A stretch of 64,000 bases of DNA. Source: Antedon mediterranea. Its lineage: Eukaryota > Echinodermata > Crinoidea > Comatulida > Antedonidae. Positions 1 through 64,000 of this stretch are shown piece after piece. Location: assembly GCF_964355755.1 (NCBI RefSeq), contig NC_092673.1, forward strand, positions 9,803,001 through 9,867,000. Direction: 5' to 3'. Below the pieces are notes generated by a model. That model was given only the letters and a program-made list of their open reading frames with translations. It searched no databases and was not told the DNA's origin. A program made the translations under genes and the position numbers. Position 1 is the stretch's first letter, and each line of letters begins with the position of its first letter.

Positions 1-954
1 TAGAACATAAGAAATAAACAAATTAAATTTCACTATAAAACCATAAATTGGTCGACCAACTGACACGCTATCATAATTGTTATGAACGTTCTATACCCAC
101 ATATGTGAGATCGGCAAGTTTAATTTCCAAAACCTAGGGTTGTGTCCACGGCAGCAGGCCAATCACCATCTAATAAACAAGCACATCATACACGATTTAC
201 ACGTTGCTGAAAATATTGATATTGCACAATATTGTTGTGTCTGAAAAACGCATATTTCCGAAGATTGTACAAGTAAAAGAAAGTATTTGTACACCTCACA
301 TTAAATCACTTGCGTAGACTACAATGTAAGCTAGGCCTCGCAGTTCTAAATTCGCTAACTAGGCTTAAGTCGACCAATGTACTTCCAGGAAGAGGAGAAG
401 GCGGTGTAAATGCACATTCATGGACGTACATGGCGACAATGAGTTTGTAACATTAGCAGGATTTTTAAACAGGACACAAATTACTTTTTGATTAAAGTGA
501 TAATTTATTTCCATCAACAGCAGCCAGCACCATCATATTTCGTAAATGTTCATTGTACTAAACTCTGCTCAGAAAAATATTTGGCTAAATATATAGTATA
601 TAAAGAAGTACATTAGTCGTTTATTTATTTATATATTTATTCTATATATTATATCCAGACCCAATATTTGGATTTTAAAAAATAGTGTAATCCGTTAACA
701 ATCGCCAAATGATGCATTACTAGATATACATGTCCAAGTTCAAGTTCAAATTTATTGTCAAATATGCAATTACAATTTGTATTCCAAAGATCAAACACAC
801 GATAAAAATACATACAATATAGGCTGTCCACCACTCCTCCTTAAGCTGCTGAAGTCTTTCCCCAAAACCACTTATGGTAAAGTTTCTTTGAATAACGATC
901 TTTTGGGATATATTTGCTATTGTGCTGAATGACTTTGTGCTAAATCAAATACGT
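1..954. other. Non-coding stretch, no gene seen
   Basis: AT-rich sequence without a convincing exon on either strand. If Notch exons encoding the upstream EGF repeats lie to the left of the window, this is Notch intron; that is inference. Confidence 0.4.
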
Positions 955-1745
955 GCATGTATAAATCAAGGACCTGCTGTACGCAGACGATGCTGCATTT
1001 GTAGCTAATTCTGCTGAAGATCTTCAAGCTACCATGACAGTATTTATCAACCTGTAGGAAGTTTGGTCTCACAATCAGTATCTGCAAGACAAAAGTCATG
1101 CACAGCATCAGCATCACAGACCCTACCACCATCAAGGTCAATGACACTACATTGGAGGATGTGGACAACTTCACTGCCAATCTATCTCTGGATATAGAAA
1201 TTGAGACATGTCTATGTAAGGCTGTAATGATGGCAAGATTGAAGAACCGAGTGTGGAATAATAATAGTCGGTGAAAACTAAGATTAAAGTTTACTCAGCA
1301 TGTGTACTTAGCATGCTCTTGTATGCCTCTGAGGTGTGGACAACATATAAAAAACAGGAGAAACAACTTAATGCCTTTCACATGCGCAGTCTTTGACGCA
1401 TTTTACATATCAATTGGCAAGACAAAGTAAGGAGAGTGTTTAAAGATGGCAGGATGTCATGATATCTTTACCATGCTTACTCAAAGGAGGTTAAATACAA
1501 TCAGGATCGACTGCGAATGTATCCCTAAGTAACTCCTATACAGTGAACTCGCTTTTGGAACACGCAGCAAAGGCCGTCCATTGCTCAGGTATAAAGATGC
1601 CTGTAATACCTGCTGGCATTGACATCAAATCAAGTGAGATACTAGCAAGTGACAGAACATCATCTCACAGCGACCGAGACAAGCGAGAACCTGTGAGCTG
1701 AATTTAGACAAGCCCAGAACTGCTGCTGTTTTTACCTGCCATCTT
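955..1745 (+). pseudogene. Degenerate LINE reverse-transcriptase 3' fragment
   Basis: Translation of the + strand, with several frame changes and stops, gives the non-LTR reverse transcriptase box YADDAAFVANSAEDLQ near 978-1032. It is followed by an FGLTIS..KTKVM-like stretch and then a segment matching the usual downstream part of these proteins (YSACVLSMLLYASEVWT near 1294-1340; NAFHMRSLRRILHINWQDKV near 1369-1428). This order is typical of CR1/jockey-type LINE ORF2 proteins. The 5' part of ORF2, the endonuclease and a clear 3' tail are missing, so this is a dead fragment. The family assignment within the LINEs is uncertain. Confidence 0.75.
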
Positions 1746-2954
1746 GTGGTCGTCGGTGTATATCTGGGATTGGACTACACAGTCACCTCCATAGTTGCAG
1801 GATACAAATAATAATGAAAAATTAAAATGTATAAAAGTTAAATTAAAAACAAACACAAAATTAATTAATTAATAATTAGGCTACTCATCTGAAACAGTTT
1901 GCAAGAACATCTCTTGCATCATGTTCTGAGGACTCCTTTTATAGAGGACACATTAATATCAGTTCTAAAGAGGACCCCTTAATAACAGTTCTTAGCCCCT
2001 TAATAGCTGTTATAAAATGAACCTATTGATATCAATTCTTAATGATCAATCTGGGGAAATTAATAATCAAGCTACAATACCACTACCGCTACCAATAATT
2101 CTACGTTTTTGAATAGGCTCTAAAAGCTCGCATTAAAAATGCATAAAAATGTATTATGGAAACTGGACATTTTGGAATCGGTAGAAAATAATAACTAGTA
2201 GGTTGACCGAAAAGTCGAAACCGCCTCGGATGTTTATTATGAACTAGCATTAATACCGCCTGATCTGAATCTTATAGCTACTGTAAAAAACGCCATCATA
2301 TAGGCTACCACATACAGGTTGCATTCCCATGGGCCTAGCTAGTTGCAATTAAATTTGTTTGTGGGCAAGCTTAGCGATACGGTCAATGTCCAGTTGGGTC
2401 TTAAAGTCAGTCAGAGACAGGTAGAGCGTTCAATTCTGGAATGCCTATAGTATATAGGCTTTAGGAAAAAATGACAGCGCAATTTAGGCCTCAAAGGCTA
2501 CAGTAGCAATCTACAGATATTTATCCATCTAAAAAATGAAATAATTGGTATTGCTGAAATGTTGTATACCTAATGGACAGACTACACATGACAGGCAATC
2601 TGTATTGTATCAAAATCTATTAGGTTAGGTTTCTACTGTCCAAGCAGTGATTCGACTAAAAACAGGGACTTCTCTGGTAAAAAGATTTTGGCACACTAGG
2701 AGTATCATATAATTCGCAGACCATGACTTAAGCACTTCCGTTTTGATCTATTCGACAAAAATGAAAAAAATGTCTACTTTATATTTCTAATTTAATGTAA
2801 TGGTGATGTAATAACAGATGTAACAATACAAAATACATATTGTAGTTTATTACTAACTTTATATAAACTGTATTATAAAAAGTGAAAATATTTATCTTTA
2901 TGTTGACATAACAACAGTTATTTTTTCCTACCTACTGATAATATACTTTGAATA
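1746..2954. other. Non-coding stretch
   Basis: AT-rich, no exon with splice sites or recognisable repeat boundary seen on either strand. Confidence 0.35.
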
Positions 2955-3182
2955 TCAGATGCAGCTACCATCATTATTCGCTCTCAAGTGGATATAGACC
3001 TCTGTAACTGTTACATTGTTACACCATAGATTGTTGACAACCACCTTCACTGATGGATTACCAAAATCTAGTCTTCGGTCAGATCTTTCACAAGAAAAAC
3101 CATCATTGTTTGTGTCATATTCAGTAGCAGTGTCCTTAAACCAAGTCTCGTATATACATCTCAAATTAGCATCACGATAATC
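2955..3182 (-). CDS. Candidate terminal coding exon, unknown protein
   Basis: On the minus strand a pyrimidine-rich acceptor (CTCTTTTATCCTTAG) is followed at 3182 by a 76-codon open frame that ends in TGA at 2957-2955. The peptide is not low-complexity: it has four cysteines, a TNNDGFSCERSDRRLDFGNP segment and a C-terminal VYIHLRANNDGSCI. I do not recognise the family. Composition suggests a secreted or extracellular domain. If real, it is the last exon of a gene transcribed opposite to Notch, whose earlier exons should lie at higher coordinates; none was identified. It could be a chance open frame. Confidence 0.3.
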   Translation of the reverse strand, partial: DYRDANLRCIYETWFKDTATEYDTNNDGFSCERSDRRLDFGNPSVKVVVNNLWCNNVTVTEVYIHLRANNDGSCI

Positions 3183-3239
3183 CTAAGGATAAAAGAGTAC
3201 ATGCTTTCAATTCATGAGTTCATCAATTCATTCAATAAT

Positions 3240-3510
3240 GATAATTGGCTGTGAGACCGCCTCTCCTTTCTTGTTTCCATGGTTCAGCATTGGTTTGGCT
3301 GTAAAGGTCAAATGCACTAGACCAGTGAGGTTAACATTGTATGTCGGGTGACACGAGTTGAATGATCGGGAGGGATCTTTGATCGGATTGTTTTATTCAA
3401 GAGTGTATATGGCTCGATGTGCAGTGATACAGGCTTTTGTGTTTGCGTTACCAGGATATTATCCTAAATTAAAGATTCTGACAAAATCAATCAATCAATG
3501 TATCTTTTAA
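3240..3510 (+). repeat. Probable LINE/SINE 3' tail fragment
   Basis: The segment ends with ATTAAAGATTCTGACAAA followed by TCAATCAATCAATG. That short tandem tail after a degenerate coding-like stretch is the usual end of truncated CR1-like LINEs or their SINEs. No target duplication was found. Confidence 0.3.
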
Positions 3511-4320
3511 AAATCAATCTTAACCATTATCCCCCTCGACAATTCATTGAGGACCATGTCTCGATATACGTTCTTGCCTCAAGGCAGCTACACATCCAGC
3601 TGCAGTATGCTACTACTAGCCTAGGCCATGTCATTTTCAAACACCATTAATTCGTCCAACTGTCTCTTCAAAACGATGTTAACAACACACTCACCGTCCA
3701 CTGTTTAATGTGGATGAATTTTCATCAATTTCTTCCGTCATTTCAACAATATAGTAATAAAAAAATAATCACCGCACAAGAGGTTGATATGATCGAGGGG
3801 GAAGATATGTGATAACTCGTGTGATTCTCATGCATGAAAAATAATTCTGTGTACACAGACAAAATAGGCATGGCTATGAATTTTGTGAAAGATATGCTTG
3901 AAAACAACTATGGTTGATAATATGAATTTATTTTTATTTATTTTTTTCAAATCTAACTTACTTATCCAAAAATAAAAATCGCAAAGGGATAAGTAATTAC
4001 TAGCATAGTTTCGCATCAATCAATGATTTACTCTAAAATTCATATTTCTGTAATACAAAAGTTTCTTTTTGTGATGTCACAAAAATATTTTTACACTTTC
4101 CCCAGGTTTTTTTTAGGGGGTTACTGTCATCCAATACATTTAGTATGACATGGCTTAAAACCGATTGATATTGCTAGAAACCATTTTTAAATTTCTGTTT
4201 TCTGAACATATCTAGTGGAACTTGACATTAAGATAGCTGATTGTTTTGAATAGTCTGTTTGATTGTAGCAGAACAACATTTCCATTGATAATAATTACTT
4301 AATCAATTTAATCATTACAG
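3511..4320. other. Intronic sequence upstream of first visible Notch exon
   Basis: No exon seen. It ends in the splice acceptor ATCATTACAG used by the exon at 4321. Confidence 0.5.
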
Positions 4321-4421
4321 GACGATTATGTGACATTGAGATACAGAAATGTACTCCAAGCCCATGTCTACATGGAACATGCTCAGTCACACTAACTGGA
4401 TTTCACTGCAACTGCTCATAT
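4321..4421 (+). CDS. Notch: Notch exon: EGF-like repeat (first half)
   Basis: Acceptor ATTACAG before 4321, donor GTAAGT at 4422. The exon enters at codon position 2 and leaves in phase 0. It encodes an EGF core with CTPSPCLHGTCSVTLTGFHC; the repeat is completed by GYYGKSC in the next exon. This is the most 5' Notch exon visible. Confidence 0.92.
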
Positions 4422-7400
4422 GTAAGTTTTGACCATTTTCAATGAAGACAATTGAAAGAAATTGATATTTTATAGAAATTTTTAGTAATTAGCGATTTTA
4501 CTATTAAAGATATTGATCATCAAGTCAAAGGTAAAAAATGTGTTTGTATTAAACTGAATGGTTGTATAATTCTGAAAATGTTGCACTTTATTAGGGCTAT
4601 TATGGCAAGTCTTGTGATCTTCAACTGCTTTCATGTAGCCGTGATCCATGCCAGAATGGAGGAACATGCCAAAATCTAGACAACGGATTCAAATGTTTCT
4701 GTTTAACTGGAACATCTGGCATTCACTGTGAAATCAACGAAGATGACTGCATGTCAATGCCTTGCGAAAACAATGGAATCTGCCAAGATCAGGTTGGTCA
4801 TTTTCTATGTGATTGCCCGTCGGAACACAATGGCATTCGTTGTGAAGTCGATGATCCTTCTTTCCTAGGTGGTATTGGACAAGAGGTTGATGCAGTTACC
4901 CGTCCGCCAAATCCATCAGATGACCAGTGTGCTGATCCAGAATGTGAAGGATTAGGTGGCAATGACATTTGTGATGTAAGTAAATTAAACAAATTTGATT
5001 ATATCAATATTTAAACTTTATTTGTATTTTAATTTATTGAATAATAATACTATCAAATGTATATGAAATGTTTCAGAACAAGTGTAACAATCATGCTTGT
5101 AACTGGGACGGAACAGACTGTTCTGTGGGTGTTGATCCGTGGGCAGATTGTGCAGTTGATCATTGCTATTCCGTCTTCCAAGATTATAGCTGTAATCCAG
5201 AGTGCAATACATCAGAATGTATATTTGATGGTTATGATTGTGAAAGACCAGTACATCAATGCAAGTATGTATTTCAACTATTTACAAATTAGTTTTAGTA
5301 GATATTTGCAAAGATATATTCCTATGTATATGAATGCGTGCAATACCAAAAATTGTTAAACAAACAAACATACAAATGCTCCCTTTTATAATAAAGATAT
5401 TTCACCTGCAGTAAAAGACCCTCAATTTACGAATTCTCAATTTTACGAACGCAAATTTATAACTTCATGGTTAAATACGTACTTAATATTTATAATACAA
5501 AGTGCAGAAATTTTTTTTTTTATTATTCATAGTTTAATCATAAATGAAATTCAAATTAACAAAAATGTGGTTATAAACTTACAATGTATCTATTTATATA
5601 TAATGAAGGGTGATCAAAATGATACAATATTAACTTTAGTTTGAAATCTGCTTGTTTATTCTAATATGTCACAATATAATTGTCTTTCTAGCACTGTTTA
5701 TGATGCCTACTGTGAAAGCAAATTTATGAATAAAATGTGTGATGAAGGTTGCAAAGCAGCTGAATGTGTCTGGGATGGTTTAGACTGCGATACTGATCCA
5801 CCTGTATATGTCGAAGATACACTTGTTCTTATTCTCAGCATAGATTACGAACTTATGCTGACGCCTGTAGTATCGCATGCATTTCTACGTAATCTGAGTA
5901 TTATCTTGCGTACGACCGCTTTCATTTTAAATGATAAAAATGGCATTCCTATGATATATGAATGGCGGTCAGATATTGATGCTAACAGTGGGTTGAATTT
6001 GCAACGTGTACGTAGATTTATCAATTCTAGACGTAAAACAAGATATTCTGATACTGCAGTTGAGTTTGGGTATGTGCAACTCTATTACTAAATAAAAATG
6101 CCAATGTACCTGTTTTGTGAGAGTTGTGGAGTAAAAGACTACACAATTGGGCTGATTTTAATTAAACTGGGCAAATAAAAAAATTCATGTAGTAGTTAGC
6201 TTATGGTCAAAGGTCACAACATTTCTCTGTTCATGTTCTATTGAACATAGTATGTAAAGCATAGTGGAATACAAAGTTAATTTGATTGCTCTACTAATTC
6301 ATAAAAAAAAAATTAGTACTACATTTTTTTTTTCAGGACCAAAGTTTATATAAGGCTTGATAATAGAGGTTGTTTAAAGGCTTCATTAACCTGTTTTGAA
6401 ACATCAGCAGAGGCTGCAGCCTTCCTAGGTGCACTAGCATCAGCTGGTTCGTTTTCTCTACCAATTCTACGAGTAGATGGTAAGCACTGTGTTTTTGTTG
6501 AAATATAGATAAGATACTATAGTACTTATTTTTTACCCACCCTACTACTTGGAGTTGAGTCTTTTTATTGCATGTTTTTCCTCAATTTAATCAGATCTAT
6601 AAGTGCTTGATGACGTACATAGGCATGCAATGGATATTCAGAAAAATCTAGGCTAGGCCTAAGTTACATACATAGCCTGGCCTATGCCTGTGTCCTACCT
6701 ATTTATTCAACTAAGATGTACATTATTAGTGAAGGATGGTGAAGACCTCCAAAACAGTCCAGTCAAAATTGCACAGTGGCTGTGTGTGGACCAGTTCAAC
6801 CCCCTACTTGTCTTGAAAGATGTACTAGGTTCTTTAAAGTGCACATGAGCTAGATATGTACACTGAACCTACAGTTTGTAGTTAGAGAAAACTCCACCAG
6901 AACCATTTTTATTAATGTAATTTTTTAGATAATTAGCTTCTAAAATTGTTATCTTTATATGTCCATTTGATTATGCCATCGTGTTAATAATTTGATTTAA
7001 ATGATGGGTCTTGTAATTTCATCTATGCTACACTGTATATAACATATACAGTGTATTCTGTAAATACTGTAATATGCTGTATGATACAAAATAGGTACAA
7101 TTCAGCACTGTAAACATATTTAGTTCATGTCATAGGATGGCATAATAAAGAGGTTTCGCAACCTTACGATAACGAAAACGAGTGAAACTTTTGAGCTGAT
7201 CCCATTTTATATTCGTAAAGCGTATTTGTGTTGACGAATATCACCGTATATATATATATAGATCCAAAGGCAAATTACTGAAAAAAATGACAATGCTGTG
7301 GGTATCAGTGGCTGGATCTCAATGGAGATACAAAAATAAAAAGCGAAAAGCTAAATCAAAACGATAAAGTAAACAGCCAGAAAAGTTAGCAGAGCTTTCG

Positions 7401-10400
7401 GGCAACACTAGCCCTTCATCAGTGCAAGTGAAGGAATTTGGATAACGTCATAGTATAAAGCTGGCAAGTGCTGCCTGGGTGGACAGGAATAAAGAAATAT
7501 AACAAAGGGAGCCAGGGTGGAGTCTGAATAAGAGTAGAAAACAAAGAAGGTAGCTTGGTAGAGATATAAAAAATTTTGAATGAGACTAAAAAACAGCTTA
7601 AATGGTGGTTAATATTGAAACTTAAATTTTGGTAGTCAATGGAATAATTTTACCGATCTGGGAGTATGTTCCTAATGTTAAGTCCAAAAGGTTTTGTGGT
7701 TTTAAGTAGTAATTCCCAGTGGTTTTCTTTGTCTTTGCGAGTTTTGTCGCTCCATTTGACATCGTGGTCTATTGCAATAACTCTGAAATTTGCAATCGAG
7801 TGACCAGCTGAATTAAAATGTTCGGCTATAGGTTGATCATGCTTTAATGTTTTGATAGCTGATCTATGTTGTGTCATTCTCATACGGAGAGTGTTTTTTG
7901 TTTCTCCGAAGTACTGTTTGCCACAAATATTACAGTATATGAGATAAATGATGTATATATATATATATATACACAAATCAGGCACAGAACATTAATTCTA
8001 AACTATAAATGTTCGGTTCAATGTAACCGTCTATAAAGTGCTCACATTTTGCATTTGAATCCGGAATGATTCATGATTATAATATATAATTATACTTTTA
8101 TTGAAAGTAATTTACTAAAGTAATTTACTAAAATGCCAGGTCAATTTTGATAAATAGCAGTTTTTAAGGTCTTCACTCGCTTTGATGTTATGCTAGGTCT
8201 AGGCAGCCAAGCAACACGTACCTGCGCTTCGCTCAAATTTAACGCATAACACGTCATATTTTGGACGACGCCCTCAATATTTTGTTGCCATGCGAAACAG
8301 ATTTTTACTGGCTCACTAAAAACGAATATGTGTGCGTGATGTATTCGTTTTCGTTATCGTATTCGTAAGATTGCGAAACCCCCCGGTTAATTGTCAACGT
8401 TTATATAGTTTAACGTATGTGCATGTTGCATTTCAGCAGATAACCCGAACTTGTCAAAGCGATGAGTTCAAATCTAGTTCATCTTTCCACGATTTTTGTG
8501 CGCAGCATATCACCTATTGTTTGTGAACATAATTTTGCGTACATTTTTAAAAATGTGCGTTTTGCGCACATGATTGTGGGCACGGCTCGTTCATAGGATA
8601 GAAAAATGGTTTTTGCAGTTAATTTTTTTTTTTACAAAATAACGACGCACGTGCACGTTAAACTTAAATACTCATGGGTAATTTATTGCAAATTTATGGA
8701 AAAATATACCTATTTTTAAACAGTTATAACTCCTCGGGATGGCTGGTTACACCATTAAAATGTATTTTGGAAGCTGATGTAAAATTTGTAACTACCGGAT
8801 GTTTTGACGTCACCATATGACCACTCGAATTTTAAAAATAGAATCTCTTTCTGTTAATAGAGCGCATCGCGCTGATGCGCTCCCCATTTCCTCCTAGATT
8901 TTAGTATGTTCTTGCTGAATCAATTTTCTTTCACATAAGTTTTTAATTTTTATTAGGCCTACGTCATCATATAAAAAAATTAGAATAACTAGATTTGAAC
9001 TCGTCACTATGGACGAGTTAGGTCATCTGCCGTGCAAACACCACATACGTTAGAATATTGCGCACAGAAAAGCGATTATGCCATTGTGACCTGAAGAAAA
9101 TAAAATGTTAGTGTGCCCTCTATTTTTTGTCTAAGTATATACAACTGTATACATACTACATACAGTGAAAATAAATAAATACATTTAAAAAGAGCGCATC
9201 TCACTTTTACATGCCAAAATTTTTCAGTTTATTTAGGTAATTATCTCCTAAAATTGTTATCTTTATATGTCAATTTGATGACATCATCGTTTTACAATTG
9301 GATTAAAAGATGGATCTCTTAATTTCATCTACTAGAGGGTATGCTCGCGCCGCTCGCTCCCCCTCTAGGAAGTGTAGACGATGGTTCTCGGAATGATAAT
9401 GACTCTGATAAAAAGGTTTTAGAAGGACTTTCAGGCTCCTTGTACGTTTTCTGGCGGTTACCATTATTGAAATGCTTGACATTTGTAAAACTAAACCTAC
9501 TCTGTTTCACATCTGTCTTAGATGATTAATAACATTTTAAAGTATAGTGTTTGGTTGGGCCCTTATAGGGCGGAGATGGGGAGGCGGAGTTCATTTAAGG
9601 GAGGTGCTTATTCGAGGGATATGTTTAATTTTGTTAGTTTTAATAATATGGTAACATTTAGAATAAAATAAAATCCTCTGATATGAAAAGTGGTAAAAAG
9701 AATAACAAATGCTTGGTAAATTGTAGATAACAGTGCGATGAATCTACTAATGAACCCGGAAATTACTTGGACCGCATAGAATTAAAATTGAATTGAAAAT
9801 CTACCAATGAAATCAGAAGTTTAGTGTTAAAACCCTTTATAATATCTTCCTAAGATAGAAATATGGAACAATATCTTAATAGTGGAAACTAATGTTATCA
9901 AATCTAAGTTTCGCGGTACATCTCAGATAGATGAGGTAGGTAACCAAGGCGGAGATTTGTCCGAAAGTTTTTCCATTGTGCTTGCCTATGTCAGAATTAA
10001 CCATAATTTATATATAGATGCTACACTGTATTCTGTGTATTCTGTAAATACTGTAATATGCTGTATGATACAAAATAAATACAATTCAGCACTATAAACA
10101 TTTAATTCATGTCATAGGATGGCATAATAATTGTGTCGACTTTCATATATTTTAACGTTGGTGCATGTTGCAATCTAGTTGATAATTTGCTTTGCTCTTT
10201 TATAGATGAAAAAATTGATGTGGATGATCCTAGTGGAAATGAGACATATCTTATCTCGGCAGCTGTTGTCATTATCCTGCTTTTTGGATTGCTTTATGTT
10301 GTCGTGAACAAACGCAAGTTCCGAACAAGTATGACTTGGTTCCCAGACAATTTCAAAATTTCTGAATCAAAGAAACGGGCACACGAGGAAACTCCAAGAC

Positions 10401-13400
10401 AGATGCCAGTTGGACGCGAAGGTTCATTATCATCCGACAGTATCAGTAATGATACAAGCGCATGCATTGAAGTAGATGAGAATGGCGATCACTTAACAAG
10501 ACATCTTGGAGACAACACACGACATAATAAGCGAAGAAAGGTATTCTACTTAAAAATTAATTTAATGTTTGTAATTTAAGTTTTCCTTTTTTTATTTCTT
10601 TTTAAGACTTTTTGGCTGTCACAATGGAAAGTGGGTCTCGCTTACATAATAGAAATATACTCACATTTATATTTTAGGTTGAACCATACTCGCCATTCTC
10701 GGGACAGACCAGATTGTCAGATGATGATTTAGACCAGCGTGAATGGAAGCCGCAGCATATAATTGCAAATGGTGGTTATCAAGATGGTTGCCTCACACCA
10801 CCACAAGATGAAGATTGTGCAGAAGATGTTGATGTTCGAGGTCCAGGTAAAGTTGAAGAGACATTATCGTAAAAAAAAAAATGAATCTTACTTATTACTA
10901 CTATTATTGCTGATACAATACTATGGAATCTCCAAAAACCGACCACCCATCATGATTTATGTACAATTTGCAGCTAGGTAAACTGGATGTTTCTGGATTT
11001 CTATACATCTTCATGCAAAATAATTTAAGCCCGATTCAACCAACTTATATTTATCGGCTTTGTTATGTATTTTATAAGCATAAATAAACCTTTTATTTCA
11101 AACTTTCTTTTCAGAGAGATTTTGGGGTAGTACTGCTAGGGATAATTTTGCAATAATGCAAAACCTTTGACACTCTGACTAAAACATTGCCAAAAATGCG
11201 AATGCCTGAATAATAGTTTTCTAAATAATAATTGTATATAAAATTACGTTTTTTAGTAATTTATTTTTATATATTAAATCAACATTGGCAATTTCAATAA
11301 ATTATTTTATTAATGGTAGTTCTAACAGCTTTGAAAACTTGATAAATACCACAAAAAATGTATCAATCAATTGCATAGGAACGTCAAGGGTCTGGTTTGA
11401 TCCTAGAATTGTTTATTGAAAATTGTAAAAGTAACAATCTTAATATATTTTTATATTGTTTTTAGGTGGAAAGACTCCATTAATGTTGGCAGTAATAAGC
11501 AGTGATCGGGATCCAGAGGGGAAAAATGATCACTCATATGCACTTATTGAAAATCTTGTTCTCCAAGGAGCAAATGTTAATGCGAAGACGGACAAAACTG
11601 GTGAAACTGCACTTCATTTTGCAGCCCGGTTCATGTGTGCTGGAGCAGCAAAGATTCTTATAGACAGAGGTGCACATGTAAATGCAGAAGAAAATAATGG
11701 GCGAACTCCACTACATACAGCTGTGGCTGCTGATTCATATGATCTGTTTAGAGTAAGTGAAAAGATTTATAAATCTATATATAGATTATGTTAATATTAT
11801 GCTTCACACAATTCAAATCCATTCCCTAATACTCAATCTTGAATACCTACCCGACCCTGTTGTTTGATAATGAAGGGGACAGTTACAAACAGAGTGAGCG
11901 GTGAGCACCTTACTGACACGGTCCACAGATCATGTATTGTAAACCCAGGCTTGATGGACGTGTTTGAGAAGTTTCTGCATTAGTGCCTCAGGCTAGGTCT
12001 TAGGTTAGCAAAGTTTAAAAAGATGAACTAAAAACACCTAATCAAACCCTAAAGGAAGAGGCTTGAGGATGCTTATCTTTTAAATAAAACAGGAAGAATC
12101 AAAGTGAATACATATCTTGCACATACTATATTTCATTCCATTTTTATTAAAATCACAATTGCAGGGTTCGTACGCGTCCTTAAATTCCTGGAAAAATTAA
12201 CTACTTTAAGTACTGAAAAGTCCTTGAAATTAACATTTGTCCTTGAATGTCCTGAAAAATACATACAGAAACGTAATATGAATTCTTTGTAATAATGTTT
12301 TAAAAACACTGAACAATAATAAGTGTTATATAATTTTGTTAAATGACACCAGAAGCCGAAATGGTGCTCTAAAACATCACGGCAAATTAAAAATAAAACA
12401 TCACATCAATTTAACAAAAATACCACGGCAACTTAAAAATGAAAAACCCCGGCAAATTAGTATTGAAACACCACGGCAAATTAGTAATGAAACGCCACGA
12501 CAAATTACAGAATTCCACGGCATAAGTGAATTACCACGGCTGAAGTGAAACCTTTGGAATCTTCGATTTTTTTCTGAGAAGTAATTATTTGTGCTTTGAT
12601 GTAATATTATATTAATTTATTTAAATGCAGCAGCAGTTTACGTGGTTATTGCACTCTTCTTGAACTTTCTAGGCCGGGCTAGACCATAGGCCTTATTACA
12701 AGTAAGGTCTAGACCCTACATTCCACAATGTTTTAATAAATTAATATATTAATATTTACTTCAATGCACAAGTAATTACTTACCTCTGAAAAAAATCGAA
12801 GATTCCAAAGGTTTCACTTCAGCCGTGGTAACTCACTTATGCATGGCATTATGTAATTTGCCGTGGTGTTTCATTATTAATTTGTTGTGGTGTTTCAATA
12901 CTAATTTGCCGTGGTGTTTCGTTTTTAAGTTGCCGTAATATTTTTGTTAAATTGCTGAGATGTTTTATTTTCAATTTGTCGTGACTTTTATTTTTAATTT
13001 ACCGTGATGTTTTTTTTTCAATTTGCCGTGACATTTTATTTTTAATTTGCCGTGACGTTTTATTTTTAATTTGCTGTGATGTTTTATTTTCAATTTGCCG
13101 TGACGTTTTATTTTCAATTTGCCGTGACGTTTTATTTTTAATTTGCCGTGATTTTTTATTTTTAATTTGCTGTGACGTTTTATTTTTAATTTGCCGTGAT
13201 GTTTTATTTTCAATTTTCCGTGACATTTTATTTCAATTTGCCATGGTTTTTTATTAAATTGCTATGGCTTTTTTCAAATTGCCATGGCTTTTTTTGGAAG
13301 TTGCCGTGATATTATTTGAAAGTTGCTGTGACACTTATAGACCACCGTATATTTGTCCTATAAAATTTCAATTAGACAACGAATCATAGAAAACCCATTG

Positions 13401-16400
13401 TTTCTGATCATTATAAAAGATTAGTTGGACACTCTGGCTATCAGGGTCTTTAACTTTTAAATGTTGAACTCTATCTTATAGTAGTGCAGATATCTTATAC
13501 AAAATTATATACTGGGATTATATGCTTGCGCAGATATAAATTACTGTTTCCTTTGTCTACCAATGCAAAAGCTCACTAAATCCAGGTCAAATCTAAATAT
13601 GGAGCCTGTACTGTAGTTCAATTAGTCATGTTATTTACGTCTTCAGTTACCATCTAGCTTCATCCGTATATAGTAATCTGAAAACAAAAAATTTGAAAAA
13701 TCACAATTGCAAAAAATCATGTTTAAAACAAGAAATATTTCTTACAAAAAACGCTGCTCGCTTATTGATGTAACAGTTTTAAAGATATATTGTCCCTCTG
13801 AAAAATATTTTTTATTTCAAATTTGTTTTTGAATGTGTCATTTTATTGTCACATAATAGTTATTTTACCTGAAAAAAATGTAATTAATTATAATGTGAAT
13901 TTTGTTACAGAAGTGAATAACTTTGATATGAAACAGACTCAATTTAGTTTATTTTATTGCTAAGTTCAAGTCTGGGGGTCACTTCATCACGCCTTAGATA
14001 CTTCAAGTGTGAAGTATCATATTACAAACAAAATCTTTCATGGACTGTTTTGATAATAATTCAATGATTATCTGACAGCGAAATACAGTATTGTCATGGG
14101 ACTCATAAATACCAGAAATGCAGCTGGTACCTATAAATTATAGTCGAGTTTCCATTTTAGCAAAAATTTCAAAGTGTAGTACTATAACTGCTGCTTGATT
14201 TCATCTAATAAATGAGTCATCTCGTGTGACGTAGCGGTCTAGAGCAGCAGCGTGAAAAACATCTAAAGCAAAAGCATTATTTTATCAATCCATTTCAAGT
14301 ACATTGTTTTAAGCTGGATAGGTATAGCATTTGAACTGACCAATTAATATTATAAACTTTTTCACAGTTATTGGTTAGTAACAGAGCAACAAATGTTGAT
14401 GCAAAAACTAGCAAAGGAGTTACACCATTGATGATGGCAGCAAGATTAGCCGTTTCTAACATGATAGAGGATCTGATAGAAGCTAATGCGGATGTCAACC
14501 TGACAGACAATGATGGAAAGAGTGCTTTACATTGGACTGCATCTGTTAATAATGTGCATGCATGTCGAATTTTGCTACAAAATCGTGCCAATAGAGACAT
14601 TCAAGACCACATGGTAAGTTTAAATCATTTTTAGGTGATCTTTTTTGTCACCTATTGTTATTGTACAAATCCTTACTTATTTCTTACCGTACCCGAACAG
14701 TTGTGTAAGACCCTTTAACCATGTGCTTCTACCGCCGGTCAGTGAATGTATTTATCTAATCGAGCCGAACATTTGTTGGAAAGACAATTCCATTACATAA
14801 AAACACATTTTCGATCCTGCATGGTGTAATCATACCAGCCAGGAAATTTACGATGCCAAATCCATCCTGATTTAAGAATTTCAAAAACAGCTTTTAAAAA
14901 AAAGTTTAAAAAAAACAAAAAAATAAATTATTTTTTTTCAAATTTCATTTTTTAGCTAATAATAGCTCTGCCTTGTTATATAGCGACAGGGGTATTCAAA
15001 GTACAATTCTCACAAAATGGGAAAGTTATTGCTATTAGTTTTAAAAAGTTGAATAAATGTAGGCCTTGTACAAAGTCAAAGAAAATTCTAACTTTAACGC
15101 TTAAAATTCAAGTTAAAATGTTTAATAATGAATGTTCCGTTTTCTTGATTTAAATTTACAGTAGTGTGAAACTTTTGAAATATTATGGTAATATTTAAAT
15201 TAAAAATTAATTTAATTTTATAATTGCCCTTTAATTTCAGGATCAAACCCCATTGTTAATAGCTGCCAAGGAACATTCTGTAGAAGTGGTAAAATGTTTG
15301 CTAGATCACCATGTCAACCGAGAGATTACAGATCACATGGATAGATCAGCACGTGATATTGCACAAGAGAGTTACATGACTGATATTGTTGAATTATTAG
15401 ATTCTTATAAAGTTGTTCCTAGCCCAGGCACTTTGAATATGAATGGTGGCTTAAGCCCTGTTGGAAAAGATGATTATGATTTGAGTTATATGCATCATAT
15501 GGGCAAGCACTCAAAAAAGAAAGGAAGGTCAAAATCAAGTTCTATACATGATTATAGTACAAAATCTCCTTTGTCTGAGAATGGTAAGGAGAGGAAGCCA
15601 AAGCAGAGAAAAAAGCGGTCTTCAACAGATACCAGTGTTGGAATGTCACCTGTACATTCTCTTGACTCGCCACAAACACATTATGAAAGAACTCCACCTC
15701 CATACTCAAATGGGCAAAATATGTTGCCACATGGGCTTGCACTTGAAGAAGGTGTTGTACCAGCTAGCACCGCCCTCATGCAACTACCACCTCACTTGTA
15801 CACCGATATGGCACACATGAATGGATCATCTCACCATGCAAACATGTCGAATATGAGCAGCGACGTAACATGGGTGCATGATGGGTTAAACCATCTCCAA
15901 CAAAGCTTGACTGTACAACAGATGCCACAACCAATGGTGGCAACACCAATGGTATCTGAGCCCAAGATGCAGCAACCGCACATGGTTATGAGGTCACCGA
16001 CCAAAGGTAGTGTATACTGTAATCCTTCAGTATCCATACAAAATATGATGTCACACCAATTGCACCAGAGCCCGGGTTCTTTGTACGCAGTGTCAAGTAT
16101 GTCTGATGCTCACGATAATCACGTTGGAATGATGGTGGTCAAAGATCTTCACCCCCGCAAACATTCCTATAGTTCTGCACATCAACATCAATCAATGTCA
16201 AATATGAATGTAATGCATCATGTTGCCAAGTATCCAACTCCTCCTTCGCATCATAGTAATGCTACACCTCCACTCTCAACAGGTCCTCCTAGTAATGAAA
16301 GCACAAATGCGTACCTCTTTGCAGATAATTGTTTAACCCCCTCGCCAGACTCACCTGGAAAATGGTCAAGCTCGTCACCGCACTCAGCTCATTCAGATTC

Positions 16401-16500
16401 GTGGTCAGAAGGCATTTCAAGCCCGCCAGGTGCCACCAAATTAATAAATGGACAATTACCACATGCGAATGAACAAATTTTTCGTTCACTCTATATCTAG
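4321..16500 (+). CDS. Notch: Notch receptor, 3' part (last EGF repeats to stop)
   Basis: Ten exons (4321-4421, 4595-4975, 5077-5264, 5692-6069, 6337-6479, 10206-10540, 10678-10846, 11466-11752, 14368-14613, 15241-16500) all have AG/GT borders. Their phases join without a break to give about 1161 codons before TAG at 16498. Domain order is that of Notch: EGF repeats, three Lin-12/Notch repeats, NOD/NODP with an S1-like basic site, one membrane span, RAM with a WFP motif, a basic nuclear signal, ankyrin repeats, a long low-complexity activation region and a PEST tail with WSSSSP. Notch is a cell-surface receptor for Delta/Serrate ligands. Cleavages release the intracellular domain, which works with CSL in the nucleus. 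The signal peptide and most EGF repeats must lie upstream of the window. The large introns are filled with mobile elements. Confidence 0.96.
4595..4975 (+). CDS. Notch: Notch exon: last EGF repeats and start of LNR-A
   Basis: 127 codons in phase 0. It completes one EGF repeat, adds two more (CSRDPCQNGGTC... and CMSMPCENNGIC...), then a linker and the start of the first Lin-12/Notch repeat (CADPECEGLGGNDICD). Donor GTAAGT at 4976. Confidence 0.94.
5077..5264 (+). CDS. Notch: Notch exon: LNR-A end and LNR-B
   Basis: Acceptor GTTTCAG, donor GTATGT at 5265. It encodes the end of LNR-A (NHACNWDGTDC) and nearly all of LNR-B (ECNTSECIFDGYDC). The calcium-binding W/F-D-G-x-D-C motif is present in both. 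These repeats cover the S2 site and keep the receptor off without ligand. Confidence 0.94.
5692..6069 (+). CDS. Notch: Notch exon: LNR-C and NOD domain with S1-like site
   Basis: The first part gives LNR-C (CKAAECVWDGLDC), followed by the NOD half of the heterodimerisation domain. Near the end, INSRRKTRYSD supplies an RxxR basic site where furin-like S1 cleavage is expected in Notch proteins. It fits only the minimal furin pattern because P2 is Thr. Donor GTATGT at 6070. Confidence 0.92.
6337..6479 (+). CDS. Notch: Notch exon: NODP (C-terminal heterodimerisation part)
   Basis: Acceptor TTTTTTCAG, donor GTAAGC at 6480. Encodes VYIRLDNRGC and a ...AAAFLGALASAG... helix, matching the second half of the heterodimerisation domain after the S1 site. 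The exon ends one base into a codon and joins 3.7 kb downstream to GAT. Confidence 0.92.
6906..7148 (+). repeat. Intronic duplication, copy A
   Basis: This segment (TCTAAAATTGTTATCTTTAT ... CATAGGATGGCATAATAA) recurs with scattered differences at 9229-9330 plus 10018-10127. It gives an uninterrupted version against which the two intron insertions can be defined. Confidence 0.75.
7393..7422 (-). ncRNA. Hammerhead-ribozyme-like core in Penelope 3' region
   Basis: Read on the minus strand, CTGATGA (7422-7416) is followed by a GGGC/GCCC stem with a 7-base loop and then GAAA (7399-7396). A 3-bp AGC/GCT stem comes next. These are the conserved boxes of a hammerhead ribozyme, and Penelope-like elements are known to carry such motifs near their ends. 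Stem I is not convincing here (A faces A next to the cleavage site), so this copy may be inactive. Confidence 0.5.
7650..7950 (-). pseudogene. Penelope-like element, GIY-YIG endonuclease remnant
   Basis: The minus-strand open frame gives YCNICGKQYFGETKNTLRMR, HRSAIKTLKHDQPIAEHFN and a C-terminal RKDKENHWELLLKTTKPFGL. Together these are the GIY-YIG nuclease domain and protein end typical of Penelope-like retroelements. Only about 100 residues survive; the reverse transcriptase part is absent and the upstream side runs into a (TA)n stretch at 7950-7972. Confidence 0.85.
9331..10017. mobile_element. Insertion within copy B, starts with 37-bp palindrome
   Basis: Defined by comparison with copy A, where TTTCATCTA runs straight into TGCTACACTGTA. 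The inserted DNA starts with a CTAGAGGG...CCCTCTAG palindrome. No coding region or matching terminal repeat at the far end was identified. Confidence 0.4.
9332..9368. repeat. 37-bp palindromic motif, copy 1
   Basis: Begins CTAGAGGG and ends CCCTCTAG around a GC-rich centre (GCTCGCGCCGCTCGC). It has the same length and CTAG ends as the palindrome at 63337-63373. Confidence 0.6.
10206..10540 (+). CDS. Notch: Notch exon: transmembrane, RAM and NLS
   Basis: Acceptor CTTTTATAG, donor GTATTC at 10541. A single hydrophobic span (LISAAVVIILLFGLLYVVV) is followed by NKRK stop-transfer residues and the CSL-binding RAM motif TWFPDNFK. The exon ends with the basic stretch NKRRK, a likely nuclear signal. 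Gamma-secretase S3 cleavage would fall near the end of the membrane span. Confidence 0.95.
10678..10846 (+). CDS. Notch: Notch exon: RAM-ankyrin linker
   Basis: Acceptor ATTTTAG, donor GTAAAG at 10847. The acidic linker carries REWKPQHI and LTPPQDE and ends in DVDVRGPG, which leads into the first ankyrin repeat as in other Notch proteins. Confidence 0.92.
11466..11752 (+). CDS. Notch: Notch exon: ankyrin repeats 1-3
   Basis: Acceptor TTTTTAG, donor GTAAGT at 11753. It encodes GKTPLMLAV, GETALHFAAR and GRTPLHTAVAAD, the start motifs of three consecutive ankyrin repeats. Confidence 0.95.
12161..12330 (+). repeat. Possible hAT-type transposon terminus
   Basis: CAGGGTTCGTACGCGTCCTT begins with the CAGGG terminal pattern common in hAT elements and is followed by CCTTGAA-rich sequence. 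No partner terminus or 8-bp duplication was found. Confidence 0.3.
12345..13345. repeat. Inverted minisatellite foldback in Notch intron
   Basis: 12350-12540 holds about 24-base units around CACGGCAAATTAAAAATAAAA. 12800-13340 holds the same unit on the opposite strand, in more copies. Inner flanks (AAACCTTTGGAATCTTCGAT at 12549 and its complement near 12792-12820) also pair, so the whole is a palindrome centred near 12680. Confidence 0.85.
13735..14270 (+). repeat. Dispersed repeat shared with 25965 and 30650 regions
   Basis: The left end (ACAAGAAATATTTCTTACAA followed by AAAACGC) matches 25968-25991. The right part (CTATAAATTATAGTCGAGTT ... CTAGAGC.GC.GCG.GAAAAAC) matches 30685-30815. It looks like one low-copy family; boundaries are approximate. 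Confidence 0.5.
14368..14613 (+). CDS. Notch: Notch exon: ankyrin repeats 4-5
   Basis: 82 codons in phase 0 between TTTTTCACAG and GTAAGT. Encodes LLVSNRATNVDAKTSKGVTP, LIEANADVNLTDNDGKSALHW and VNNVHACRILLQNRANRDI, very close to the conserved Notch ankyrin core. Confidence 0.96.
14614..15240 (+). other. Notch: Notch intron
   Basis: A/T-rich intron with A-rich and T-rich runs near 14890-14950; nothing else recognised. Confidence 0.8.
15241..16500 (+). CDS. Notch: Notch last exon: ankyrin 6-7, activation region, PEST
   Basis: The exon opens with TPLLIAAKEHSVEVVKCLLD and ITDHMDRSARDIAQE, the final ankyrin repeats. A second basic cluster (ERKPKQRKKRSS) is followed by about 200 residues rich in Met, His, Ser, Gln and Pro. 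The C-terminus holds TPSPDSPGKWSSSSPHS and SDSWSEG, the degradation-controlling PEST/WSSSSP region of Notch. Stop TAG at 16498-16500. Confidence 0.96.
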   Translation, partial: DQTPLLIAAKEHSVEVVKCLLDHHVNREITDHMDRSARDIAQESYMTDIVELLDSYKVVPSPGTLNMNGGLSPVGKDDYDLSYMHHMGKHSKKKGRSKSSSIHDYSTKSPLSENGKERKPKQRKKRSSTDTSVGMSPVHSLDSPQTHYERTPPPYSNGQNMLPHGLALEEGVVPASTALMQLPPHLYTDMAHMNGSSHHANMSNMSSDVTWVHDGLNHLQQSLTVQQMPQPMVATPMVSEPKMQQPHMVMRSPTKGSVYCNPSVSIQNMMSHQLHQSPGSLYAVSSMSDAHDNHVGMMVVKDLHPRKHSYSSAHQHQSMSNMNVMHHVAKYPTPPSHHSNATPPLSTGPPSNESTNAYLFADNCLTPSPDSPGKWSSSSPHSAHSDSWSEGISSPPGATKLINGQLPHANEQIFRSLYI

Positions 16501-17925
16501 CATTACTTTGTATAGATGGTGGAAACTTGATGGTAAATTAAAGGATGTTTTTTTTAAATCTTAGTCCTGCAACATAATTGAATGTAAGATACTATGCAAG
16601 TATAAACACCAGGTGTAATGAGAAAGAAATCCATTCCAAATTAATTTGTAAAACATTCCGGCATCATTGCTATTAGAAAGATACATTGGTAGAAAAAATT
16701 GAGGCTGATTGCAACCAGCTATAGGACAAGCTGATGGCAAATTGTTGTGAGGCTGATGCTGAGGTAAATTTTTACTGTTTGCACCTTCAATAATAAGGTA
16801 ATGTTTTGCGTCAAAAGAGGGCCAAATTATTTGTCTTTCACACTCACAATTATCTCAAATATAATTTTATATTTAAATATAATTTTGTTTGTAAGAGCAA
16901 TGCAACATGATCCATATATGCCATATTGATATTGGCAACTTGTAAAGTATAAAAATACAATTATATTTTGATACACATACATTAATAATTGTCTAAGGGT
17001 ATAATAGGTTATTATTAGGAGATACATCTACATTGTATCAATTCAGAACAGGTTTTATTGAGAATTTTAGGCTTGAGATGTCCGGTTTTTTATTACTGAT
17101 TTTATTCCACTCTTTTTTTTTTTACTTTTGTTTGTAAACTAAATGGTGCAAGAAACTGGAAAAGCACATTTTTAAATGTAAATTGTGTAGGTATTGGATA
17201 GTACTATATGAACATTTTTGTAAAAAGTAATGCAGTACAACAAAGGATGCTAATATTAGTCACAATGTATTTTGAGTACCTATACCATTAGAATCAAATA
17301 GTGATTGGGTTTATTCTGTAGGTCATTATTTTGAATGTTAATTTGAAGACGCTTTAGTTTTTACAGGTGTAAGATATCTATTGAGATTCTATGTTTAAAC
17401 AATGTTAGCACTGTACAGTAGCAGTAGCTTGTTTCGTCCAATATTTTTTAATTGATTAATATCTGCCAACATAATTGCTTCATAGAACAACATTTACTGC
17501 ATTGTATAGAACACACTACTGGTGTGCACAACTTCAGGGTAGAATTTATATATATTGACTCAAATTATACCTTGTTGTTTGGTATTTTCTATTTTTTTTA
17601 TTCATAATGTTTTTTAACTTTGATGGTTTTATTTTTTTATTTTTTTTGCAGAAGCTTTTTATTCATTTTGCATGTTTGTATAATATATGAATTTAATCAT
17701 GTTTAACGTTTTAACAAAAGAAAAGTAAGGTTGTCAACACTTAAGGATGTTATGCTCATATGTACGTATATAGACAAAATGTAAGTTAAGAGGTTGACAT
17801 TTCTAGTTTTAGATTATATTTTAGAATTTGCTTTATGGATGACTAATGAAACTTGTTTCAGCACACTTTATAATGAAACAGTTGCAGTGTATTCATTAAT
17901 AAAGAAATGATGTACCAAATATATA
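16501..17925 (+). other. Notch: Notch 3' untranslated region
   Basis: AT-rich and non-coding on both strands, ending at a canonical polyadenylation signal. The extent is inferred from that signal; no transcript evidence is available. Confidence 0.55.
17898..17903 (+). terminator. Likely Notch polyadenylation signal AATAAA
   Basis: AATAAA in CATTAATAAAGAAATG, 1.4 kb after the stop, followed by a T/G-rich stretch (ATATATATGTGTTTAAAA). Confidence 0.5.
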
Positions 17926-18069
17926 TGTGTTTAAAAAAATATTCTTTCAACTTGGGGTGGTAGTGAATTGAGCCCAAGACTGATCGGTTAAGATAGTGAG
18001 ACCATAATGCATAGCCATAATTATCTGTAGGATTAAGCGCTCCATGGTTCTGATGGTAGAGCGAGTCTA

Positions 18070-19577
18070 CTTTTTGTCGGGGAATATAATATACAGTAAA
18101 AAACGTTCGCGTTCACTTGGTAGCTTCAGCGCCTAGAAAACCGCGACGTCTCATTGACCGTGAGAGTACGTCAGAGTGCTATTATGCAATTTATATGCAT
18201 TCATTATTGCCAGCGATCTAACTTACTACTAAACATTAGCTAGGTACGCACTTGTGTGGCGGTATCCCTTTGTACGAATCGTTCAACGTTGGGTCGAGAC
18301 GCGTGATATCAAGTTCCATCCAGGGACCAAAATGTGTAATGTAGTTATTTTCCAGGCGAAGTTTACCGACGGTTCGGATACTTTTTGTCGGGGAATATAA
18401 TTCGTTCGCGTTCACTTCGTAGCTTCAGCGCCTAGAAAACCTCGACGTTTCATTGACCGTGAGAGTACGTCAGAGTGAAATTATGCACTTTATATGCATT
18501 CATTATTGCCAGCGATCTAAATTACTACTATAAACAATAGCTATAGGTACGCACTTGTCTTCTGGCGGTATTCCTTTGTACGAATCGTTCAACGTTGGGT
18601 CGTGATATCATGTTCCATCCAGGGACCAAAATGTGTACTGTAGTTATTTTCCAGGCGAAGTTTACCGACGGTTACGTCGTGTACTGTGTCGACGTACGCT
18701 ACACTAGTTACAGCAAAAACGAATTATGTTAATTGTTCGTATGTTCACCAATTTTTTAATTTACAAGTAACCTTCTGTACCGTGGGGCACCTAAAATAAA
18801 TATTTCATCCATTACTAAACAAAAAAACATGCCATTTTCGCTTAGCCAACATCTTATTATAGCTAAGTTATTAAATTTTCAATGTCCTGTATGTCATGAA
18901 TTTCTCACCACTCGGAAGTCCAGATGGTACGCAGGCATACACTTGGGAGGAATAAACTTATTTCCCCGACTGAAAAAGGTCTACGCTTGCGTTTTTTAAA
19001 CCTCTGGGCCTGATGTTTCCAAAGTATAAAATGCAATTTTTTGAAGACCTGCAGCTCTAGTTTTAAACATTTTCTTAGCTCAGCCCCAACAATAAAGCTG
19101 GTCATATTTCGAAGTACAAGAAGTTCATTTTCCGGGACCTAACATCTCTATTTTTTAAACATTTCTTAGCTCAGTCACAACCATGATAGGGACTTATATA
19201 TTTTGTTTCATGTTTTGAAGTATAATAAGTCCAATTTCCAGGACCTCCAACTCTATTTTTCTAAATTTTTTTTGAACTTTTATTTTTTAAATTGAAAAAG
19301 ATGGATTGAAACAGTCATCGCGTATCGTTTTTTTGCACGCAGTATTTTATTTATGCATTATAAAAAATGGAAAAAATGGCTACCCTAAATCTGATTAAAA
19401 TGACCTCAAATGACGCTAGAACGCGTTGCTTCCGGGGGCATCGCCCCCCTGGGCCCCCACCGGGGGCCCTTGGTAGCCCCCTGGCCCCCAGCCTTGTGAT
19501 GCTCGCTTCGCTCGCATAGCCCCCTCGTCGGGGAATGTAGCCCCCGCGTCGGGAAGATCCTGGCGCCACCCCTGGGT
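18070..19577 (-). repeat. Left arm of long inverted repeat pair
   Basis: This 1.5-kb segment is nearly identical, in reverse complement, to much of 23291-25100. Its inner end has the TGGCGCCACCCCTGG terminus. It also has the GC-rich block with GCTCGCTTCGCTCGC and two ~300-bp subrepeats (GTACTCTCACGGTCAATGA and GGTCCCTGGATGGAAC on the complement). The outer terminus is missing, so this copy is truncated near 18070. Confidence 0.85.
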
Positions 19578-22256
19578 CGAATCGATTTTGGCGTTAACAG
19601 CCGCTAAAACAGGTCCGGCTAGGTCAAAACTGGTCCGGCCTTTAAAATCGCTTATTTATTCTTTTATAAATGTATTAAGAAACCTGCAAACAGTTCAAAT
19701 GGTTAAAGTAAACTATGCTTAAAGTAAATATACTAAATATATTACCGTACAAACGAAAAGAAATTATCGAAACACTAATTAAAGAAACTCTAATCGGATT
19801 TTGGGATATTCTATTGTTCAGTTCGTTTAAAACTAATAGCGCCCTCTAGTAATTTTATATTATGTCCAAAGATCTTATTATAGATTATAAGATCTTTGTA
19901 AGATCTTAATGTACAAACTGAATACGTCTTGGGCGTATTCAATAATTGTCGTATTCGATTGGGAACTTTCGTAAATTTGTGCTCAACAGAAAGTCATTCG
20001 AATAGAAAACGTTGACAACGGAAGCTTTTTCGTTATGAACAATCTCAACGCTCAAAATACTCCGTTAAAAAGTAGCCTACTCAACGGAAAAACTACTCAA
20101 CGGTCCACTCGAATACGACAATTGATTAATAATAAAATATAGAACGTTAATTATTATTTTAGGTTGTTTTTTTTGGCCTTTGTAAGAAATTACACCTGCC
20201 TTATTTTTTTTCCAGTCCACATTTTTGGATGCAAGTGGCCACCAAGGGCCTCTTTTTATTATACCGTAGTATAAAACAACAATAATAACAATCGATATGG
20301 GTAGCAATAGTCTAACATTAATAAAGATAAAAAATTGACAAACAACACCACAGTGGAACGACCGGTTCCCACATTCACAAATTTAGCTATACGACGAACA
20401 CGAGTTTCGTAATAGTCTTAGCGAAAAAAAAAGGTAAAACAATTATAGTACAGAGATTTTCACCCCAAATTATGGACTTTTAAGAATTCAATTACTTATT
20501 ACGCTCTAATTATATCACTGGTTGGTGTACGCGTGGGTTACGTCATCATCGTGCCGTAATCAAGTTTTAGCGAAAAATAAGAGGGTTAAATTTGCCATTT
20601 TCTCAAAATTATCCAAAATATGAACTTTTTAGAATCCAATTATTACGCTCTAATATCATTATTTAGGCCTACTGGTAGTATTTGTAATTTAAAAAAAAAT
20701 CTTTACACCGCAACCCAGGACTGCAGCTGAAAAAGCTGTGGCACATCTAACGTGGATGGGATAGATGCGAACGACTAAGTCTATACACCCATTGTCGCTC
20801 AACTCAAAATGTTATAACATAGAGCTGAACGTACAATATACAATAAATTATTTGACTAGCCTATAGGTTTATTTCAATCTTGCAAAACACAATTCATATA
20901 TTTAATTCAAAATGTATGAGTCCTAAATAGGCCTACTGTATTTGATTGTTACAATGTAATAATATATTACCTGTATTATGTTTTATATTTTTATACAGTA
21001 AAAACTGTAATTTAAAACAATAAAATTCACTATACATCAAGGTAGGCTAAACATATTAAAAATGGTACGCTTAACCAGGACCTTGCGTGCGCAATCGCGC
21101 ATTAACATTTTAAAATACTTGCGTGGGCCCTACCCTTACGGTTTTCATTTATATTATCATCCCATGCTGTTATTCTAATATCTTGTTTCTTTCTATTTCA
21201 TTCTTCTACTACGATCACTTCATATTTTCCTGTCTTGGTGAAAAGGGAGGCTCCGGGCTCCCCTGGGTTTATAGCCTCTCTACCCAAACAACGGCACACA
21301 TGGTAAATTCATTTTTTTCTATTATTGTTTGTATATAAATGCAACGTATTACTATTGTATCGTATAAATGATATACAAAATATTAAGTACTTTATGCAGT
21401 TAAACAAAGTATACTGTTTATAAAATGTAATTTTGCATTATCATGTGGATGATAGGCCTACTGTACTTTTCTACACGAAATAGATGGCGCATAGTAGTAT
21501 TGGCTAAACTTAATCATATTAACGACACAATCTAGCTATTTTTAAATGCGAAATAATTTTGAAAAAACCTGAAGTTTTAGGAGGGACATTTGTTGATGTA
21601 TTGATGATGTGTCCCCTGAAAAATGATAATGTTCCATAATAGTTATTCACTTTGACCAAAAATGGATCAAAACAATTTTGTTTTCCTGCAAAAACTGTAC
21701 CAACAGCCAATGGGTTTTTGGTTTAATATAACCGTTTGTTTTTTCTTTTATAAATATAAGTGAAAACATTTTTTTTCTTGGTGGAAAGGCAGGCCAAGTA
21801 GTCCTCATCAATTAAAAAAAACAACAAAAGTGCTCTTTTATATCATGCTAGTCTAAATTCGTGTCAAATTAATTTACTATCGTATCGGCTGAAACTATGA
21901 GTATTTCTGAAATCTAAATTTTGTAATATGTATGCATAACTAAAATTTATTTCCTCACTTTGAAGAATAAATAGGTGATCATTTTATAATTTTACTGACA
22001 TTTCATTTTAAAACAGATGCAGTACGTTAAAATACGATCGCAACGCGTTGATGTTGAGCCCTCTTTTTTAAACCCTTCAGTGCAAGTTAAAGTTATATAA
22101 TATAATAAAAACAAATTCTAAACCGCCCGGTAATATACTGAAAATGTATTAATTTGAAACGATAAAATGAGGAAATATGTGAGAATATATAATCAAACCT
22201 TATTTAATCAAAACATATGAATACAATGAATGAAAAGTCCTTTTTTACTATGCTAA
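19578..22256. other. DNA between inverted arms, no gene seen
   Basis: No transposase or other conserved coding region was recognised. Small palindromes occur (for example around 19870-19910 and 19930-20120). A sequence at 22110-22190 recurs inverted at 27725-27805. Confidence 0.5.
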
Positions 22257-23040
22257 CCATTGTCAGACCATTTTAGTGGTGGGAGGTCCCTGCCAGACCC
22301 CCATTTCAGAAGGGCCGAAATTGAGCTAGATCAGCTTAAAAGTTAACCCTCTAACTAAAACTGGTGGGAAAATGTTCAATAAACTCATAACTATCATGAA
22401 TGACCATTGCCAGACATTTTAAGTGGTGGATTATGCCCGCCAGACCCTGTCAAACACCCCACCCCACAAAAAATGAGGTAGGTCAGCTGAAAGAAAAGTT
22501 AACCCCATGAAATCTTTTGCAAATTGTTTGACATAGAGTGAAATGTAATGAATGACCATTGGTGTTTGTAAGTCTTTCTGCTTTAGGTTAATGATGTAGG
22601 GAAGGTGTGCACCATCAATCTCTTCATTCCAGTTGAGAATCATTGCTTCGGTCTTAAGCTCTGTCTACCCTGTCAAACTTTATGTGACAAAAAATGTGAT
22701 GTGCCCATATATGGAAATGATGATGTCATATCACTACCATATTTGGGCACATTTTGTCAAAACTAGTTTGATTATATACAGAGCTTTAGTGAGGTACTTA
22801 TTATTTCGCTCTATGTCAAACAATTTGACATTTTCCCACCAGTTTTAGAGGGTTAACTTTTAAGCTGATCTAGTTCAATTTTGGCCCTCCTGAAATGGGG
22901 GTCTGGCAGGCACCTCCCACCACAAAAATTGTCTGGCAATGGTCATTAATTACACTTCGCTCTATGGCAAACAATTTACAAAAGATTTCATGGGGTTAAC
23001 TTTTCAGCTGATCTAGCTCATTTTTTTACCCTTTACAATG
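22257..23040. repeat. Foldback array with two tandem units per arm
   Basis: 22257-22378 and 22400-22545 are related tandem units (ACCATTG.CAGAC..., GTTAACCC...). Both recur in reverse complement at 22816-22935 and 22935-23035. A small hairpin element sits between the arms. Confidence 0.75.
22655..22795. mobile_element. Hairpin MITE, copy 1
   Basis: Ends AAGCTCTGTCTACCCTGTCA and TACAGAGCTTTAG pair across a stem containing TGTGATGTGCCCATATATGG / CCATATTTGGGCACAT. The same family lies at 26517-26671. Confidence 0.7.
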
Positions 23041-23200
23041 TCCCTCCTAGCAACACCCACCAAAATAAACACGCCAGACTGTCATTTCCATACATCGATA
23101 TGTACGTAGATAATGCACATGCACATGCATAGAAATTGGTAAACTTTCCAGAGAGCCTTTCCTCTGGGCTCCTGGTCTAATTGTATTATGTGAAAATGCT
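23037..23200 (+). repeat. Direct repeat flanking the right inverted arm (left copy)
   Basis: CCTCCTAGC...ACACCCACCAAAATAAA ... CCTCTGGGCTCCTG matches 25262-25430 with small differences, so the right arm sits between two direct copies 2.2 kb apart. Confidence 0.65.
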
Positions 23201-23290
23201 ACTTCCACCTATAAGAACTCTTACCTGAATTAGTGCCATAAAACAAAACTGAAATTCTTGTCTAAAAAATCTCCATTGAACCAGGTAGAT

Positions 23291-25202
23291 GTCAGGGGTG
23301 GCGCCAGGATCTTCCCGACGCGGGGGCTACATTCCCCGACGAGGGGGCTATGCGAGCGAAGCGAGCATCACAAGGCTGGGGGCCAGGGGGCCGCCAAGGG
23401 CCCCCGGTGGGGGTCCAGGGGGCGAAGCGCCCGGAAGCAACGCGTTCTAGCGTCATTTGAGGTCATTTTAATCAGATTTAGGGTAGCCATTTTTTCCATT
23501 TTTTATAATGCATAAATAAAATACTGCGTGCAAAAAAAACGATGCGCGATGACTGTTTCAATCCATCTTTTTCAATTTAAAAAATAAAAGTTCAAAGAAA
23601 ATTTAGAAAAATAGAGTTGGAGGTCCTGGAAATTGGACTTATTATACTTCAAAACATGAAACAAAATATATAAGTCCCTATCATGGTTGTGACTGAGCTA
23701 AGAAATGTTTGAAAAATAGAGATGTTAGGTCCCGGAAAATGCACTTCTTGTACTTCGAAATATGACCAGCTTTATTGTTGGGGCTGAGCTAAGAAAATGT
23801 TTAAAACTAGAGCTGCAGGTCTTCAAAAAATTGCATTTTATACTTTGGAAACATCAGGCCCAGAGGCTTAAAAAACGCAAGCGTAGACCTTTTTCAGTCG
23901 GGGAAATAAGTTTATTCCTCCCAAGTGTATGCCTGCGTACCATCTGGACTTCCGAGTGGTGAGAAATTCATGACATACAGGACATTGAAAATTTAATAAC
24001 TTAGCTATAATAAGATGTTGGCTAAGCGAAAATGGCATGTTTTTTTGTTTAGTAATGGATGAAATATTTATTTTAGGTGCCCCACGGTACAGAAGGTTAC
24101 TTGTAAATTAAAAAATTGGTGAACATACGAACAATTAACAGAATTCGTTTTTGCTGTAACTAGTGTAGCGTACGTCGACACAGTACACGACGTAACCGTC
24201 GGTAAACTTCGCCTGGAAAATAACTACAGTACACATTTTGGTCCCTGGATGGAACATGATATCACGACCCAACGTTGAACGATTCGTACAAAGGAATACC
24301 GCCAGACAAGTGCGTACCTATAGCTATTGTTTATAGTAGTAATTTAGATCGCTGGCAATAATGAATGCATAATATAAAGTGCATAATTTCACTCTGACGT
24401 ACTCTCACGGTCAATGAAACGTCGAGGTTTTCTAGGCGCTGAAGGTACGAAGTGAACGCGAACGAATTATATTCCCCGACAAAAAGTACCCGAACCGTCG
24501 GTAAACTTCGCCTGGAAAATAACTACATTACACATTTTGGTCCCTGGATGGAACTTGATATCACGCGTCTCGACCCAACGTTGAACGATTCGTACAAAGG
24601 GATACCGCCAGACAAGTGCGTACCTAGCTAATGTTTAGTAGTAAGTTAGATCGCTGGCAATAATGAATGCATATAAATTGCATAATAGCACTCTGACGTA
24701 CTCTCACGGTCAATGAGACGTCGCGGTTTTCTGGGCACTGAAGCTACCAAGTGAACGCGAACGTTTTTTACTGTATATTATATTCCCCGACAAAAAGTAC
24801 CCGTGTTCCCTTCGGTAACCGTCGGTAAACTTCGCCTGGAAAATAACTACATTACACATTTTGGTCCCTGGATGGAACATGATATCACGCGTCTCGACCC
24901 AACGGTGAACGATTCGTACAAAGGGATACCGCCAAACAAGTGCGTACTAGCTATTGTTTAGTAGTTAGATCTCTGGCAATAATGAATGCATAAAAGTGCA
25001 TAATAGCCCTCTGACGTACTCTCACGGTCAATGGAACGTCGTGGTTTTCTAGGCGCTGAAGCTATATGAAGTGAACGCGAACGTTTTTTACTGTATGTTA
25101 TATTCCCCGACAAAAAGTACCCGTGTTCCCCGACGGGAGGGCTAGGCTCCCCGACGAGGGGGCTAGAGCCCCCGTAGCTCCCCCGCTGGCGCCACCACTG
25201 AT
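23291..25202 (+). mobile_element. TIR element, full right copy of inverted pair
   Basis: Starts CAGGGGTGGCGCCAGGATC and ends GCTGGCGCCACCACTG, giving short terminal inverted repeats CAGKGGTGGCGCCAG of hAT-like appearance. Internally it has a GC-rich block, about 600 bp of moderately conserved sequence, and three ~300-bp subrepeats (24180-24480, 24490-24790, 24800-25110). Some subrepeat ends carry ATTCCCCGACAAAAAGTAC. No transposase is present. No 8-bp target duplication was found (GTAGATGT on the left, ATTCGACC on the right), so the class is uncertain. Confidence 0.65.
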
Positions 25203-25261
25203 TCGACCGGACCAGTTTTGGCGACCAAAATCGATCTGGTCGGACCGATTTTGGCCGGACC

Positions 25262-25430
25262 AATTTTGGCGTGACAGTCCCTCCTAGCTGGCCACACCCA
25301 CCAAAATAAATGCGCCATACATTGATACATGGTTGATATGTACGTAGATAATTGCTGCATGCATATAGAAATTGGTTAACTTTTCAGCTAGGTTGATCCC
25401 CCTCTGGGCTCCTGCTCTAAATTCTCTGAA
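25262..25430 (+). repeat. Direct repeat flanking the right inverted arm (right copy)
   Basis: Partner of 23037-23200; see that entry for the shared words. Confidence 0.65.
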
Positions 25431-25724
25431 GCTAAATTTTATATATTAAATAACATATATGAGACGATCGTGCCAACGCATGAGAGGACCACATTTTCTG
25501 GGACCGATCGTCTTGGTGGGACTTGGTTGGGTCCCTGGTCCCGATCGTCTGATAACCGTAGAGTCTAAAAATTAGGCCTAAGCCACTTTTCAGTGTTCAG
25601 CCCCCGGTTGTTACTACCGTGGGTGTATTTGCAAAGAACTTCTTTGGTTGTTTTTATGTCTGGCACATCCTTCATACCTAGTGAATGTAGGAGAGAGAGA
25701 GAATGAGATAAGAAGAGAGGCGGT

Positions 25725-25855
25725 TCAGGGACGATTCGGCCCCCTGAGACGATTCGGCCCGGGACTAGTCGGCCCACTTTTAGTGGGACGTTTCGGCCCA
25801 CTTACTTCTGGGCCGAAACATCCCACTTTGTGGGCCGAAACGTCTCACTTTAGAC
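25725..25855. repeat. Palindromic TTTCGGCCCA cluster
   Basis: Repeated ACGATTCGGCCC / GGGACGTTTCGGCCCAC words are followed by their complement GTGGGCCGAAACGTC, forming a small foldback. No coding content. Confidence 0.6.
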
Positions 25856-26516
25856 CAAATTCATATTCATTTTTGGGGGTATTTATCAAGTTTTTAAAGG
25901 TGTTTAACAATCCGTATTTTATTAATATTGACAATGTTGATATAATATATATAATAAATTACTAAACAAGAAATATTTCTTACAAAAAACGCCGCGTAAC
26001 TTTTTGACTGGACAGTTGTAAGAACAGTCTTCATTAATCTAATATAATAGGTCGGCCAATCAAAACGCAAGTGAACAATTGGGACTTTACTTGTGATTTA
26101 TGTCATTGGCCTGTCAGCACAGTCGTTTCTTTCTAGAATTAAACGCACAAATTTGTATTGGGAATAATGTATGTGGTTATTACTATCGCATTTAGGTATT
26201 GATAATAATAATAATATGGCTTTTGAATATATAATTACTGTCTGTAGAATAACATTTATACATTTTCGGTTCGCGATGAAAAGTTATATGAATGGATTTG
26301 TAATAGGTATTTATAATAATAGTATATGGGTTGTATTATTGCTAAGCTATCACCAAATCGCGTTATAACATTATTTCTCAGGGTTTTTTGCACCATTGAT
26401 CAATACCAAACGCGTATCGGTATTATAGTTTTTAATGAATCATTACATTAATAAAAATACCCAATTAAATCAATCGCGTCAGTCCAATTCCGACTTATGT
26501 TTCGATCACATAGTTC

Positions 26517-26671
26517 TGTGTCTACACTGTCCCAACTAGTTTAACAAAAAAAGTGTGATGTGCCCAAATATGGTAGTGATATGCCCGATTATCGTAGTGA
26601 TATGACATCGTCATGTCTATATAATATGGGCACATCATATTTTATTTAGTTTGATAGTATAGACAGAGCTT
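26517..26671. mobile_element. Hairpin MITE, copy 2
   Basis: TGTCTACACTGTCCCAACTA ... TAGTATAGACAGAGCTTAAG with GTGATGTGCCCAAATATGG inside, the same family as 22655-22795. The stem is longer and less perfect. Confidence 0.7.
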
Positions 26672-26698
26672 AAGGATTATATTAAAAAAATGTTTTCT

Positions 26699-26979
26699 TA
26701 CATTTTGAACGGAAGTATTTATTTGTTTATAAGCCCAATTTTCCAGTCTTAATTTTACATTTTGAAAAAAAGTATTTATTTGTTTATAAGCCCAATTTTC
26801 CAGTCTTAATTTTACATTTTGAAAAAAAAGTATTTTATTTGTTGATAAGCCCAACTGTGCAGTCTTATTTTACATTTTGAACGAAAGTATTTATTTGTTG
26901 ATAAGCCCAATTTTGAAGTCTTATTTTACATTTTAAACGAAAGTATTTATTTGTTGATAAGCCGAATTTTCCAGTTTAA
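26699..26979. repeat. Tandem ~57-bp minisatellite, five units
   Basis: Five consecutive units of ACATTTTGAACGAAAGTATT + TATTTGTTGATAAGCCCAAT + TTTCCAGTCTTA, with small changes. A further one and a half units lie at 27523-27607, and the adjoining GACCCTTCCACAGTGC...ATATTGACCG sequence is also duplicated (26988-27060 and 27609-27665). Confidence 0.85.
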
Positions 26980-27872
26980 TAATAATGACCCCTTCCACAG
27001 TGCTTATACCATATACATTTTACATGATATTGACCGTGGGTTCTTTACGCCTCTGATGCATTTGTTTTTATTGTACCTTTTTAATAAATTATTATATGTT
27101 TAGGCCTAATCACACCCAATTTAATGAAACGGTCAGATTCCGATTTCAATTGAACGAAAGTAGTACTGTATTTATTATTCATTGATAAGCCAAGGGTCCC
27201 ATGGCGTTAGCCGATATCTTGAGCATTTGACTCTTGTAACACAAATCATTCTTCAAAATCTAAAGAAAGAACCTCACACGTCTTTTTTGTGAGTGATACA
27301 CTATGGATATGCCCACGGAAATAATATGTGGACATTGCAAACAATCATAGGCCTACAGTAACAAACATAACATGGCTAATAAGCATAACATTCAGACTTG
27401 CTTGTTTTCTAGTGGATTTTTATTTACTTTAGCATGTAGAATAAAACTAGTAACAGTGGCTATATTAATAATTATACTGATTATCCTTGATGTTATCGCG
27501 TCTAATAATAAAATATTTTGTTGTTGATAAGCCCAATTTTTCAGCCTTGATTTTACATTTTGAACGAAAGTATTTATTTGTTGATAAGCCCAATTTTGCA
27601 GTCTTAATAATGACCCTTCCACAGTGCATTTTACATGATATTGACCGAGGGTTTTTACGCCTCTATAGGCACTGATCAATACCATAATTAATGTACTTTT
27701 TTAAATGAATATTGAAATGTTTCAACACTCCCAGATTTCCTCATCTTTATCGTTTCAAAAATTAATTAAATAATTTTCAGTGTATCACCGGGCGGTTTGG
27801 AATTTATTTCTATGCCTGTTGTGTTTATATATATAATATTAAGTATAATTATGAATTCACCAACACTTTCAG

Positions 27873-28024
27873 GCCCGGGGCCGAGTTGTAGACCAGACTT
27901 CCATGCACAGCCACATGTTAAGGAATATGAATCTCTTTATGATTTTAATATGGTTCGAAATGATATTACACAACAACGATTAGACAGCAACTGTGCAAGA
28001 GTCAAACTAATAAAATCGGAATGA
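27873..28024 (+). CDS. Candidate terminal coding exon, unknown protein
   Basis: A pyrimidine-containing acceptor (CACCAACACTTTCAG) is followed by 50 codons to TGA at 28022. The peptide, with FHAQPHVKEYESLYDFN and SNCARVKLIKSE, is not low-complexity and is not recognised. Upstream exons of a matching gene were not found between 17.9 and 27.8 kb, and nearby sequence is repetitive, so a chance frame or a retro-copied fragment remains possible. Confidence 0.25.
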
Positions 28025-28050
28025 TCAATTAATTGAACATTTACAGCATA

Positions 28051-28411
28051 AGGCCCATACACTAGGACGATAACTATCGACGATAAATAGACAAATGTGC
28101 ATTTTTAATACATAAACCAAAAGAAATATAAACAATTCCTTTGATGAAAATTATATTTTCACACGTCCAATCAAATGACGTCATGATTAGTAAGACCAAT
28201 AATATCGTGACAATACAGCGATTTTATTGTTTTTATTTATCATGACGTCATTTGATTGGAATTTGAAAAACATTATTTTTATCAAAGACAGCATAAATGA
28301 TTATCCTATAGGTCTAGAACGAAAACCTTTCTAATTTCTTTTGGTTTATGTAAAAAAAATGCATGCTATATATTTATCGTCTGTCGTTATCGTCATAGTG
28401 TAATTGGGCCT
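28051..28411. mobile_element. 361-bp foldback MITE
   Basis: Ends AGGCCCATACACTAGGACGA and, reverse complemented from the right, AGGCCCAATTACACTATGACGA pair. The pairing continues through GATAAC...CGATAAATA and ACATAAACCAAAAGAAAT. Inner CCAATCAAATGACGTCATGA also pairs with its complement, bringing two TGACGTCA palindromes into the stem. Confidence 0.8.
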
Positions 28412-28706
28412 TTATACAAAAAAATAAATTGATTACGAAGTTACATGTCATTTTCACCTATCACCAAAAAACTAACCTTTTCAAAACTAATTAATTGTTA
28501 CGAAGCCAATTTATATTATATATTTCATTAAAACTGAACTTTACGGTAAATGAAGAGTAAGTATCAGTTAATATGAATAATATAACTAGTAGGTCTATGA
28601 ACTTGCGTCCAGACACAGAACTGTGACATTACTATCATAAATGTTGAAACCACTTATAAAACCTTTTTTTTAAAGAAAATATAATTGTGTTAGGAGAAGA
28701 CTAATA

Positions 28707-28720
28707 AACAAATAGATAAT
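28707..28720 (+). repeat. Target site duplication, left, of Penelope element
   Basis: AACAAATAGATAAT, repeated exactly at 30230-30243. Confidence 0.8.
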
Positions 28721-28964
28721 AGATGACAAATTTCGTTTTTGTAAAAGCACAAGTTAACGGAGTACTTACTCGAACGTTTCGATCTCTATCAGAGATCCTT
28801 CTCAACTGACTGCGGAGTGTTAATGCAGCTTGGTCATTCTTGACGTCATCTGTTGATGACGTTGTACGCCTCCGGTTGTAGGTTGGAGGTTGTGCGGGGC
28901 TCGGCCAGGTGATGTGTCTATCAAATCATTGTACAAATGCGAGAGTTCGTGGGCTCCAGTGTCC
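28721..28964 (+). repeat. Inverted terminal repeat, left, of Penelope element
   Basis: AGATGACAAATTTCGTTTTT ... GTGGGCTCCAGTGTCC; the exact-looking complement lies at 29955-30198. Each copy contains the hairpin GATCTCT-ATC-AGAGATC (or its complement). Confidence 0.88.
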
Positions 28965-30099
28965 AGTGTATCTAGAGTGGCTCGAACATCAAGCCATAAA
29001 CACGGCACCCACTAACATCAAGCCTGTGTATTGGAAACGATACGTTGATGATGTATTAGCTATCATCCCCATAGGTACAGTACATACATTTAACACACAT
29101 CTTAATAACATCGATATAACTGACAATATCAAGTTCACCACAGAATCGTTGACAAACAACACAATACCTTTCCTGGACATGCTCATCACACTCAATGACA
29201 ATGGAACAGTTACCACCTCAGTCTATCGGAAGCCCACTCACACAGACCAATATTTACATTTCAACTCACATCATCCACTCGAACACAAACTGGGGCTTAT
29301 AAACACGCTTGTGGACAGAGCTGAGAAGGTAGTGGGAGATATGGATTTGAGGAAAGTTGAGATGGATAACATCAAGAAAGCGTTACACAACTGCCAGTAT
29401 CCAGAGTGGTCCTTCCAGAGAGTTATGGAAAACCGAAAAAGGAAAAAGAACAAAGGACACGAACCACAGAAGGAAAAGATCAAGATGCGAGGTAGCATAG
29501 GAATCCCCTATGTAAAAGGAATGGCAGAAAGAATACGACGCACTCTCTCCTATCACAATGTCGGAACCTATTTCCTACCCCAAAATAAAATCAAGAATAG
29601 CCTCGTCCACCCAAAAGATAAAATCGAGAAGATGGATACATGTGGAGTAATCTACGAAGTCACCTGCCGCAACTGTCCACAAGTTTACATTGGGGAAACA
29701 GGGAGGGCATTACAAACACGAATTAATGATCACAAAAAAGATGTTACAACAAACACGGGGGGAGTAATGACTAGGGCCTCCAGAACATCCACATCTTCGA
29801 TCATACACAAATCTGCCATTACAGAACATGTCATAAAACACAATCATGTACCGAACTGGGAGGCTACCATCTTAACCAAAGAGCCTAAACGCAAAGACAG
29901 ACAGATTAGAGAATCATTACATATAAGGAGAAATAAAGAGAAGACCATGAACCGGGACACTGGAGCCCACGAACTCTCGCATTTGTACAATGATTTGATA
30001 GACACATCACCTGGCCGAGCCCCGCACAACCTCCAACCTACAACCGGAGGCGTACAACGTCATCAACAGATGACGTCAAGAATGACCAAGCTGCATTAA
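28909..30099 (+). CDS. Penelope protein: partial reverse transcriptase + GIY-YIG nuclease
   Basis: The uninterrupted frame starts from a non-ATG codon inside the left inverted repeat, so its first ~18 residues are not native. From about 28975 it gives the C-terminal half of a Penelope reverse transcriptase, with catalytic motif WKRYVDDVLAI and the following PFLDMLITL and VYRKPTHTDQYLHF blocks. A connector follows, then the GIY-YIG-type nuclease (CGVIYEVTCRNCPQVYIGET, RINDHKKDV). The end is encoded inside the right inverted repeat. Fingers and early palm motifs are missing, so it cannot be a complete enzyme. Confidence 0.88.
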   Translation: MMCLSNHCTNARVRGLQCPVYLEWLEHQAINTAPTNIKPVYWKRYVDDVLAIIPIGTVHTFNTHLNNIDITDNIKFTTESLTNNTIPFLDMLITLNDNGTVTTSVYRKPTHTDQYLHFNSHHPLEHKLGLINTLVDRAEKVVGDMDLRKVEMDNIKKALHNCQYPEWSFQRVMENRKRKKNKGHEPQKEKIKMRGSIGIPYVKGMAERIRRTLSYHNVGTYFLPQNKIKNSLVHPKDKIEKMDTCGVIYEVTCRNCPQVYIGETGRALQTRINDHKKDVTTNTGGVMTRASRTSTSSIIHKSAITEHVIKHNHVPNWEATILTKEPKRKDRQIRESLHIRRNKEKTMNRDTGAHELSHLYNDLIDTSPGRAPHNLQPTTGGVQRHQQMTSRMTKLH

Positions 30100-30198
30100 C
30101 ACTCCGCAGTCAGTTGAGAAGGATCTCTGATAGAGATCGAAACGTTCGAGTAAGTACTCCGTTAACTTGTGCTTTTACAAAAACGAAATTTGTCATCT
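29955..30198 (-). repeat. Inverted terminal repeat, right, of Penelope element
   Basis: Reverse complement of 28721-28964. It overlaps the 3' end of the coding region. Confidence 0.88.
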
Positions 30199-30229
30199 AT
30201 ACAAAATCGAAGCTAAATGAAATTCTTTC

Positions 30230-30243
30230 AACAAATAGATAAT
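30230..30243 (+). repeat. Target site duplication, right, of Penelope element
   Basis: AACAAATAGATAAT, identical to 28707-28720. Confidence 0.8.
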
Positions 30244-30975
30244 GTTCAAACCTTTTTCTGGATTAATTAATGGAGCAGGCGTTCCTAATAATCTTCTGTA
30301 GACTGATTGTTCACCTTCTGACGATAATTGATTGGACCCCCCACGGCATCTGATAACCAACAAAAAATTTACGAGGACTGTTTCAATGATTTAATATCTG
30401 ACGGCGTATTATTATAACATTGGCCTAGATTGAAAGTCAAAGAAAGTCATTGTAAATACCTCCCTTTATGTTGACAGAGCCAAAATAAAGTTTTGACCAT
30501 TATCGAATAATTATTTGACAGTGACTTATTATAATACCGCCCTGGTTGACAGCAAAAACGAAGTTATTATTTATTGATCAAGATTTTACAGATTTCCGTC
30601 TACATCTCAATAATACTGTATTATCAGCAAAGGCTTTCATATAGACTCTCTTCTCCCAGACGTTTTTTGGGTCCAGCAGCTACCTATAAATTATAGTCGA
30701 GTTTCCAAATTCACAAAACTGTCAGCCTTAGATACTAAAGCTACCGCTATGAAACAGCTTATTAATGAATGTGTCCTCCTGGGACATAGCTGGCTAGAGC
30801 CGCGGCGCGAAAAACGTAATTTAATATTCAATTTATTACTTCGAAAACCTTGTTTATTTTGTGCATTCGCCAAGCGGCCAACAGAGGGCGTAACTTGTTT
30901 ACATCGTTCGCGTGACTAAAAAATGATCATTTTCGACAATTATTTTTAAAATGTTTGCTTTATTGCATCGTTATC
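30244..30975. other. Non-coding; contains dispersed repeat at ~30650-30870
   Basis: No gene seen. CTATAAATTATAGTCGAGTT at 30685 and the following ~130 bp match the Notch-intron repeat at 14131-14265. Confidence 0.5.
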
Positions 30976-30980
30976 CCTAG
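30976..30980 (+). repeat. Target site duplication CCTAG, left, of gypsy element
   Basis: CCTAG directly before TGTTGTG; the same five bases follow CACTACA at 35917-35921. Confidence 0.85.
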
Positions 30981-31101
30981 TGTTGTGTTTCTCTATATTG
31001 ACTCACACGTACAGACATATACAAGACAGACACGTTGGTAACAGTACTTTATTGAGTGCCTTGTTCATTAACATAGGTCATACAATAGAGGGCTCACTAC
31101 A
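30981..31101 (-). repeat. Gypsy 3' LTR, 121 bp
   Basis: TGTTGTGTTTCTCTATATT ... GGGCTCACTACA on the + strand. Unusually short for a gypsy LTR, and matched by the right LTR once its insertion is removed. Confidence 0.88.
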
Positions 31102-31319
31102 TCCCCCGTTCTTTAGCTAAGTCTATTGCTGTAGAGAAATTATTGTTTATCATTCAGATAATTTCTAGTACTATTACTTTAACTTTTTTTTTTTTTTTTT
31201 TTTTTACAAATAATTTACAAATAGTGCATATTATGATTATACAGTAATTGTGTCCAAATTGGTCTAAACTGATATTATGGGTTATGGTTTCAACTTTTAT
31301 GAATACATTGATGTCCTTC

Positions 31320-33125
31320 AGATATGTTGGTGATTTTATCTCGCGTCCCGATCTCGTACGCTTCGGTGTCACAGTTTCAGTTGTGTTTCGCTGAATCGGC
31401 GTGCGTTTCCTTTCGCTCATCGCTTACTCGTTTGGATGTTGATTTACTCGTCCTTTTCTCTACGTTCTCGTTTCGCGGTTCGCTTTCGGTTGAAGTTTGT
31501 CCTGTATTTGTGATGTGATTGGGTGGTTCCTCTTGTGTTTTCTTTAAATGTACACGGTTTCTCCTGTACATTCCTTGTTGCGTTTCTACGTGGTAGGATC
31601 TTTCATCTAATCGCTTCGCTACCAACGCCTTTTCCCAATGCTTGTTTCCTCTGACCAACGGTTTCATTCTAACAATGTCTCCTTCTTCTAGTGGTTTCAT
31701 ATCTTTTGCTTTGCGATCATAGACTTCCTTCATTTTATCTTGTTTGCGGTGCATGTTGTGTGATTCGTCGTGCACTCGCGGTTTTAGAAGTGTTGCCGTG
31801 GTTGGTAGGAGAGTGCGTGTTCTCCTATTCATCAATCGTTGTGCCGGACTCGTTTGTAGACCTTGTGACGGAGTGTTACGATGGTCTAAAATCGCTATGT
31901 GTACATCGCTTCCGGCTTTGAGTGATTTTGTGATTATGCGCTTCGCTGTTTTGACGGCGGACTCCGCTTTTCCGTTAGCCTGACTGTTTCCTGGGCTACT
32001 TGTAAGGTGGTCGAAGTCCCATTCTTTGGCGAATCGCTTGAATTGCTCAGATGTATACTGTGGTCCGTTATCGCTTACCACCTGTGACGGTGTTCCATAG
32101 CGCGCGAAATGTGCTTTTAATTTCTTAATCACTGTCACACTTGCTGTATTTGGTAGATAATCCACTTCCCAAAAATTGCTATGGTAGTCCACAGTTATTA
32201 AGTAATCTTTGCCGCTGATCGAGAATAAGTCTGTCGCGACTCTCTCCCATGGTCTTGTTGGCAATTCGTGTGGCATCAGCGTTTCTTTTTGTTGGCCTGT
32301 TTCCATTGATCTGCAAATTTCACACTTTGCAATCATTTGTTTAATTTCGCTTGCCATCCGTGGCCAAAATACGCTTTCCCTGGCTCTTCGTACGCAGCCT
32401 TCCTGTCCCAGGTGGGAAGCATGTATGTGTTCTTTAATTTGTTCTCTTAGTTTGTCTGGTATGACGATTCGTTGTCCCCTGAAAATCAAACCATCTTGTA
32501 TGATTAGTTCATCGGCATGACTGAAGTATGGCAATATTTGCTCAGGGACTTCCTGTCTTTGTGTTGGCCATCCTTTGAGTATGGTTTCTTTTAACAGTTG
32601 TAGTGTTTCGTCCTGGTTTGTCTCCTGCTTAATTTCCGCAAGACGTTCTTTACTCGCTGGTAAGTATTGGATTACATTGATCTCTTTCATGATGGCTTTT
32701 TCCGTCGGGTCGACAGCTCTTGACAACGTATCCGCAATGTACATGGTGTTGCCCGGGGCGTGCGAAATGTCATAGTCATACTGTTGCACCCGCAATAGCA
32801 TTCCTTGTAGGCGCTTCGGTGCCTTCACCAAAGGTTTCTTTATGATCGCTTCTAACGGCTTGTGATCGCTGATTACCTTGGTGTGTCGTCCAGAAGTGTA
32901 TTGGTTGAAATGTTCTAACGAGTATGCAACTGCTAGCATTTCTTTCTCAATCGCTGCGTAGCGTTTCTCAGTTTCTGTAAGCGCTCTGCTTGAGTAGGCT
33001 ATAGGTTTTACATGCTGTAAAAGAGCTGATCCAATGCCAATACCGCTTGCGTCACATTGAATGACTAACTCGCTGTTCGGGTCATAATACGCTAACACCG
33101 GTGATTTAGTTATTAGGGCTTTCAC
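31320..33125 (-). pseudogene. pol: Gypsy pol: RNase H and integrase part
   Basis: The frame from 33125 opens in the connection/RNase H region with DASGIGIGSALL, EKEMLAVAYSLEHF and SDHKPLEAI. It continues into integrase with an HHCC zinc finger (HASHLGQEG...CEICRS) and the catalytic triad in ATDLFSI, VVSDNGPQY and NGKAESAV. The frame stops at 31377. An overlapping frame encodes TRSGREIKSPTYLKDI to about 31320, a more usual gypsy C-terminus, suggesting a late frameshift near 31415. No chromodomain was recognised. Confidence 0.88.
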
Positions 33126-33790
33126 TTTGTCGACCGCGTTTTGTTGTGGTGGTCCTCATTGCCACTCTACGTCCATACGCGTTAGTTGTCTCAATGGTTC
33201 TAAGATGTCTGACAAAGTTGGTAAGTATCTACTTAAGTAGTTGATGAAACCAATAAACCTCCTAACCTCATTTAAATTCTTTGGGATGGCATGTTTAGTA
33301 CAGCTTTAATTTTGTTGTCATCTGGCTTTAAACCTTGTCTTGTGACCTTGTGACCCAGAAAAGTTATCTGTGGTTCACGGAATGTGGACTTATCCTTATT
33401 TAACTTAATGTTTAGTTGCTGGCACCGCTCTAGCAATAATTTTAAGTGTTCATCATGGTTTTGAAGTGCAGCTTCATCTGTTTCACCCTTACCATAAACA
33501 ATTATATCATCGGCCACACAAATTATCCCTTCTAGCCCTTCTAAGGCTGTGTGTAATCGGCTTTGAAATAGTTCAGATGATGTACATAGGCCAAATGGCA
33601 ATCGATTCCATTGGAATCTGCCAAATGAAGTATTAAAACAGGTAAGTTCTCTCGATTTGTGATCTAGTTGTATTTGCCAAAAAGCTTCACTCAGATCCAG
33701 TTTCGAGAATATTTTGGCATCATTCAGTTTTGGTAATACATCATCAATAACTGGTAACTGATAATGAGCTCGTTTTAAGGCTTTATTTAA
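33126..33790 (-). pseudogene. pol: Gypsy pol: reverse transcriptase core, broken
   Basis: Contains the reverse transcriptase palm with LDLSEAFWQI, LPFGLCTSS and the VADDIIVYG catalytic box, followed by FLGHKVTRQGLKPDD. It is separated from the upstream protease frame by a one-base change near 33795. A second frameshift lies near 33284 and a TGA stop at 33158-33156. Confidence 0.88.
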
Positions 33791-34647
33791 GGGTCGGGGT
33801 CAACACATATTCTTAGTTTGTTGTTGGCTTTAGTAGCGACAACCATCTGACTTACCCATTGTGTGGGGTGGTCGGGTGCTACTTTCTTGATTACCCCTCT
33901 TTGTTCCATTTTAGTTAGTTCGTCTTTTACTCTTTGTTTAATTGAGTGGGGAATTCTCCTCGCTGGAAGTGCCGTAGGTTCAACATTTTCATCAATGTAT
34001 AGGGTCGTTTCTCCAGGTAACCCTCCTAACTCCCCATTAAATACGTCATCATATTTACACTCAACATTTACTTTCCCTATCTGGGTGACCTTTTTGAACT
34101 CGTGGTCATTGATAGTTATCAATTTCATGTGTTCGCATGCTTTACAACCTAGTATTGGTTGTAGATCAGGTTGGTCTACAACTTTGAACTCTACCTGATA
34201 TTTACATTTGTTCTTTGGATTTCTCAATTTTACATGAACTTTACCAACAACCTTTACTTTTGTCTTATTCCACATCTTTAAGATTGTGTTATCTGGCTGT
34301 ATGTTATTAATGAGTTTCTTAGGTAGACTGTTCTTTGGGATGATGTTGACTTCTGCTCCACTGTCCAGTTGCAGGTCAATCAGTCGACCTTCCAAAGTCA
34401 TGCGCGCATAAATTGCTGTTGTGTTGACGTTGACCTCGACTACTCCGATTGTGTATTCATCTTCCGTTTCTACTTCAGACGAAGATGAATTAGCTATTTG
34501 GCTTACGTCCTTGGCGGTACCATTTCTTTGGTTTTGAGGCTTTGGATCTGCAGCATGCAGCAAAATGGTTTGGTTTATCGCACTTGTCACATGTGCGTCC
34601 CCTCGCAGGGCACTGTTGATGACTTGCATTATAGCCACATTTTCCAC
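33787..34647 (-). CDS. pol: Gypsy pol: protease and start of reverse transcriptase
   Basis: 286 codons overlapping the end of gag by 158 bases in another frame, the usual arrangement for translational frameshifting in gypsy elements. The protease active site is LQLDSGAEVNIIP. The frame then enters the reverse transcriptase N-terminal region (MEQRGVIKKVAPDHPTQWVS) and is cut off by a frameshift at ~33795. Confidence 0.85.
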   Translation of the reverse strand: MENVAIMQVINSALRGDAHVTSAINQTILLHAADPKPQNQRNGTAKDVSQIANSSSSEVETEDEYTIGVVEVNVNTTAIYARMTLEGRLIDLQLDSGAEVNIIPKNSLPKKLINNIQPDNTILKMWNKTKVKVVGKVHVKLRNPKNKCKYQVEFKVVDQPDLQPILGCKACEHMKLITINDHEFKKVTQIGKVNVECKYDDVFNGELGGLPGETTLYIDENVEPTALPARRIPHSIKQRVKDELTKMEQRGVIKKVAPDHPTQWVSQMVVATKANNKLRICVDPDP

Positions 34648-35323
34648 ATTTCTTCGTCGAGTCTGATTTATGTCCCTTGTAATGTGAGGGCGCTGTTTTA
34701 TTATATCTTTTTGTTTTGTCAGTGTTGATTTTATGCACTTGGCTTTCGCCCTCCATCACCTTTAAACTTTCTTGGGATGTCTCATAATTGAGTGCAATGT
34801 TAATCGCTTTGTCAAGGGTTAGCTCATCTCCTACGTCAAGACATTTTTCTCTCACCTTGTGTTCCTTTGCTTTTACGACGATCGCGTCTCTCAACATTCT
34901 ATCCTCGTCATTGTACTCACAACGCTTTATCAACACTCTTAAATCGGTTAGAAATTTATTGAAAGACTCACGTAAGTCTCTTTGTGCCCGTCCATGAAAT
35001 TCTACGGTCACCTTGATGACGTTCTTTTTCGGCCTAACATAAAGTTCAAACCTGTTAAAAACACCTGTTAGTGTACCATTTTCGGCTGGCGTGGCTGGCT
35101 GGTCGTCGATCGCCTCGACGGCTGGCGCCCAGTCTAGTGTGTCGAACATTTCTCGGCTTCGATCCCCGAAGTATGTCATGAGGTAATTTACCTTCTGCAA
35201 CTCGGTTTTCTCAGATAATGGGCCGTTAAATGTAAATTGACAATGCTGCCTGAACCTCTTGAATTCTTTGTACAGGTCTACAGATGCCCAGTCCATCTGG
35301 GGCATCTTTGATTTCGTAGCCAT
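34490..35323 (-). CDS. gag: Gypsy Gag with zinc knuckles
   Basis: The likely start is the ATG at 35323-35321 (MATKSKM); an upstream non-ATG extension in the same frame is possible. The middle is a capsid-like helical region (YLMTYFGDRSREMF, ESFNKFLTDLRVLIKRCEY). The C-terminus has two cysteine clusters, CGKCGYNASHQQC and CDKCDKPNHFAACC. It runs to its own stop at 34490 without internal breaks. Confidence 0.85.
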   Translation of the reverse strand: MATKSKMPQMDWASVDLYKEFKRFRQHCQFTFNGPLSEKTELQKVNYLMTYFGDRSREMFDTLDWAPAVEAIDDQPATPAENGTLTGVFNRFELYVRPKKNVIKVTVEFHGRAQRDLRESFNKFLTDLRVLIKRCEYNDEDRMLRDAIVVKAKEHKVREKCLDVGDELTLDKAINIALNYETSQESLKVMEGESQVHKINTDKTKRYNKTAPSHYKGHKSDSTKKCGKCGYNASHQQCPARGRTCDKCDKPNHFAACCRSKASKPKKWYRQGRKPNS

Positions 35324-35372
35324 AATACTGGAATGTTCGGTAATATAGGCTAGCAAACACCGCTTGTCACCA

Positions 35373-35916
35373 TGTTGTGTTTCTCTATATTTAATTGACT
35401 CACACGTACAGACATATACAAGACAGACACGTCTTCACTTGGTAACAGCAAAGAACTTATAACACAAGAATCTCCTGTTCGTCCGAAGCGCGTAACAATT
35501 TCGAAAGGCATTGTGGGATAGAATAGAGCTATGGGTGGCGCCATTGTGAGCCATGGAGTAGGGCGCCCGCATCAAATTAGAAAGTTAAAATCAAAGAGGG
35601 GATCTGCTAATGCTCTTGGGGGGATAGAGTAATTGACTGAGGAGTAGGGCGCCCGCATCAAATTAGAAAGTCAAAATCATAGAGGGGATCTGCTAATACT
35701 CTAGGGGGGTAGGGGGGAAGAGTAATTGACTTCCTAGTTTGGAGGGGGCGCTGCTCCATGCTGTGAAATGGCGTCGCCCAGTTTGACCTTTTAACCCTGT
35801 ACTTCCGATACTGTGTTTTGAATGCAAATTGAAGAACAGGAGATTCTTGTGTTATAAGTTCTTTGGTAACAGTACTTTATTGAGTGCATAGGTCATACAA
35901 TAGAGGGCTCACTACA
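35373..35916 (-). repeat. Gypsy 5' LTR, expanded to 544 bp by an insertion
   Basis: Same ends as the left LTR (TGTTGTG...CACTACA). Removing 417 bp plus a 7-bp duplication leaves 120 bp, close to the 121-bp partner. A TGGTGACAAGCGG sequence just inside (35372 downward, minus strand) is the expected primer-binding position; I could not name the tRNA. Confidence 0.85.
35449..35865. mobile_element. 417-bp MITE nested in gypsy LTR
   Basis: Terminal inverted repeats of about 32 bp begin CAAAGAACTTATAACACAAG. The flanking GTAACAG occurs on both sides (35442-35448 and 35866-35872). Inside is a near-perfect tandem duplication of ~79 bp (GAGTAGGGCGCCCGCATC at 35562 and 35641). No coding region. Confidence 0.82.
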
Positions 35917-35948
35917 CCTAGTAGTACCAGAGCCATATATATAAAGAG

Positions 35949-37050
35949 GGGTGTCACGAAACCTAAGACCACGAAAGCTAAGACCCCCTAAGACCTAAGA
36001 TCACGAAAGCTAAGACCCAAGACCTAAGATTACAAATATTTATCTTTCGCACCTGCCTTGTATTTTAACTCCCAACATTTATTCTGAATACCACACCTTA
36101 GAATTGGCACTTTTATGAAAAAGAATCACATAAAAAGTAACAAATACAATTTTAAATTGATGATTTTACAGACGTTTTTCTCGCACACAAACTGTTTGCG
36201 AATTTCGCATGACTAGCCTACAGAGTACAGTAGGCCTACCCCTGTTCAATGTTTTTGTTTCTATGGAACGTCAAAAGAGCAAAAATTATATAGAGGGCTG
36301 AAAACTCTGTGGAGTCCATCTACAGTGTGGATGGAACAATGTAAAATTAAAATTGTAATGATAATAGTATATCATGCAAGTACGAAGAAAGAAATACTGG
36401 CAAATAAATTTTAATTTAAAAATCATGATAATAAGTTTTTTTGTTTCGTTTTCTTTCTGTTTTTATACTTGCACTATATGTTGCTCTTTTGGCGCTTCAT
36501 AGAAACAAAAACATTGAGCATGGGGGGGGGGGGGGGCTCGAGGAGTTATCTCTATGAGTATACAAAGAAACATGTCTGTAAAATCATCAATTTAAAGGAT
36601 TTATTTATTTGTTTTTATGTGTTTCTCCTTCTGAAAGTACTTATAAATCCTAATTTTAAAGTGTGGTATTCAGGATAATGTTAGTCAACAAATTTGGAGT
36701 CAAAATACAAGAAAGGCAGGTGCGTAAGAAAAACATTCTCTGAACCAACACAATGGAGTAAATATATACCAACAAACAACCCGTCAAGTTTGTTTGTTGT
36801 AAAGAAAAACTATACATTTACTCAACGGGCGAAAATAATGTGAGTTTATCCATGTTTTGCGGTAGTATTTAATTATATTTATGGTAATAAATGAAACCTA
36901 CTGTGTTTAAAATTATGTATGGATAAACAAGTATTGTTTTTAAGCTGTAGTATATCTTAGAATTTGCAATCTTAGGTCTTGGGTCTTAGCTTTCGTGATC
37001 TTAGGTCTTAGGGGGTCTTAGCTTTCGTGGTCTTAGGTTTCGTGACACCC
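35949..37050. mobile_element. 1.1-kb foldback element with TAAGACC subterminal repeats
   Basis: Left end GGGTGTCACGAAACCTAAGA and right end TCTTAGGTTTCGTGACACCC are complements, and the arms keep pairing for over 400 bp with gaps. ACGAAAGCTAAGACC is repeated near each end. Flanking ATATAAAGAG / ATATAAGGAG looks like a 10-bp target duplication with one mismatch, which would fit a MULE-type element. No transposase. Confidence 0.75.
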
Positions 37051-37060
37051 ATATAAGGAG

Positions 37061-37627
37061 TTACGACATTGGATTATAGTCACGTGATATGCAGATGAAT
37101 TTGTGTCAAACTTGTCTCCGTTAATGCATGTAAAGTATAGGAGCAAGAAAATACTTTAAACTTGTTCTTATATTTAATAAAATGTAATTGTACATTTTAC
37201 GGTGAAATATCGATGTGCACAGCGTACAGAAGTACTTGCGGCAAAGAATATTGCGCGCGCGTGCGCTAGTACATTATAAATTTCGATTGATTGATTTTGG
37301 AACGAAACATCCCATAACTACGTCCTATTAATAACAATTATGTAATATTTTCAATTCATAATGCATTTTTTGATGGCTAAATAAAATAATAAAGTGTCGT
37401 GGATATATTTGTTAATATATTGAATAGGGTATGAACAATATTAAAATATTAAAGGCAAATTATTACAAATGAAATGATGAACGATCGGTCTCTGAAAGTT
37501 TGTGTCAAAAACACACAGAGAGCCATATACTGTATAAAAAGAGGGGTAAATTTGTGTGTTTTTTGTATTGGTTCATGCTTTGATGTATTCTGAATTACAT
37601 GTAGGCCCTAGCATTTATTCTTTTGTT
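37061..37627. other. Non-coding spacer before copia element
   Basis: No gene or clear repeat boundary seen. A short GCGCGCGTGCGC run lies at 37254. Confidence 0.4.
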
Positions 37628-37632
37628 ATTAT

Positions 37633-37954
37633 TGTTAAAGTGTGCTCTCATTATACAATAAATGTTACCAATAGCCTACTGGTCATTCACCTATAGATAA
37701 GTGAAAGTTCCTGTTCTAAGAAATAGATGATATACCGGAACTGTCCTCAGATCACAAAGCAATCCATCATTGCTTTGCTCACTCCTTAAGATGATAACAT
37801 TCTTCTATGTGAATCACTCACATATTTATTCCTACTGTGTAGATGTGTACTTTGTATAGTTTATTACAATAAAGTTATTATAGTTCTAGATAGAACATTT
37901 GTATCTGCGTCAAATACTGTTATCGATATGGCTCACAATCCTACAACCTTAACA
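37633..37954 (+). repeat. Copia 5' LTR
   Basis: TGTTAAAGTGTGCTCTCATT ... CAACCTTAACA. The LTR includes the gag ATG at 37928 and the next eight codons. Confidence 0.92.
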
Positions 37955-38632
37955 GGTTATGGGCCCAGTAAACGGCTTTTATTTAATGGAGACGAAACTA
38001 AGTACGAGTTGTGGGAAGTCAAGTTCCTAGGACATTTGCACATACAAAAATTAAGTAAAATTATTGTACCGGAAAGCGAAGGTGGAGTAGCCGCTCCCGA
38101 TGAGGCGAAAAATAGTAATGCGTTCGCCGAACTTGTGCAGTACCTGGACGATAGAAGTCTATCTTTGATAATGAGAGACGCAAAGAACGATGGAAGAAAG
38201 GCTCTAGGAATCCTGCGGGAACATTATTTAGAAAAAAGTAAGCCAAGAATTATATCACTATATACTGAGCTTACCTCATTAAAAATGGACGAACACGAAC
38301 GTGTAACTGACTACGTTATTCGTGCAGAAACAGCAGCTACAAGTTTAAAAACTGCTAAAGAACAAATTAGCGACAGTTTGCTTGTGGCTATGGTCCTAAA
38401 AGGACTACCTCAGCGATTCCGGACATTTGCGACCGTGATAATGCAAAAAGAAAAAGAGATAAACTTTACCGATTTTAAAATTGCGCTGAGAAGCTTCGAA
38501 GAGTCGGAGAAGGCTCAAAGAGAGACAAAAGATGATAGTGTAATGAAAACACTAGAAAGTGAAAGAATTGTATGTTTTAAATGTGGGAAGCAAGGCCATA
38601 AATCCTTTGAATGTAGGATCCATCCAATCTAG
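37928..38632 (+). CDS. gag: Copia Gag with CCHC zinc knuckle
   Basis: The 234-codon frame starts at an ATG located inside the 5' LTR; no later ATG fits better, and the N-terminus (MAHNPTTLTGYGPSKRLLFN) has the usual copia Gag opening with F-x-G-x-x-x-x-x-W-E. A capsid-like region of the UBN2/copia type follows (LTSLKMDEHERVTDYVIRAE, LLVAMVLKGLPQRF), then CFKCGKQGHKSFEC near the C-terminus. The frame ends at a TAG soon after, where the deletion joins the distal linker before reverse transcriptase. Confidence 0.9.
   Translation: MAHNPTTLTGYGPSKRLLFNGDETKYELWEVKFLGHLHIQKLSKIIVPESEGGVAAPDEAKNSNAFAELVQYLDDRSLSLIMRDAKNDGRKALGILREHYLEKSKPRIISLYTELTSLKMDEHERVTDYVIRAETAATSLKTAKEQISDSLLVAMVLKGLPQRFRTFATVIMQKEKEINFTDFKIALRSFEESEKAQRETKDDSVMKTLESERIVCFKCGKQGHKSFECRIHPI
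37955..37968 (+). promoter_or_regulatory. Primer-binding site for internal tRNA-iMet
   Basis: GGTTATGGGCCCAG follows the LTR directly. It is complementary to the anticodon stem-loop region of initiator tRNA-Met (CTGGGCCCATAACC), the primer type known for Drosophila copia, which uses a cleaved tRNA 5' half. The site is also read in frame as part of Gag. Confidence 0.85.
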
Positions 38633-39456
38633 AACCCCAACCTGAGGACCAAAGGGTAATTAATGAATCGGGTAACGAAAATGTAAGGTATCCAAGACGG
38701 GAGAGAAAACCTCCATCGTATCTTGAGGATTATGCTACCGATTTAGAGGACAATAATGACCAATTATTATCCAGTATTGATTATTGCTACAAAATGTCAG
38801 AGTTTCCTCAAACTTTTAGGGAAGCTATTAATTCACCAGAGTCCAAGTATTGGCAAACTGCAATGGCAGACGAAATGAAATCCCGTAAGGAAAATAACAC
38901 ATTCACTTTAACTAAAGACTGAATAATCACTACAGGTATGAATTCAGTGGGAGGACGATGGGTGTACACTACTAAAGAAACTGCCGATGGTTCAAAGAAC
39001 TATAAGGCAAGATATGTTGCAAAAGGGTATAGCCAAATAAGAGGTGTAGATTATAATGAAACATTTGCTCCAACTGCCAGTATGACATCCGTACGTATTT
39101 TGATGCAAATTGCAGCACAACATGATTTGATTTTACATCAGATGGATGTGAAAACTGCTTATCTTAATGCTCCAATTGACTGTGAAATTTATATGGAGCA
39201 AGCAGAGGGTTTTGAAGTCCCTACAAATTCTAACAAAAAGTTAGTATACAAATTAAATAAATCACTGTATGGTTTGAAACAATCTGGCAGAAATTGGAAC
39301 AATGTATTGCATACTTTTCTATGTGAAAATAATTTTGTACAAAACCCTGTTGATCACTGTGTATACACTAAATATGTAGAAAATGAGATGATTGTACTAC
39401 TCATATGGGTGGATGATTTAATTATTGCAACAAGTAATGAGTCCGTGATGACAAAT

Positions 39457-39596
39457 TCAATTCAATTCAATTCAATTCACATTTATTTACTCATCGTTTA
39501 TAAATACAGTTTCATAGCATAAATGATGGCAAGGATCCTGCATAGAGAAGTTTACACTTCTGTTTTCGCAGGACCCTTTTACATAAAAAACATAAA
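39457..39596 (-). mobile_element. LINE 3'-tail insertion in copia pol
   Basis: 140 bp flanked by ACAAAT on both sides (39451-39456, 39597-39602). It starts with a (TTCAA)n tail and is non-coding. The uninterrupted copia reading frame is recovered across the duplication point. Orientation is inferred from the tail; the minus strand would be sense. Confidence 0.75.
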
Positions 39597-39877
39597 ACAA
39601 ATGTTAAAGAAATGTTAAAAAGTAAATTCCATATGAAAGATCTTGGTAAACTTTCATATTTTCTTGGTATTGATTTTAAACAATCCAAAGGTTCCGTAAA
39701 AATGAATCAAAGTCGATATATAGCAAAAATGCTAGACAAATTTGGAATGACCGATTGTAAACCAAGGTCTACTCCATGTGAACAGAAACTAGAATGTAAT
39801 AGCCAGGAGGCCATTGACCCTACAAAATATCGTGAAGTTGTAGGTAGTTTAATTTATGCTATGACATGTACCCGGCC

Positions 39878-41114
39878 GCGATTTTTTTTTTCGTACATAA
39901 GTTGGGGACCCCCTCATGAAACGTCACAAAATAAACATGAATAATTCATCAGTTAAATTTTCTTGTTCCGTGTGCACCCAAGCGTATAGCAACAAGAAGT
40001 GATTACACAAGTGCGGTACGATTCTAGGCCTATCTCCGCTGTTGAAGAATAGCGGCGTTTTGTGTGGATTGTCGAAATAATCGGCCTTTAGTTTATGGTG
40101 TTTTTAATAAAATTTATTACTAAAGAATTACGTGTTAAAATTATAGTTTCTATTAATACTATTAGGCCTAATTATTAGTCTCTAAACCCATGTCTATTCT
40201 AGTAGTAGCTGTGTGGATGTGTGTGACGTGTGTGTGTGTTAGGTATGACCAAAGATAGTTACACTATCTTTGGTAATAGTTACACTATCTTTGGTATGAC
40301 ACAATCCGAGTAATAAGTCAGCAAAATTAAACAATTAACATTACACAAAAATACATTTTTTATTCTCGTGGGTCAAATCTTCCCATCTCATGTGTTCATA
40401 TACGCGCATTTTTAAAGTTCCTTTGAGTACATTGCATATTGTTTGATAATTGATAGCAGAATTTAAAAAATACAGTACACAAATTATACACATTCTTTAT
40501 TCTTGTGGGTCTAAGCTTTCTTTGGGCTATGTCCAAGAACGCTTGGGTGCACACGGAACAACAACTGCGATACGATTCTTTCTACAATAATAGGCCTAGG
40601 ATTCTAGGTCAATTCACGTGATTGCCTTCGCGCACTCTTCTTCACACACACGTCCACTATGCAAAATGTGTCGAGGCTAATCGACAGCTAGGCAAAACAT
40701 TAAACTAAGTAGTAATTGGACATAGCCCAAAGACACAAGTCACACACACCCACACAGCTACTACTAGAATATACAGGGGTTTAGATTAGAGACTAGTAAT
40801 TAGGCCTAATAGTATCAATAGAAACTATAATTTTAACACGTAATTCTTTAGTAACAAACTATATTAAAAACACCATAAACTAAAGGCTGATTATTTCGAC
40901 AATCCACACAAAACTCCGCTATTCTATTATGAAATCGCACGCGGCAACCACAGCGGAGATAGGCCTAGAATCGTACCGCACTTGTGTAATCACTTCTTGT
41001 TGCTATACGCTTGGGTGCACACGGAACAAGAAAATTTAACTGATGAATTATTCATGTTTATTTTGTGACGTTTCATGATGGGGTCCCCAACTTATGTACG
41101 AAAAAAAAAATCGC
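39878..41114. mobile_element. MULE-like 1.24-kb foldback transposon in copia pol
   Basis: Flanked by a 9-bp duplication TACCCGGCC (39869-39877, 41115-41123), as expected for Mutator-like elements. The ends GCGATTTTTTTTTCGTAC pair with their complement, and the arms (about 39878-40230 and 40755-41114) are imperfect inverted repeats of roughly 350 bp. The centre has a perfect hairpin ACCAAAGATAG-TTACA-CTATCTTTGGT at 40249-40275, partly repeated, and no transposase. Confidence 0.85.
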
Positions 41115-41905
41115 TACCCGGCCGGCCAGATATAGGCTGGATAGTTACAAAGTTGTCACAATATTTGTCAAATCCAAAAATTGAACACTGGGTGGCAGCT
41201 AAACATGTGTTAAGATATCTCAAAGGTACAATTAATCATGAGTTGTGTTACAGTAAGTGCTCTGAAAATTTAAGATTGATGGCTTATCCTCAGAGGACAG
41301 ACGTAGTACTACTGGCTACTGTTTTAGTTTAAATAATTGTGGTCCTCTTATTTCCTGGAAATCAAAGAAGCAAACCACAGTAGCACTGTCATCATGTGAA
41401 TCTGAATACATGGCACTAGCTGCAACAACTCAGGAATGTTTGTACCTTATACAACTATTAGATGGAATTGTTAGCGGATATCAATATGGGCCTATTCACA
41501 TTTTTGAAGATAATCAAGGCACAATTGCCTTAACTAAAAACCCAGTAAGTCGACAAAGGTCCAAGCACATTGACATCCGATATCACTTCATACGAAATGT
41601 ATTAAACGATGGTAAAATAAATGTTGTTTACTGTCCAACAGCTGAAATGGTTGCTGATATTATGACTAAGCCAGCAACAAAATTAAAGTTAAGTAAATTT
41701 AAGAATTTTATTTTTGGACAATGATGTGTTGTGATACACACACTGCACAATGTAATAATGTAATACATTTTATAAAATTAATATGGTAAATTAGAGAAAC
41801 ATTTTTATACTTTTATAATTTGATGAATATGCATGTTGTATTATATTTGATTTTTAATATTATTAGTATTACTATAAAATTAAGAAAAATGAGAACAAGT
41901 GGGAG

Positions 41906-42229
41906 TGTTAAAGTGTGCTCTCATTATACAATAAATGTTACCAATAGCCTACTGGTCATTCACCTATAGATAAGTGAAAGTTCCTGTTCTAAGAAATAGA
42001 TGATATACCGGAACTGTCCTCAGATCACAAAGCAATCCATCATTGCTTTGCTCACTCCTTAAGATGATAACATTCTTCTATGTGAATCACTCTTCCATAT
42101 TTATTCCTACTGTGTAGATGTGTACTTTGTATAGTTTATTACAATAAAGTTATTATAGTTCTAGATAGAACATTTGTATCTGCGTAAAATACTGTTATCG
42201 ATATGGCTCACAATCCTACAACCTTAACA
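41906..42229 (+). repeat. Copia 3' LTR
   Basis: Near-identical to the 5' LTR, with few differences (for example GCGTAAAATAC against GCGTCAAATAC, and TCTTCCATATTT against TCACATATTT). It also contains the ATG and first Gag codons. Confidence 0.92.
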
Positions 42230-42330
42230 ATTATAGACACAATATATATATGTTACCAAATTAATACCATTAATACAATTAATTACTAAAATAAAAACGG
42301 ACTAAGCGTTATTTCAGGAGGGTTTCTTTT

Positions 42331-42655
42331 CTGCGAGTTGCGAGTTGCGAGTTGGAAAATGCGAGTTACGAGTTGGAAAATGCGAGTTGCGGGTCGGAAA
42401 ATGCGAGTTGCGGGTCGGAAAATGCGAGTTGCGGGTCGGAAAATGCGAGTTGCAAGTTGGAAAATGCGAGTTGCGGGTCGGAAAATGCGAGTTGCGGGTC
42501 GGAAAATGCGAGTTGTGGGTCGGAAAATGCGAGTTGCGAGTCGGAAAATGCGAGTTGCGGGTTGGAAAATGCAAGTTGCGGGTCGGAAAATGCGAGTTGC
42601 GGGTCGGAAAATGCGAGTTGCGGGTCGGAAAATGCGAGTTGCTGGTCGGAAATTG
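42331..42655. repeat. 21-bp minisatellite, about 15 units
   Basis: Units of GGAAAATGCGAGTTGCGGGTC with scattered changes. As 21 is a multiple of three and the unit lacks stops in most frames, it is open in several frames on both strands. I treat the resulting open frames as by-products, not genes. Confidence 0.92.
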
Positions 42656-42660
42656 CAAAA

Positions 42661-44817
42661 ATAATTTTTCAAGGAGGTCGTACCATCCAAAAAAATAAAT
42701 ACATGAACCAAACAATCAGTAAATAAATTACAATTTAAATTTTGTTTAGTTTTTTTCATATTATGACCTGTTTAACAATTATAGACTAGTGATTCCTTTT
42801 TTAACATGGATGTTTAAAAATGGTTGAAATGAACTTATTTTGTATTTCAACACAAAACAATTATGTTATTGATACTTCATATTTTGAAATAATATAATTG
42901 TAAATATAGTAGATTAAAGTTATTATTTAATTTGTTTGCAATTACTGATAATGATACAATTACTAATAATGATACAATAAATTATGTACATGTATTTTTG
43001 CCTTGTTAAATGAGAAAATAATAATAAATTGGTAAGAAAAACTCACATTAAAAAGTACAGTTAGTATTGTTTACAGCAGGGAGGTGTTTACAGTATTTAG
43101 GTAAGCTGATTAATGATGATTAAAAACAGACATAATGGTTGGAGTCATCAGTACTACCTTGTGTACAGCAGATCCCATAAATAGGGCAAGGAAACACATA
43201 CCATACCTACAGATAATGGTCAAATTTTCAAAGCTATATTATTTTCTTAGAAATCATAGTCAATTCTTTATGTTTATAATATTTTTTTGTTAAACATTTT
43301 CAGACAAACTGTCCATAGATACATATAAATACATATGAATACAAAAAAAAGAGAAGAAATACACAGTTTATTATGTGTAACACCCATCAGAAAATCATGG
43401 AGAAGACCAATTAATGTATCTATTGAAATATAGTGCATCTCTCCAATTAAAATACATTCTGGAATCTAACCATATATTCATAATCTAACATTTTGTTTGC
43501 TTTTCATAATTTTGGAAAGAAGACTGTAAATTGTCAACCTAAAAAATTCATAAGAAGATGGAATATTGTTTTCTACAAATAATTTTCTCTGACTTAGATA
43601 TCGGAGTTGACAACAACAACATGCGGAATAAACACAAATACATGCTTTAGTATGTACACGTACAGTGCAGTAGGCATCTGTCAAATGTACTATGTGTATT
43701 TAAAGTAACTTTAGCAGGGTACAGATGTAAATACTGAAATCACTGGTTTGTTTTTAGAGAAAATATAACTTATAACTAAGATAATTCAAATTTACTTGAA
43801 TTGAATTGTTGAATTTAGGTGACAATAATCATTGATCTGCGCCCACAATTACATAGGAGAAGGAATTATTATTACTTATATACAGTATTGTTTGATGAAA
43901 TGTGTGATACAGTAGGTGAAATGAAGTTGTATTTTAGTTGTTGTTCAACGCGATGATCAAATATACAACACACTAAGAATGTAAAATTAAACTGTACATT
44001 TTGTTTTGCAAGTGAAAAGATGCAGTAGAGTCGCATATAAAAAACACTTGATCCTCAAATAAATGAATACACAGAATACATTAGAAAGTACTGGAATCAA
44101 CACAGTGTTGCTTGCTTATGAATTGGTTAAACTGACTGATTAAATGAGGAGATTGCACCCTTATTTATATCTTATTGATATATGGGGGTGCCAATTATGA
44201 CTTCATCGCATAACTTAGAGATGAGAATAGTTAGTTTTTAGATGAAACTTAAATGACATCATCATCTTTAAGAAGAAATTATAGATGACATCATACCAAC
44301 TTTAAGTCACAATCCCTTATTTGGTATAGTACACAACAAGTGTCCATGACAGGTAAATTTATGGGCCCTTTGGGAGTACCTAGTACAAAAGTCTGCATAG
44401 TGTAGTGCTGACTTATACAAGTAATAATATGTTAACAATTATATGAAAATGATTGTGTAAATAATAAAGTTAAAAGTAAAGTCTAAAAGTAAAAATGCAT
44501 TAAAAATCATGTGGTGGGCTAAACTGTCAGGCTTCTTATATTTATTAGTAGGTAGCAGACACAAATCTACAATGTGGACCTTTATCAAAGCAGTCATTAA
44601 TTGTTTTAGTAAAAGATACCTGCCCCAGGGTGGGAGTTAATTGCTTCATGGAGACCTTGATGAAGAATTCATTATCTTTTAAACCTACCACCAACCCCAC
44701 CTCAGCTCCTCCTCCCAACCAAGATCCACATACCATACATCCCTGAGATTATTTGATACAACATTACCTCTAAATGCCAGTATTTCCTTATACATGAACA
44801 TTCAAACAAACAAAAAT
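42661..44817. other. 2.1-kb non-coding stretch
   Basis: AT-rich; no exon, transposon protein or clear inverted repeat seen. Confidence 0.4.
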
Positions 44818-44819
44818 AA

Positions 44820-45290
44820 GCAAGTTAAAAAAAATCTGCGAGTTAAAAAAAAATCTGCGAGTTAAAACAAATCTGCGAGTTAAAAAAAAATCTGCGAGTT
44901 AAAAAAAAAATCTGCGAGTTAAAAAAAATCTGCGAGTTAAAAAAAAATCTGCGAGTTAAAAAAAAATCTGCGAGTTAAAAAAAATTTGCGAGTTAAAAAA
45001 AAATCTGGGAGTTAAAAAAAAATCTGCGAGTTAAAAAAAAATCTGCGAGTTAAAAAATTTGCAAGTTAAAAAAAAATCTGCGAGTTAAAAAAAAATCTGC
45101 GAGTTAAAAAAAAATCTGCGAGTTAAAAAAAATTTGCGAGTTAAAAAAAAATCTGCGAGTTAAAAAAAAATCTGCGAATTGAAAAAAAATCTGCGAGTTA
45201 AAATAAAATCTGCCAGTTAAAGACAAATCTGCCAGTTAAAGACAAATCTGCCAGTTACAAAACAAATCTGCCAGTTACAAAACAAATGCT
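44820..45290. repeat. ~19-bp A-rich minisatellite, about 25 units
   Basis: Units of AAAAAAAATCTGCGAGTTA, varying in the number of A. They drift at the right end into CTGCCAGTTAAAGACAAAT and CTGCCAGTTACAAAACAAAT forms. Shares the TGCGAGTT core with the array at 42331. Confidence 0.9.
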
Positions 45291-45492
45291 TGATTTAAAA
45301 ACATAAATGTTATATATTTATCAGTTATAATTGGATAACCCTTCTCTTTTAACATTTTAGTGAGCCACTTGAGTGTTCATTTCGATTTTAATCTTTTGGA
45401 TTTTGAACTCTTTACTTTGTTTTGTTTTTGTCTGATGAATGAAATAAATGAAAAAATATACATATTTGAAAATTCTCACTCTGTTTATATAT

Positions 45493-45526
45493 GTGTGTGT
45501 GTGTGTGTGTGTGGGGGGGGGGGGGT
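45493..45526. repeat. (GT)n microsatellite followed by poly-G
   Basis: ATGTGTGTGTGTGTGTGTGT followed by about a dozen G. Confidence 0.9.
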
Positions 45527-46420
45527 ATTAAGGTGGCACATAAGGAGATACTGGCATGTTTGCATTAGTAGTTATTATTTGTTTTTTGTACTAAAAACAA
45601 GTTAAATTAAATCAATGGCAATCACATAGATAAAAGAAGATAAAAGTTAGAACGCAATCAAGTTTAAACTATGTTATGTCCGACAGCTTCAGGCCCGTAG
45701 CCAGGGTGGATTTTTTATGGTTCGGGTGAAAGTATTTATTCTCTCGTTACTATCATCATTATATCATTACCATTAAAATTATAATTTTACATTGTTTCAT
45801 TATCCACATAAGTGTACATTGATTCATTGTATTGATTGAAAACATATTTTCACAAATCATATTAAAGAAGAAACTTGATGTAAAAAAATATTGAGTAATA
45901 CAGTAGCCTGGATTTATTTATATATGTTGTGAAGCTTTTAACGCTGTGTAGGCTACATAAGCCTGCAAACTCTCCTCCTACCCATCCTAGTAAAAAGTAA
46001 AAAAAAATCACTTGTGCCGCTTCCTTTAATATAGTAAGGGCAACAAGGGCCTTGTATATAATTACTAGCCCAGATACTAGCCAGGGCGGGAGTACGTTGT
46101 TGCATTGATGAAAGTTTAGAGAATCGACTGTCAATAGAAATAATGATATATATTTCAATCTTTTGTGGTGGTTTCCCATCTATTTTTATAAAATGTAAAT
46201 ATCAATCAATGCAGAAAGAAGTAAAAATAGAATGTAACATTCTCGGCTGTATATTAAATAATACAGATGTTTATAACATCTGCTTTAACTGTGTAATGTG
46301 TCATATTGGATACGGTAATGATTGAAATTGTTTGGCTCGCCTTCATAGGGTCAACTATATTGTGTTTTGAGAATATACCCTTCCCAGCATGTCAATCAAG
46401 CGAGCTGCCTAAATCTTCTT
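45527..46420. other. Non-coding stretch
   Basis: No exon seen. AGGCCCGTAGCCAGGGTGG at 45692 resembles the end of an invertebrate DNA transposon, but no partner end was found. Confidence 0.35.
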
Positions 46421-46424
46421 TAGG

Positions 46425-46690
46425 TTTTTATTTTCGTATATTTGAGTCTCCCTTTTCCTATATTTTCCTACTTTTTGTATATTTGGGTCTCCCTTTTCGT
46501 ATATTTAGGTCTCCCTTTTCGTATATTTAGGTCTCCCTTTTCGTATATTTGGGGTCTCCCTTTTCGTATATTTGGGGTCTCCCTTTTCGTATAGTGGGGT
46601 CTCCCTTTTCGTATAGCGGGGTCTCCCTTTTCGTATTGGGTCTCGGGTCTCTGGTCTCTGGTCTCGGGTCTCTAGTTTCGAAACACCCGT
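46425..46690. repeat. ~24-bp tandem array GGTCTCCCTTTTCGTATATTT
   Basis: About eight units of GGTCTCCCTTTTCGTATATTT, then short GGGTCTC/TGGTCTC repeats. It ends in TAGTTTCGAAACACCC, which resembles the complement of the terminus of the foldback element at 35949 (GGGTGTCACGAAACC), so it may be a related transposon end. Confidence 0.8.
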
Positions 46691-47034
46691 CAAAACACCT
46701 ACCGTATTTAAAAAATACATGGCCAACCTAAAATCAAAAGTGTATGGTTTTTGTTCATTAATGAAAACTAATTGATCACAGAGGCTTGTACTAGTAGGCC
46801 TACTAATAACATGGGTGGCATAGCTTATCAGAATAGTGTCTACATATCGTCTATTGCCTTATCTAATCATTAAAACCTCAGACTCAACCATAAATTAAAT
46901 CTGATCCATCCTCATTGTCTTTATTTTGTATTACTTTTAGAACGAAATGATTGGACAATTAGTTCAATTTTGGGGGGTTAAGTAAAAAAGTTGACACAGA
47001 AAGTATTTAGTTCATGAGATGATCACAAGTCATA

Positions 47035-48058
47035 ATGGCTTTCAAAATTCCTACATTATCTGTATCTAAGAAGAAAGTGTATGATATTTCAGGGATTCAA
47101 AAATTTGATTGGAGCGAAATCTCATTTCCAAATGAGATTGGGCGCGGGGCATTTGGTATTGTACATCGAGCTACATACAAAAACAAACTAGTTGTGGTAA
47201 AACAAATTATTACCGAGGATGAAGAATACAAAAAATGATGGCCAAGGAATGCAAACTAATGAGTGCTCTTCAACACAGGAACATAGCAGATTTTAAAGGA
47301 GTTTGTGAACAACCTTACTCTATTATGGTGGAGTACTTATGCTTTAGCTTTAATCCATTTGGATTTGCAAAACAAGTTAATGATCTCTCTCAGTGGTTAA
47401 CTGCTATTGACCAATTAGAGGATGTATCAGATATGAATGATTTCTCGTCAATAATTGTTGCGGACATTGCCAATGGACTAGACTATCTGCATCATCTTAA
47501 CATTATACACAGAGATCTAAAACCACAAAATGTGCTAATCTCCAACAGGCATTATTCTGAAATTAACTGTGAAACTTCAGAATTTTACAGGGAATTTCAA
47601 AAGTGTCCCATTCATTGTAAATTGACTGACTTTGGGGAAAGTAGATCTGACTTCGTTCAGACTAAATCACTTGTAAACAATGCAACAGAAAATGTCCATC
47701 GTGGATCTATGCCATATATGGCTCCTGAAATCCTAACACATGAATCACAGTTTAAAGCAAGTATAAATGATCTGAAGAAAATCGATATCTGGGCATTGGG
47801 AATGACGATTTATAATATCTGCAATCCTGGGGTAAAATATCCATATGAGCTTGACACACAGGAAAAAAGTCAATTTCGGTTTCAGAAGTTTTTGATAAAT
47901 CAATTAAAGAATGGCAAGCGTCCATCACATTCTACAAAATACAGTGATGTTCAAAAAACAAAATGGAAGAAGATAATGAATATATATTTTCGGTGCACCA
48001 TAGTAAATCCACTAGCCCGTCCAAAAGCTTCATGGATAGTCCGAGAATTAAAAAAATG
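47035..48058 (+). CDS. Exon 1: TKL-like protein kinase domain
   Basis: Starts at ATG 47035. The glycine loop GRGAFGIV is at residues 36-43 and the ATP-binding Lys in VVVKQI at 56. After a one-base frame break in AAAAAA (47229-47234) the kinase continues with ECKLMSALQHRNI, catalytic loop HRDLKPQNVL, DFG in KLTDFGES, GSMPYMAPEIL and the DIWALGMTIYN and LARPKASWIV late subdomains. All catalytic residues are present. The GxMPYMAPE activation segment and the N-lobe resemble the TKL group (RIPK/IRAK/MLK-like). The donor GTAAGT at 48059 splits a TGT codon completed in exon 2. Confidence 0.88.
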
Positions 48059-51000
48059 GTAAGTACAGTTTATTTTGTGACTATAAAATCAATAATTCTT
48101 TGTAATTTAATATAGTGCATTATTGTCTTTGTAATTTTATATTATTAAAGCTCAGGCAGGCATGATTTTTATTTATTATTATGTCGGAATAAATGTACAT
48201 AAAGAAAAAAATTATGGTCAAATAATTAAGAATTTGCCAGACAAACTTTTTCAGTAGTTATGTAGGTATGCTTTAATCTGATTTACTCAACTCTAGAAAG
48301 TTATAAAAGTGCAAACAAATTATATATGAGGATATATAGTGGATAAGTTTTGATATAGCACAAATATAAAAATCTGAAGTTAAATATAAACACCAAAAAT
48401 AACAAATTCAAGTTAATAGTCATCTGATACATTTTTTTACCAACCCGCTTTGTAAGTTAAGAATAAAATGAAAAGTGAATTTTATGTTCAGTGTTGAAAC
48501 CTATCTAAATTGTCATTCTATTACAGTGGTGGTGCTAGTACTAGTAGTAACATTGATGACTGCATTGACATTTCTGAAGATGAAGCCAAGTCTAGTAAAA
48601 GTGTACCTCATGAAAACAAGAGTCTTAATGAACATGACATTGACTGCAGGTAAGAACAGATAATTCTGGGTTATTACATCACAAATTGCGTAGTACAAGA
48701 CCAAAACAATTTATATTATAGAACGTTACAAGCTATAAATTATCTGCTGCTAACTTTAAGATAAAACAATTGATATTACTCAATTTAAAGTAAACTTTGC
48801 CTAAAATTTTAAATCCATTCTTTATTTTATTAATTAGTGACATTGATGACTGCATTGAAATTTCTGAGGCTGAAGCCAAGTCTAGTAAAGGTGTATCTCA
48901 TAATGAACATGACATTGACTGCAGGTAAGAACACTAAACAAAAATTAATCCATTATAACATTAAACAGTAATTCTATTATATTGTATTCTCTATCCCTAG
49001 ACAATTACCTAATTTACAATAACTGACCCGAACAGAAAATAACTGTTAATGATCTGTATAGAGAGCAATTTTTATTTTTCATTTCATTGGTCGATTGCAT
49101 TATTCTATTCTTAATGATAATAATAATAATAAAGTTATCGGAAAATGGAAAACTTGATTACTTAACAAGTTCGTTTCAGTATGCAAGACTATTTACAAAA
49201 AAAACAAACAATTAAAAAAAAGTAAAAGAATGTGACTAAACCAATTCTTTATTTTATTAGTAACATTGATGACTGCATTGACATTTCTGAGGATGAAGCC
49301 AAGTCTAGTAAAAGTGTACCTCATGAAAACAAGAGTCTTAATGAACATGAAATTGACTGCAGGTAAGAACAGATAACACTGTGTTATTACATCACAAGAA
49401 CAAACCCTTAAAGACCACTTTATATTAAATTGATTACATCATGATTTAGTAAAAAAAAATGTCCAGTATATTATAGGGAACTTTAAGATTTCTCATATGT
49501 CTGTATTCAGTTTACGTCTGCCTTATATTCCTACTTTTTTTCAATGCTAGTAAACTCTATAGAGGATTAGTGTTATCTGAAAGATCTTTAATTTAACATG
49601 ATGTATTGCAAATAGTAACAAAAGAGGTATGGCAAGGGAGAAGGTGAATGCTGCCATTAAGGATAAAACAATTGATATTCAATTAAAGGTATTTTTCGAA
49701 AATTAGCCTTAAATGTTTATTCTGTTCTTTATTTTATTAGTAACATTGATGACTGCATTGACATTTCTGAGGATGAAGCCAAGTCTAGTAAAAGTGTACC
49801 TCATGAAAACAAGAGTCTTAATGAACATGACATTGACTGCAGGTAAGAACATTACTATGAAATATGATCTTTATTTGATGATTTCAATAAAATTCTTTGC
49901 TAATGTAACAATCGCTAAATAAATATGTTAAACTGACACCCAATTATATAATTTAATTTATTTTATTCTTTCAGTACTGCTCGACAGGCTTTTCAGTACA
50001 GAAGACCTACTAGTGAATTGACCATGGTATGCTAATAATTTGTTTCTAGTTTTAAAAATACAGTAATTAACAAAATTTTTAAAGCTGTATTGTCCCCAGA
50101 AAACATGAAATATGAAGATAAAATAGACTTTGTAGTTTTAATTAATAAAGTTAATCACTTCCATAGGGAAAAAAAGTCAATCTGACCATTGTTTTGCCTT
50201 AAATAACAGTTGTTCAGATAAAAAATAATGTTTGGTCAAAGTGAATAACTATAACTATATTCAACAAAACAACTTAATTTAACGTTTTTTTGTAAACTTT
50301 GCCTGAAATGTTTATTCTTTTATTTATTTTATTAGTTTCTAATTTTGTTATGATACAGGGAAATCAGGATTTTGTTATAATGGGAGATTTTCATCAGGCT
50401 TCCGAGGAACAATTCTTCCATGATGCTGCAGGTTCTCAGTGCTGCTCCATAAGTATAATGGCGATAGTATTCAGCAAAATGAAAGCATCAGTTAATTGGA
50501 CTAAAGATATCATTCATGATATAATGATGCAAGGTGACGCTGTCCATGTGTCAGCTTTAAGAAGGTTGGGATGGCCAGATAAACGAAGAGAAAAAACACT
50601 TGATGTTGATGAGCTACCAGAAATTTGGAGCTATACAGTAGATGGAAAACATATGAAAGCCAGTGTTGGTACGCTTGAAGGTGGCAAGTTTGGCTATAGT
50701 TTACACAATTTGCTAACCGAGTCACTTGTCATCAATTCATGCTCTTATCTGCTAAGAATTGCAGATAAATGCACTGCCATCATAAAAGATTCCAGTGAAG
50801 GATGGAGTCTATTTGACAGTCACGCCTGTAACTACAAAGGGCAACGAGACCCTGATGGTGCAGCAAGTATGACAAGGTTTGGGACAGCAACAAGGTTAAT
50901 TGAACATTTAGCAACATCATATCCTGATGATGGACGACAAATTGATATTTTTCCAGTTTATGTGCAGATATTAGGTGAAGATGAAGGTAAGCAATCTGAG

Positions 51001-53551
51001 TTTCTAAAATCATTATATAGACTGAGTAATAAAATAAAAATAATGATAGTAATTTATAATTATTAAAACGCTTAATTGCACACTGTTAAATTTGCAAGTT
51101 AAAAAGGAATTAAATCTTCCAACCCTCTATTATTAGCATCTATTTTAAAACAATTTTATAACATGACTATGCATATAATTTGGATTTAATTTAAGTTATT
51201 ACATATTTTGAGGTGAAATTTCCATTTAAATAATAATCATGATAACAAACTTTCTTGTGTTAGTATCGCATGAGTTGCAAACATTTCAGTTTTGATGACA
51301 TCATCAAGTCCAAACATGGATTACTTAACTATACACTATTATATAACACATAAATAAATTCATATAAATTTACAGTATTGGACAATTGTGGGTCACATGA
51401 TTTTAATAATTTCCATACAAAATAATGTACCATAATTGATTAATGTGACATTAACAATCAATTTTATTTATTTTAGATAATGAATCTGATTTGAACGATA
51501 CAGATGACAGTTCTGACTTCTCGATGAGATATAAAAATAATAAATATGACAAAGAGCACTGGAAAGAATGTATGCCAAAACAAGTCAACACACTGCCCTT
51601 TGATATCAATGGCTTAGAAGTTTATCATCTTTCCTGCAGTAAACAAAGTGAAATGATGAAAGTTTCAAAGGACGGAAGGCCATGGAACCGTTACTGCAAG
51701 ACTTCACGAAAACACTTTAAGGGGGTACGACGTATTTCACACTGTAAAGGATCGCCAATATGTAACAACCCGGAGTGCACATATCTGAAAATGTATGGGT
51801 GTCAAAACAGAAGCCAATTCGGTAAAGAGACGGGCATATTAGTGTGCTACACATGTGGGAAGGCAGCAGATCATGTAAAATGTTATGCCACGAAGGTATG
51901 GGAATACAGTAACGACATGGTGGTTGTTATGCATACTGGCTTCCACACATGTGTAGCAAAAAAACCAAATGTTTCTGTGGCCGTCATTGAAAAGGATATA
52001 AAACAGCATCCTGGTCTCAAGCCAAGTGCCATCGTTTCGGCCAAAATAAACGCAATCATGACCTCCAACAGCTTCAAGTGGAAAGATGTGGATGAGTTAG
52101 CTGAAAGATATAGTGAAATGAAAAGAGTCCACAATGCAAAGGAAAGGTTGAAGCAGGTGATGTTGCCACTTGGTGACAATTTTGAAGCTCTCGCGGATTT
52201 TAAACAGAAATGCGAGGAAAAGGATAAGTACCTAATATATCAGATAAATAACAGGACCTTTAACAACAAACATAGTTATGTTTTCAAGTCCAGCAAACAA
52301 ATGGCAGAACTGGCTCTATCAATGGACAGAGACCAAGATGGCATATTGTCAGGTGAATATGCCTATGTTGACGGCAAACATAACCACTGTAGAGGTTATG
52401 TTACGATCACATTATGGGTTTACCATCCAGTAATGAGACGAGTTGTTCGCCTTGCAGTGTGTGACACAGAGAAAGAGGACACCACTAACCTTGAAACATT
52501 TTGGAATGTTTTCAACGAGATGCTCTCTAACGCTGCTGGACGAACAGTAATTTTCAATCCCTGTGGTTTTGTTGCAGATGAAAATCATGCCAACTGGAAA
52601 AGTATCAAGAATGTGTTCGGCGATGATGGAGTTCGTAGAACTGTATCCTGCGAATTTCATTACAAGCAAAGTGTACAACGCCATTCAAAAAAAAATTCCG
52701 CAAGATGATGCTGCACAATTCATTGAGATTGCAAATTCTATGCTCACTGCATATTCCCTTACTGAACTTAATGAAGCATGCAAAGAAATGACCAAGTTCA
52801 CTGAGAAGCATCAAGTTCTTCAGAACTGGTATTCCTGGTGGTATGCTCGAAGAAGTCATATTTTTTGGGCTTACAAACCAAGTGATGCACCAGTTTCAAA
52901 CTTGGCTGAGGTAGGGCATGCTAAAATGAGTGTGTCAAAGCAAAAAATGTCCCTTTTAGAAGCAGCTAGGCAAGACGTAATCGATGCCATTAGACAACAA
53001 CCTGAGATTAACGGCTTCAAAGAAGGTCAACATAAGGGGAGGGGGGGGGGGGCAGAGGAGAAAGAGCAAATAAGAAAAAAGCATTGAAATACCGCAATGA
53101 AAAGAAGAGAGCTGCTCAATATGCAGAAGAGGTGGAGCATCTCTTCATTCCAGATCAAGGGTCTCATCGTCCGCCAGAACCAAAAAGGAGAAAATTAGCA
53201 AAAAGGGCACCAGTGAACAATGACGAGCATCCAGTATGTGTTTGTTTTTCAACGATGGTAATTAACCTTAAAACATGCTATGGGTGCAAAGAAAGATTTT
53301 CAGATCGCTATAGAAAAGAGCCAAATTATGTCATCTTAAAAGTCAACCTGAAAAGGAAATATACAAAAGATGGCAAAGAACATGTAGCATCGAAGGTATC
53401 TGCAGCCTACTTTCACCTAAACATGAACTGCGTAAGGAAGGTTAAACCGTACGCAGAAATCAACGAGATAGTCATTCACAATGAGGTAAAAGCACTCTTA
53501 AGAGCAGGACACAAACAGGTTTTAAAAATATTTGGAATGAAAGCAATATAG
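47035..53551 (+). CDS. Kinase-protease-transposase fusion gene, 8 exons
   Basis: Exons 47035-48058, 48527-48649, 48838-48924, 49261-49362, 49741-49842, 49975-50026, 50359-50986 and 51477-53551 have AG/GT borders and compatible phases throughout. Three homopolymer frame breaks remain: an A-run at ~47229, an A-run at ~52687 and a G-run at ~53041. If the last two take the lengths seen in the sister copies and the first gains one A, the coding length becomes 4191 nt, an exact multiple of three. Domains in order: TKL-like kinase, four SIM-like exon modules, tegument-USP-like cysteine protease, cysteine-rich region, MULE-like DDE transposase and zinc-binding tail. It could be a transposon that captured host exons, or a host gene fused to a transposase. 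I know of no described gene with this order. Confidence 0.7.
48527..48649 (+). CDS. Exon 2: first SIM-like acidic module
   Basis: Acceptor TTCTATTACAG, donor GTAAGA at 48650. After a Gly/Ser linker it encodes SNIDDCIDISEDEAKSSKS and NKSLNEHDIDC. IDIS followed by EDE fits the pattern of SUMO-interaction motifs (two branched residues around Asp, then Ser and acids). Phase 1 in, 2 out. Confidence 0.7.
48838..48924 (+). CDS. Exon 3: second SIM-like module (diverged, shortened)
   Basis: 87 bp, symmetric phase. Encodes DIDDCIEISEAEAKSSKG and NEHDIDC; five codons are missing against the 102-bp modules and two acidic or core positions differ. Confidence 0.7.
49261..49362 (+). CDS. Exon 4: third SIM-like module
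   Basis: 102 bp, symmetric phase, acceptor TTTATTTTATTAG, donor GTAAGA. Nearly identical to exon 5, with a GAA for GAC change late in the module (HEIDC). Confidence 0.72.
49741..49842 (+). CDS. Exon 5: fourth SIM-like module
   Basis: 102 bp; one or two bases differ from exon 4. The upstream intron end (TTCTTTATTTTATTAG) is also shared, so exon and flanking intron were duplicated together. Confidence 0.72.
49975..50026 (+). CDS. Exon 6: short linker
   Basis: 17 codons (TARQAFQYRRPTSELTM) between TTCTTTCAG and GTATGC. It restores phase 0 for the protease exon. Short, so less certain than its neighbours. Confidence 0.55.
50359..50986 (+). CDS. Exon 7: papain-fold protease resembling tegument-type USP
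   Basis: About 209 codons in phase 0. GDFHQASEEQFF followed by AGSQCCSISIMAI gives a G-x-Q-C nucleophile context (Cys at 50440-50442). WSLFDSHACN gives a D-x-H context (His at 50821-50823) about 127 residues later. The spacing and the FHQ...QC and FDSH signatures resemble the herpesvirus large-tegument ubiquitin-specific protease family (peptidase C76) and related domains found in metazoan transposon proteins. An OTU or Ulp1-like peptidase is the alternative. Activity is inferred only. Donor GTAAGC at 50987. Confidence 0.6.
51477..53551 (+). CDS. Exon 8: MULE-like DDE transposase with zinc-binding tail
   Basis: Acceptor TTATTTTAG; GAT formed across the junction. A cysteine/histidine-rich part (CKGSPICNNPEC, CYTCGKAADHVKC, HTGFHTC) is followed by the catalytic core. 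First Asp in YVDGKHNH (52370), second in GFVADENHANW (52577), CEFHYKQS after it, and a candidate Glu in SNLAEVGHAKM (52908), as in Mutator-like transposases. A basic region (KRRKLAKRAP) and CYGC...YFHLNMNC close the protein at TAG 53549. Frame breaks lie in an A-run (9 A where sister copies have 8) and a G-run at 53041. Confidence 0.78.
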
Positions 53552-54657
53552 ATTTGGAGGCTGCTATTTTTTAAATAATATTAAAATACAGTGTGATCAC
53601 TACCCATGAATACTTATAACTTGACATTTTATTATAAATACATCATGTAAACTTTTGGATCTCTGTGTTTTTTGGGGGTTGGCTGGGGAATGTGTTTATG
53701 TTGAACAAAGCTACAATATTTTAAAATATATCTGTTCTGTTAAGGGTATGTTCAGACTCACAGTGTACGGTTTGTTATCTGACGCAAGACGTCAAGGTGT
53801 TCAGACACAACGATCAACATTCCAATGCTTGCATTTAAAACACTCTGATAATCAGATCTAAGCAGATTGAACTATGTATACATTCATGATGAAAAATGCA
53901 TTACAGTTTACATTGTAAAGTTGTTTTTTGATATTTTTATTTATACAGTATAATGTTACCTTCAAAATACTGATTTGTTCTTACTACTTGCAGAATTGCA
54001 TTCTAATTCAAAATAATTTCAAACACAATTAGCACACGGCCAATTATCTGATTATTACAGTATTGTATTTAATTTATGAAAATATATCGCTGACGTGAAC
54101 TGTACTTTAAAATTTAAAACCTGATAGTTTGACGGTCAGCGATCTCGATGTATGCCTGCTATTAACCGTGGTCGTGTCTTCTTATTGGTTAAGGTTAAAA
54201 TCACTGATGCCTCACTGGATTAGCATTATTAAATCTACCCTCTTCTTCAAGGGTTACTAACGCAACTGGTGCGGCGTAACAGCTCCCTAACGCTAATCCG
54301 TGGCCTAGTTCACACACAAAAATATGTACGCCGCTTACATAATGCCACCTTAACTGAACATATCCTAAAGCAAACATATTCCTTATTATCTTTAGTTACA
54401 GAATTATAACAAACAAGTTCTATCTTGTAATAAACAGTGCTTTGAAACACGAGGTTTAATTAATAACCATAAACTTAAATATTGTTTTTAATTCTGTACA
54501 TTTTTATTTTTAAGAAAGGTTTTAGAATTCAATATTGTCTAGAAAACAATTCTTTTTAAAGGGATTTACAGTACAATCTATATATAAATTTACGTAAGGG
54601 CAAAATTCGGTAAATCGCGCGTTATTTCTAGAATGTTTACTCGATGGTATATAAAGT
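53552..54657 (+). other. 3' flank of the fusion gene within the tandem unit
   Basis: Non-coding on inspection. It includes TATCGCTGACGTGA / ACGGTCAGCGATCT near-inverted words at 54085-54155 and ends with a TATATAAAG box 10 bases before the next unit. No plain AATAAA was seen close to the stop; ATTATAAATA at 53630 is the nearest weak variant. Confidence 0.45.
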
Positions 54658-55063
54658 TGGTTTTGTTGCAGATGAAAATCATGCCAACTGGAAAAGTATC
54701 AAGAATGTGTTCAGCGATGATGGAGTTCGTAGAACTGTATCCTGCGAATTTCATTACAAGCAAAGTGTACAACGCCATTCAAAAAAAATTCCGCAAGATG
54801 ATGCTGCACAATTCATTGAGATTGCAAATTCTATGCTCACTGCATATTCCCTTACTGAACTTAATGAAGCATGCAAAGAAATGACCAAGTTCACTGAGAA
54901 GCATCAAGTTCTTCAGAACTGGTATTCCTGGTGGTATGCTCGAAGAAGTCATATTTTTTGGGCTTACAAACCAAGTGATGCACCAGTTTCAAACTTGGCT
55001 GAGGTAGGGCATGCTAAAATGAGTGTGTCAAAGTGTAATAAATTACCATTCCCTAACATATAG
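54644..55063 (+). pseudogene. Transposase segment, unit 2, 5' part before insertion
   Basis: Carries the second Asp motif (VADENHANW), CEFHYKQS and the Glu motif (LAEVGHAKM) in one open frame with 8 A in the homopolymer, so it lacks the frameshift of unit 1. It then runs into the LTR at 55034. It lacks the first catalytic Asp. Confidence 0.85.
54647..54655 (+). promoter_or_regulatory. TATA-box-like sequence at unit junction 1
   Basis: GGTATATAAAG immediately precedes the duplicated coding segment. The same sequence precedes unit 3 (59896-59904). Promoter function is untested. Confidence 0.3.
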
Positions 55064-55534
55064 AGTAACATAGTATTTACATGAACATTCTAGAATAAGA
55101 TGTTTTGATTTAAGAAACCATGTATAATTAATAAGAACAATCAAGAACATTCCAGAAGTGCTATTAATAGAAACTGTAATCATGTAATAATGAGAAGTAT
55201 AAGGAATGATCTAGAAGGTTATGAACATATTGTATATAAGGGGAAGTATGACAATTGTAAGAGGGAGAAGGATTTTTGATTGAAGCATTTATTTTGAAGA
55301 AGGTTGTTGGATTAGAGGTTGGATTAGAGGTTGGATGTTATATTGTAAAGTCATTGTGAAGCTGTTGTTTAAAGTGCTTACTGGATTGTTAAAAGTTGAA
55401 GTTGATTGAAATTAAAGCTTTGTTTTGAGTTATTTTACAACTTTGTGGATTTTGTGTGTATACTTTTATGTCACAAGGGAGTTCCTAAAGTATTTTCAAC
55501 CGCTCGGAAACATACGTGAGAGGAGTTCGTGACA
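55034..55534 (+). repeat. Gypsy 5' LTR, 501 bp
   Basis: TGTAATAAATTACC ... GAGTTCGTGACA. Matches 57686-58186 with one difference seen. Confidence 0.94.
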
Positions 55535-55863
55535 TAATTTGGTGGCAGCGGTTATTTCGATCTACTGTTCGACTTAACTGTGTATTTATCTACGGTTGTG
55601 ATATTTTGTGTAGCAGTTTGATCTACTGTATTTTGCCATAGATTGGTGGCTGTTTTAGGATCAACTGTACTTTATTGATTTTGTGAAAGCGGTACTTACG
55701 ATACTGTGATATTTTACGGAAGCCGCGGTGCTACGTTTTGTTTAATCGTAAGTACACAAACATTGTTTTAAGAACACTACATTGTTTATTTGGAACAGTA
55801 GACTTGTGAACGTCTCGGTAACTACGATTAACTAGTAACAAGACCCTCATCCAGATTTAAAAT

Positions 55864-57612
55864 ATGGCTGATAAACAATCAACAACAAGATCCGGTAGAG
55901 AATACAGCGGCGGCGATGAAACTGATTCGGATGTAGAATCAGTTCAATCAGTACAACCTGAACAACAGGCAGAAGAGTCTGGACCAACCAGTGGACATAA
56001 CCCTACAGGGGCTGACTCATTTTCAAAAGATTTGTTGTTGTTGATGCAGCAGCAAATGCAACAGCAAATGCAACAGCAAATGCAACAGCAAATGCAGCAA
56101 CAAATGCAACAGCAGAATCTTATGATGCAGCAGATGATGGACAGACAAGAACGTTTACGTAGGGAAGATATGGAGAAACAGCAAGCATTAGTAATGGCGT
56201 TAATGGATAAGCAAAAGGACAGTGAGGAGAAACGATTAAAGGACATAATGAGATTGAAGGAAGTTCAGATTGCAAAACTTTCTGATAGTGAGGATATTGA
56301 AAATTATCTTACTACGTTTGAACGAATTGCTAACACCTATGAGTGGCGAAAAGAACACTGGGTAGTAAAACTAATACCTCATTTGACAGGCAAAGCAAGA
56401 GCAGCCTATGCATCACTACCAGTGACAGAAAGTAACCAGTACGATATAGTGAAGAAAGCAATATTACAAAGGTATGACATAACTGAAGAGACATATAGAC
56501 AAAGGTCAATTAAAAAGAAAAGTGAAGAAAGTTATAGAGAAATGTATGTTAGGTTGAAAGACTTATTTACTAAGTGGGCTAGGCCTGCTGATAAAAGCAA
56601 AGAGGATTTAGCTGAAATTGTTATTTTAGAGCAATTAATAGATATTATGCCCACAGGGGTACAAATTTGGGTTAAAGAACATAAACCAGATTCTGGATTA
56701 AATGCTGCAGAATTAGCAGATAATTATTTTCAAGCTAGAAAAGGTATCGATTTTGAGAAAAAGTTTCAAAATAGAAAACACGAAAATCGAAACAACCAGG
56801 AGAAAACAGTGAAAGGCACTCCTGAAGTTGACACTAGAGATCATGCTAGAAAAGAAAAACTAAGAGAGGAAAACGAATTAAAGTCGGAAAAAGCTTCTGG
56901 GGTTATTTCACATCAGTTAGATGATGTGGTTAATTTTCAAGAAGAATTTGGACATTTAGATGGCCAACTACTCAGTAACAACCCTCCCAAGGAAAAAGTT
57001 CATAAAACCAGAAGTGAGAAACGAAAAGTTAGGAAAGAGTTTGCAAAAACAAAGGAAGCTCAATCTAGCCAAGATAGTGAATTAGACATTTTAGATATTG
57101 GCAGAGATAAAATTAAGGATTATCAGGTTAAGGATAGAACTTTAATTTCACTTCGAGAACAGATGTTAGTACAGAAGGATGATGACACTATAAAGATAGT
57201 CTGTAAGGATGGAATTTTATTTAGGCAGGTTTTCACTAAACACCAGACAGAACCAATAGAGCAATTAGTAGTTCCATACCCTTGCCGTAATAGTGTATTG
57301 AAAGTCTCACATGATATTCCTTTGGCAGGTCATTTAGGTAGGAAAAAGACATTAGATAGGATAAAGCAGAGATTCTTTTGGCCTGGTATTAGAAAGGATG
57401 TGACCGAATATTGTAACACTTGTGAAAATTGTCAGAAAACTTCAAAGTATAAAACTAAATTGAAGGCCCCGATGATTCCTATGTCAGTAATTGTTAGTGA
57501 ACCATTCCGACAAATTTACATGAATATTGTTGGTTCATTATTAGTAATTATTAATAATTATGTTGTATGTTATTATGGCGTATTTAAGTTTTATAGACTA
57601 GGAGTGGGTTAA
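55864..57612 (+). CDS. SCAN-like Gag fused to integrase zinc-finger domain
   Basis: 582 codons without interruption from ATG 55864. The N-terminus has an acidic/Ser region, then an MQQQ repeat (residues ~60-85) in a Gln/Met-rich coiled-coil-like stretch. Next comes a capsid-like part with WRKEHWVVKLIPHLTGKARA and ILQRYDITEETYRQR, close to the SCAN domain of the Gmr1-type gypsy lineage. After a charged linker the protein joins the integrase HHCC zinc finger (HDIPLAGHLGRKKTLDRIKQ, CNTCENCQKT) and stops shortly after. The Gag zinc knuckle, protease, reverse transcriptase, RNase H and integrase catalytic core are missing. Confidence 0.88.
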   Translation: MADKQSTTRSGREYSGGDETDSDVESVQSVQPEQQAEESGPTSGHNPTGADSFSKDLLLLMQQQMQQQMQQQMQQQMQQQMQQQNLMMQQMMDRQERLRREDMEKQQALVMALMDKQKDSEEKRLKDIMRLKEVQIAKLSDSEDIENYLTTFERIANTYEWRKEHWVVKLIPHLTGKARAAYASLPVTESNQYDIVKKAILQRYDITEETYRQRSIKKKSEESYREMYVRLKDLFTKWARPADKSKEDLAEIVILEQLIDIMPTGVQIWVKEHKPDSGLNAAELADNYFQARKGIDFEKKFQNRKHENRNNQEKTVKGTPEVDTRDHARKEKLREENELKSEKASGVISHQLDDVVNFQEEFGHLDGQLLSNNPPKEKVHKTRSEKRKVRKEFAKTKEAQSSQDSELDILDIGRDKIKDYQVKDRTLISLREQMLVQKDDDTIKIVCKDGILFRQVFTKHQTEPIEQLVVPYPCRNSVLKVSHDIPLAGHLGRKKTLDRIKQRFFWPGIRKDVTEYCNTCENCQKTSKYKTKLKAPMIPMSVIVSEPFRQIYMNIVGSLLVIINNYVVCYYGVFKFYRLGVG

Positions 57613-57685
57613 GTTTTGACACGTCCGTGTATACTAGCCCCTCAAAACTCCAAGAAAGAGTCTTGAGCTCAGAAAGAGGGGGGAG

Positions 57686-58186
57686 TGTAATAAATTACCA
57701 TTCCCTAACATATAGAGTAACATAGTATTTACATGAACATTCTAGAATAAGATGTTTTGATTTAAGAAACCATGTATAATTAATAAGAACAATCAAGAAT
57801 ATTCCAGAAGTGCTATTAATAGAAACTGTAATCATGTAATAATGAGAAGTATAAGGAATGATCTAGAAGGTTATGAACATATTGTATATAAGGGGAAGTA
57901 TGACAATTGTAAGAGGGAGAAGGATTTTTGATTGAAGCATTTATTTTGAAGAAGGTTGTTGGATTAGAGGTTGGATTAGAGGTTGGATGTTATATTGTAA
58001 AGTCATTGTGAAGCTGTTGTTTAAAGTGCTTACTGGATTGTTAAAAGTTGAAGTTGATTGAAATTAAAGCTTTGTTTTGAGTTATTTTACAACTTTGTGG
58101 ATTTTGTGTGTATACTTTTATGTCACAAGGGAGTTCCTAAAGTATTTTCAACCGCTCGGAAACATACGTGAGAGGAGTTCGTGACA
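57686..58186 (+). repeat. Gypsy 3' LTR, 501 bp
   Basis: TGTAATAAATTACC ... GTTCGTGACA, directly followed by CAAAG and the resumed transposase sequence. Confidence 0.94.
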
Positions 58187-58800
58187 CAAAGCAAAAAATG
58201 TCCCTTTTAGAAGCAGCTAGGCAAGACGTAATCGATGCCATTAGACAACAACCTGAGATTAACGGCTTCAAAGAAGGTCAACATAAGGGGGGGGGGGGGG
58301 GCAGAGGAGAAAGAGCAAATAAGAAAAAAGCGTTGAAATACCGCAATGAAAAGAAGAGAGCTGCTCAATATGCAGAAGAGGTGGAGCATCTCTTCATTCC
58401 AGATCAAGGGTCTCATCGTCCGCCAGAACCAAAAAGGAGAAAATTAGCAAAAAGGGCACCAGTGAACAATGACGAGCATCCAGTATGTGTTTGTTTTTCA
58501 ACGATGGTAATTAACCTTAAAACATGCTATGGGTGCAAAGAAAGATTTTCAGATCGCTATAGAAAAGAGCCAAATTATGTCATCTTAAAAGTCAACCTGA
58601 AAAGGAAATATACAAAAGATGGCAAAGAACATGTAGCATCGAAGGTATCTGCAGCCTACTTTCACCTAAACATGAACTGCGTAAGGAAGGTTAAACCGTA
58701 CGCAGAAATCAACGAGATAGTCATTCACAATGAGGTAAAAGCACTCTTAAGAGCAGGACACAAACAGGTTTTAAAAATATTTGGAATGAAAGCAATATAG
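58187..58800 (+). pseudogene. Transposase C-terminal segment, unit 2, after insertion
   Basis: Resumes at KQKMSLLEAARQDVIDA and runs in a single frame through a 15-base G-run, KRRKLAKRAP and the CYGC...YFHLNMNC zinc-binding tail to TAG. This copy has the G-run length that keeps the frame open, unlike units 1 and 3. The frame continues 19 bases back into the LTR. Confidence 0.88.
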
Positions 58801-59892
58801 ATTTGGAGGCTGCTATTTTTTAAATAATATTAAAATACAGTGTGATCACTACCCATGAATACTTATAACTTGACATTTTATTATAAATACATCATGTAAA
58901 CTTTTGGATCTCTGTGTTTTTTGGGGGTTGGCTGGGGAATGTGTTTATGTTGAACAAAGCTACAATATTTTAAAATATATCTGTTCTGTTAAGGGTATGT
59001 TCAGACTCACAGTGTACGGTTTGTTATCTGACGCAAGACGTCAAGGTGTTCAGACACAACGATCAACATTCCAATGCTTGCATTTAAAACACTCTGATAA
59101 TCAGATCTAAGCAGATTGAACTATGTATACATTCATGATGAAAAATGCATTACAGTTTACATTGTAAAGTTGTTTTTTGATATTTTTATTTATACAGTAT
59201 AATGTTACCTTCAAAATACTGATTTGTTCTTACTACTTGCAGAATTGCATTCTAATTCAAAATAATTTCAAACACAATTAGCACACGGCCAATTATCTGA
59301 TTATTACAGTATTGTATTTAATTTATGAAAATATATCGCTGACGTGAACTGTACTTTAAAATTTAAAACCTGATAGTTTGACGGTCAGCGATCTCGATGT
59401 ATGCCTGCTATTAACCGTGGTCGTGTCTTCTTATTGGTTAAGGTTAAAATCACTGATGCCTCACTGGATTAGCATTATTAAATCTACCCTCTTCTTCAAG
59501 GGTTACTAACGCAACTGGTGCGGCGTAACAGCTCCCTAACGCTAATCCGTGGCCTAGTTCACACACAAAAATATGTACGCCGCTTACATAATGCCACCTT
59601 AACTGAACATATCCTAAAGCAAACATATTCCTTATTATCTTTAGTTACAGAATTATAACAAACAAGTTCTATCTTGTAATAAACAGTGCTTTGAAACACG
59701 AGGTTTAATTAATAACCATAAACTTAAATATTGTTTTTAATTCTGTACATTTTTATTTTTAAGAAAGGTTTTAGAATTCAATATTGTCTAGAAAACAATT
59801 CTTTTTAAAGGGATTTACAGTACAATCTATATATAAATTTACGTAAGGGCAAAATTCGGTAAATCGCGCGTTATTTCTAGAATGTTTACTCG

Positions 59893-60893
59893 ATGGTATA
59901 TAAAGTTGGTTTTGTTGCAGATGAAAATCATGCCAACTGGAAAAGTATCAAGAATGTGTTCGGCGATGATGGAGTTCGTAGAACTGTATCCTGCGAATTT
60001 CATTACAAGCAAAGTGTACAACGCCATTCAAAAAAAATTCCGCAAGATGATGCTGCACAATTCATTGAGATTGCAAATTCTATGCTCACTGCATATTCCC
60101 TTACTGAACTTAATGAAGCATGCAAAGAAATGACCAAGTTCACTGAGAAGCATCAAGTTCTTCAGAACTGGTATTCCTGGTGGTATGCTCGAAGAAGTCA
60201 TATTTTTTGGGCTTACAAACCAAGTGATGCACCAGTTTCAAACTTGGCTGAGGTAGGGCATGCTAAAATGAGTGTGTCAAAGCAAAAAATGTCCCTTTTA
60301 GAAGCAGCTAGGCAAGACGTAATCGATGCCATTAGACAACAACCTGAGATTAACGGCTTCAAAGAAGGTCAACATAAGGGGGGGGGGGGGGGGGCAGAGG
60401 AGAAAGAGCAAATAAGAAAAAAGCGTTGAAATACCGCAATGAAAAGAAGAGAGCTGCTCAATATGCAGAAGAGGTGGAGCATCTCTTCATTCCAGATCAA
60501 GGGTCTCATCGTCCGCCAGAACCAAAAAGGAGAAAATTAGCAAAAAGGGCACCAGTGAACAATGACGAGCATCCAGTATGTGTTTGTTTTTCAACGATGG
60601 TAATTAACCTTAAAACATGCTATGGGTGCAAAGAAAGATTTTCAGATCGCTATAGAAAAGAGCCAAATTATGTCATCTTAAAAGTCAACCTGAAAAGGAA
60701 ATATACAAAAGATGGCAAAGAACATGTAGCATCGAAGGTATCTGCAGCCTACTTTCACCTAAACATGAACTGCGTAAGGAAGGTTAAACCGTACGCAGAA
60801 ATCAACGAGATAGTCATTCACAATGAGGTAAAAGCACTCTTAAGAGCAGGACACAAACAGGTTTTAAAAATATTTGGAATGAAAGCAATATAG
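59893..60893 (+). pseudogene. Transposase C-terminal segment, unit 3
   Basis: Two frames (59893-60429 and 60426-60893) are joined across a 17-base G-run that breaks the reading frame. The A-run has 8 bases. Second Asp, CEFHYKQS, Glu and the zinc-binding tail are all present; the first Asp and everything upstream are absent. Confidence 0.87.
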
Positions 60894-62004
60894 ATTTGGA
60901 GGCTGCTATTTTTTAAATAATATTAAAATACAGTGTGATCACTACCCATGAATACTTATAACTTGACATTTTATTATAAATACATCATGTAAACTTTTGG
61001 ATCTCTGTGTTTTTTGGGGGTTGGCTGGGGAATGTGTTTATGTTGAACAAAGCTACAATATTTTAAAATATATCTGTTCTGTTAAGGGTATGTTCAGACT
61101 CACAGTTTACGGTTTGTTATCTGACGCAAGACGTCAAGGTGTTCAGACACAACGATCAACATTCCAATGCTTGCATTTAAAACACTCTGATAATCAGATC
61201 TAAGCAGATTGAACTATGTATACATTCATGATGAAAAATGCATTACAGTTTACATTGTAAAGTTGTTTTTTGATATTTTTATTTATACAGTATAATGTTA
61301 CCTTCAAAATACTGATTTGTTCTTACTACTTGCAGAATTGCATTCTAATTCAAAATAATTTCAAACACAATTAGCACACGGCCAATTATCTGATTATTAC
61401 AGTATTGTATTTAATTTATGAAAATATATCGCTGACGTGAACTGTACTTTAAAATTTAAAACCTGATAGTTTGACGGTCAGCGATCTCGATGTATGCCTG
61501 CTATTAACCGTGGTCGTGTCTTCTTATTGGTTAAGGTTAAAATCACTGATGCCTCACTGGATTAGCATTATTAAATCTACCCTCTTCTTCAAGGGTTACT
61601 AACGCAACTGGTGCGGCGTAACAGCTCCCTAACGCTAATCCGTGGCCTAGTTCACACACAAAAATATGTACGCCGCTTACATAATGCCACCTTAACTGAA
61701 CATATCCTAAAGCAAACATATTCCTTATTATCTTTAGTTACAGAATTATAACAAACAAGTTCTATCTTGTAATAAACAGTGCTTTGAAACACGAGGTTTA
61801 ATTAATAACCATAAACTTAAATATTGTTTTTAATTCTGTACATTTTTATTTTTAAGAAAGGTTTTAGAATTCAATATTGTCTAGAAAACAATTCTTTTTT
61901 AAGGGATTTACAGTACAATCTATATATAAATTTACGTAAGGGCAAAATTCGGTAAATCGCGCGTTATTTCTAGAATGTTTACTCGATGGTATATAAAGTT
62001 GGTT
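59907..62004 (+). repeat. Tandem unit 3 (2093 bp)
   Basis: A third copy of 52564-54657. After the final TGGTT the sequence diverges (CGTACTTTCGG) into unique DNA, marking the right border of the array. Confidence 0.95.
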
Positions 62005-63540
62005 CGTACTTTCGGTACTGATTTTAACCACCTGATGTAACCCTGTTTACTAATTAAATTGAGTTCGATAATTAGTTATTGTCGATTAAAACGAATTTAG
62101 GTTCAACGATTTGCCCCAAATAGGGGTGTTTTTCGATCGTGGTATACACTGTCTAATGGATGTCCGTCTTGAAAAATACCCGCAGACAATAATACGAGGA
62201 TGCTTCGCATTTTCCTATCTCCTCCTACGATAATTGTTTTTAATGGCTGAAAACCGGTTGAACAGCTCGAGTATAGCATCATAATGTTGAAGACAGGCCG
62301 ATTTTCTTTAAAAAATACTATTTTGATAGATTTAATATACGTTTATACAAATGTATTGATTTGCGATGAATGGGACATTCCAATCTCTGTTCCACAAGTG
62401 TCTATTCCCTCAGGCGTCGTAAAGGCAAGTACAGGTACTGTATACTCATAACAGAAATTCGATCCATTTTTTTTTCAATCTGTGCTGCAGAGGTTGGATA
62501 TAAATTTTTTTTAAACGGATAATGAGCTAGCGTTTTCACTCGCCATATATTATGTACACATCTTTATTATTGCAGTTAAACCACCCATATCATCACCCTT
62601 CCCTCACTGGCATGAGTAGCGTTGTAAAACCAGTAGAGGATAGGCCTACGGTACATCACATGCCCTAAACGCAGAACAACTTTGGTGGGTAGGGGGTGGG
62701 TAGGGTAGGAACCAACTTAGAATTTGCTCTAAGAAACAATGTAAAACCATTAGGCCTACTAATTAAGTTTAGTTAGATAATTTAATATTTATTGACGATT
62801 AAATCGAATTTATGATTTTCCCCGAATAGAGGTGGTTTTCACAAATTGTTTTACATTATATAAACATATATACGTCGTAGTGATGTATCGTTACATGTAC
62901 TGTACTATTTCAATCGACTATGACGGTGATAGTTTCAACAAAGTATTAAATCGCAATGTTTTACTGTGTTTAGTGGTATATTATTTGTAAAACATGAAAA
63001 CAATTAATATTTCGTTAATAAATGGGTAAAGAATATATTTAAAAATTGTTCCTCTTTGCACCCATCCTCTTCCCCATCCCTCAACCCAAATGTTACATAC
63101 AAAACACAATTTAAGTTTGTTTAAATTTGACTTAAACAATTGGTCTCATTTTGTGACAAGTTTCTCTTTCGTAAGTAATTCCCAGGGTACTAATTTTACA
63201 GTACATAAATCACAGTGTTTATTTATTCGTTCCTGTAAACGACATGTATTATTGTCCTGCGGTACGTACATTTGAAATCGCCAGTTTTTTTAACGCTGAA
63301 ATTATTATGTATTCGAGAACCATCTGTGGGCACGACCTAGATGGTACGCGAGCGAAGCGAGCGTACCATCTAGTTATTAAAATTACTGTAACCACAAAAT
63401 TTGTAATATATCTATTACAATTTTGGCCTCATTTAGAGGAGGCGGATATGGTGAGGGGTGTGAAGAAAGTTTGGTTCATGTTAAGCTTTGACTTTGTTCT
63501 ACACTGCATTATAAAGTGATTTTTTTTGCTTTGCACCATA
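62005..63540. other. Non-coding DNA with a diverged internal duplication
   Basis: 62045-62150 and 62740-62850 are similar (ACTAATTAA.TT.AGTT, TATTG.CGATTAAA.CGAATTTA, CCCC.AATAG.GGTG). No gene seen. Confidence 0.45.
63337..63373. repeat. 37-bp palindromic motif, copy 2
   Basis: CTAGATGGTACGC and GCGTACCATCTAG form a perfect 13-bp stem around GAGCGAAGCGA. The centre word GCGAGCGAAGCGAGC also occurs inside the inverted pair (near 23353 and, complemented, 19501). Confidence 0.85.
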
Positions 63541-63549
63541 GGTCTAAAT

Positions 63550-64000
63550 GTTTATAATAATAATAATAACAACTTTATTTTAAAACGGATGCAACACTTG
63601 GATCACCAGATTGGTGTTTTTCACAAGGCCGTTACTTATTACAAAACTATTTACACAAGTTATCATTTACAGTACATAATGATTTCATGAAAAACAGGGT
63701 TTCAAGTATATCTTACCTTCATTTATTATTTTTTTAAATATATGTATATTAGGAGCTGTAATTGCATTTGAGTTTATAGCATTTAAACTATTCCATAGCT
63801 TTGCGCCAGAATACGAGAAACTTTTCTTTTTGTACTCAGTGTTTGCCTTATGTAAACTTTCTATTGATCTAGTATTATATGTTTGTTTGCGTTCATAGAA
63901 TCTGTTTCTTAAGTAGGATGGTGTTTATTTATTTATTATGTTTAAGAGCTATAATGATTTTTTTACCATTTTCAGGTACATTATGTATGTTTTTATGAAA
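63550..64000 (-). mobile_element. LINE 3' end, runs off the window
   Basis: The minus-strand frame ending at TGA 63687-63685 encodes the usual C-terminal block of jockey/CR1-like ORF2 proteins (YNTRSIES..., KKKSFSYSGAKLWNSLNAI, FKKIINEGK). A 3' untranslated stretch follows and ends in (TTA)n at 63558-63572. Sequence beyond about 63920 is degenerate, so the copy is 5'-truncated or decayed. Confidence 0.75.

Follow-up and report, generated by a model that had tools for sequence, protein, structure and literature searches.

A probable Mutator-superfamily transposon of Antedon mediterranea with a protein kinase and a predicted deubiquitinase in its transposase gene

We examined an eight-exon gene of the crinoid Antedon mediterranea in which a protein kinase is followed by a transposase, and asked whether the parts form one protein and whether that protein belongs to a transposon or to the host. 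The window is the whole 64,000-nucleotide stretch of DNA that was analysed. The sequence-only reading had offered both a transposon protein and a host fusion gene; the data favour the transposon because two near-identical copies lie on different contigs, each bounded by clear termini with inverted ends and duplicated target sites. Judged by sequence comparison, the gene at 47035-53551 very likely belongs to a DNA transposon of the Mutator superfamily.

The proposed joining of eight exons holds with respect to GT-AG borders and compatible phases, but the frame of the window copy is broken three times: in the kinase at an A-run near 47232, and in exon 8 at two runs, of A near 52690 and of G near 53040. 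The second copy contains, at G000:C2:11465995-11472492, the same eight GT-AG exons with no break, forming one open frame of 1,393 residues in the order kinase, four SIM-like repeats, VTD domain and DDE/CxxH Mutator-type transposase. We infer that the kinase and transposase parts lie on one continuous mRNA. In the window copy the 3' portion of the gene, with the sequence downstream, is present three times in tandem (units 52564-54657, 54658 to 59906 and 59907-62004, 99.8% alike), and the middle unit holds a Gypsy-like insertion with LTRs that are 99.6% alike and the 5-bp duplication CAAAG; in the second copy the 3' part is single.

The interval first marked out covers the gene, but the element is larger and runs past the window end, from 42318 to 68640 (G000:C4:9845318-9871640, 26,323 bp). 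A second full copy, of 14,776 bp, is found on a different contig of this genome (G000:C2:11461322-11476097), and the genome holds at least two full copies, repeat counts being lower bounds. The exon stretches compared between them are 97.7-100% identical, exon 8 being compared up to 52676 only. Using BLAST against the second copy for the left terminus, and end sequences judged by eye for the right one, we found that homology between the two copies stops at the termini GAGGGTTTC.. / GAGTGTTAC.. (Table 1). The element ends are imperfect inverted repeats leading into inverted 21-bp minisatellite arrays, and the right-hand array of the window copy lies at about 68200-68620, just before the terminus. 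Mutator target-site duplications are about 9 bp long, and both copies read as insertions with 9-bp duplications, which agree at 9/9 bp in the second copy and 8/9 bp in the window copy. The true ends were recognised only once the second copy was at hand; a search for terminal repeats near the gene found none, the true ends lying 4.7 kb and 15 kb off. Stop-to-stop frames of at least 110 aa in the 14.8-kb copy comprise three exons of the kinase-transposase gene, frames in the minisatellite end regions and a single 118-aa frame on the strand opposite the transposase, and no further gene was recognised among frames of this size, a threshold that short-exon genes would escape.

Table 1. Features of the window copy (positions in the window).
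Feature	Positions	Strand	Basis or remark
Left target-site duplication	42309..42317	+	matches its right-hand partner, outside the window, at 8/9 bp
Mutator-type transposon, part in window	42318..64000	+	homology with second copy ends at both termini
Left terminus and 21-bp minisatellite array	42318..42656	+	comparison with second copy
Exon 1, protein kinase	47035..48058	+	Pfam Pkinase E=5e-27 for C-terminal part
Exon 2, SIM-like, CIDISEDE	48527..48649	+	
Exon 3, SIM-like repeat, CIEISEAE, fails strict SIM pattern	48838..48924	+	
Exon 4, SIM-like repeat	49261..49362	+	
Exon 5, SIM-like repeat	49741..49842	+	
Exon 6, linker	49975..50026	+	
Exon 7, predicted VTD-type deubiquitinase domain	50359..50986	+	PDB 8add_A, Pfam Herpes_teg_N
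Exon 8, DDE/CxxH transposase with zinc-type cysteine motifs	51477..53551	+	invariant residues in relatives
Tandem tripling of gene 3' part and downstream sequence	52564..62004	+	window copy
Gypsy-like LTR element inside middle tandem unit	55034..58186	+	LTRs and 5-bp duplication

The kinase had been described as carrying intact catalytic motifs, and exon 1 contains them: a Gly loop (47140), the beta-3 Lys in VVVK (47191), HRDLKPQN (47508), DFG (47628) and APE (47721). The kinase of the second copy is free of the A-run break seen in that of the window. Across the aligned relatives the HRD Asp is kept in 116/116, the beta-3 Lys in 77/79 and the DFG Asp in 117/118, in a collection made by likeness to kinase queries and thus biased toward conserved motifs; the kinases P0025-P0135 are 111 of 120 matches listed from a total of 813, cut by eye. 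By record name, family members among the matches listed come from sea cucumbers, mussels, krill and a hydrozoan. Records from Apostichopus, Holothuria and Mytilus trossulus bear host-kinase names and the others no name, all of these records having been gathered as kinase matches. When 28 kinase loci of the Antedon genome (20 taken by position and 8 from the kinase match list, with the kinase of the second copy, also on that list, outside the set) were compared by tblastn with the window VTD and transposase, there were 0 matches. For P0025, which joins kinase and protease, the predicted fold (pLDDT 82.7) had only kinases among the matches listed, best CTR1 and IRAK4; all named viral matches were also kinases, which is uninformative on the protease part.

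Exons 2 to 5 are tandem copies of a single exon plus its flanking intron. The SIM-like array that had been proposed therefore exists as four tandem exons, but the strict SIM pattern is matched by three of the four, as one pattern repeated, and a strict-type pattern occurs in 5 of 20 family linkers, where 25 of 500 shuffles reached at least 5. These counts hint faintly at SUMO interaction.

Exon 7 bears out the suggestion of a viral-type protease in that it resembles tegument-type proteases. Its sole PDB match under 0.01 is 8add_A, the VTD of a zebrafish Helitron (E=0.004, residues 14-186), and the alignment with 8ADD includes the catalytic Cys (codon 50440), two acids proposed to bind the ubiquitin tail (Asp-Glu, 50608/50611) and Asp-x-His (50815/50821). 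From this match and the aligned catalytic residues we predict a VTD-type deubiquitinase. Pfam Herpes_teg_N also matches exon 7 (E=0.001), with 19.2 bits, below the curated cut-off of 25, and the structure model is of low confidence (pLDDT 35). Exon 7 itself is the one weak Herpes_teg_N match in seven protease segments, and among eight other relatives there is one more (P0120, E=0.005). A different Cys/Asp-x-His protease is present in 4 of 7 kinase-bearing full-length relatives. A profile built from protease segments of 28 relatives picks up 35 of 144 proteins and gives E=3.5, no match, with exon 7, and the two were rejected as the same protease on sequence (also by hhalign); the profile matches 8ADD weakly (probability 15%, E=0.0018).

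A DDE triad with CxxH between the second D and the E characterises MULE transposases. Exon 8, described at the outset as MULE-like, carries the motifs VDGKH (52367), VADENH (52571), SCEFH (52646), NLAE (52899) and CYGC (53276), and D681, D751, C775, H778 and E860 (P0016 numbering) are invariant across 24 aligned relatives, as in a Mutator-type DDE transposase with CxxH. The Pfam MULE model PF10551 gave no match to the window piece and sub-threshold matches to P0010 (E=0.15) and P0008 (E=0.054). The sequence-only reading had set a single protein against kinase and transposase genes that are always separate in related genomes; the two are joined in 7 of the 21 database matches to the transposase (query P0001 included), a recurring architecture that includes P0010, whose 1,396 residues on a 4,946-bp contig leave little space for introns. 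Some Ginger transposons carry OTU domains, and one distant relative here has an OTU-like domain. No relatives were found in the viral and prokaryote contigs scanned. P0014 and P0026, both on a 27,135-bp contig (jgi), are probably one locus.

With high probability, the single recognised gene of this Mutator transposon encodes a modular transposase consisting of kinase, SIM-like linker, VTD and DDE with zinc-type motifs. The transposase part would bind the inverted ends and cut and paste the element. The VTD part could deubiquitinate the transposase or proteins associated with it, sparing the complex degradation or silencing; the kinase could phosphorylate either its own transposase or a host factor gating transposition, such as cell-cycle, repair or silencing proteins, and the SIM-like repeats may recruit the protein to SUMO-marked chromatin. 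Our hypothesis is that phosphorylation and ubiquitin removal are coupled to transposition. More tentatively, at somewhat less than even odds, the element represents an old animal Mutator lineage with a built-in kinase and a swappable deubiquitinase-like module, giving self-contained control of the element or of host silencing and supplying some supposed invertebrate host kinase genes.

Introns lie between the parts, as they would if kinase and transposase were separate neighbouring genes joined by accident, but in the second copy the eight exons form a single open frame, and other genomes have predicted proteins that unite kinase and transposase, one of them taking up most of its contig, which together make this extremely improbable. 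The conserved catalytic residues of the kinase, the host-kinase record names of some relatives and the finding of two full copies (a lower bound) would also suit a domesticated host gene, that is, a kinase-deubiquitinase-transposase fusion with a host function and a second copy made by segmental duplication. However, segmental duplication does not predict inverted termini with 9-bp duplications that bound the homology, the 14.8-kb copy shows no second recognised gene, and we consider this origin very doubtful.

Within the transposon reading, the kinase could still be a passenger, captured together with the protease exon and having no role in transposition. Sequence capture is on record for Mutator-like elements (Pack-MULEs), P0006 and P0016 are without a kinase and P0002 and P0011 without a recognisable protease, and the kinase occurs on scattered branches of the transposase tree, needing 6 changes, a number as low in 139 of 500 label shuffles. 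This unevenness may reflect either loss or incomplete records. Decay is the expected fate of a neutral passenger, whereas the catalytic residues are nearly invariant in a diverse kinase family, and all 8 kinase-bearing rows fall within a single transposase clade of 15 (support 96/99). We regard a passenger kinase as unlikely.

To our knowledge, no DNA transposon described so far has a protein kinase inside its transposase, and the literature matches listed, in a search with Repbase and most subscription journals outside it, included no kinase-transposase element. If the kinase acts in transposition, which a small, complete element makes testable, mobile DNA would handle its host by phosphorylation as well as by ubiquitin removal; it seems to bring along a means of its own for altering host protein control. 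If the kinase family is transposon-borne, annotation of invertebrate kinomes would need to separate such kinases.

Like the MULEs in the survey of 1,631 elements by Dupeyron et al. 2019 (PMC6446971), where one clade has an 8-bp target-site duplication, the Antedon element has a DDE transposase, zinc motifs, inverted ends and a duplication of similar size. Unlike them, it joins its transposase to a kinase and a predicted deubiquitinase and has inverted ends that are mostly minisatellite; the survey's main text has none of the terms kinase, OTU, protease and ubiquitin. Ginger elements (PMC2836005) are likewise DNA transposons, and an OTU domain is mentioned in connection with them, but their transposase is integrase-type, and "kinase domain" has 0 mentions among the matches listed. 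With Helitron and herpesvirus VTDs (Erven et al. 2022, PMC9741609) exon 7 shares the catalytic Cys, the invariable Asp-x-His, a pair of acids with a proposed role in gripping the ubiquitin tail, and a mobile-element carrier. Most non-viral carriers described there are rolling-circle Helitrons, whereas here the carrier is a cut-and-paste MULE, and the main text contains neither kinase nor MULE as a word. A predicted VTD deubiquitinase in a cut-and-paste transposon bears on the origin of herpesvirus VTDs. The PHD finger, a Rehavkus feature, had no Pfam match in the element pieces scanned. Rehavkus (PMC6446971), compared by description only, is also MULE-like and has a minisatellite adjoining its 3' terminal repeat, whereas the Antedon element has inverted minisatellite arrays at both ends.

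The kinase–VTD–transposase fusion (VTD, viral-tegument-like deubiquitinase domain) is encoded by a transposon with two insertions. The sequence-only reading had proposed one spliced gene of eight exons; all exons, the GT-AG introns and their fitting phases hold up, but the frame of the window copy is broken three times, every time at a homopolymer run, so a single protein cannot be proven from the window alone. Exon 1 encodes a protein kinase (Pfam Pkinase, E=5e-27, in the C-terminal part of the exon), exons 2-5 are one short exon with flanking intron in four copies, exon 6 is a linker, exon 7 encodes a tegument-protease-like domain and exon 8 the transposase. Using the in-frame transposase piece as query against the animal's own genome (354 Mb, 18 contigs), we obtained eight matches. 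Only the window and a copy on another contig, C2, match over the full length. Of the rest, two are tandem tail pieces within the window, two lie at one place on the window's contig, C4 (71-78%), and two are distant relatives (27-28%). The C2 sequence was read piecewise and then compared with the window, and its eight exons, unaltered, join into a single 1,393-residue frame running from MAFKIPTL to FGMKAI. Exon 4 of this copy has three candidate acceptors; the one matching the window yields the 1,393-residue frame and the other two lead to early stops, while omission of exon 4 gives 1,359 residues. Exon identity between the copies is 97.7-100% over the compared stretches (exon 8 only as far as 52676; the best exon 4 match fell on the exon 5 copy). 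Synonymous and other changes number 3 and 2 in the kinase (274 codons), 1 and 0 in the VTD (208 codons, excluding exon 7 codon 1, which is Gly in the window and Arg in C2) and 0 and 2 in the transposase (399 codons), too few to gauge selection.

Copy-to-copy homology is bounded by two termini, mutually similar in inverted orientation (left limit from BLAST, right limit by eye on printed ends), and both lead into inverted 21-bp minisatellite arrays. The C2 copy spans 14,776 bp and has a perfect 9-bp direct repeat on both flanks; the flanking repeat of the window copy agrees at 8/9 bp. Mutator target-site duplications are about the size of these repeats. Judged by its sequence, the element is a transposon whose target-site duplication is of Mutator size, because homology ends at inverted termini flanked by 9-bp direct repeats. 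The greater length of the window copy is due to two extra stretches. Within the first, as assembled, the 3' part of the gene is present in three tandem copies, and a Gypsy-like element flanked by a 5-bp duplication of its own is present too. In the C2 element, stop-to-stop frames reach 110 residues or more in three exons of the gene, in the minisatellite end regions and once antisense to the transposase (118 residues).

Coordinates of features in the window contig (window numbering) and of one locus on another contig
Feature	Position	Remarks
EGF, LNR-like and ankyrin ORFs	4595-16500	Notch-gene look, by eye
Reverse transcriptase with GIY-YIG-like end	28882-30099	Penelope-like by eye
Gypsy-like gag-pol	31377-35434	minus strand; by eye
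Copia-like ORFs	37633-42229	named by eye; flanked by two ~324-bp repeats, 98.8% alike
Transposon, window copy	42318-68640	26,323 bp
Minisatellite, 22-bp unit	46419-46640	upstream of gene; common to C2 copy
Eight-exon gene	47035-53551
Intron-end-like stretch	50276-50336	before exon 7; 84% like intron end preceding SIM-like exons
First extra stretch	~54577-63373
ORF of the short Gypsy-like element	55861-57612	SCAN-domain gag and H2C2 integrase zinc finger in one 583-residue ORF; full pol not seen
Second extra stretch	65161-67931
Locus L032, A. mediterranea	G000:C5:14707857-14711996	distant transposase relative, 28% identity; open frame 808 residues

Searched against protein databases, the spliced in-frame part returned eight proteins, and the transposase part of the database protein P0001 returned 21, P0001 counted. 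Precomputed Pfam annotation places a kinase in the same protein in seven of the 21 (P0001, P0002, P0003, P0009, P0010, P0011 and P0012); P0010 has 1,396 residues within a 4,946-bp contig. Four of the seven (P0001, P0002, P0010, P0012) begin, as the window protein does, with MAFK, a hydrophobic residue and P. The Mutator-type core D, D, C, H, E is invariant across 24 aligned relatives, and in a transposase tree of 25 rows all eight kinase bearers, window counted, fall within one clade of 15 (support 96/99). Inside this clade the kinase is scattered (6 changes needed vs a shuffle mean of 7.0; 6 or fewer in 139/500 shuffles). Several of the seven kinase-less rows (P0004, P0005, P0006, P0007, P0013, P0014, P0015) look N-terminally incomplete, and the kinase record P0026 shares contig size and source with P0014; a missing kinase may therefore be a loss or a cut record, which are indistinguishable here.

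The kinase catalytic motifs had been read as intact, and the glycine loop, beta-3 Lys, HRD, DFG and APE are all present. Searching with a relative's kinase gave 813 matches, and from the 120 listed we cut by eye a family of 111 (P0025-P0135). Aligned with the seven kinase bearers, a set whose gathering by similarity biases it toward intact motifs, the family retains the HRD Asp (116/116), its Lys (116/116), the DFG Asp (117/118), the beta-3 Lys (77/79), the alpha-C Glu (84/84) and the third loop Gly (66/76). A quick tree of 89 rows sets the family apart from two generic kinases, the only ones long enough, and puts the window kinase in another family branch than the seven other full proteins. 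The predicted fold of one member is nearest to the CTR1 and IRAK4 kinases. By record name, members come from Apostichopus, Holothuria, Mytilus, Meganyctiphanes and Clytia.

The exon 7 domain, previously called a viral-type, USP-like protease, resembles tegument proteases. The single PDB chain below E=0.01 is 8add_A (E=0.004, residues 14-186), the zebrafish Helitron VTD deubiquitinase of Erven et al. 2022 (PMC9741609). Its catalytic Cys322, Asp451 and His453 align with a Cys and an Asp-x-His in exon 7, and Asp376 and Glu377, the two acids that it has for the ubiquitin tail, with an Asp-Glu (PMC9741609; an offset of 297 served to match paper to chain numbering). The match to Pfam Herpes_teg_N, at E=0.001, is below the family cut-off. 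A protease with Cys and D-x-H follows the kinase in four of the seven kinase-bearing full-length relatives (P0001, P0003, P0009, P0010); P0012 has a version lacking these residues, and P0002 and P0011 have none. The profile of the relatives' protease matches 35/144 proteins. We rejected the idea that exon 7 is this same protease, as that profile gives exon 7 no match. P0024, a distant relative, has a weak OTU match (E=0.025). Judging by these weak matches, differing modules appear to occupy the position between kinase and transposase. In P0002, this position carries roughly eleven units of a different short repeat (NSISSALDELDRDPSD-like) in place of a protease.

The strict SIM pattern, used in its generally known form, occurs in three of the four repeat exons. 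It is found in 5/20 family linkers, with bounds set by eye, vs a shuffle mean of 2.1 (as high in 25/500 shuffles); the SIM reading is weakly supported. The intron-end-like stretch before exon 7 suggests that the array was once longer.

We file the element under the Mutator superfamily, as a variant of it. None of the full-text literature matches listed describes a kinase–transposase element. The words kinase, OTU, protease and ubiquitin are absent from the main text of a 2019 survey of 1,631 MULEs (PMC6446971), as are kinase and MULE from that of the VTD paper (PMC9741609). An eLife article mentions TRADD-N genes fused to Mutator-like elements, a capture of related kind (PMC8195603).

As for how the fusion might work, DDE/CxxH transposases cut and join DNA, and the kinase might modify the transposase or a host gatekeeper. 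According to PMC9741609, the Helitron VTDs tested cleave ubiquitin linked through K48 and K63; K11 linkages are cleaved by two of the three, and likewise two of the three show reactivity toward NEDD8. Its authors suggest for Helitrons that the VTD shields against degradation. By analogy, the VTD here could shield the transposase complex from degradation. Outside the transposon, the Copia-like stretch of the window stops 88 bp short of the left terminus.
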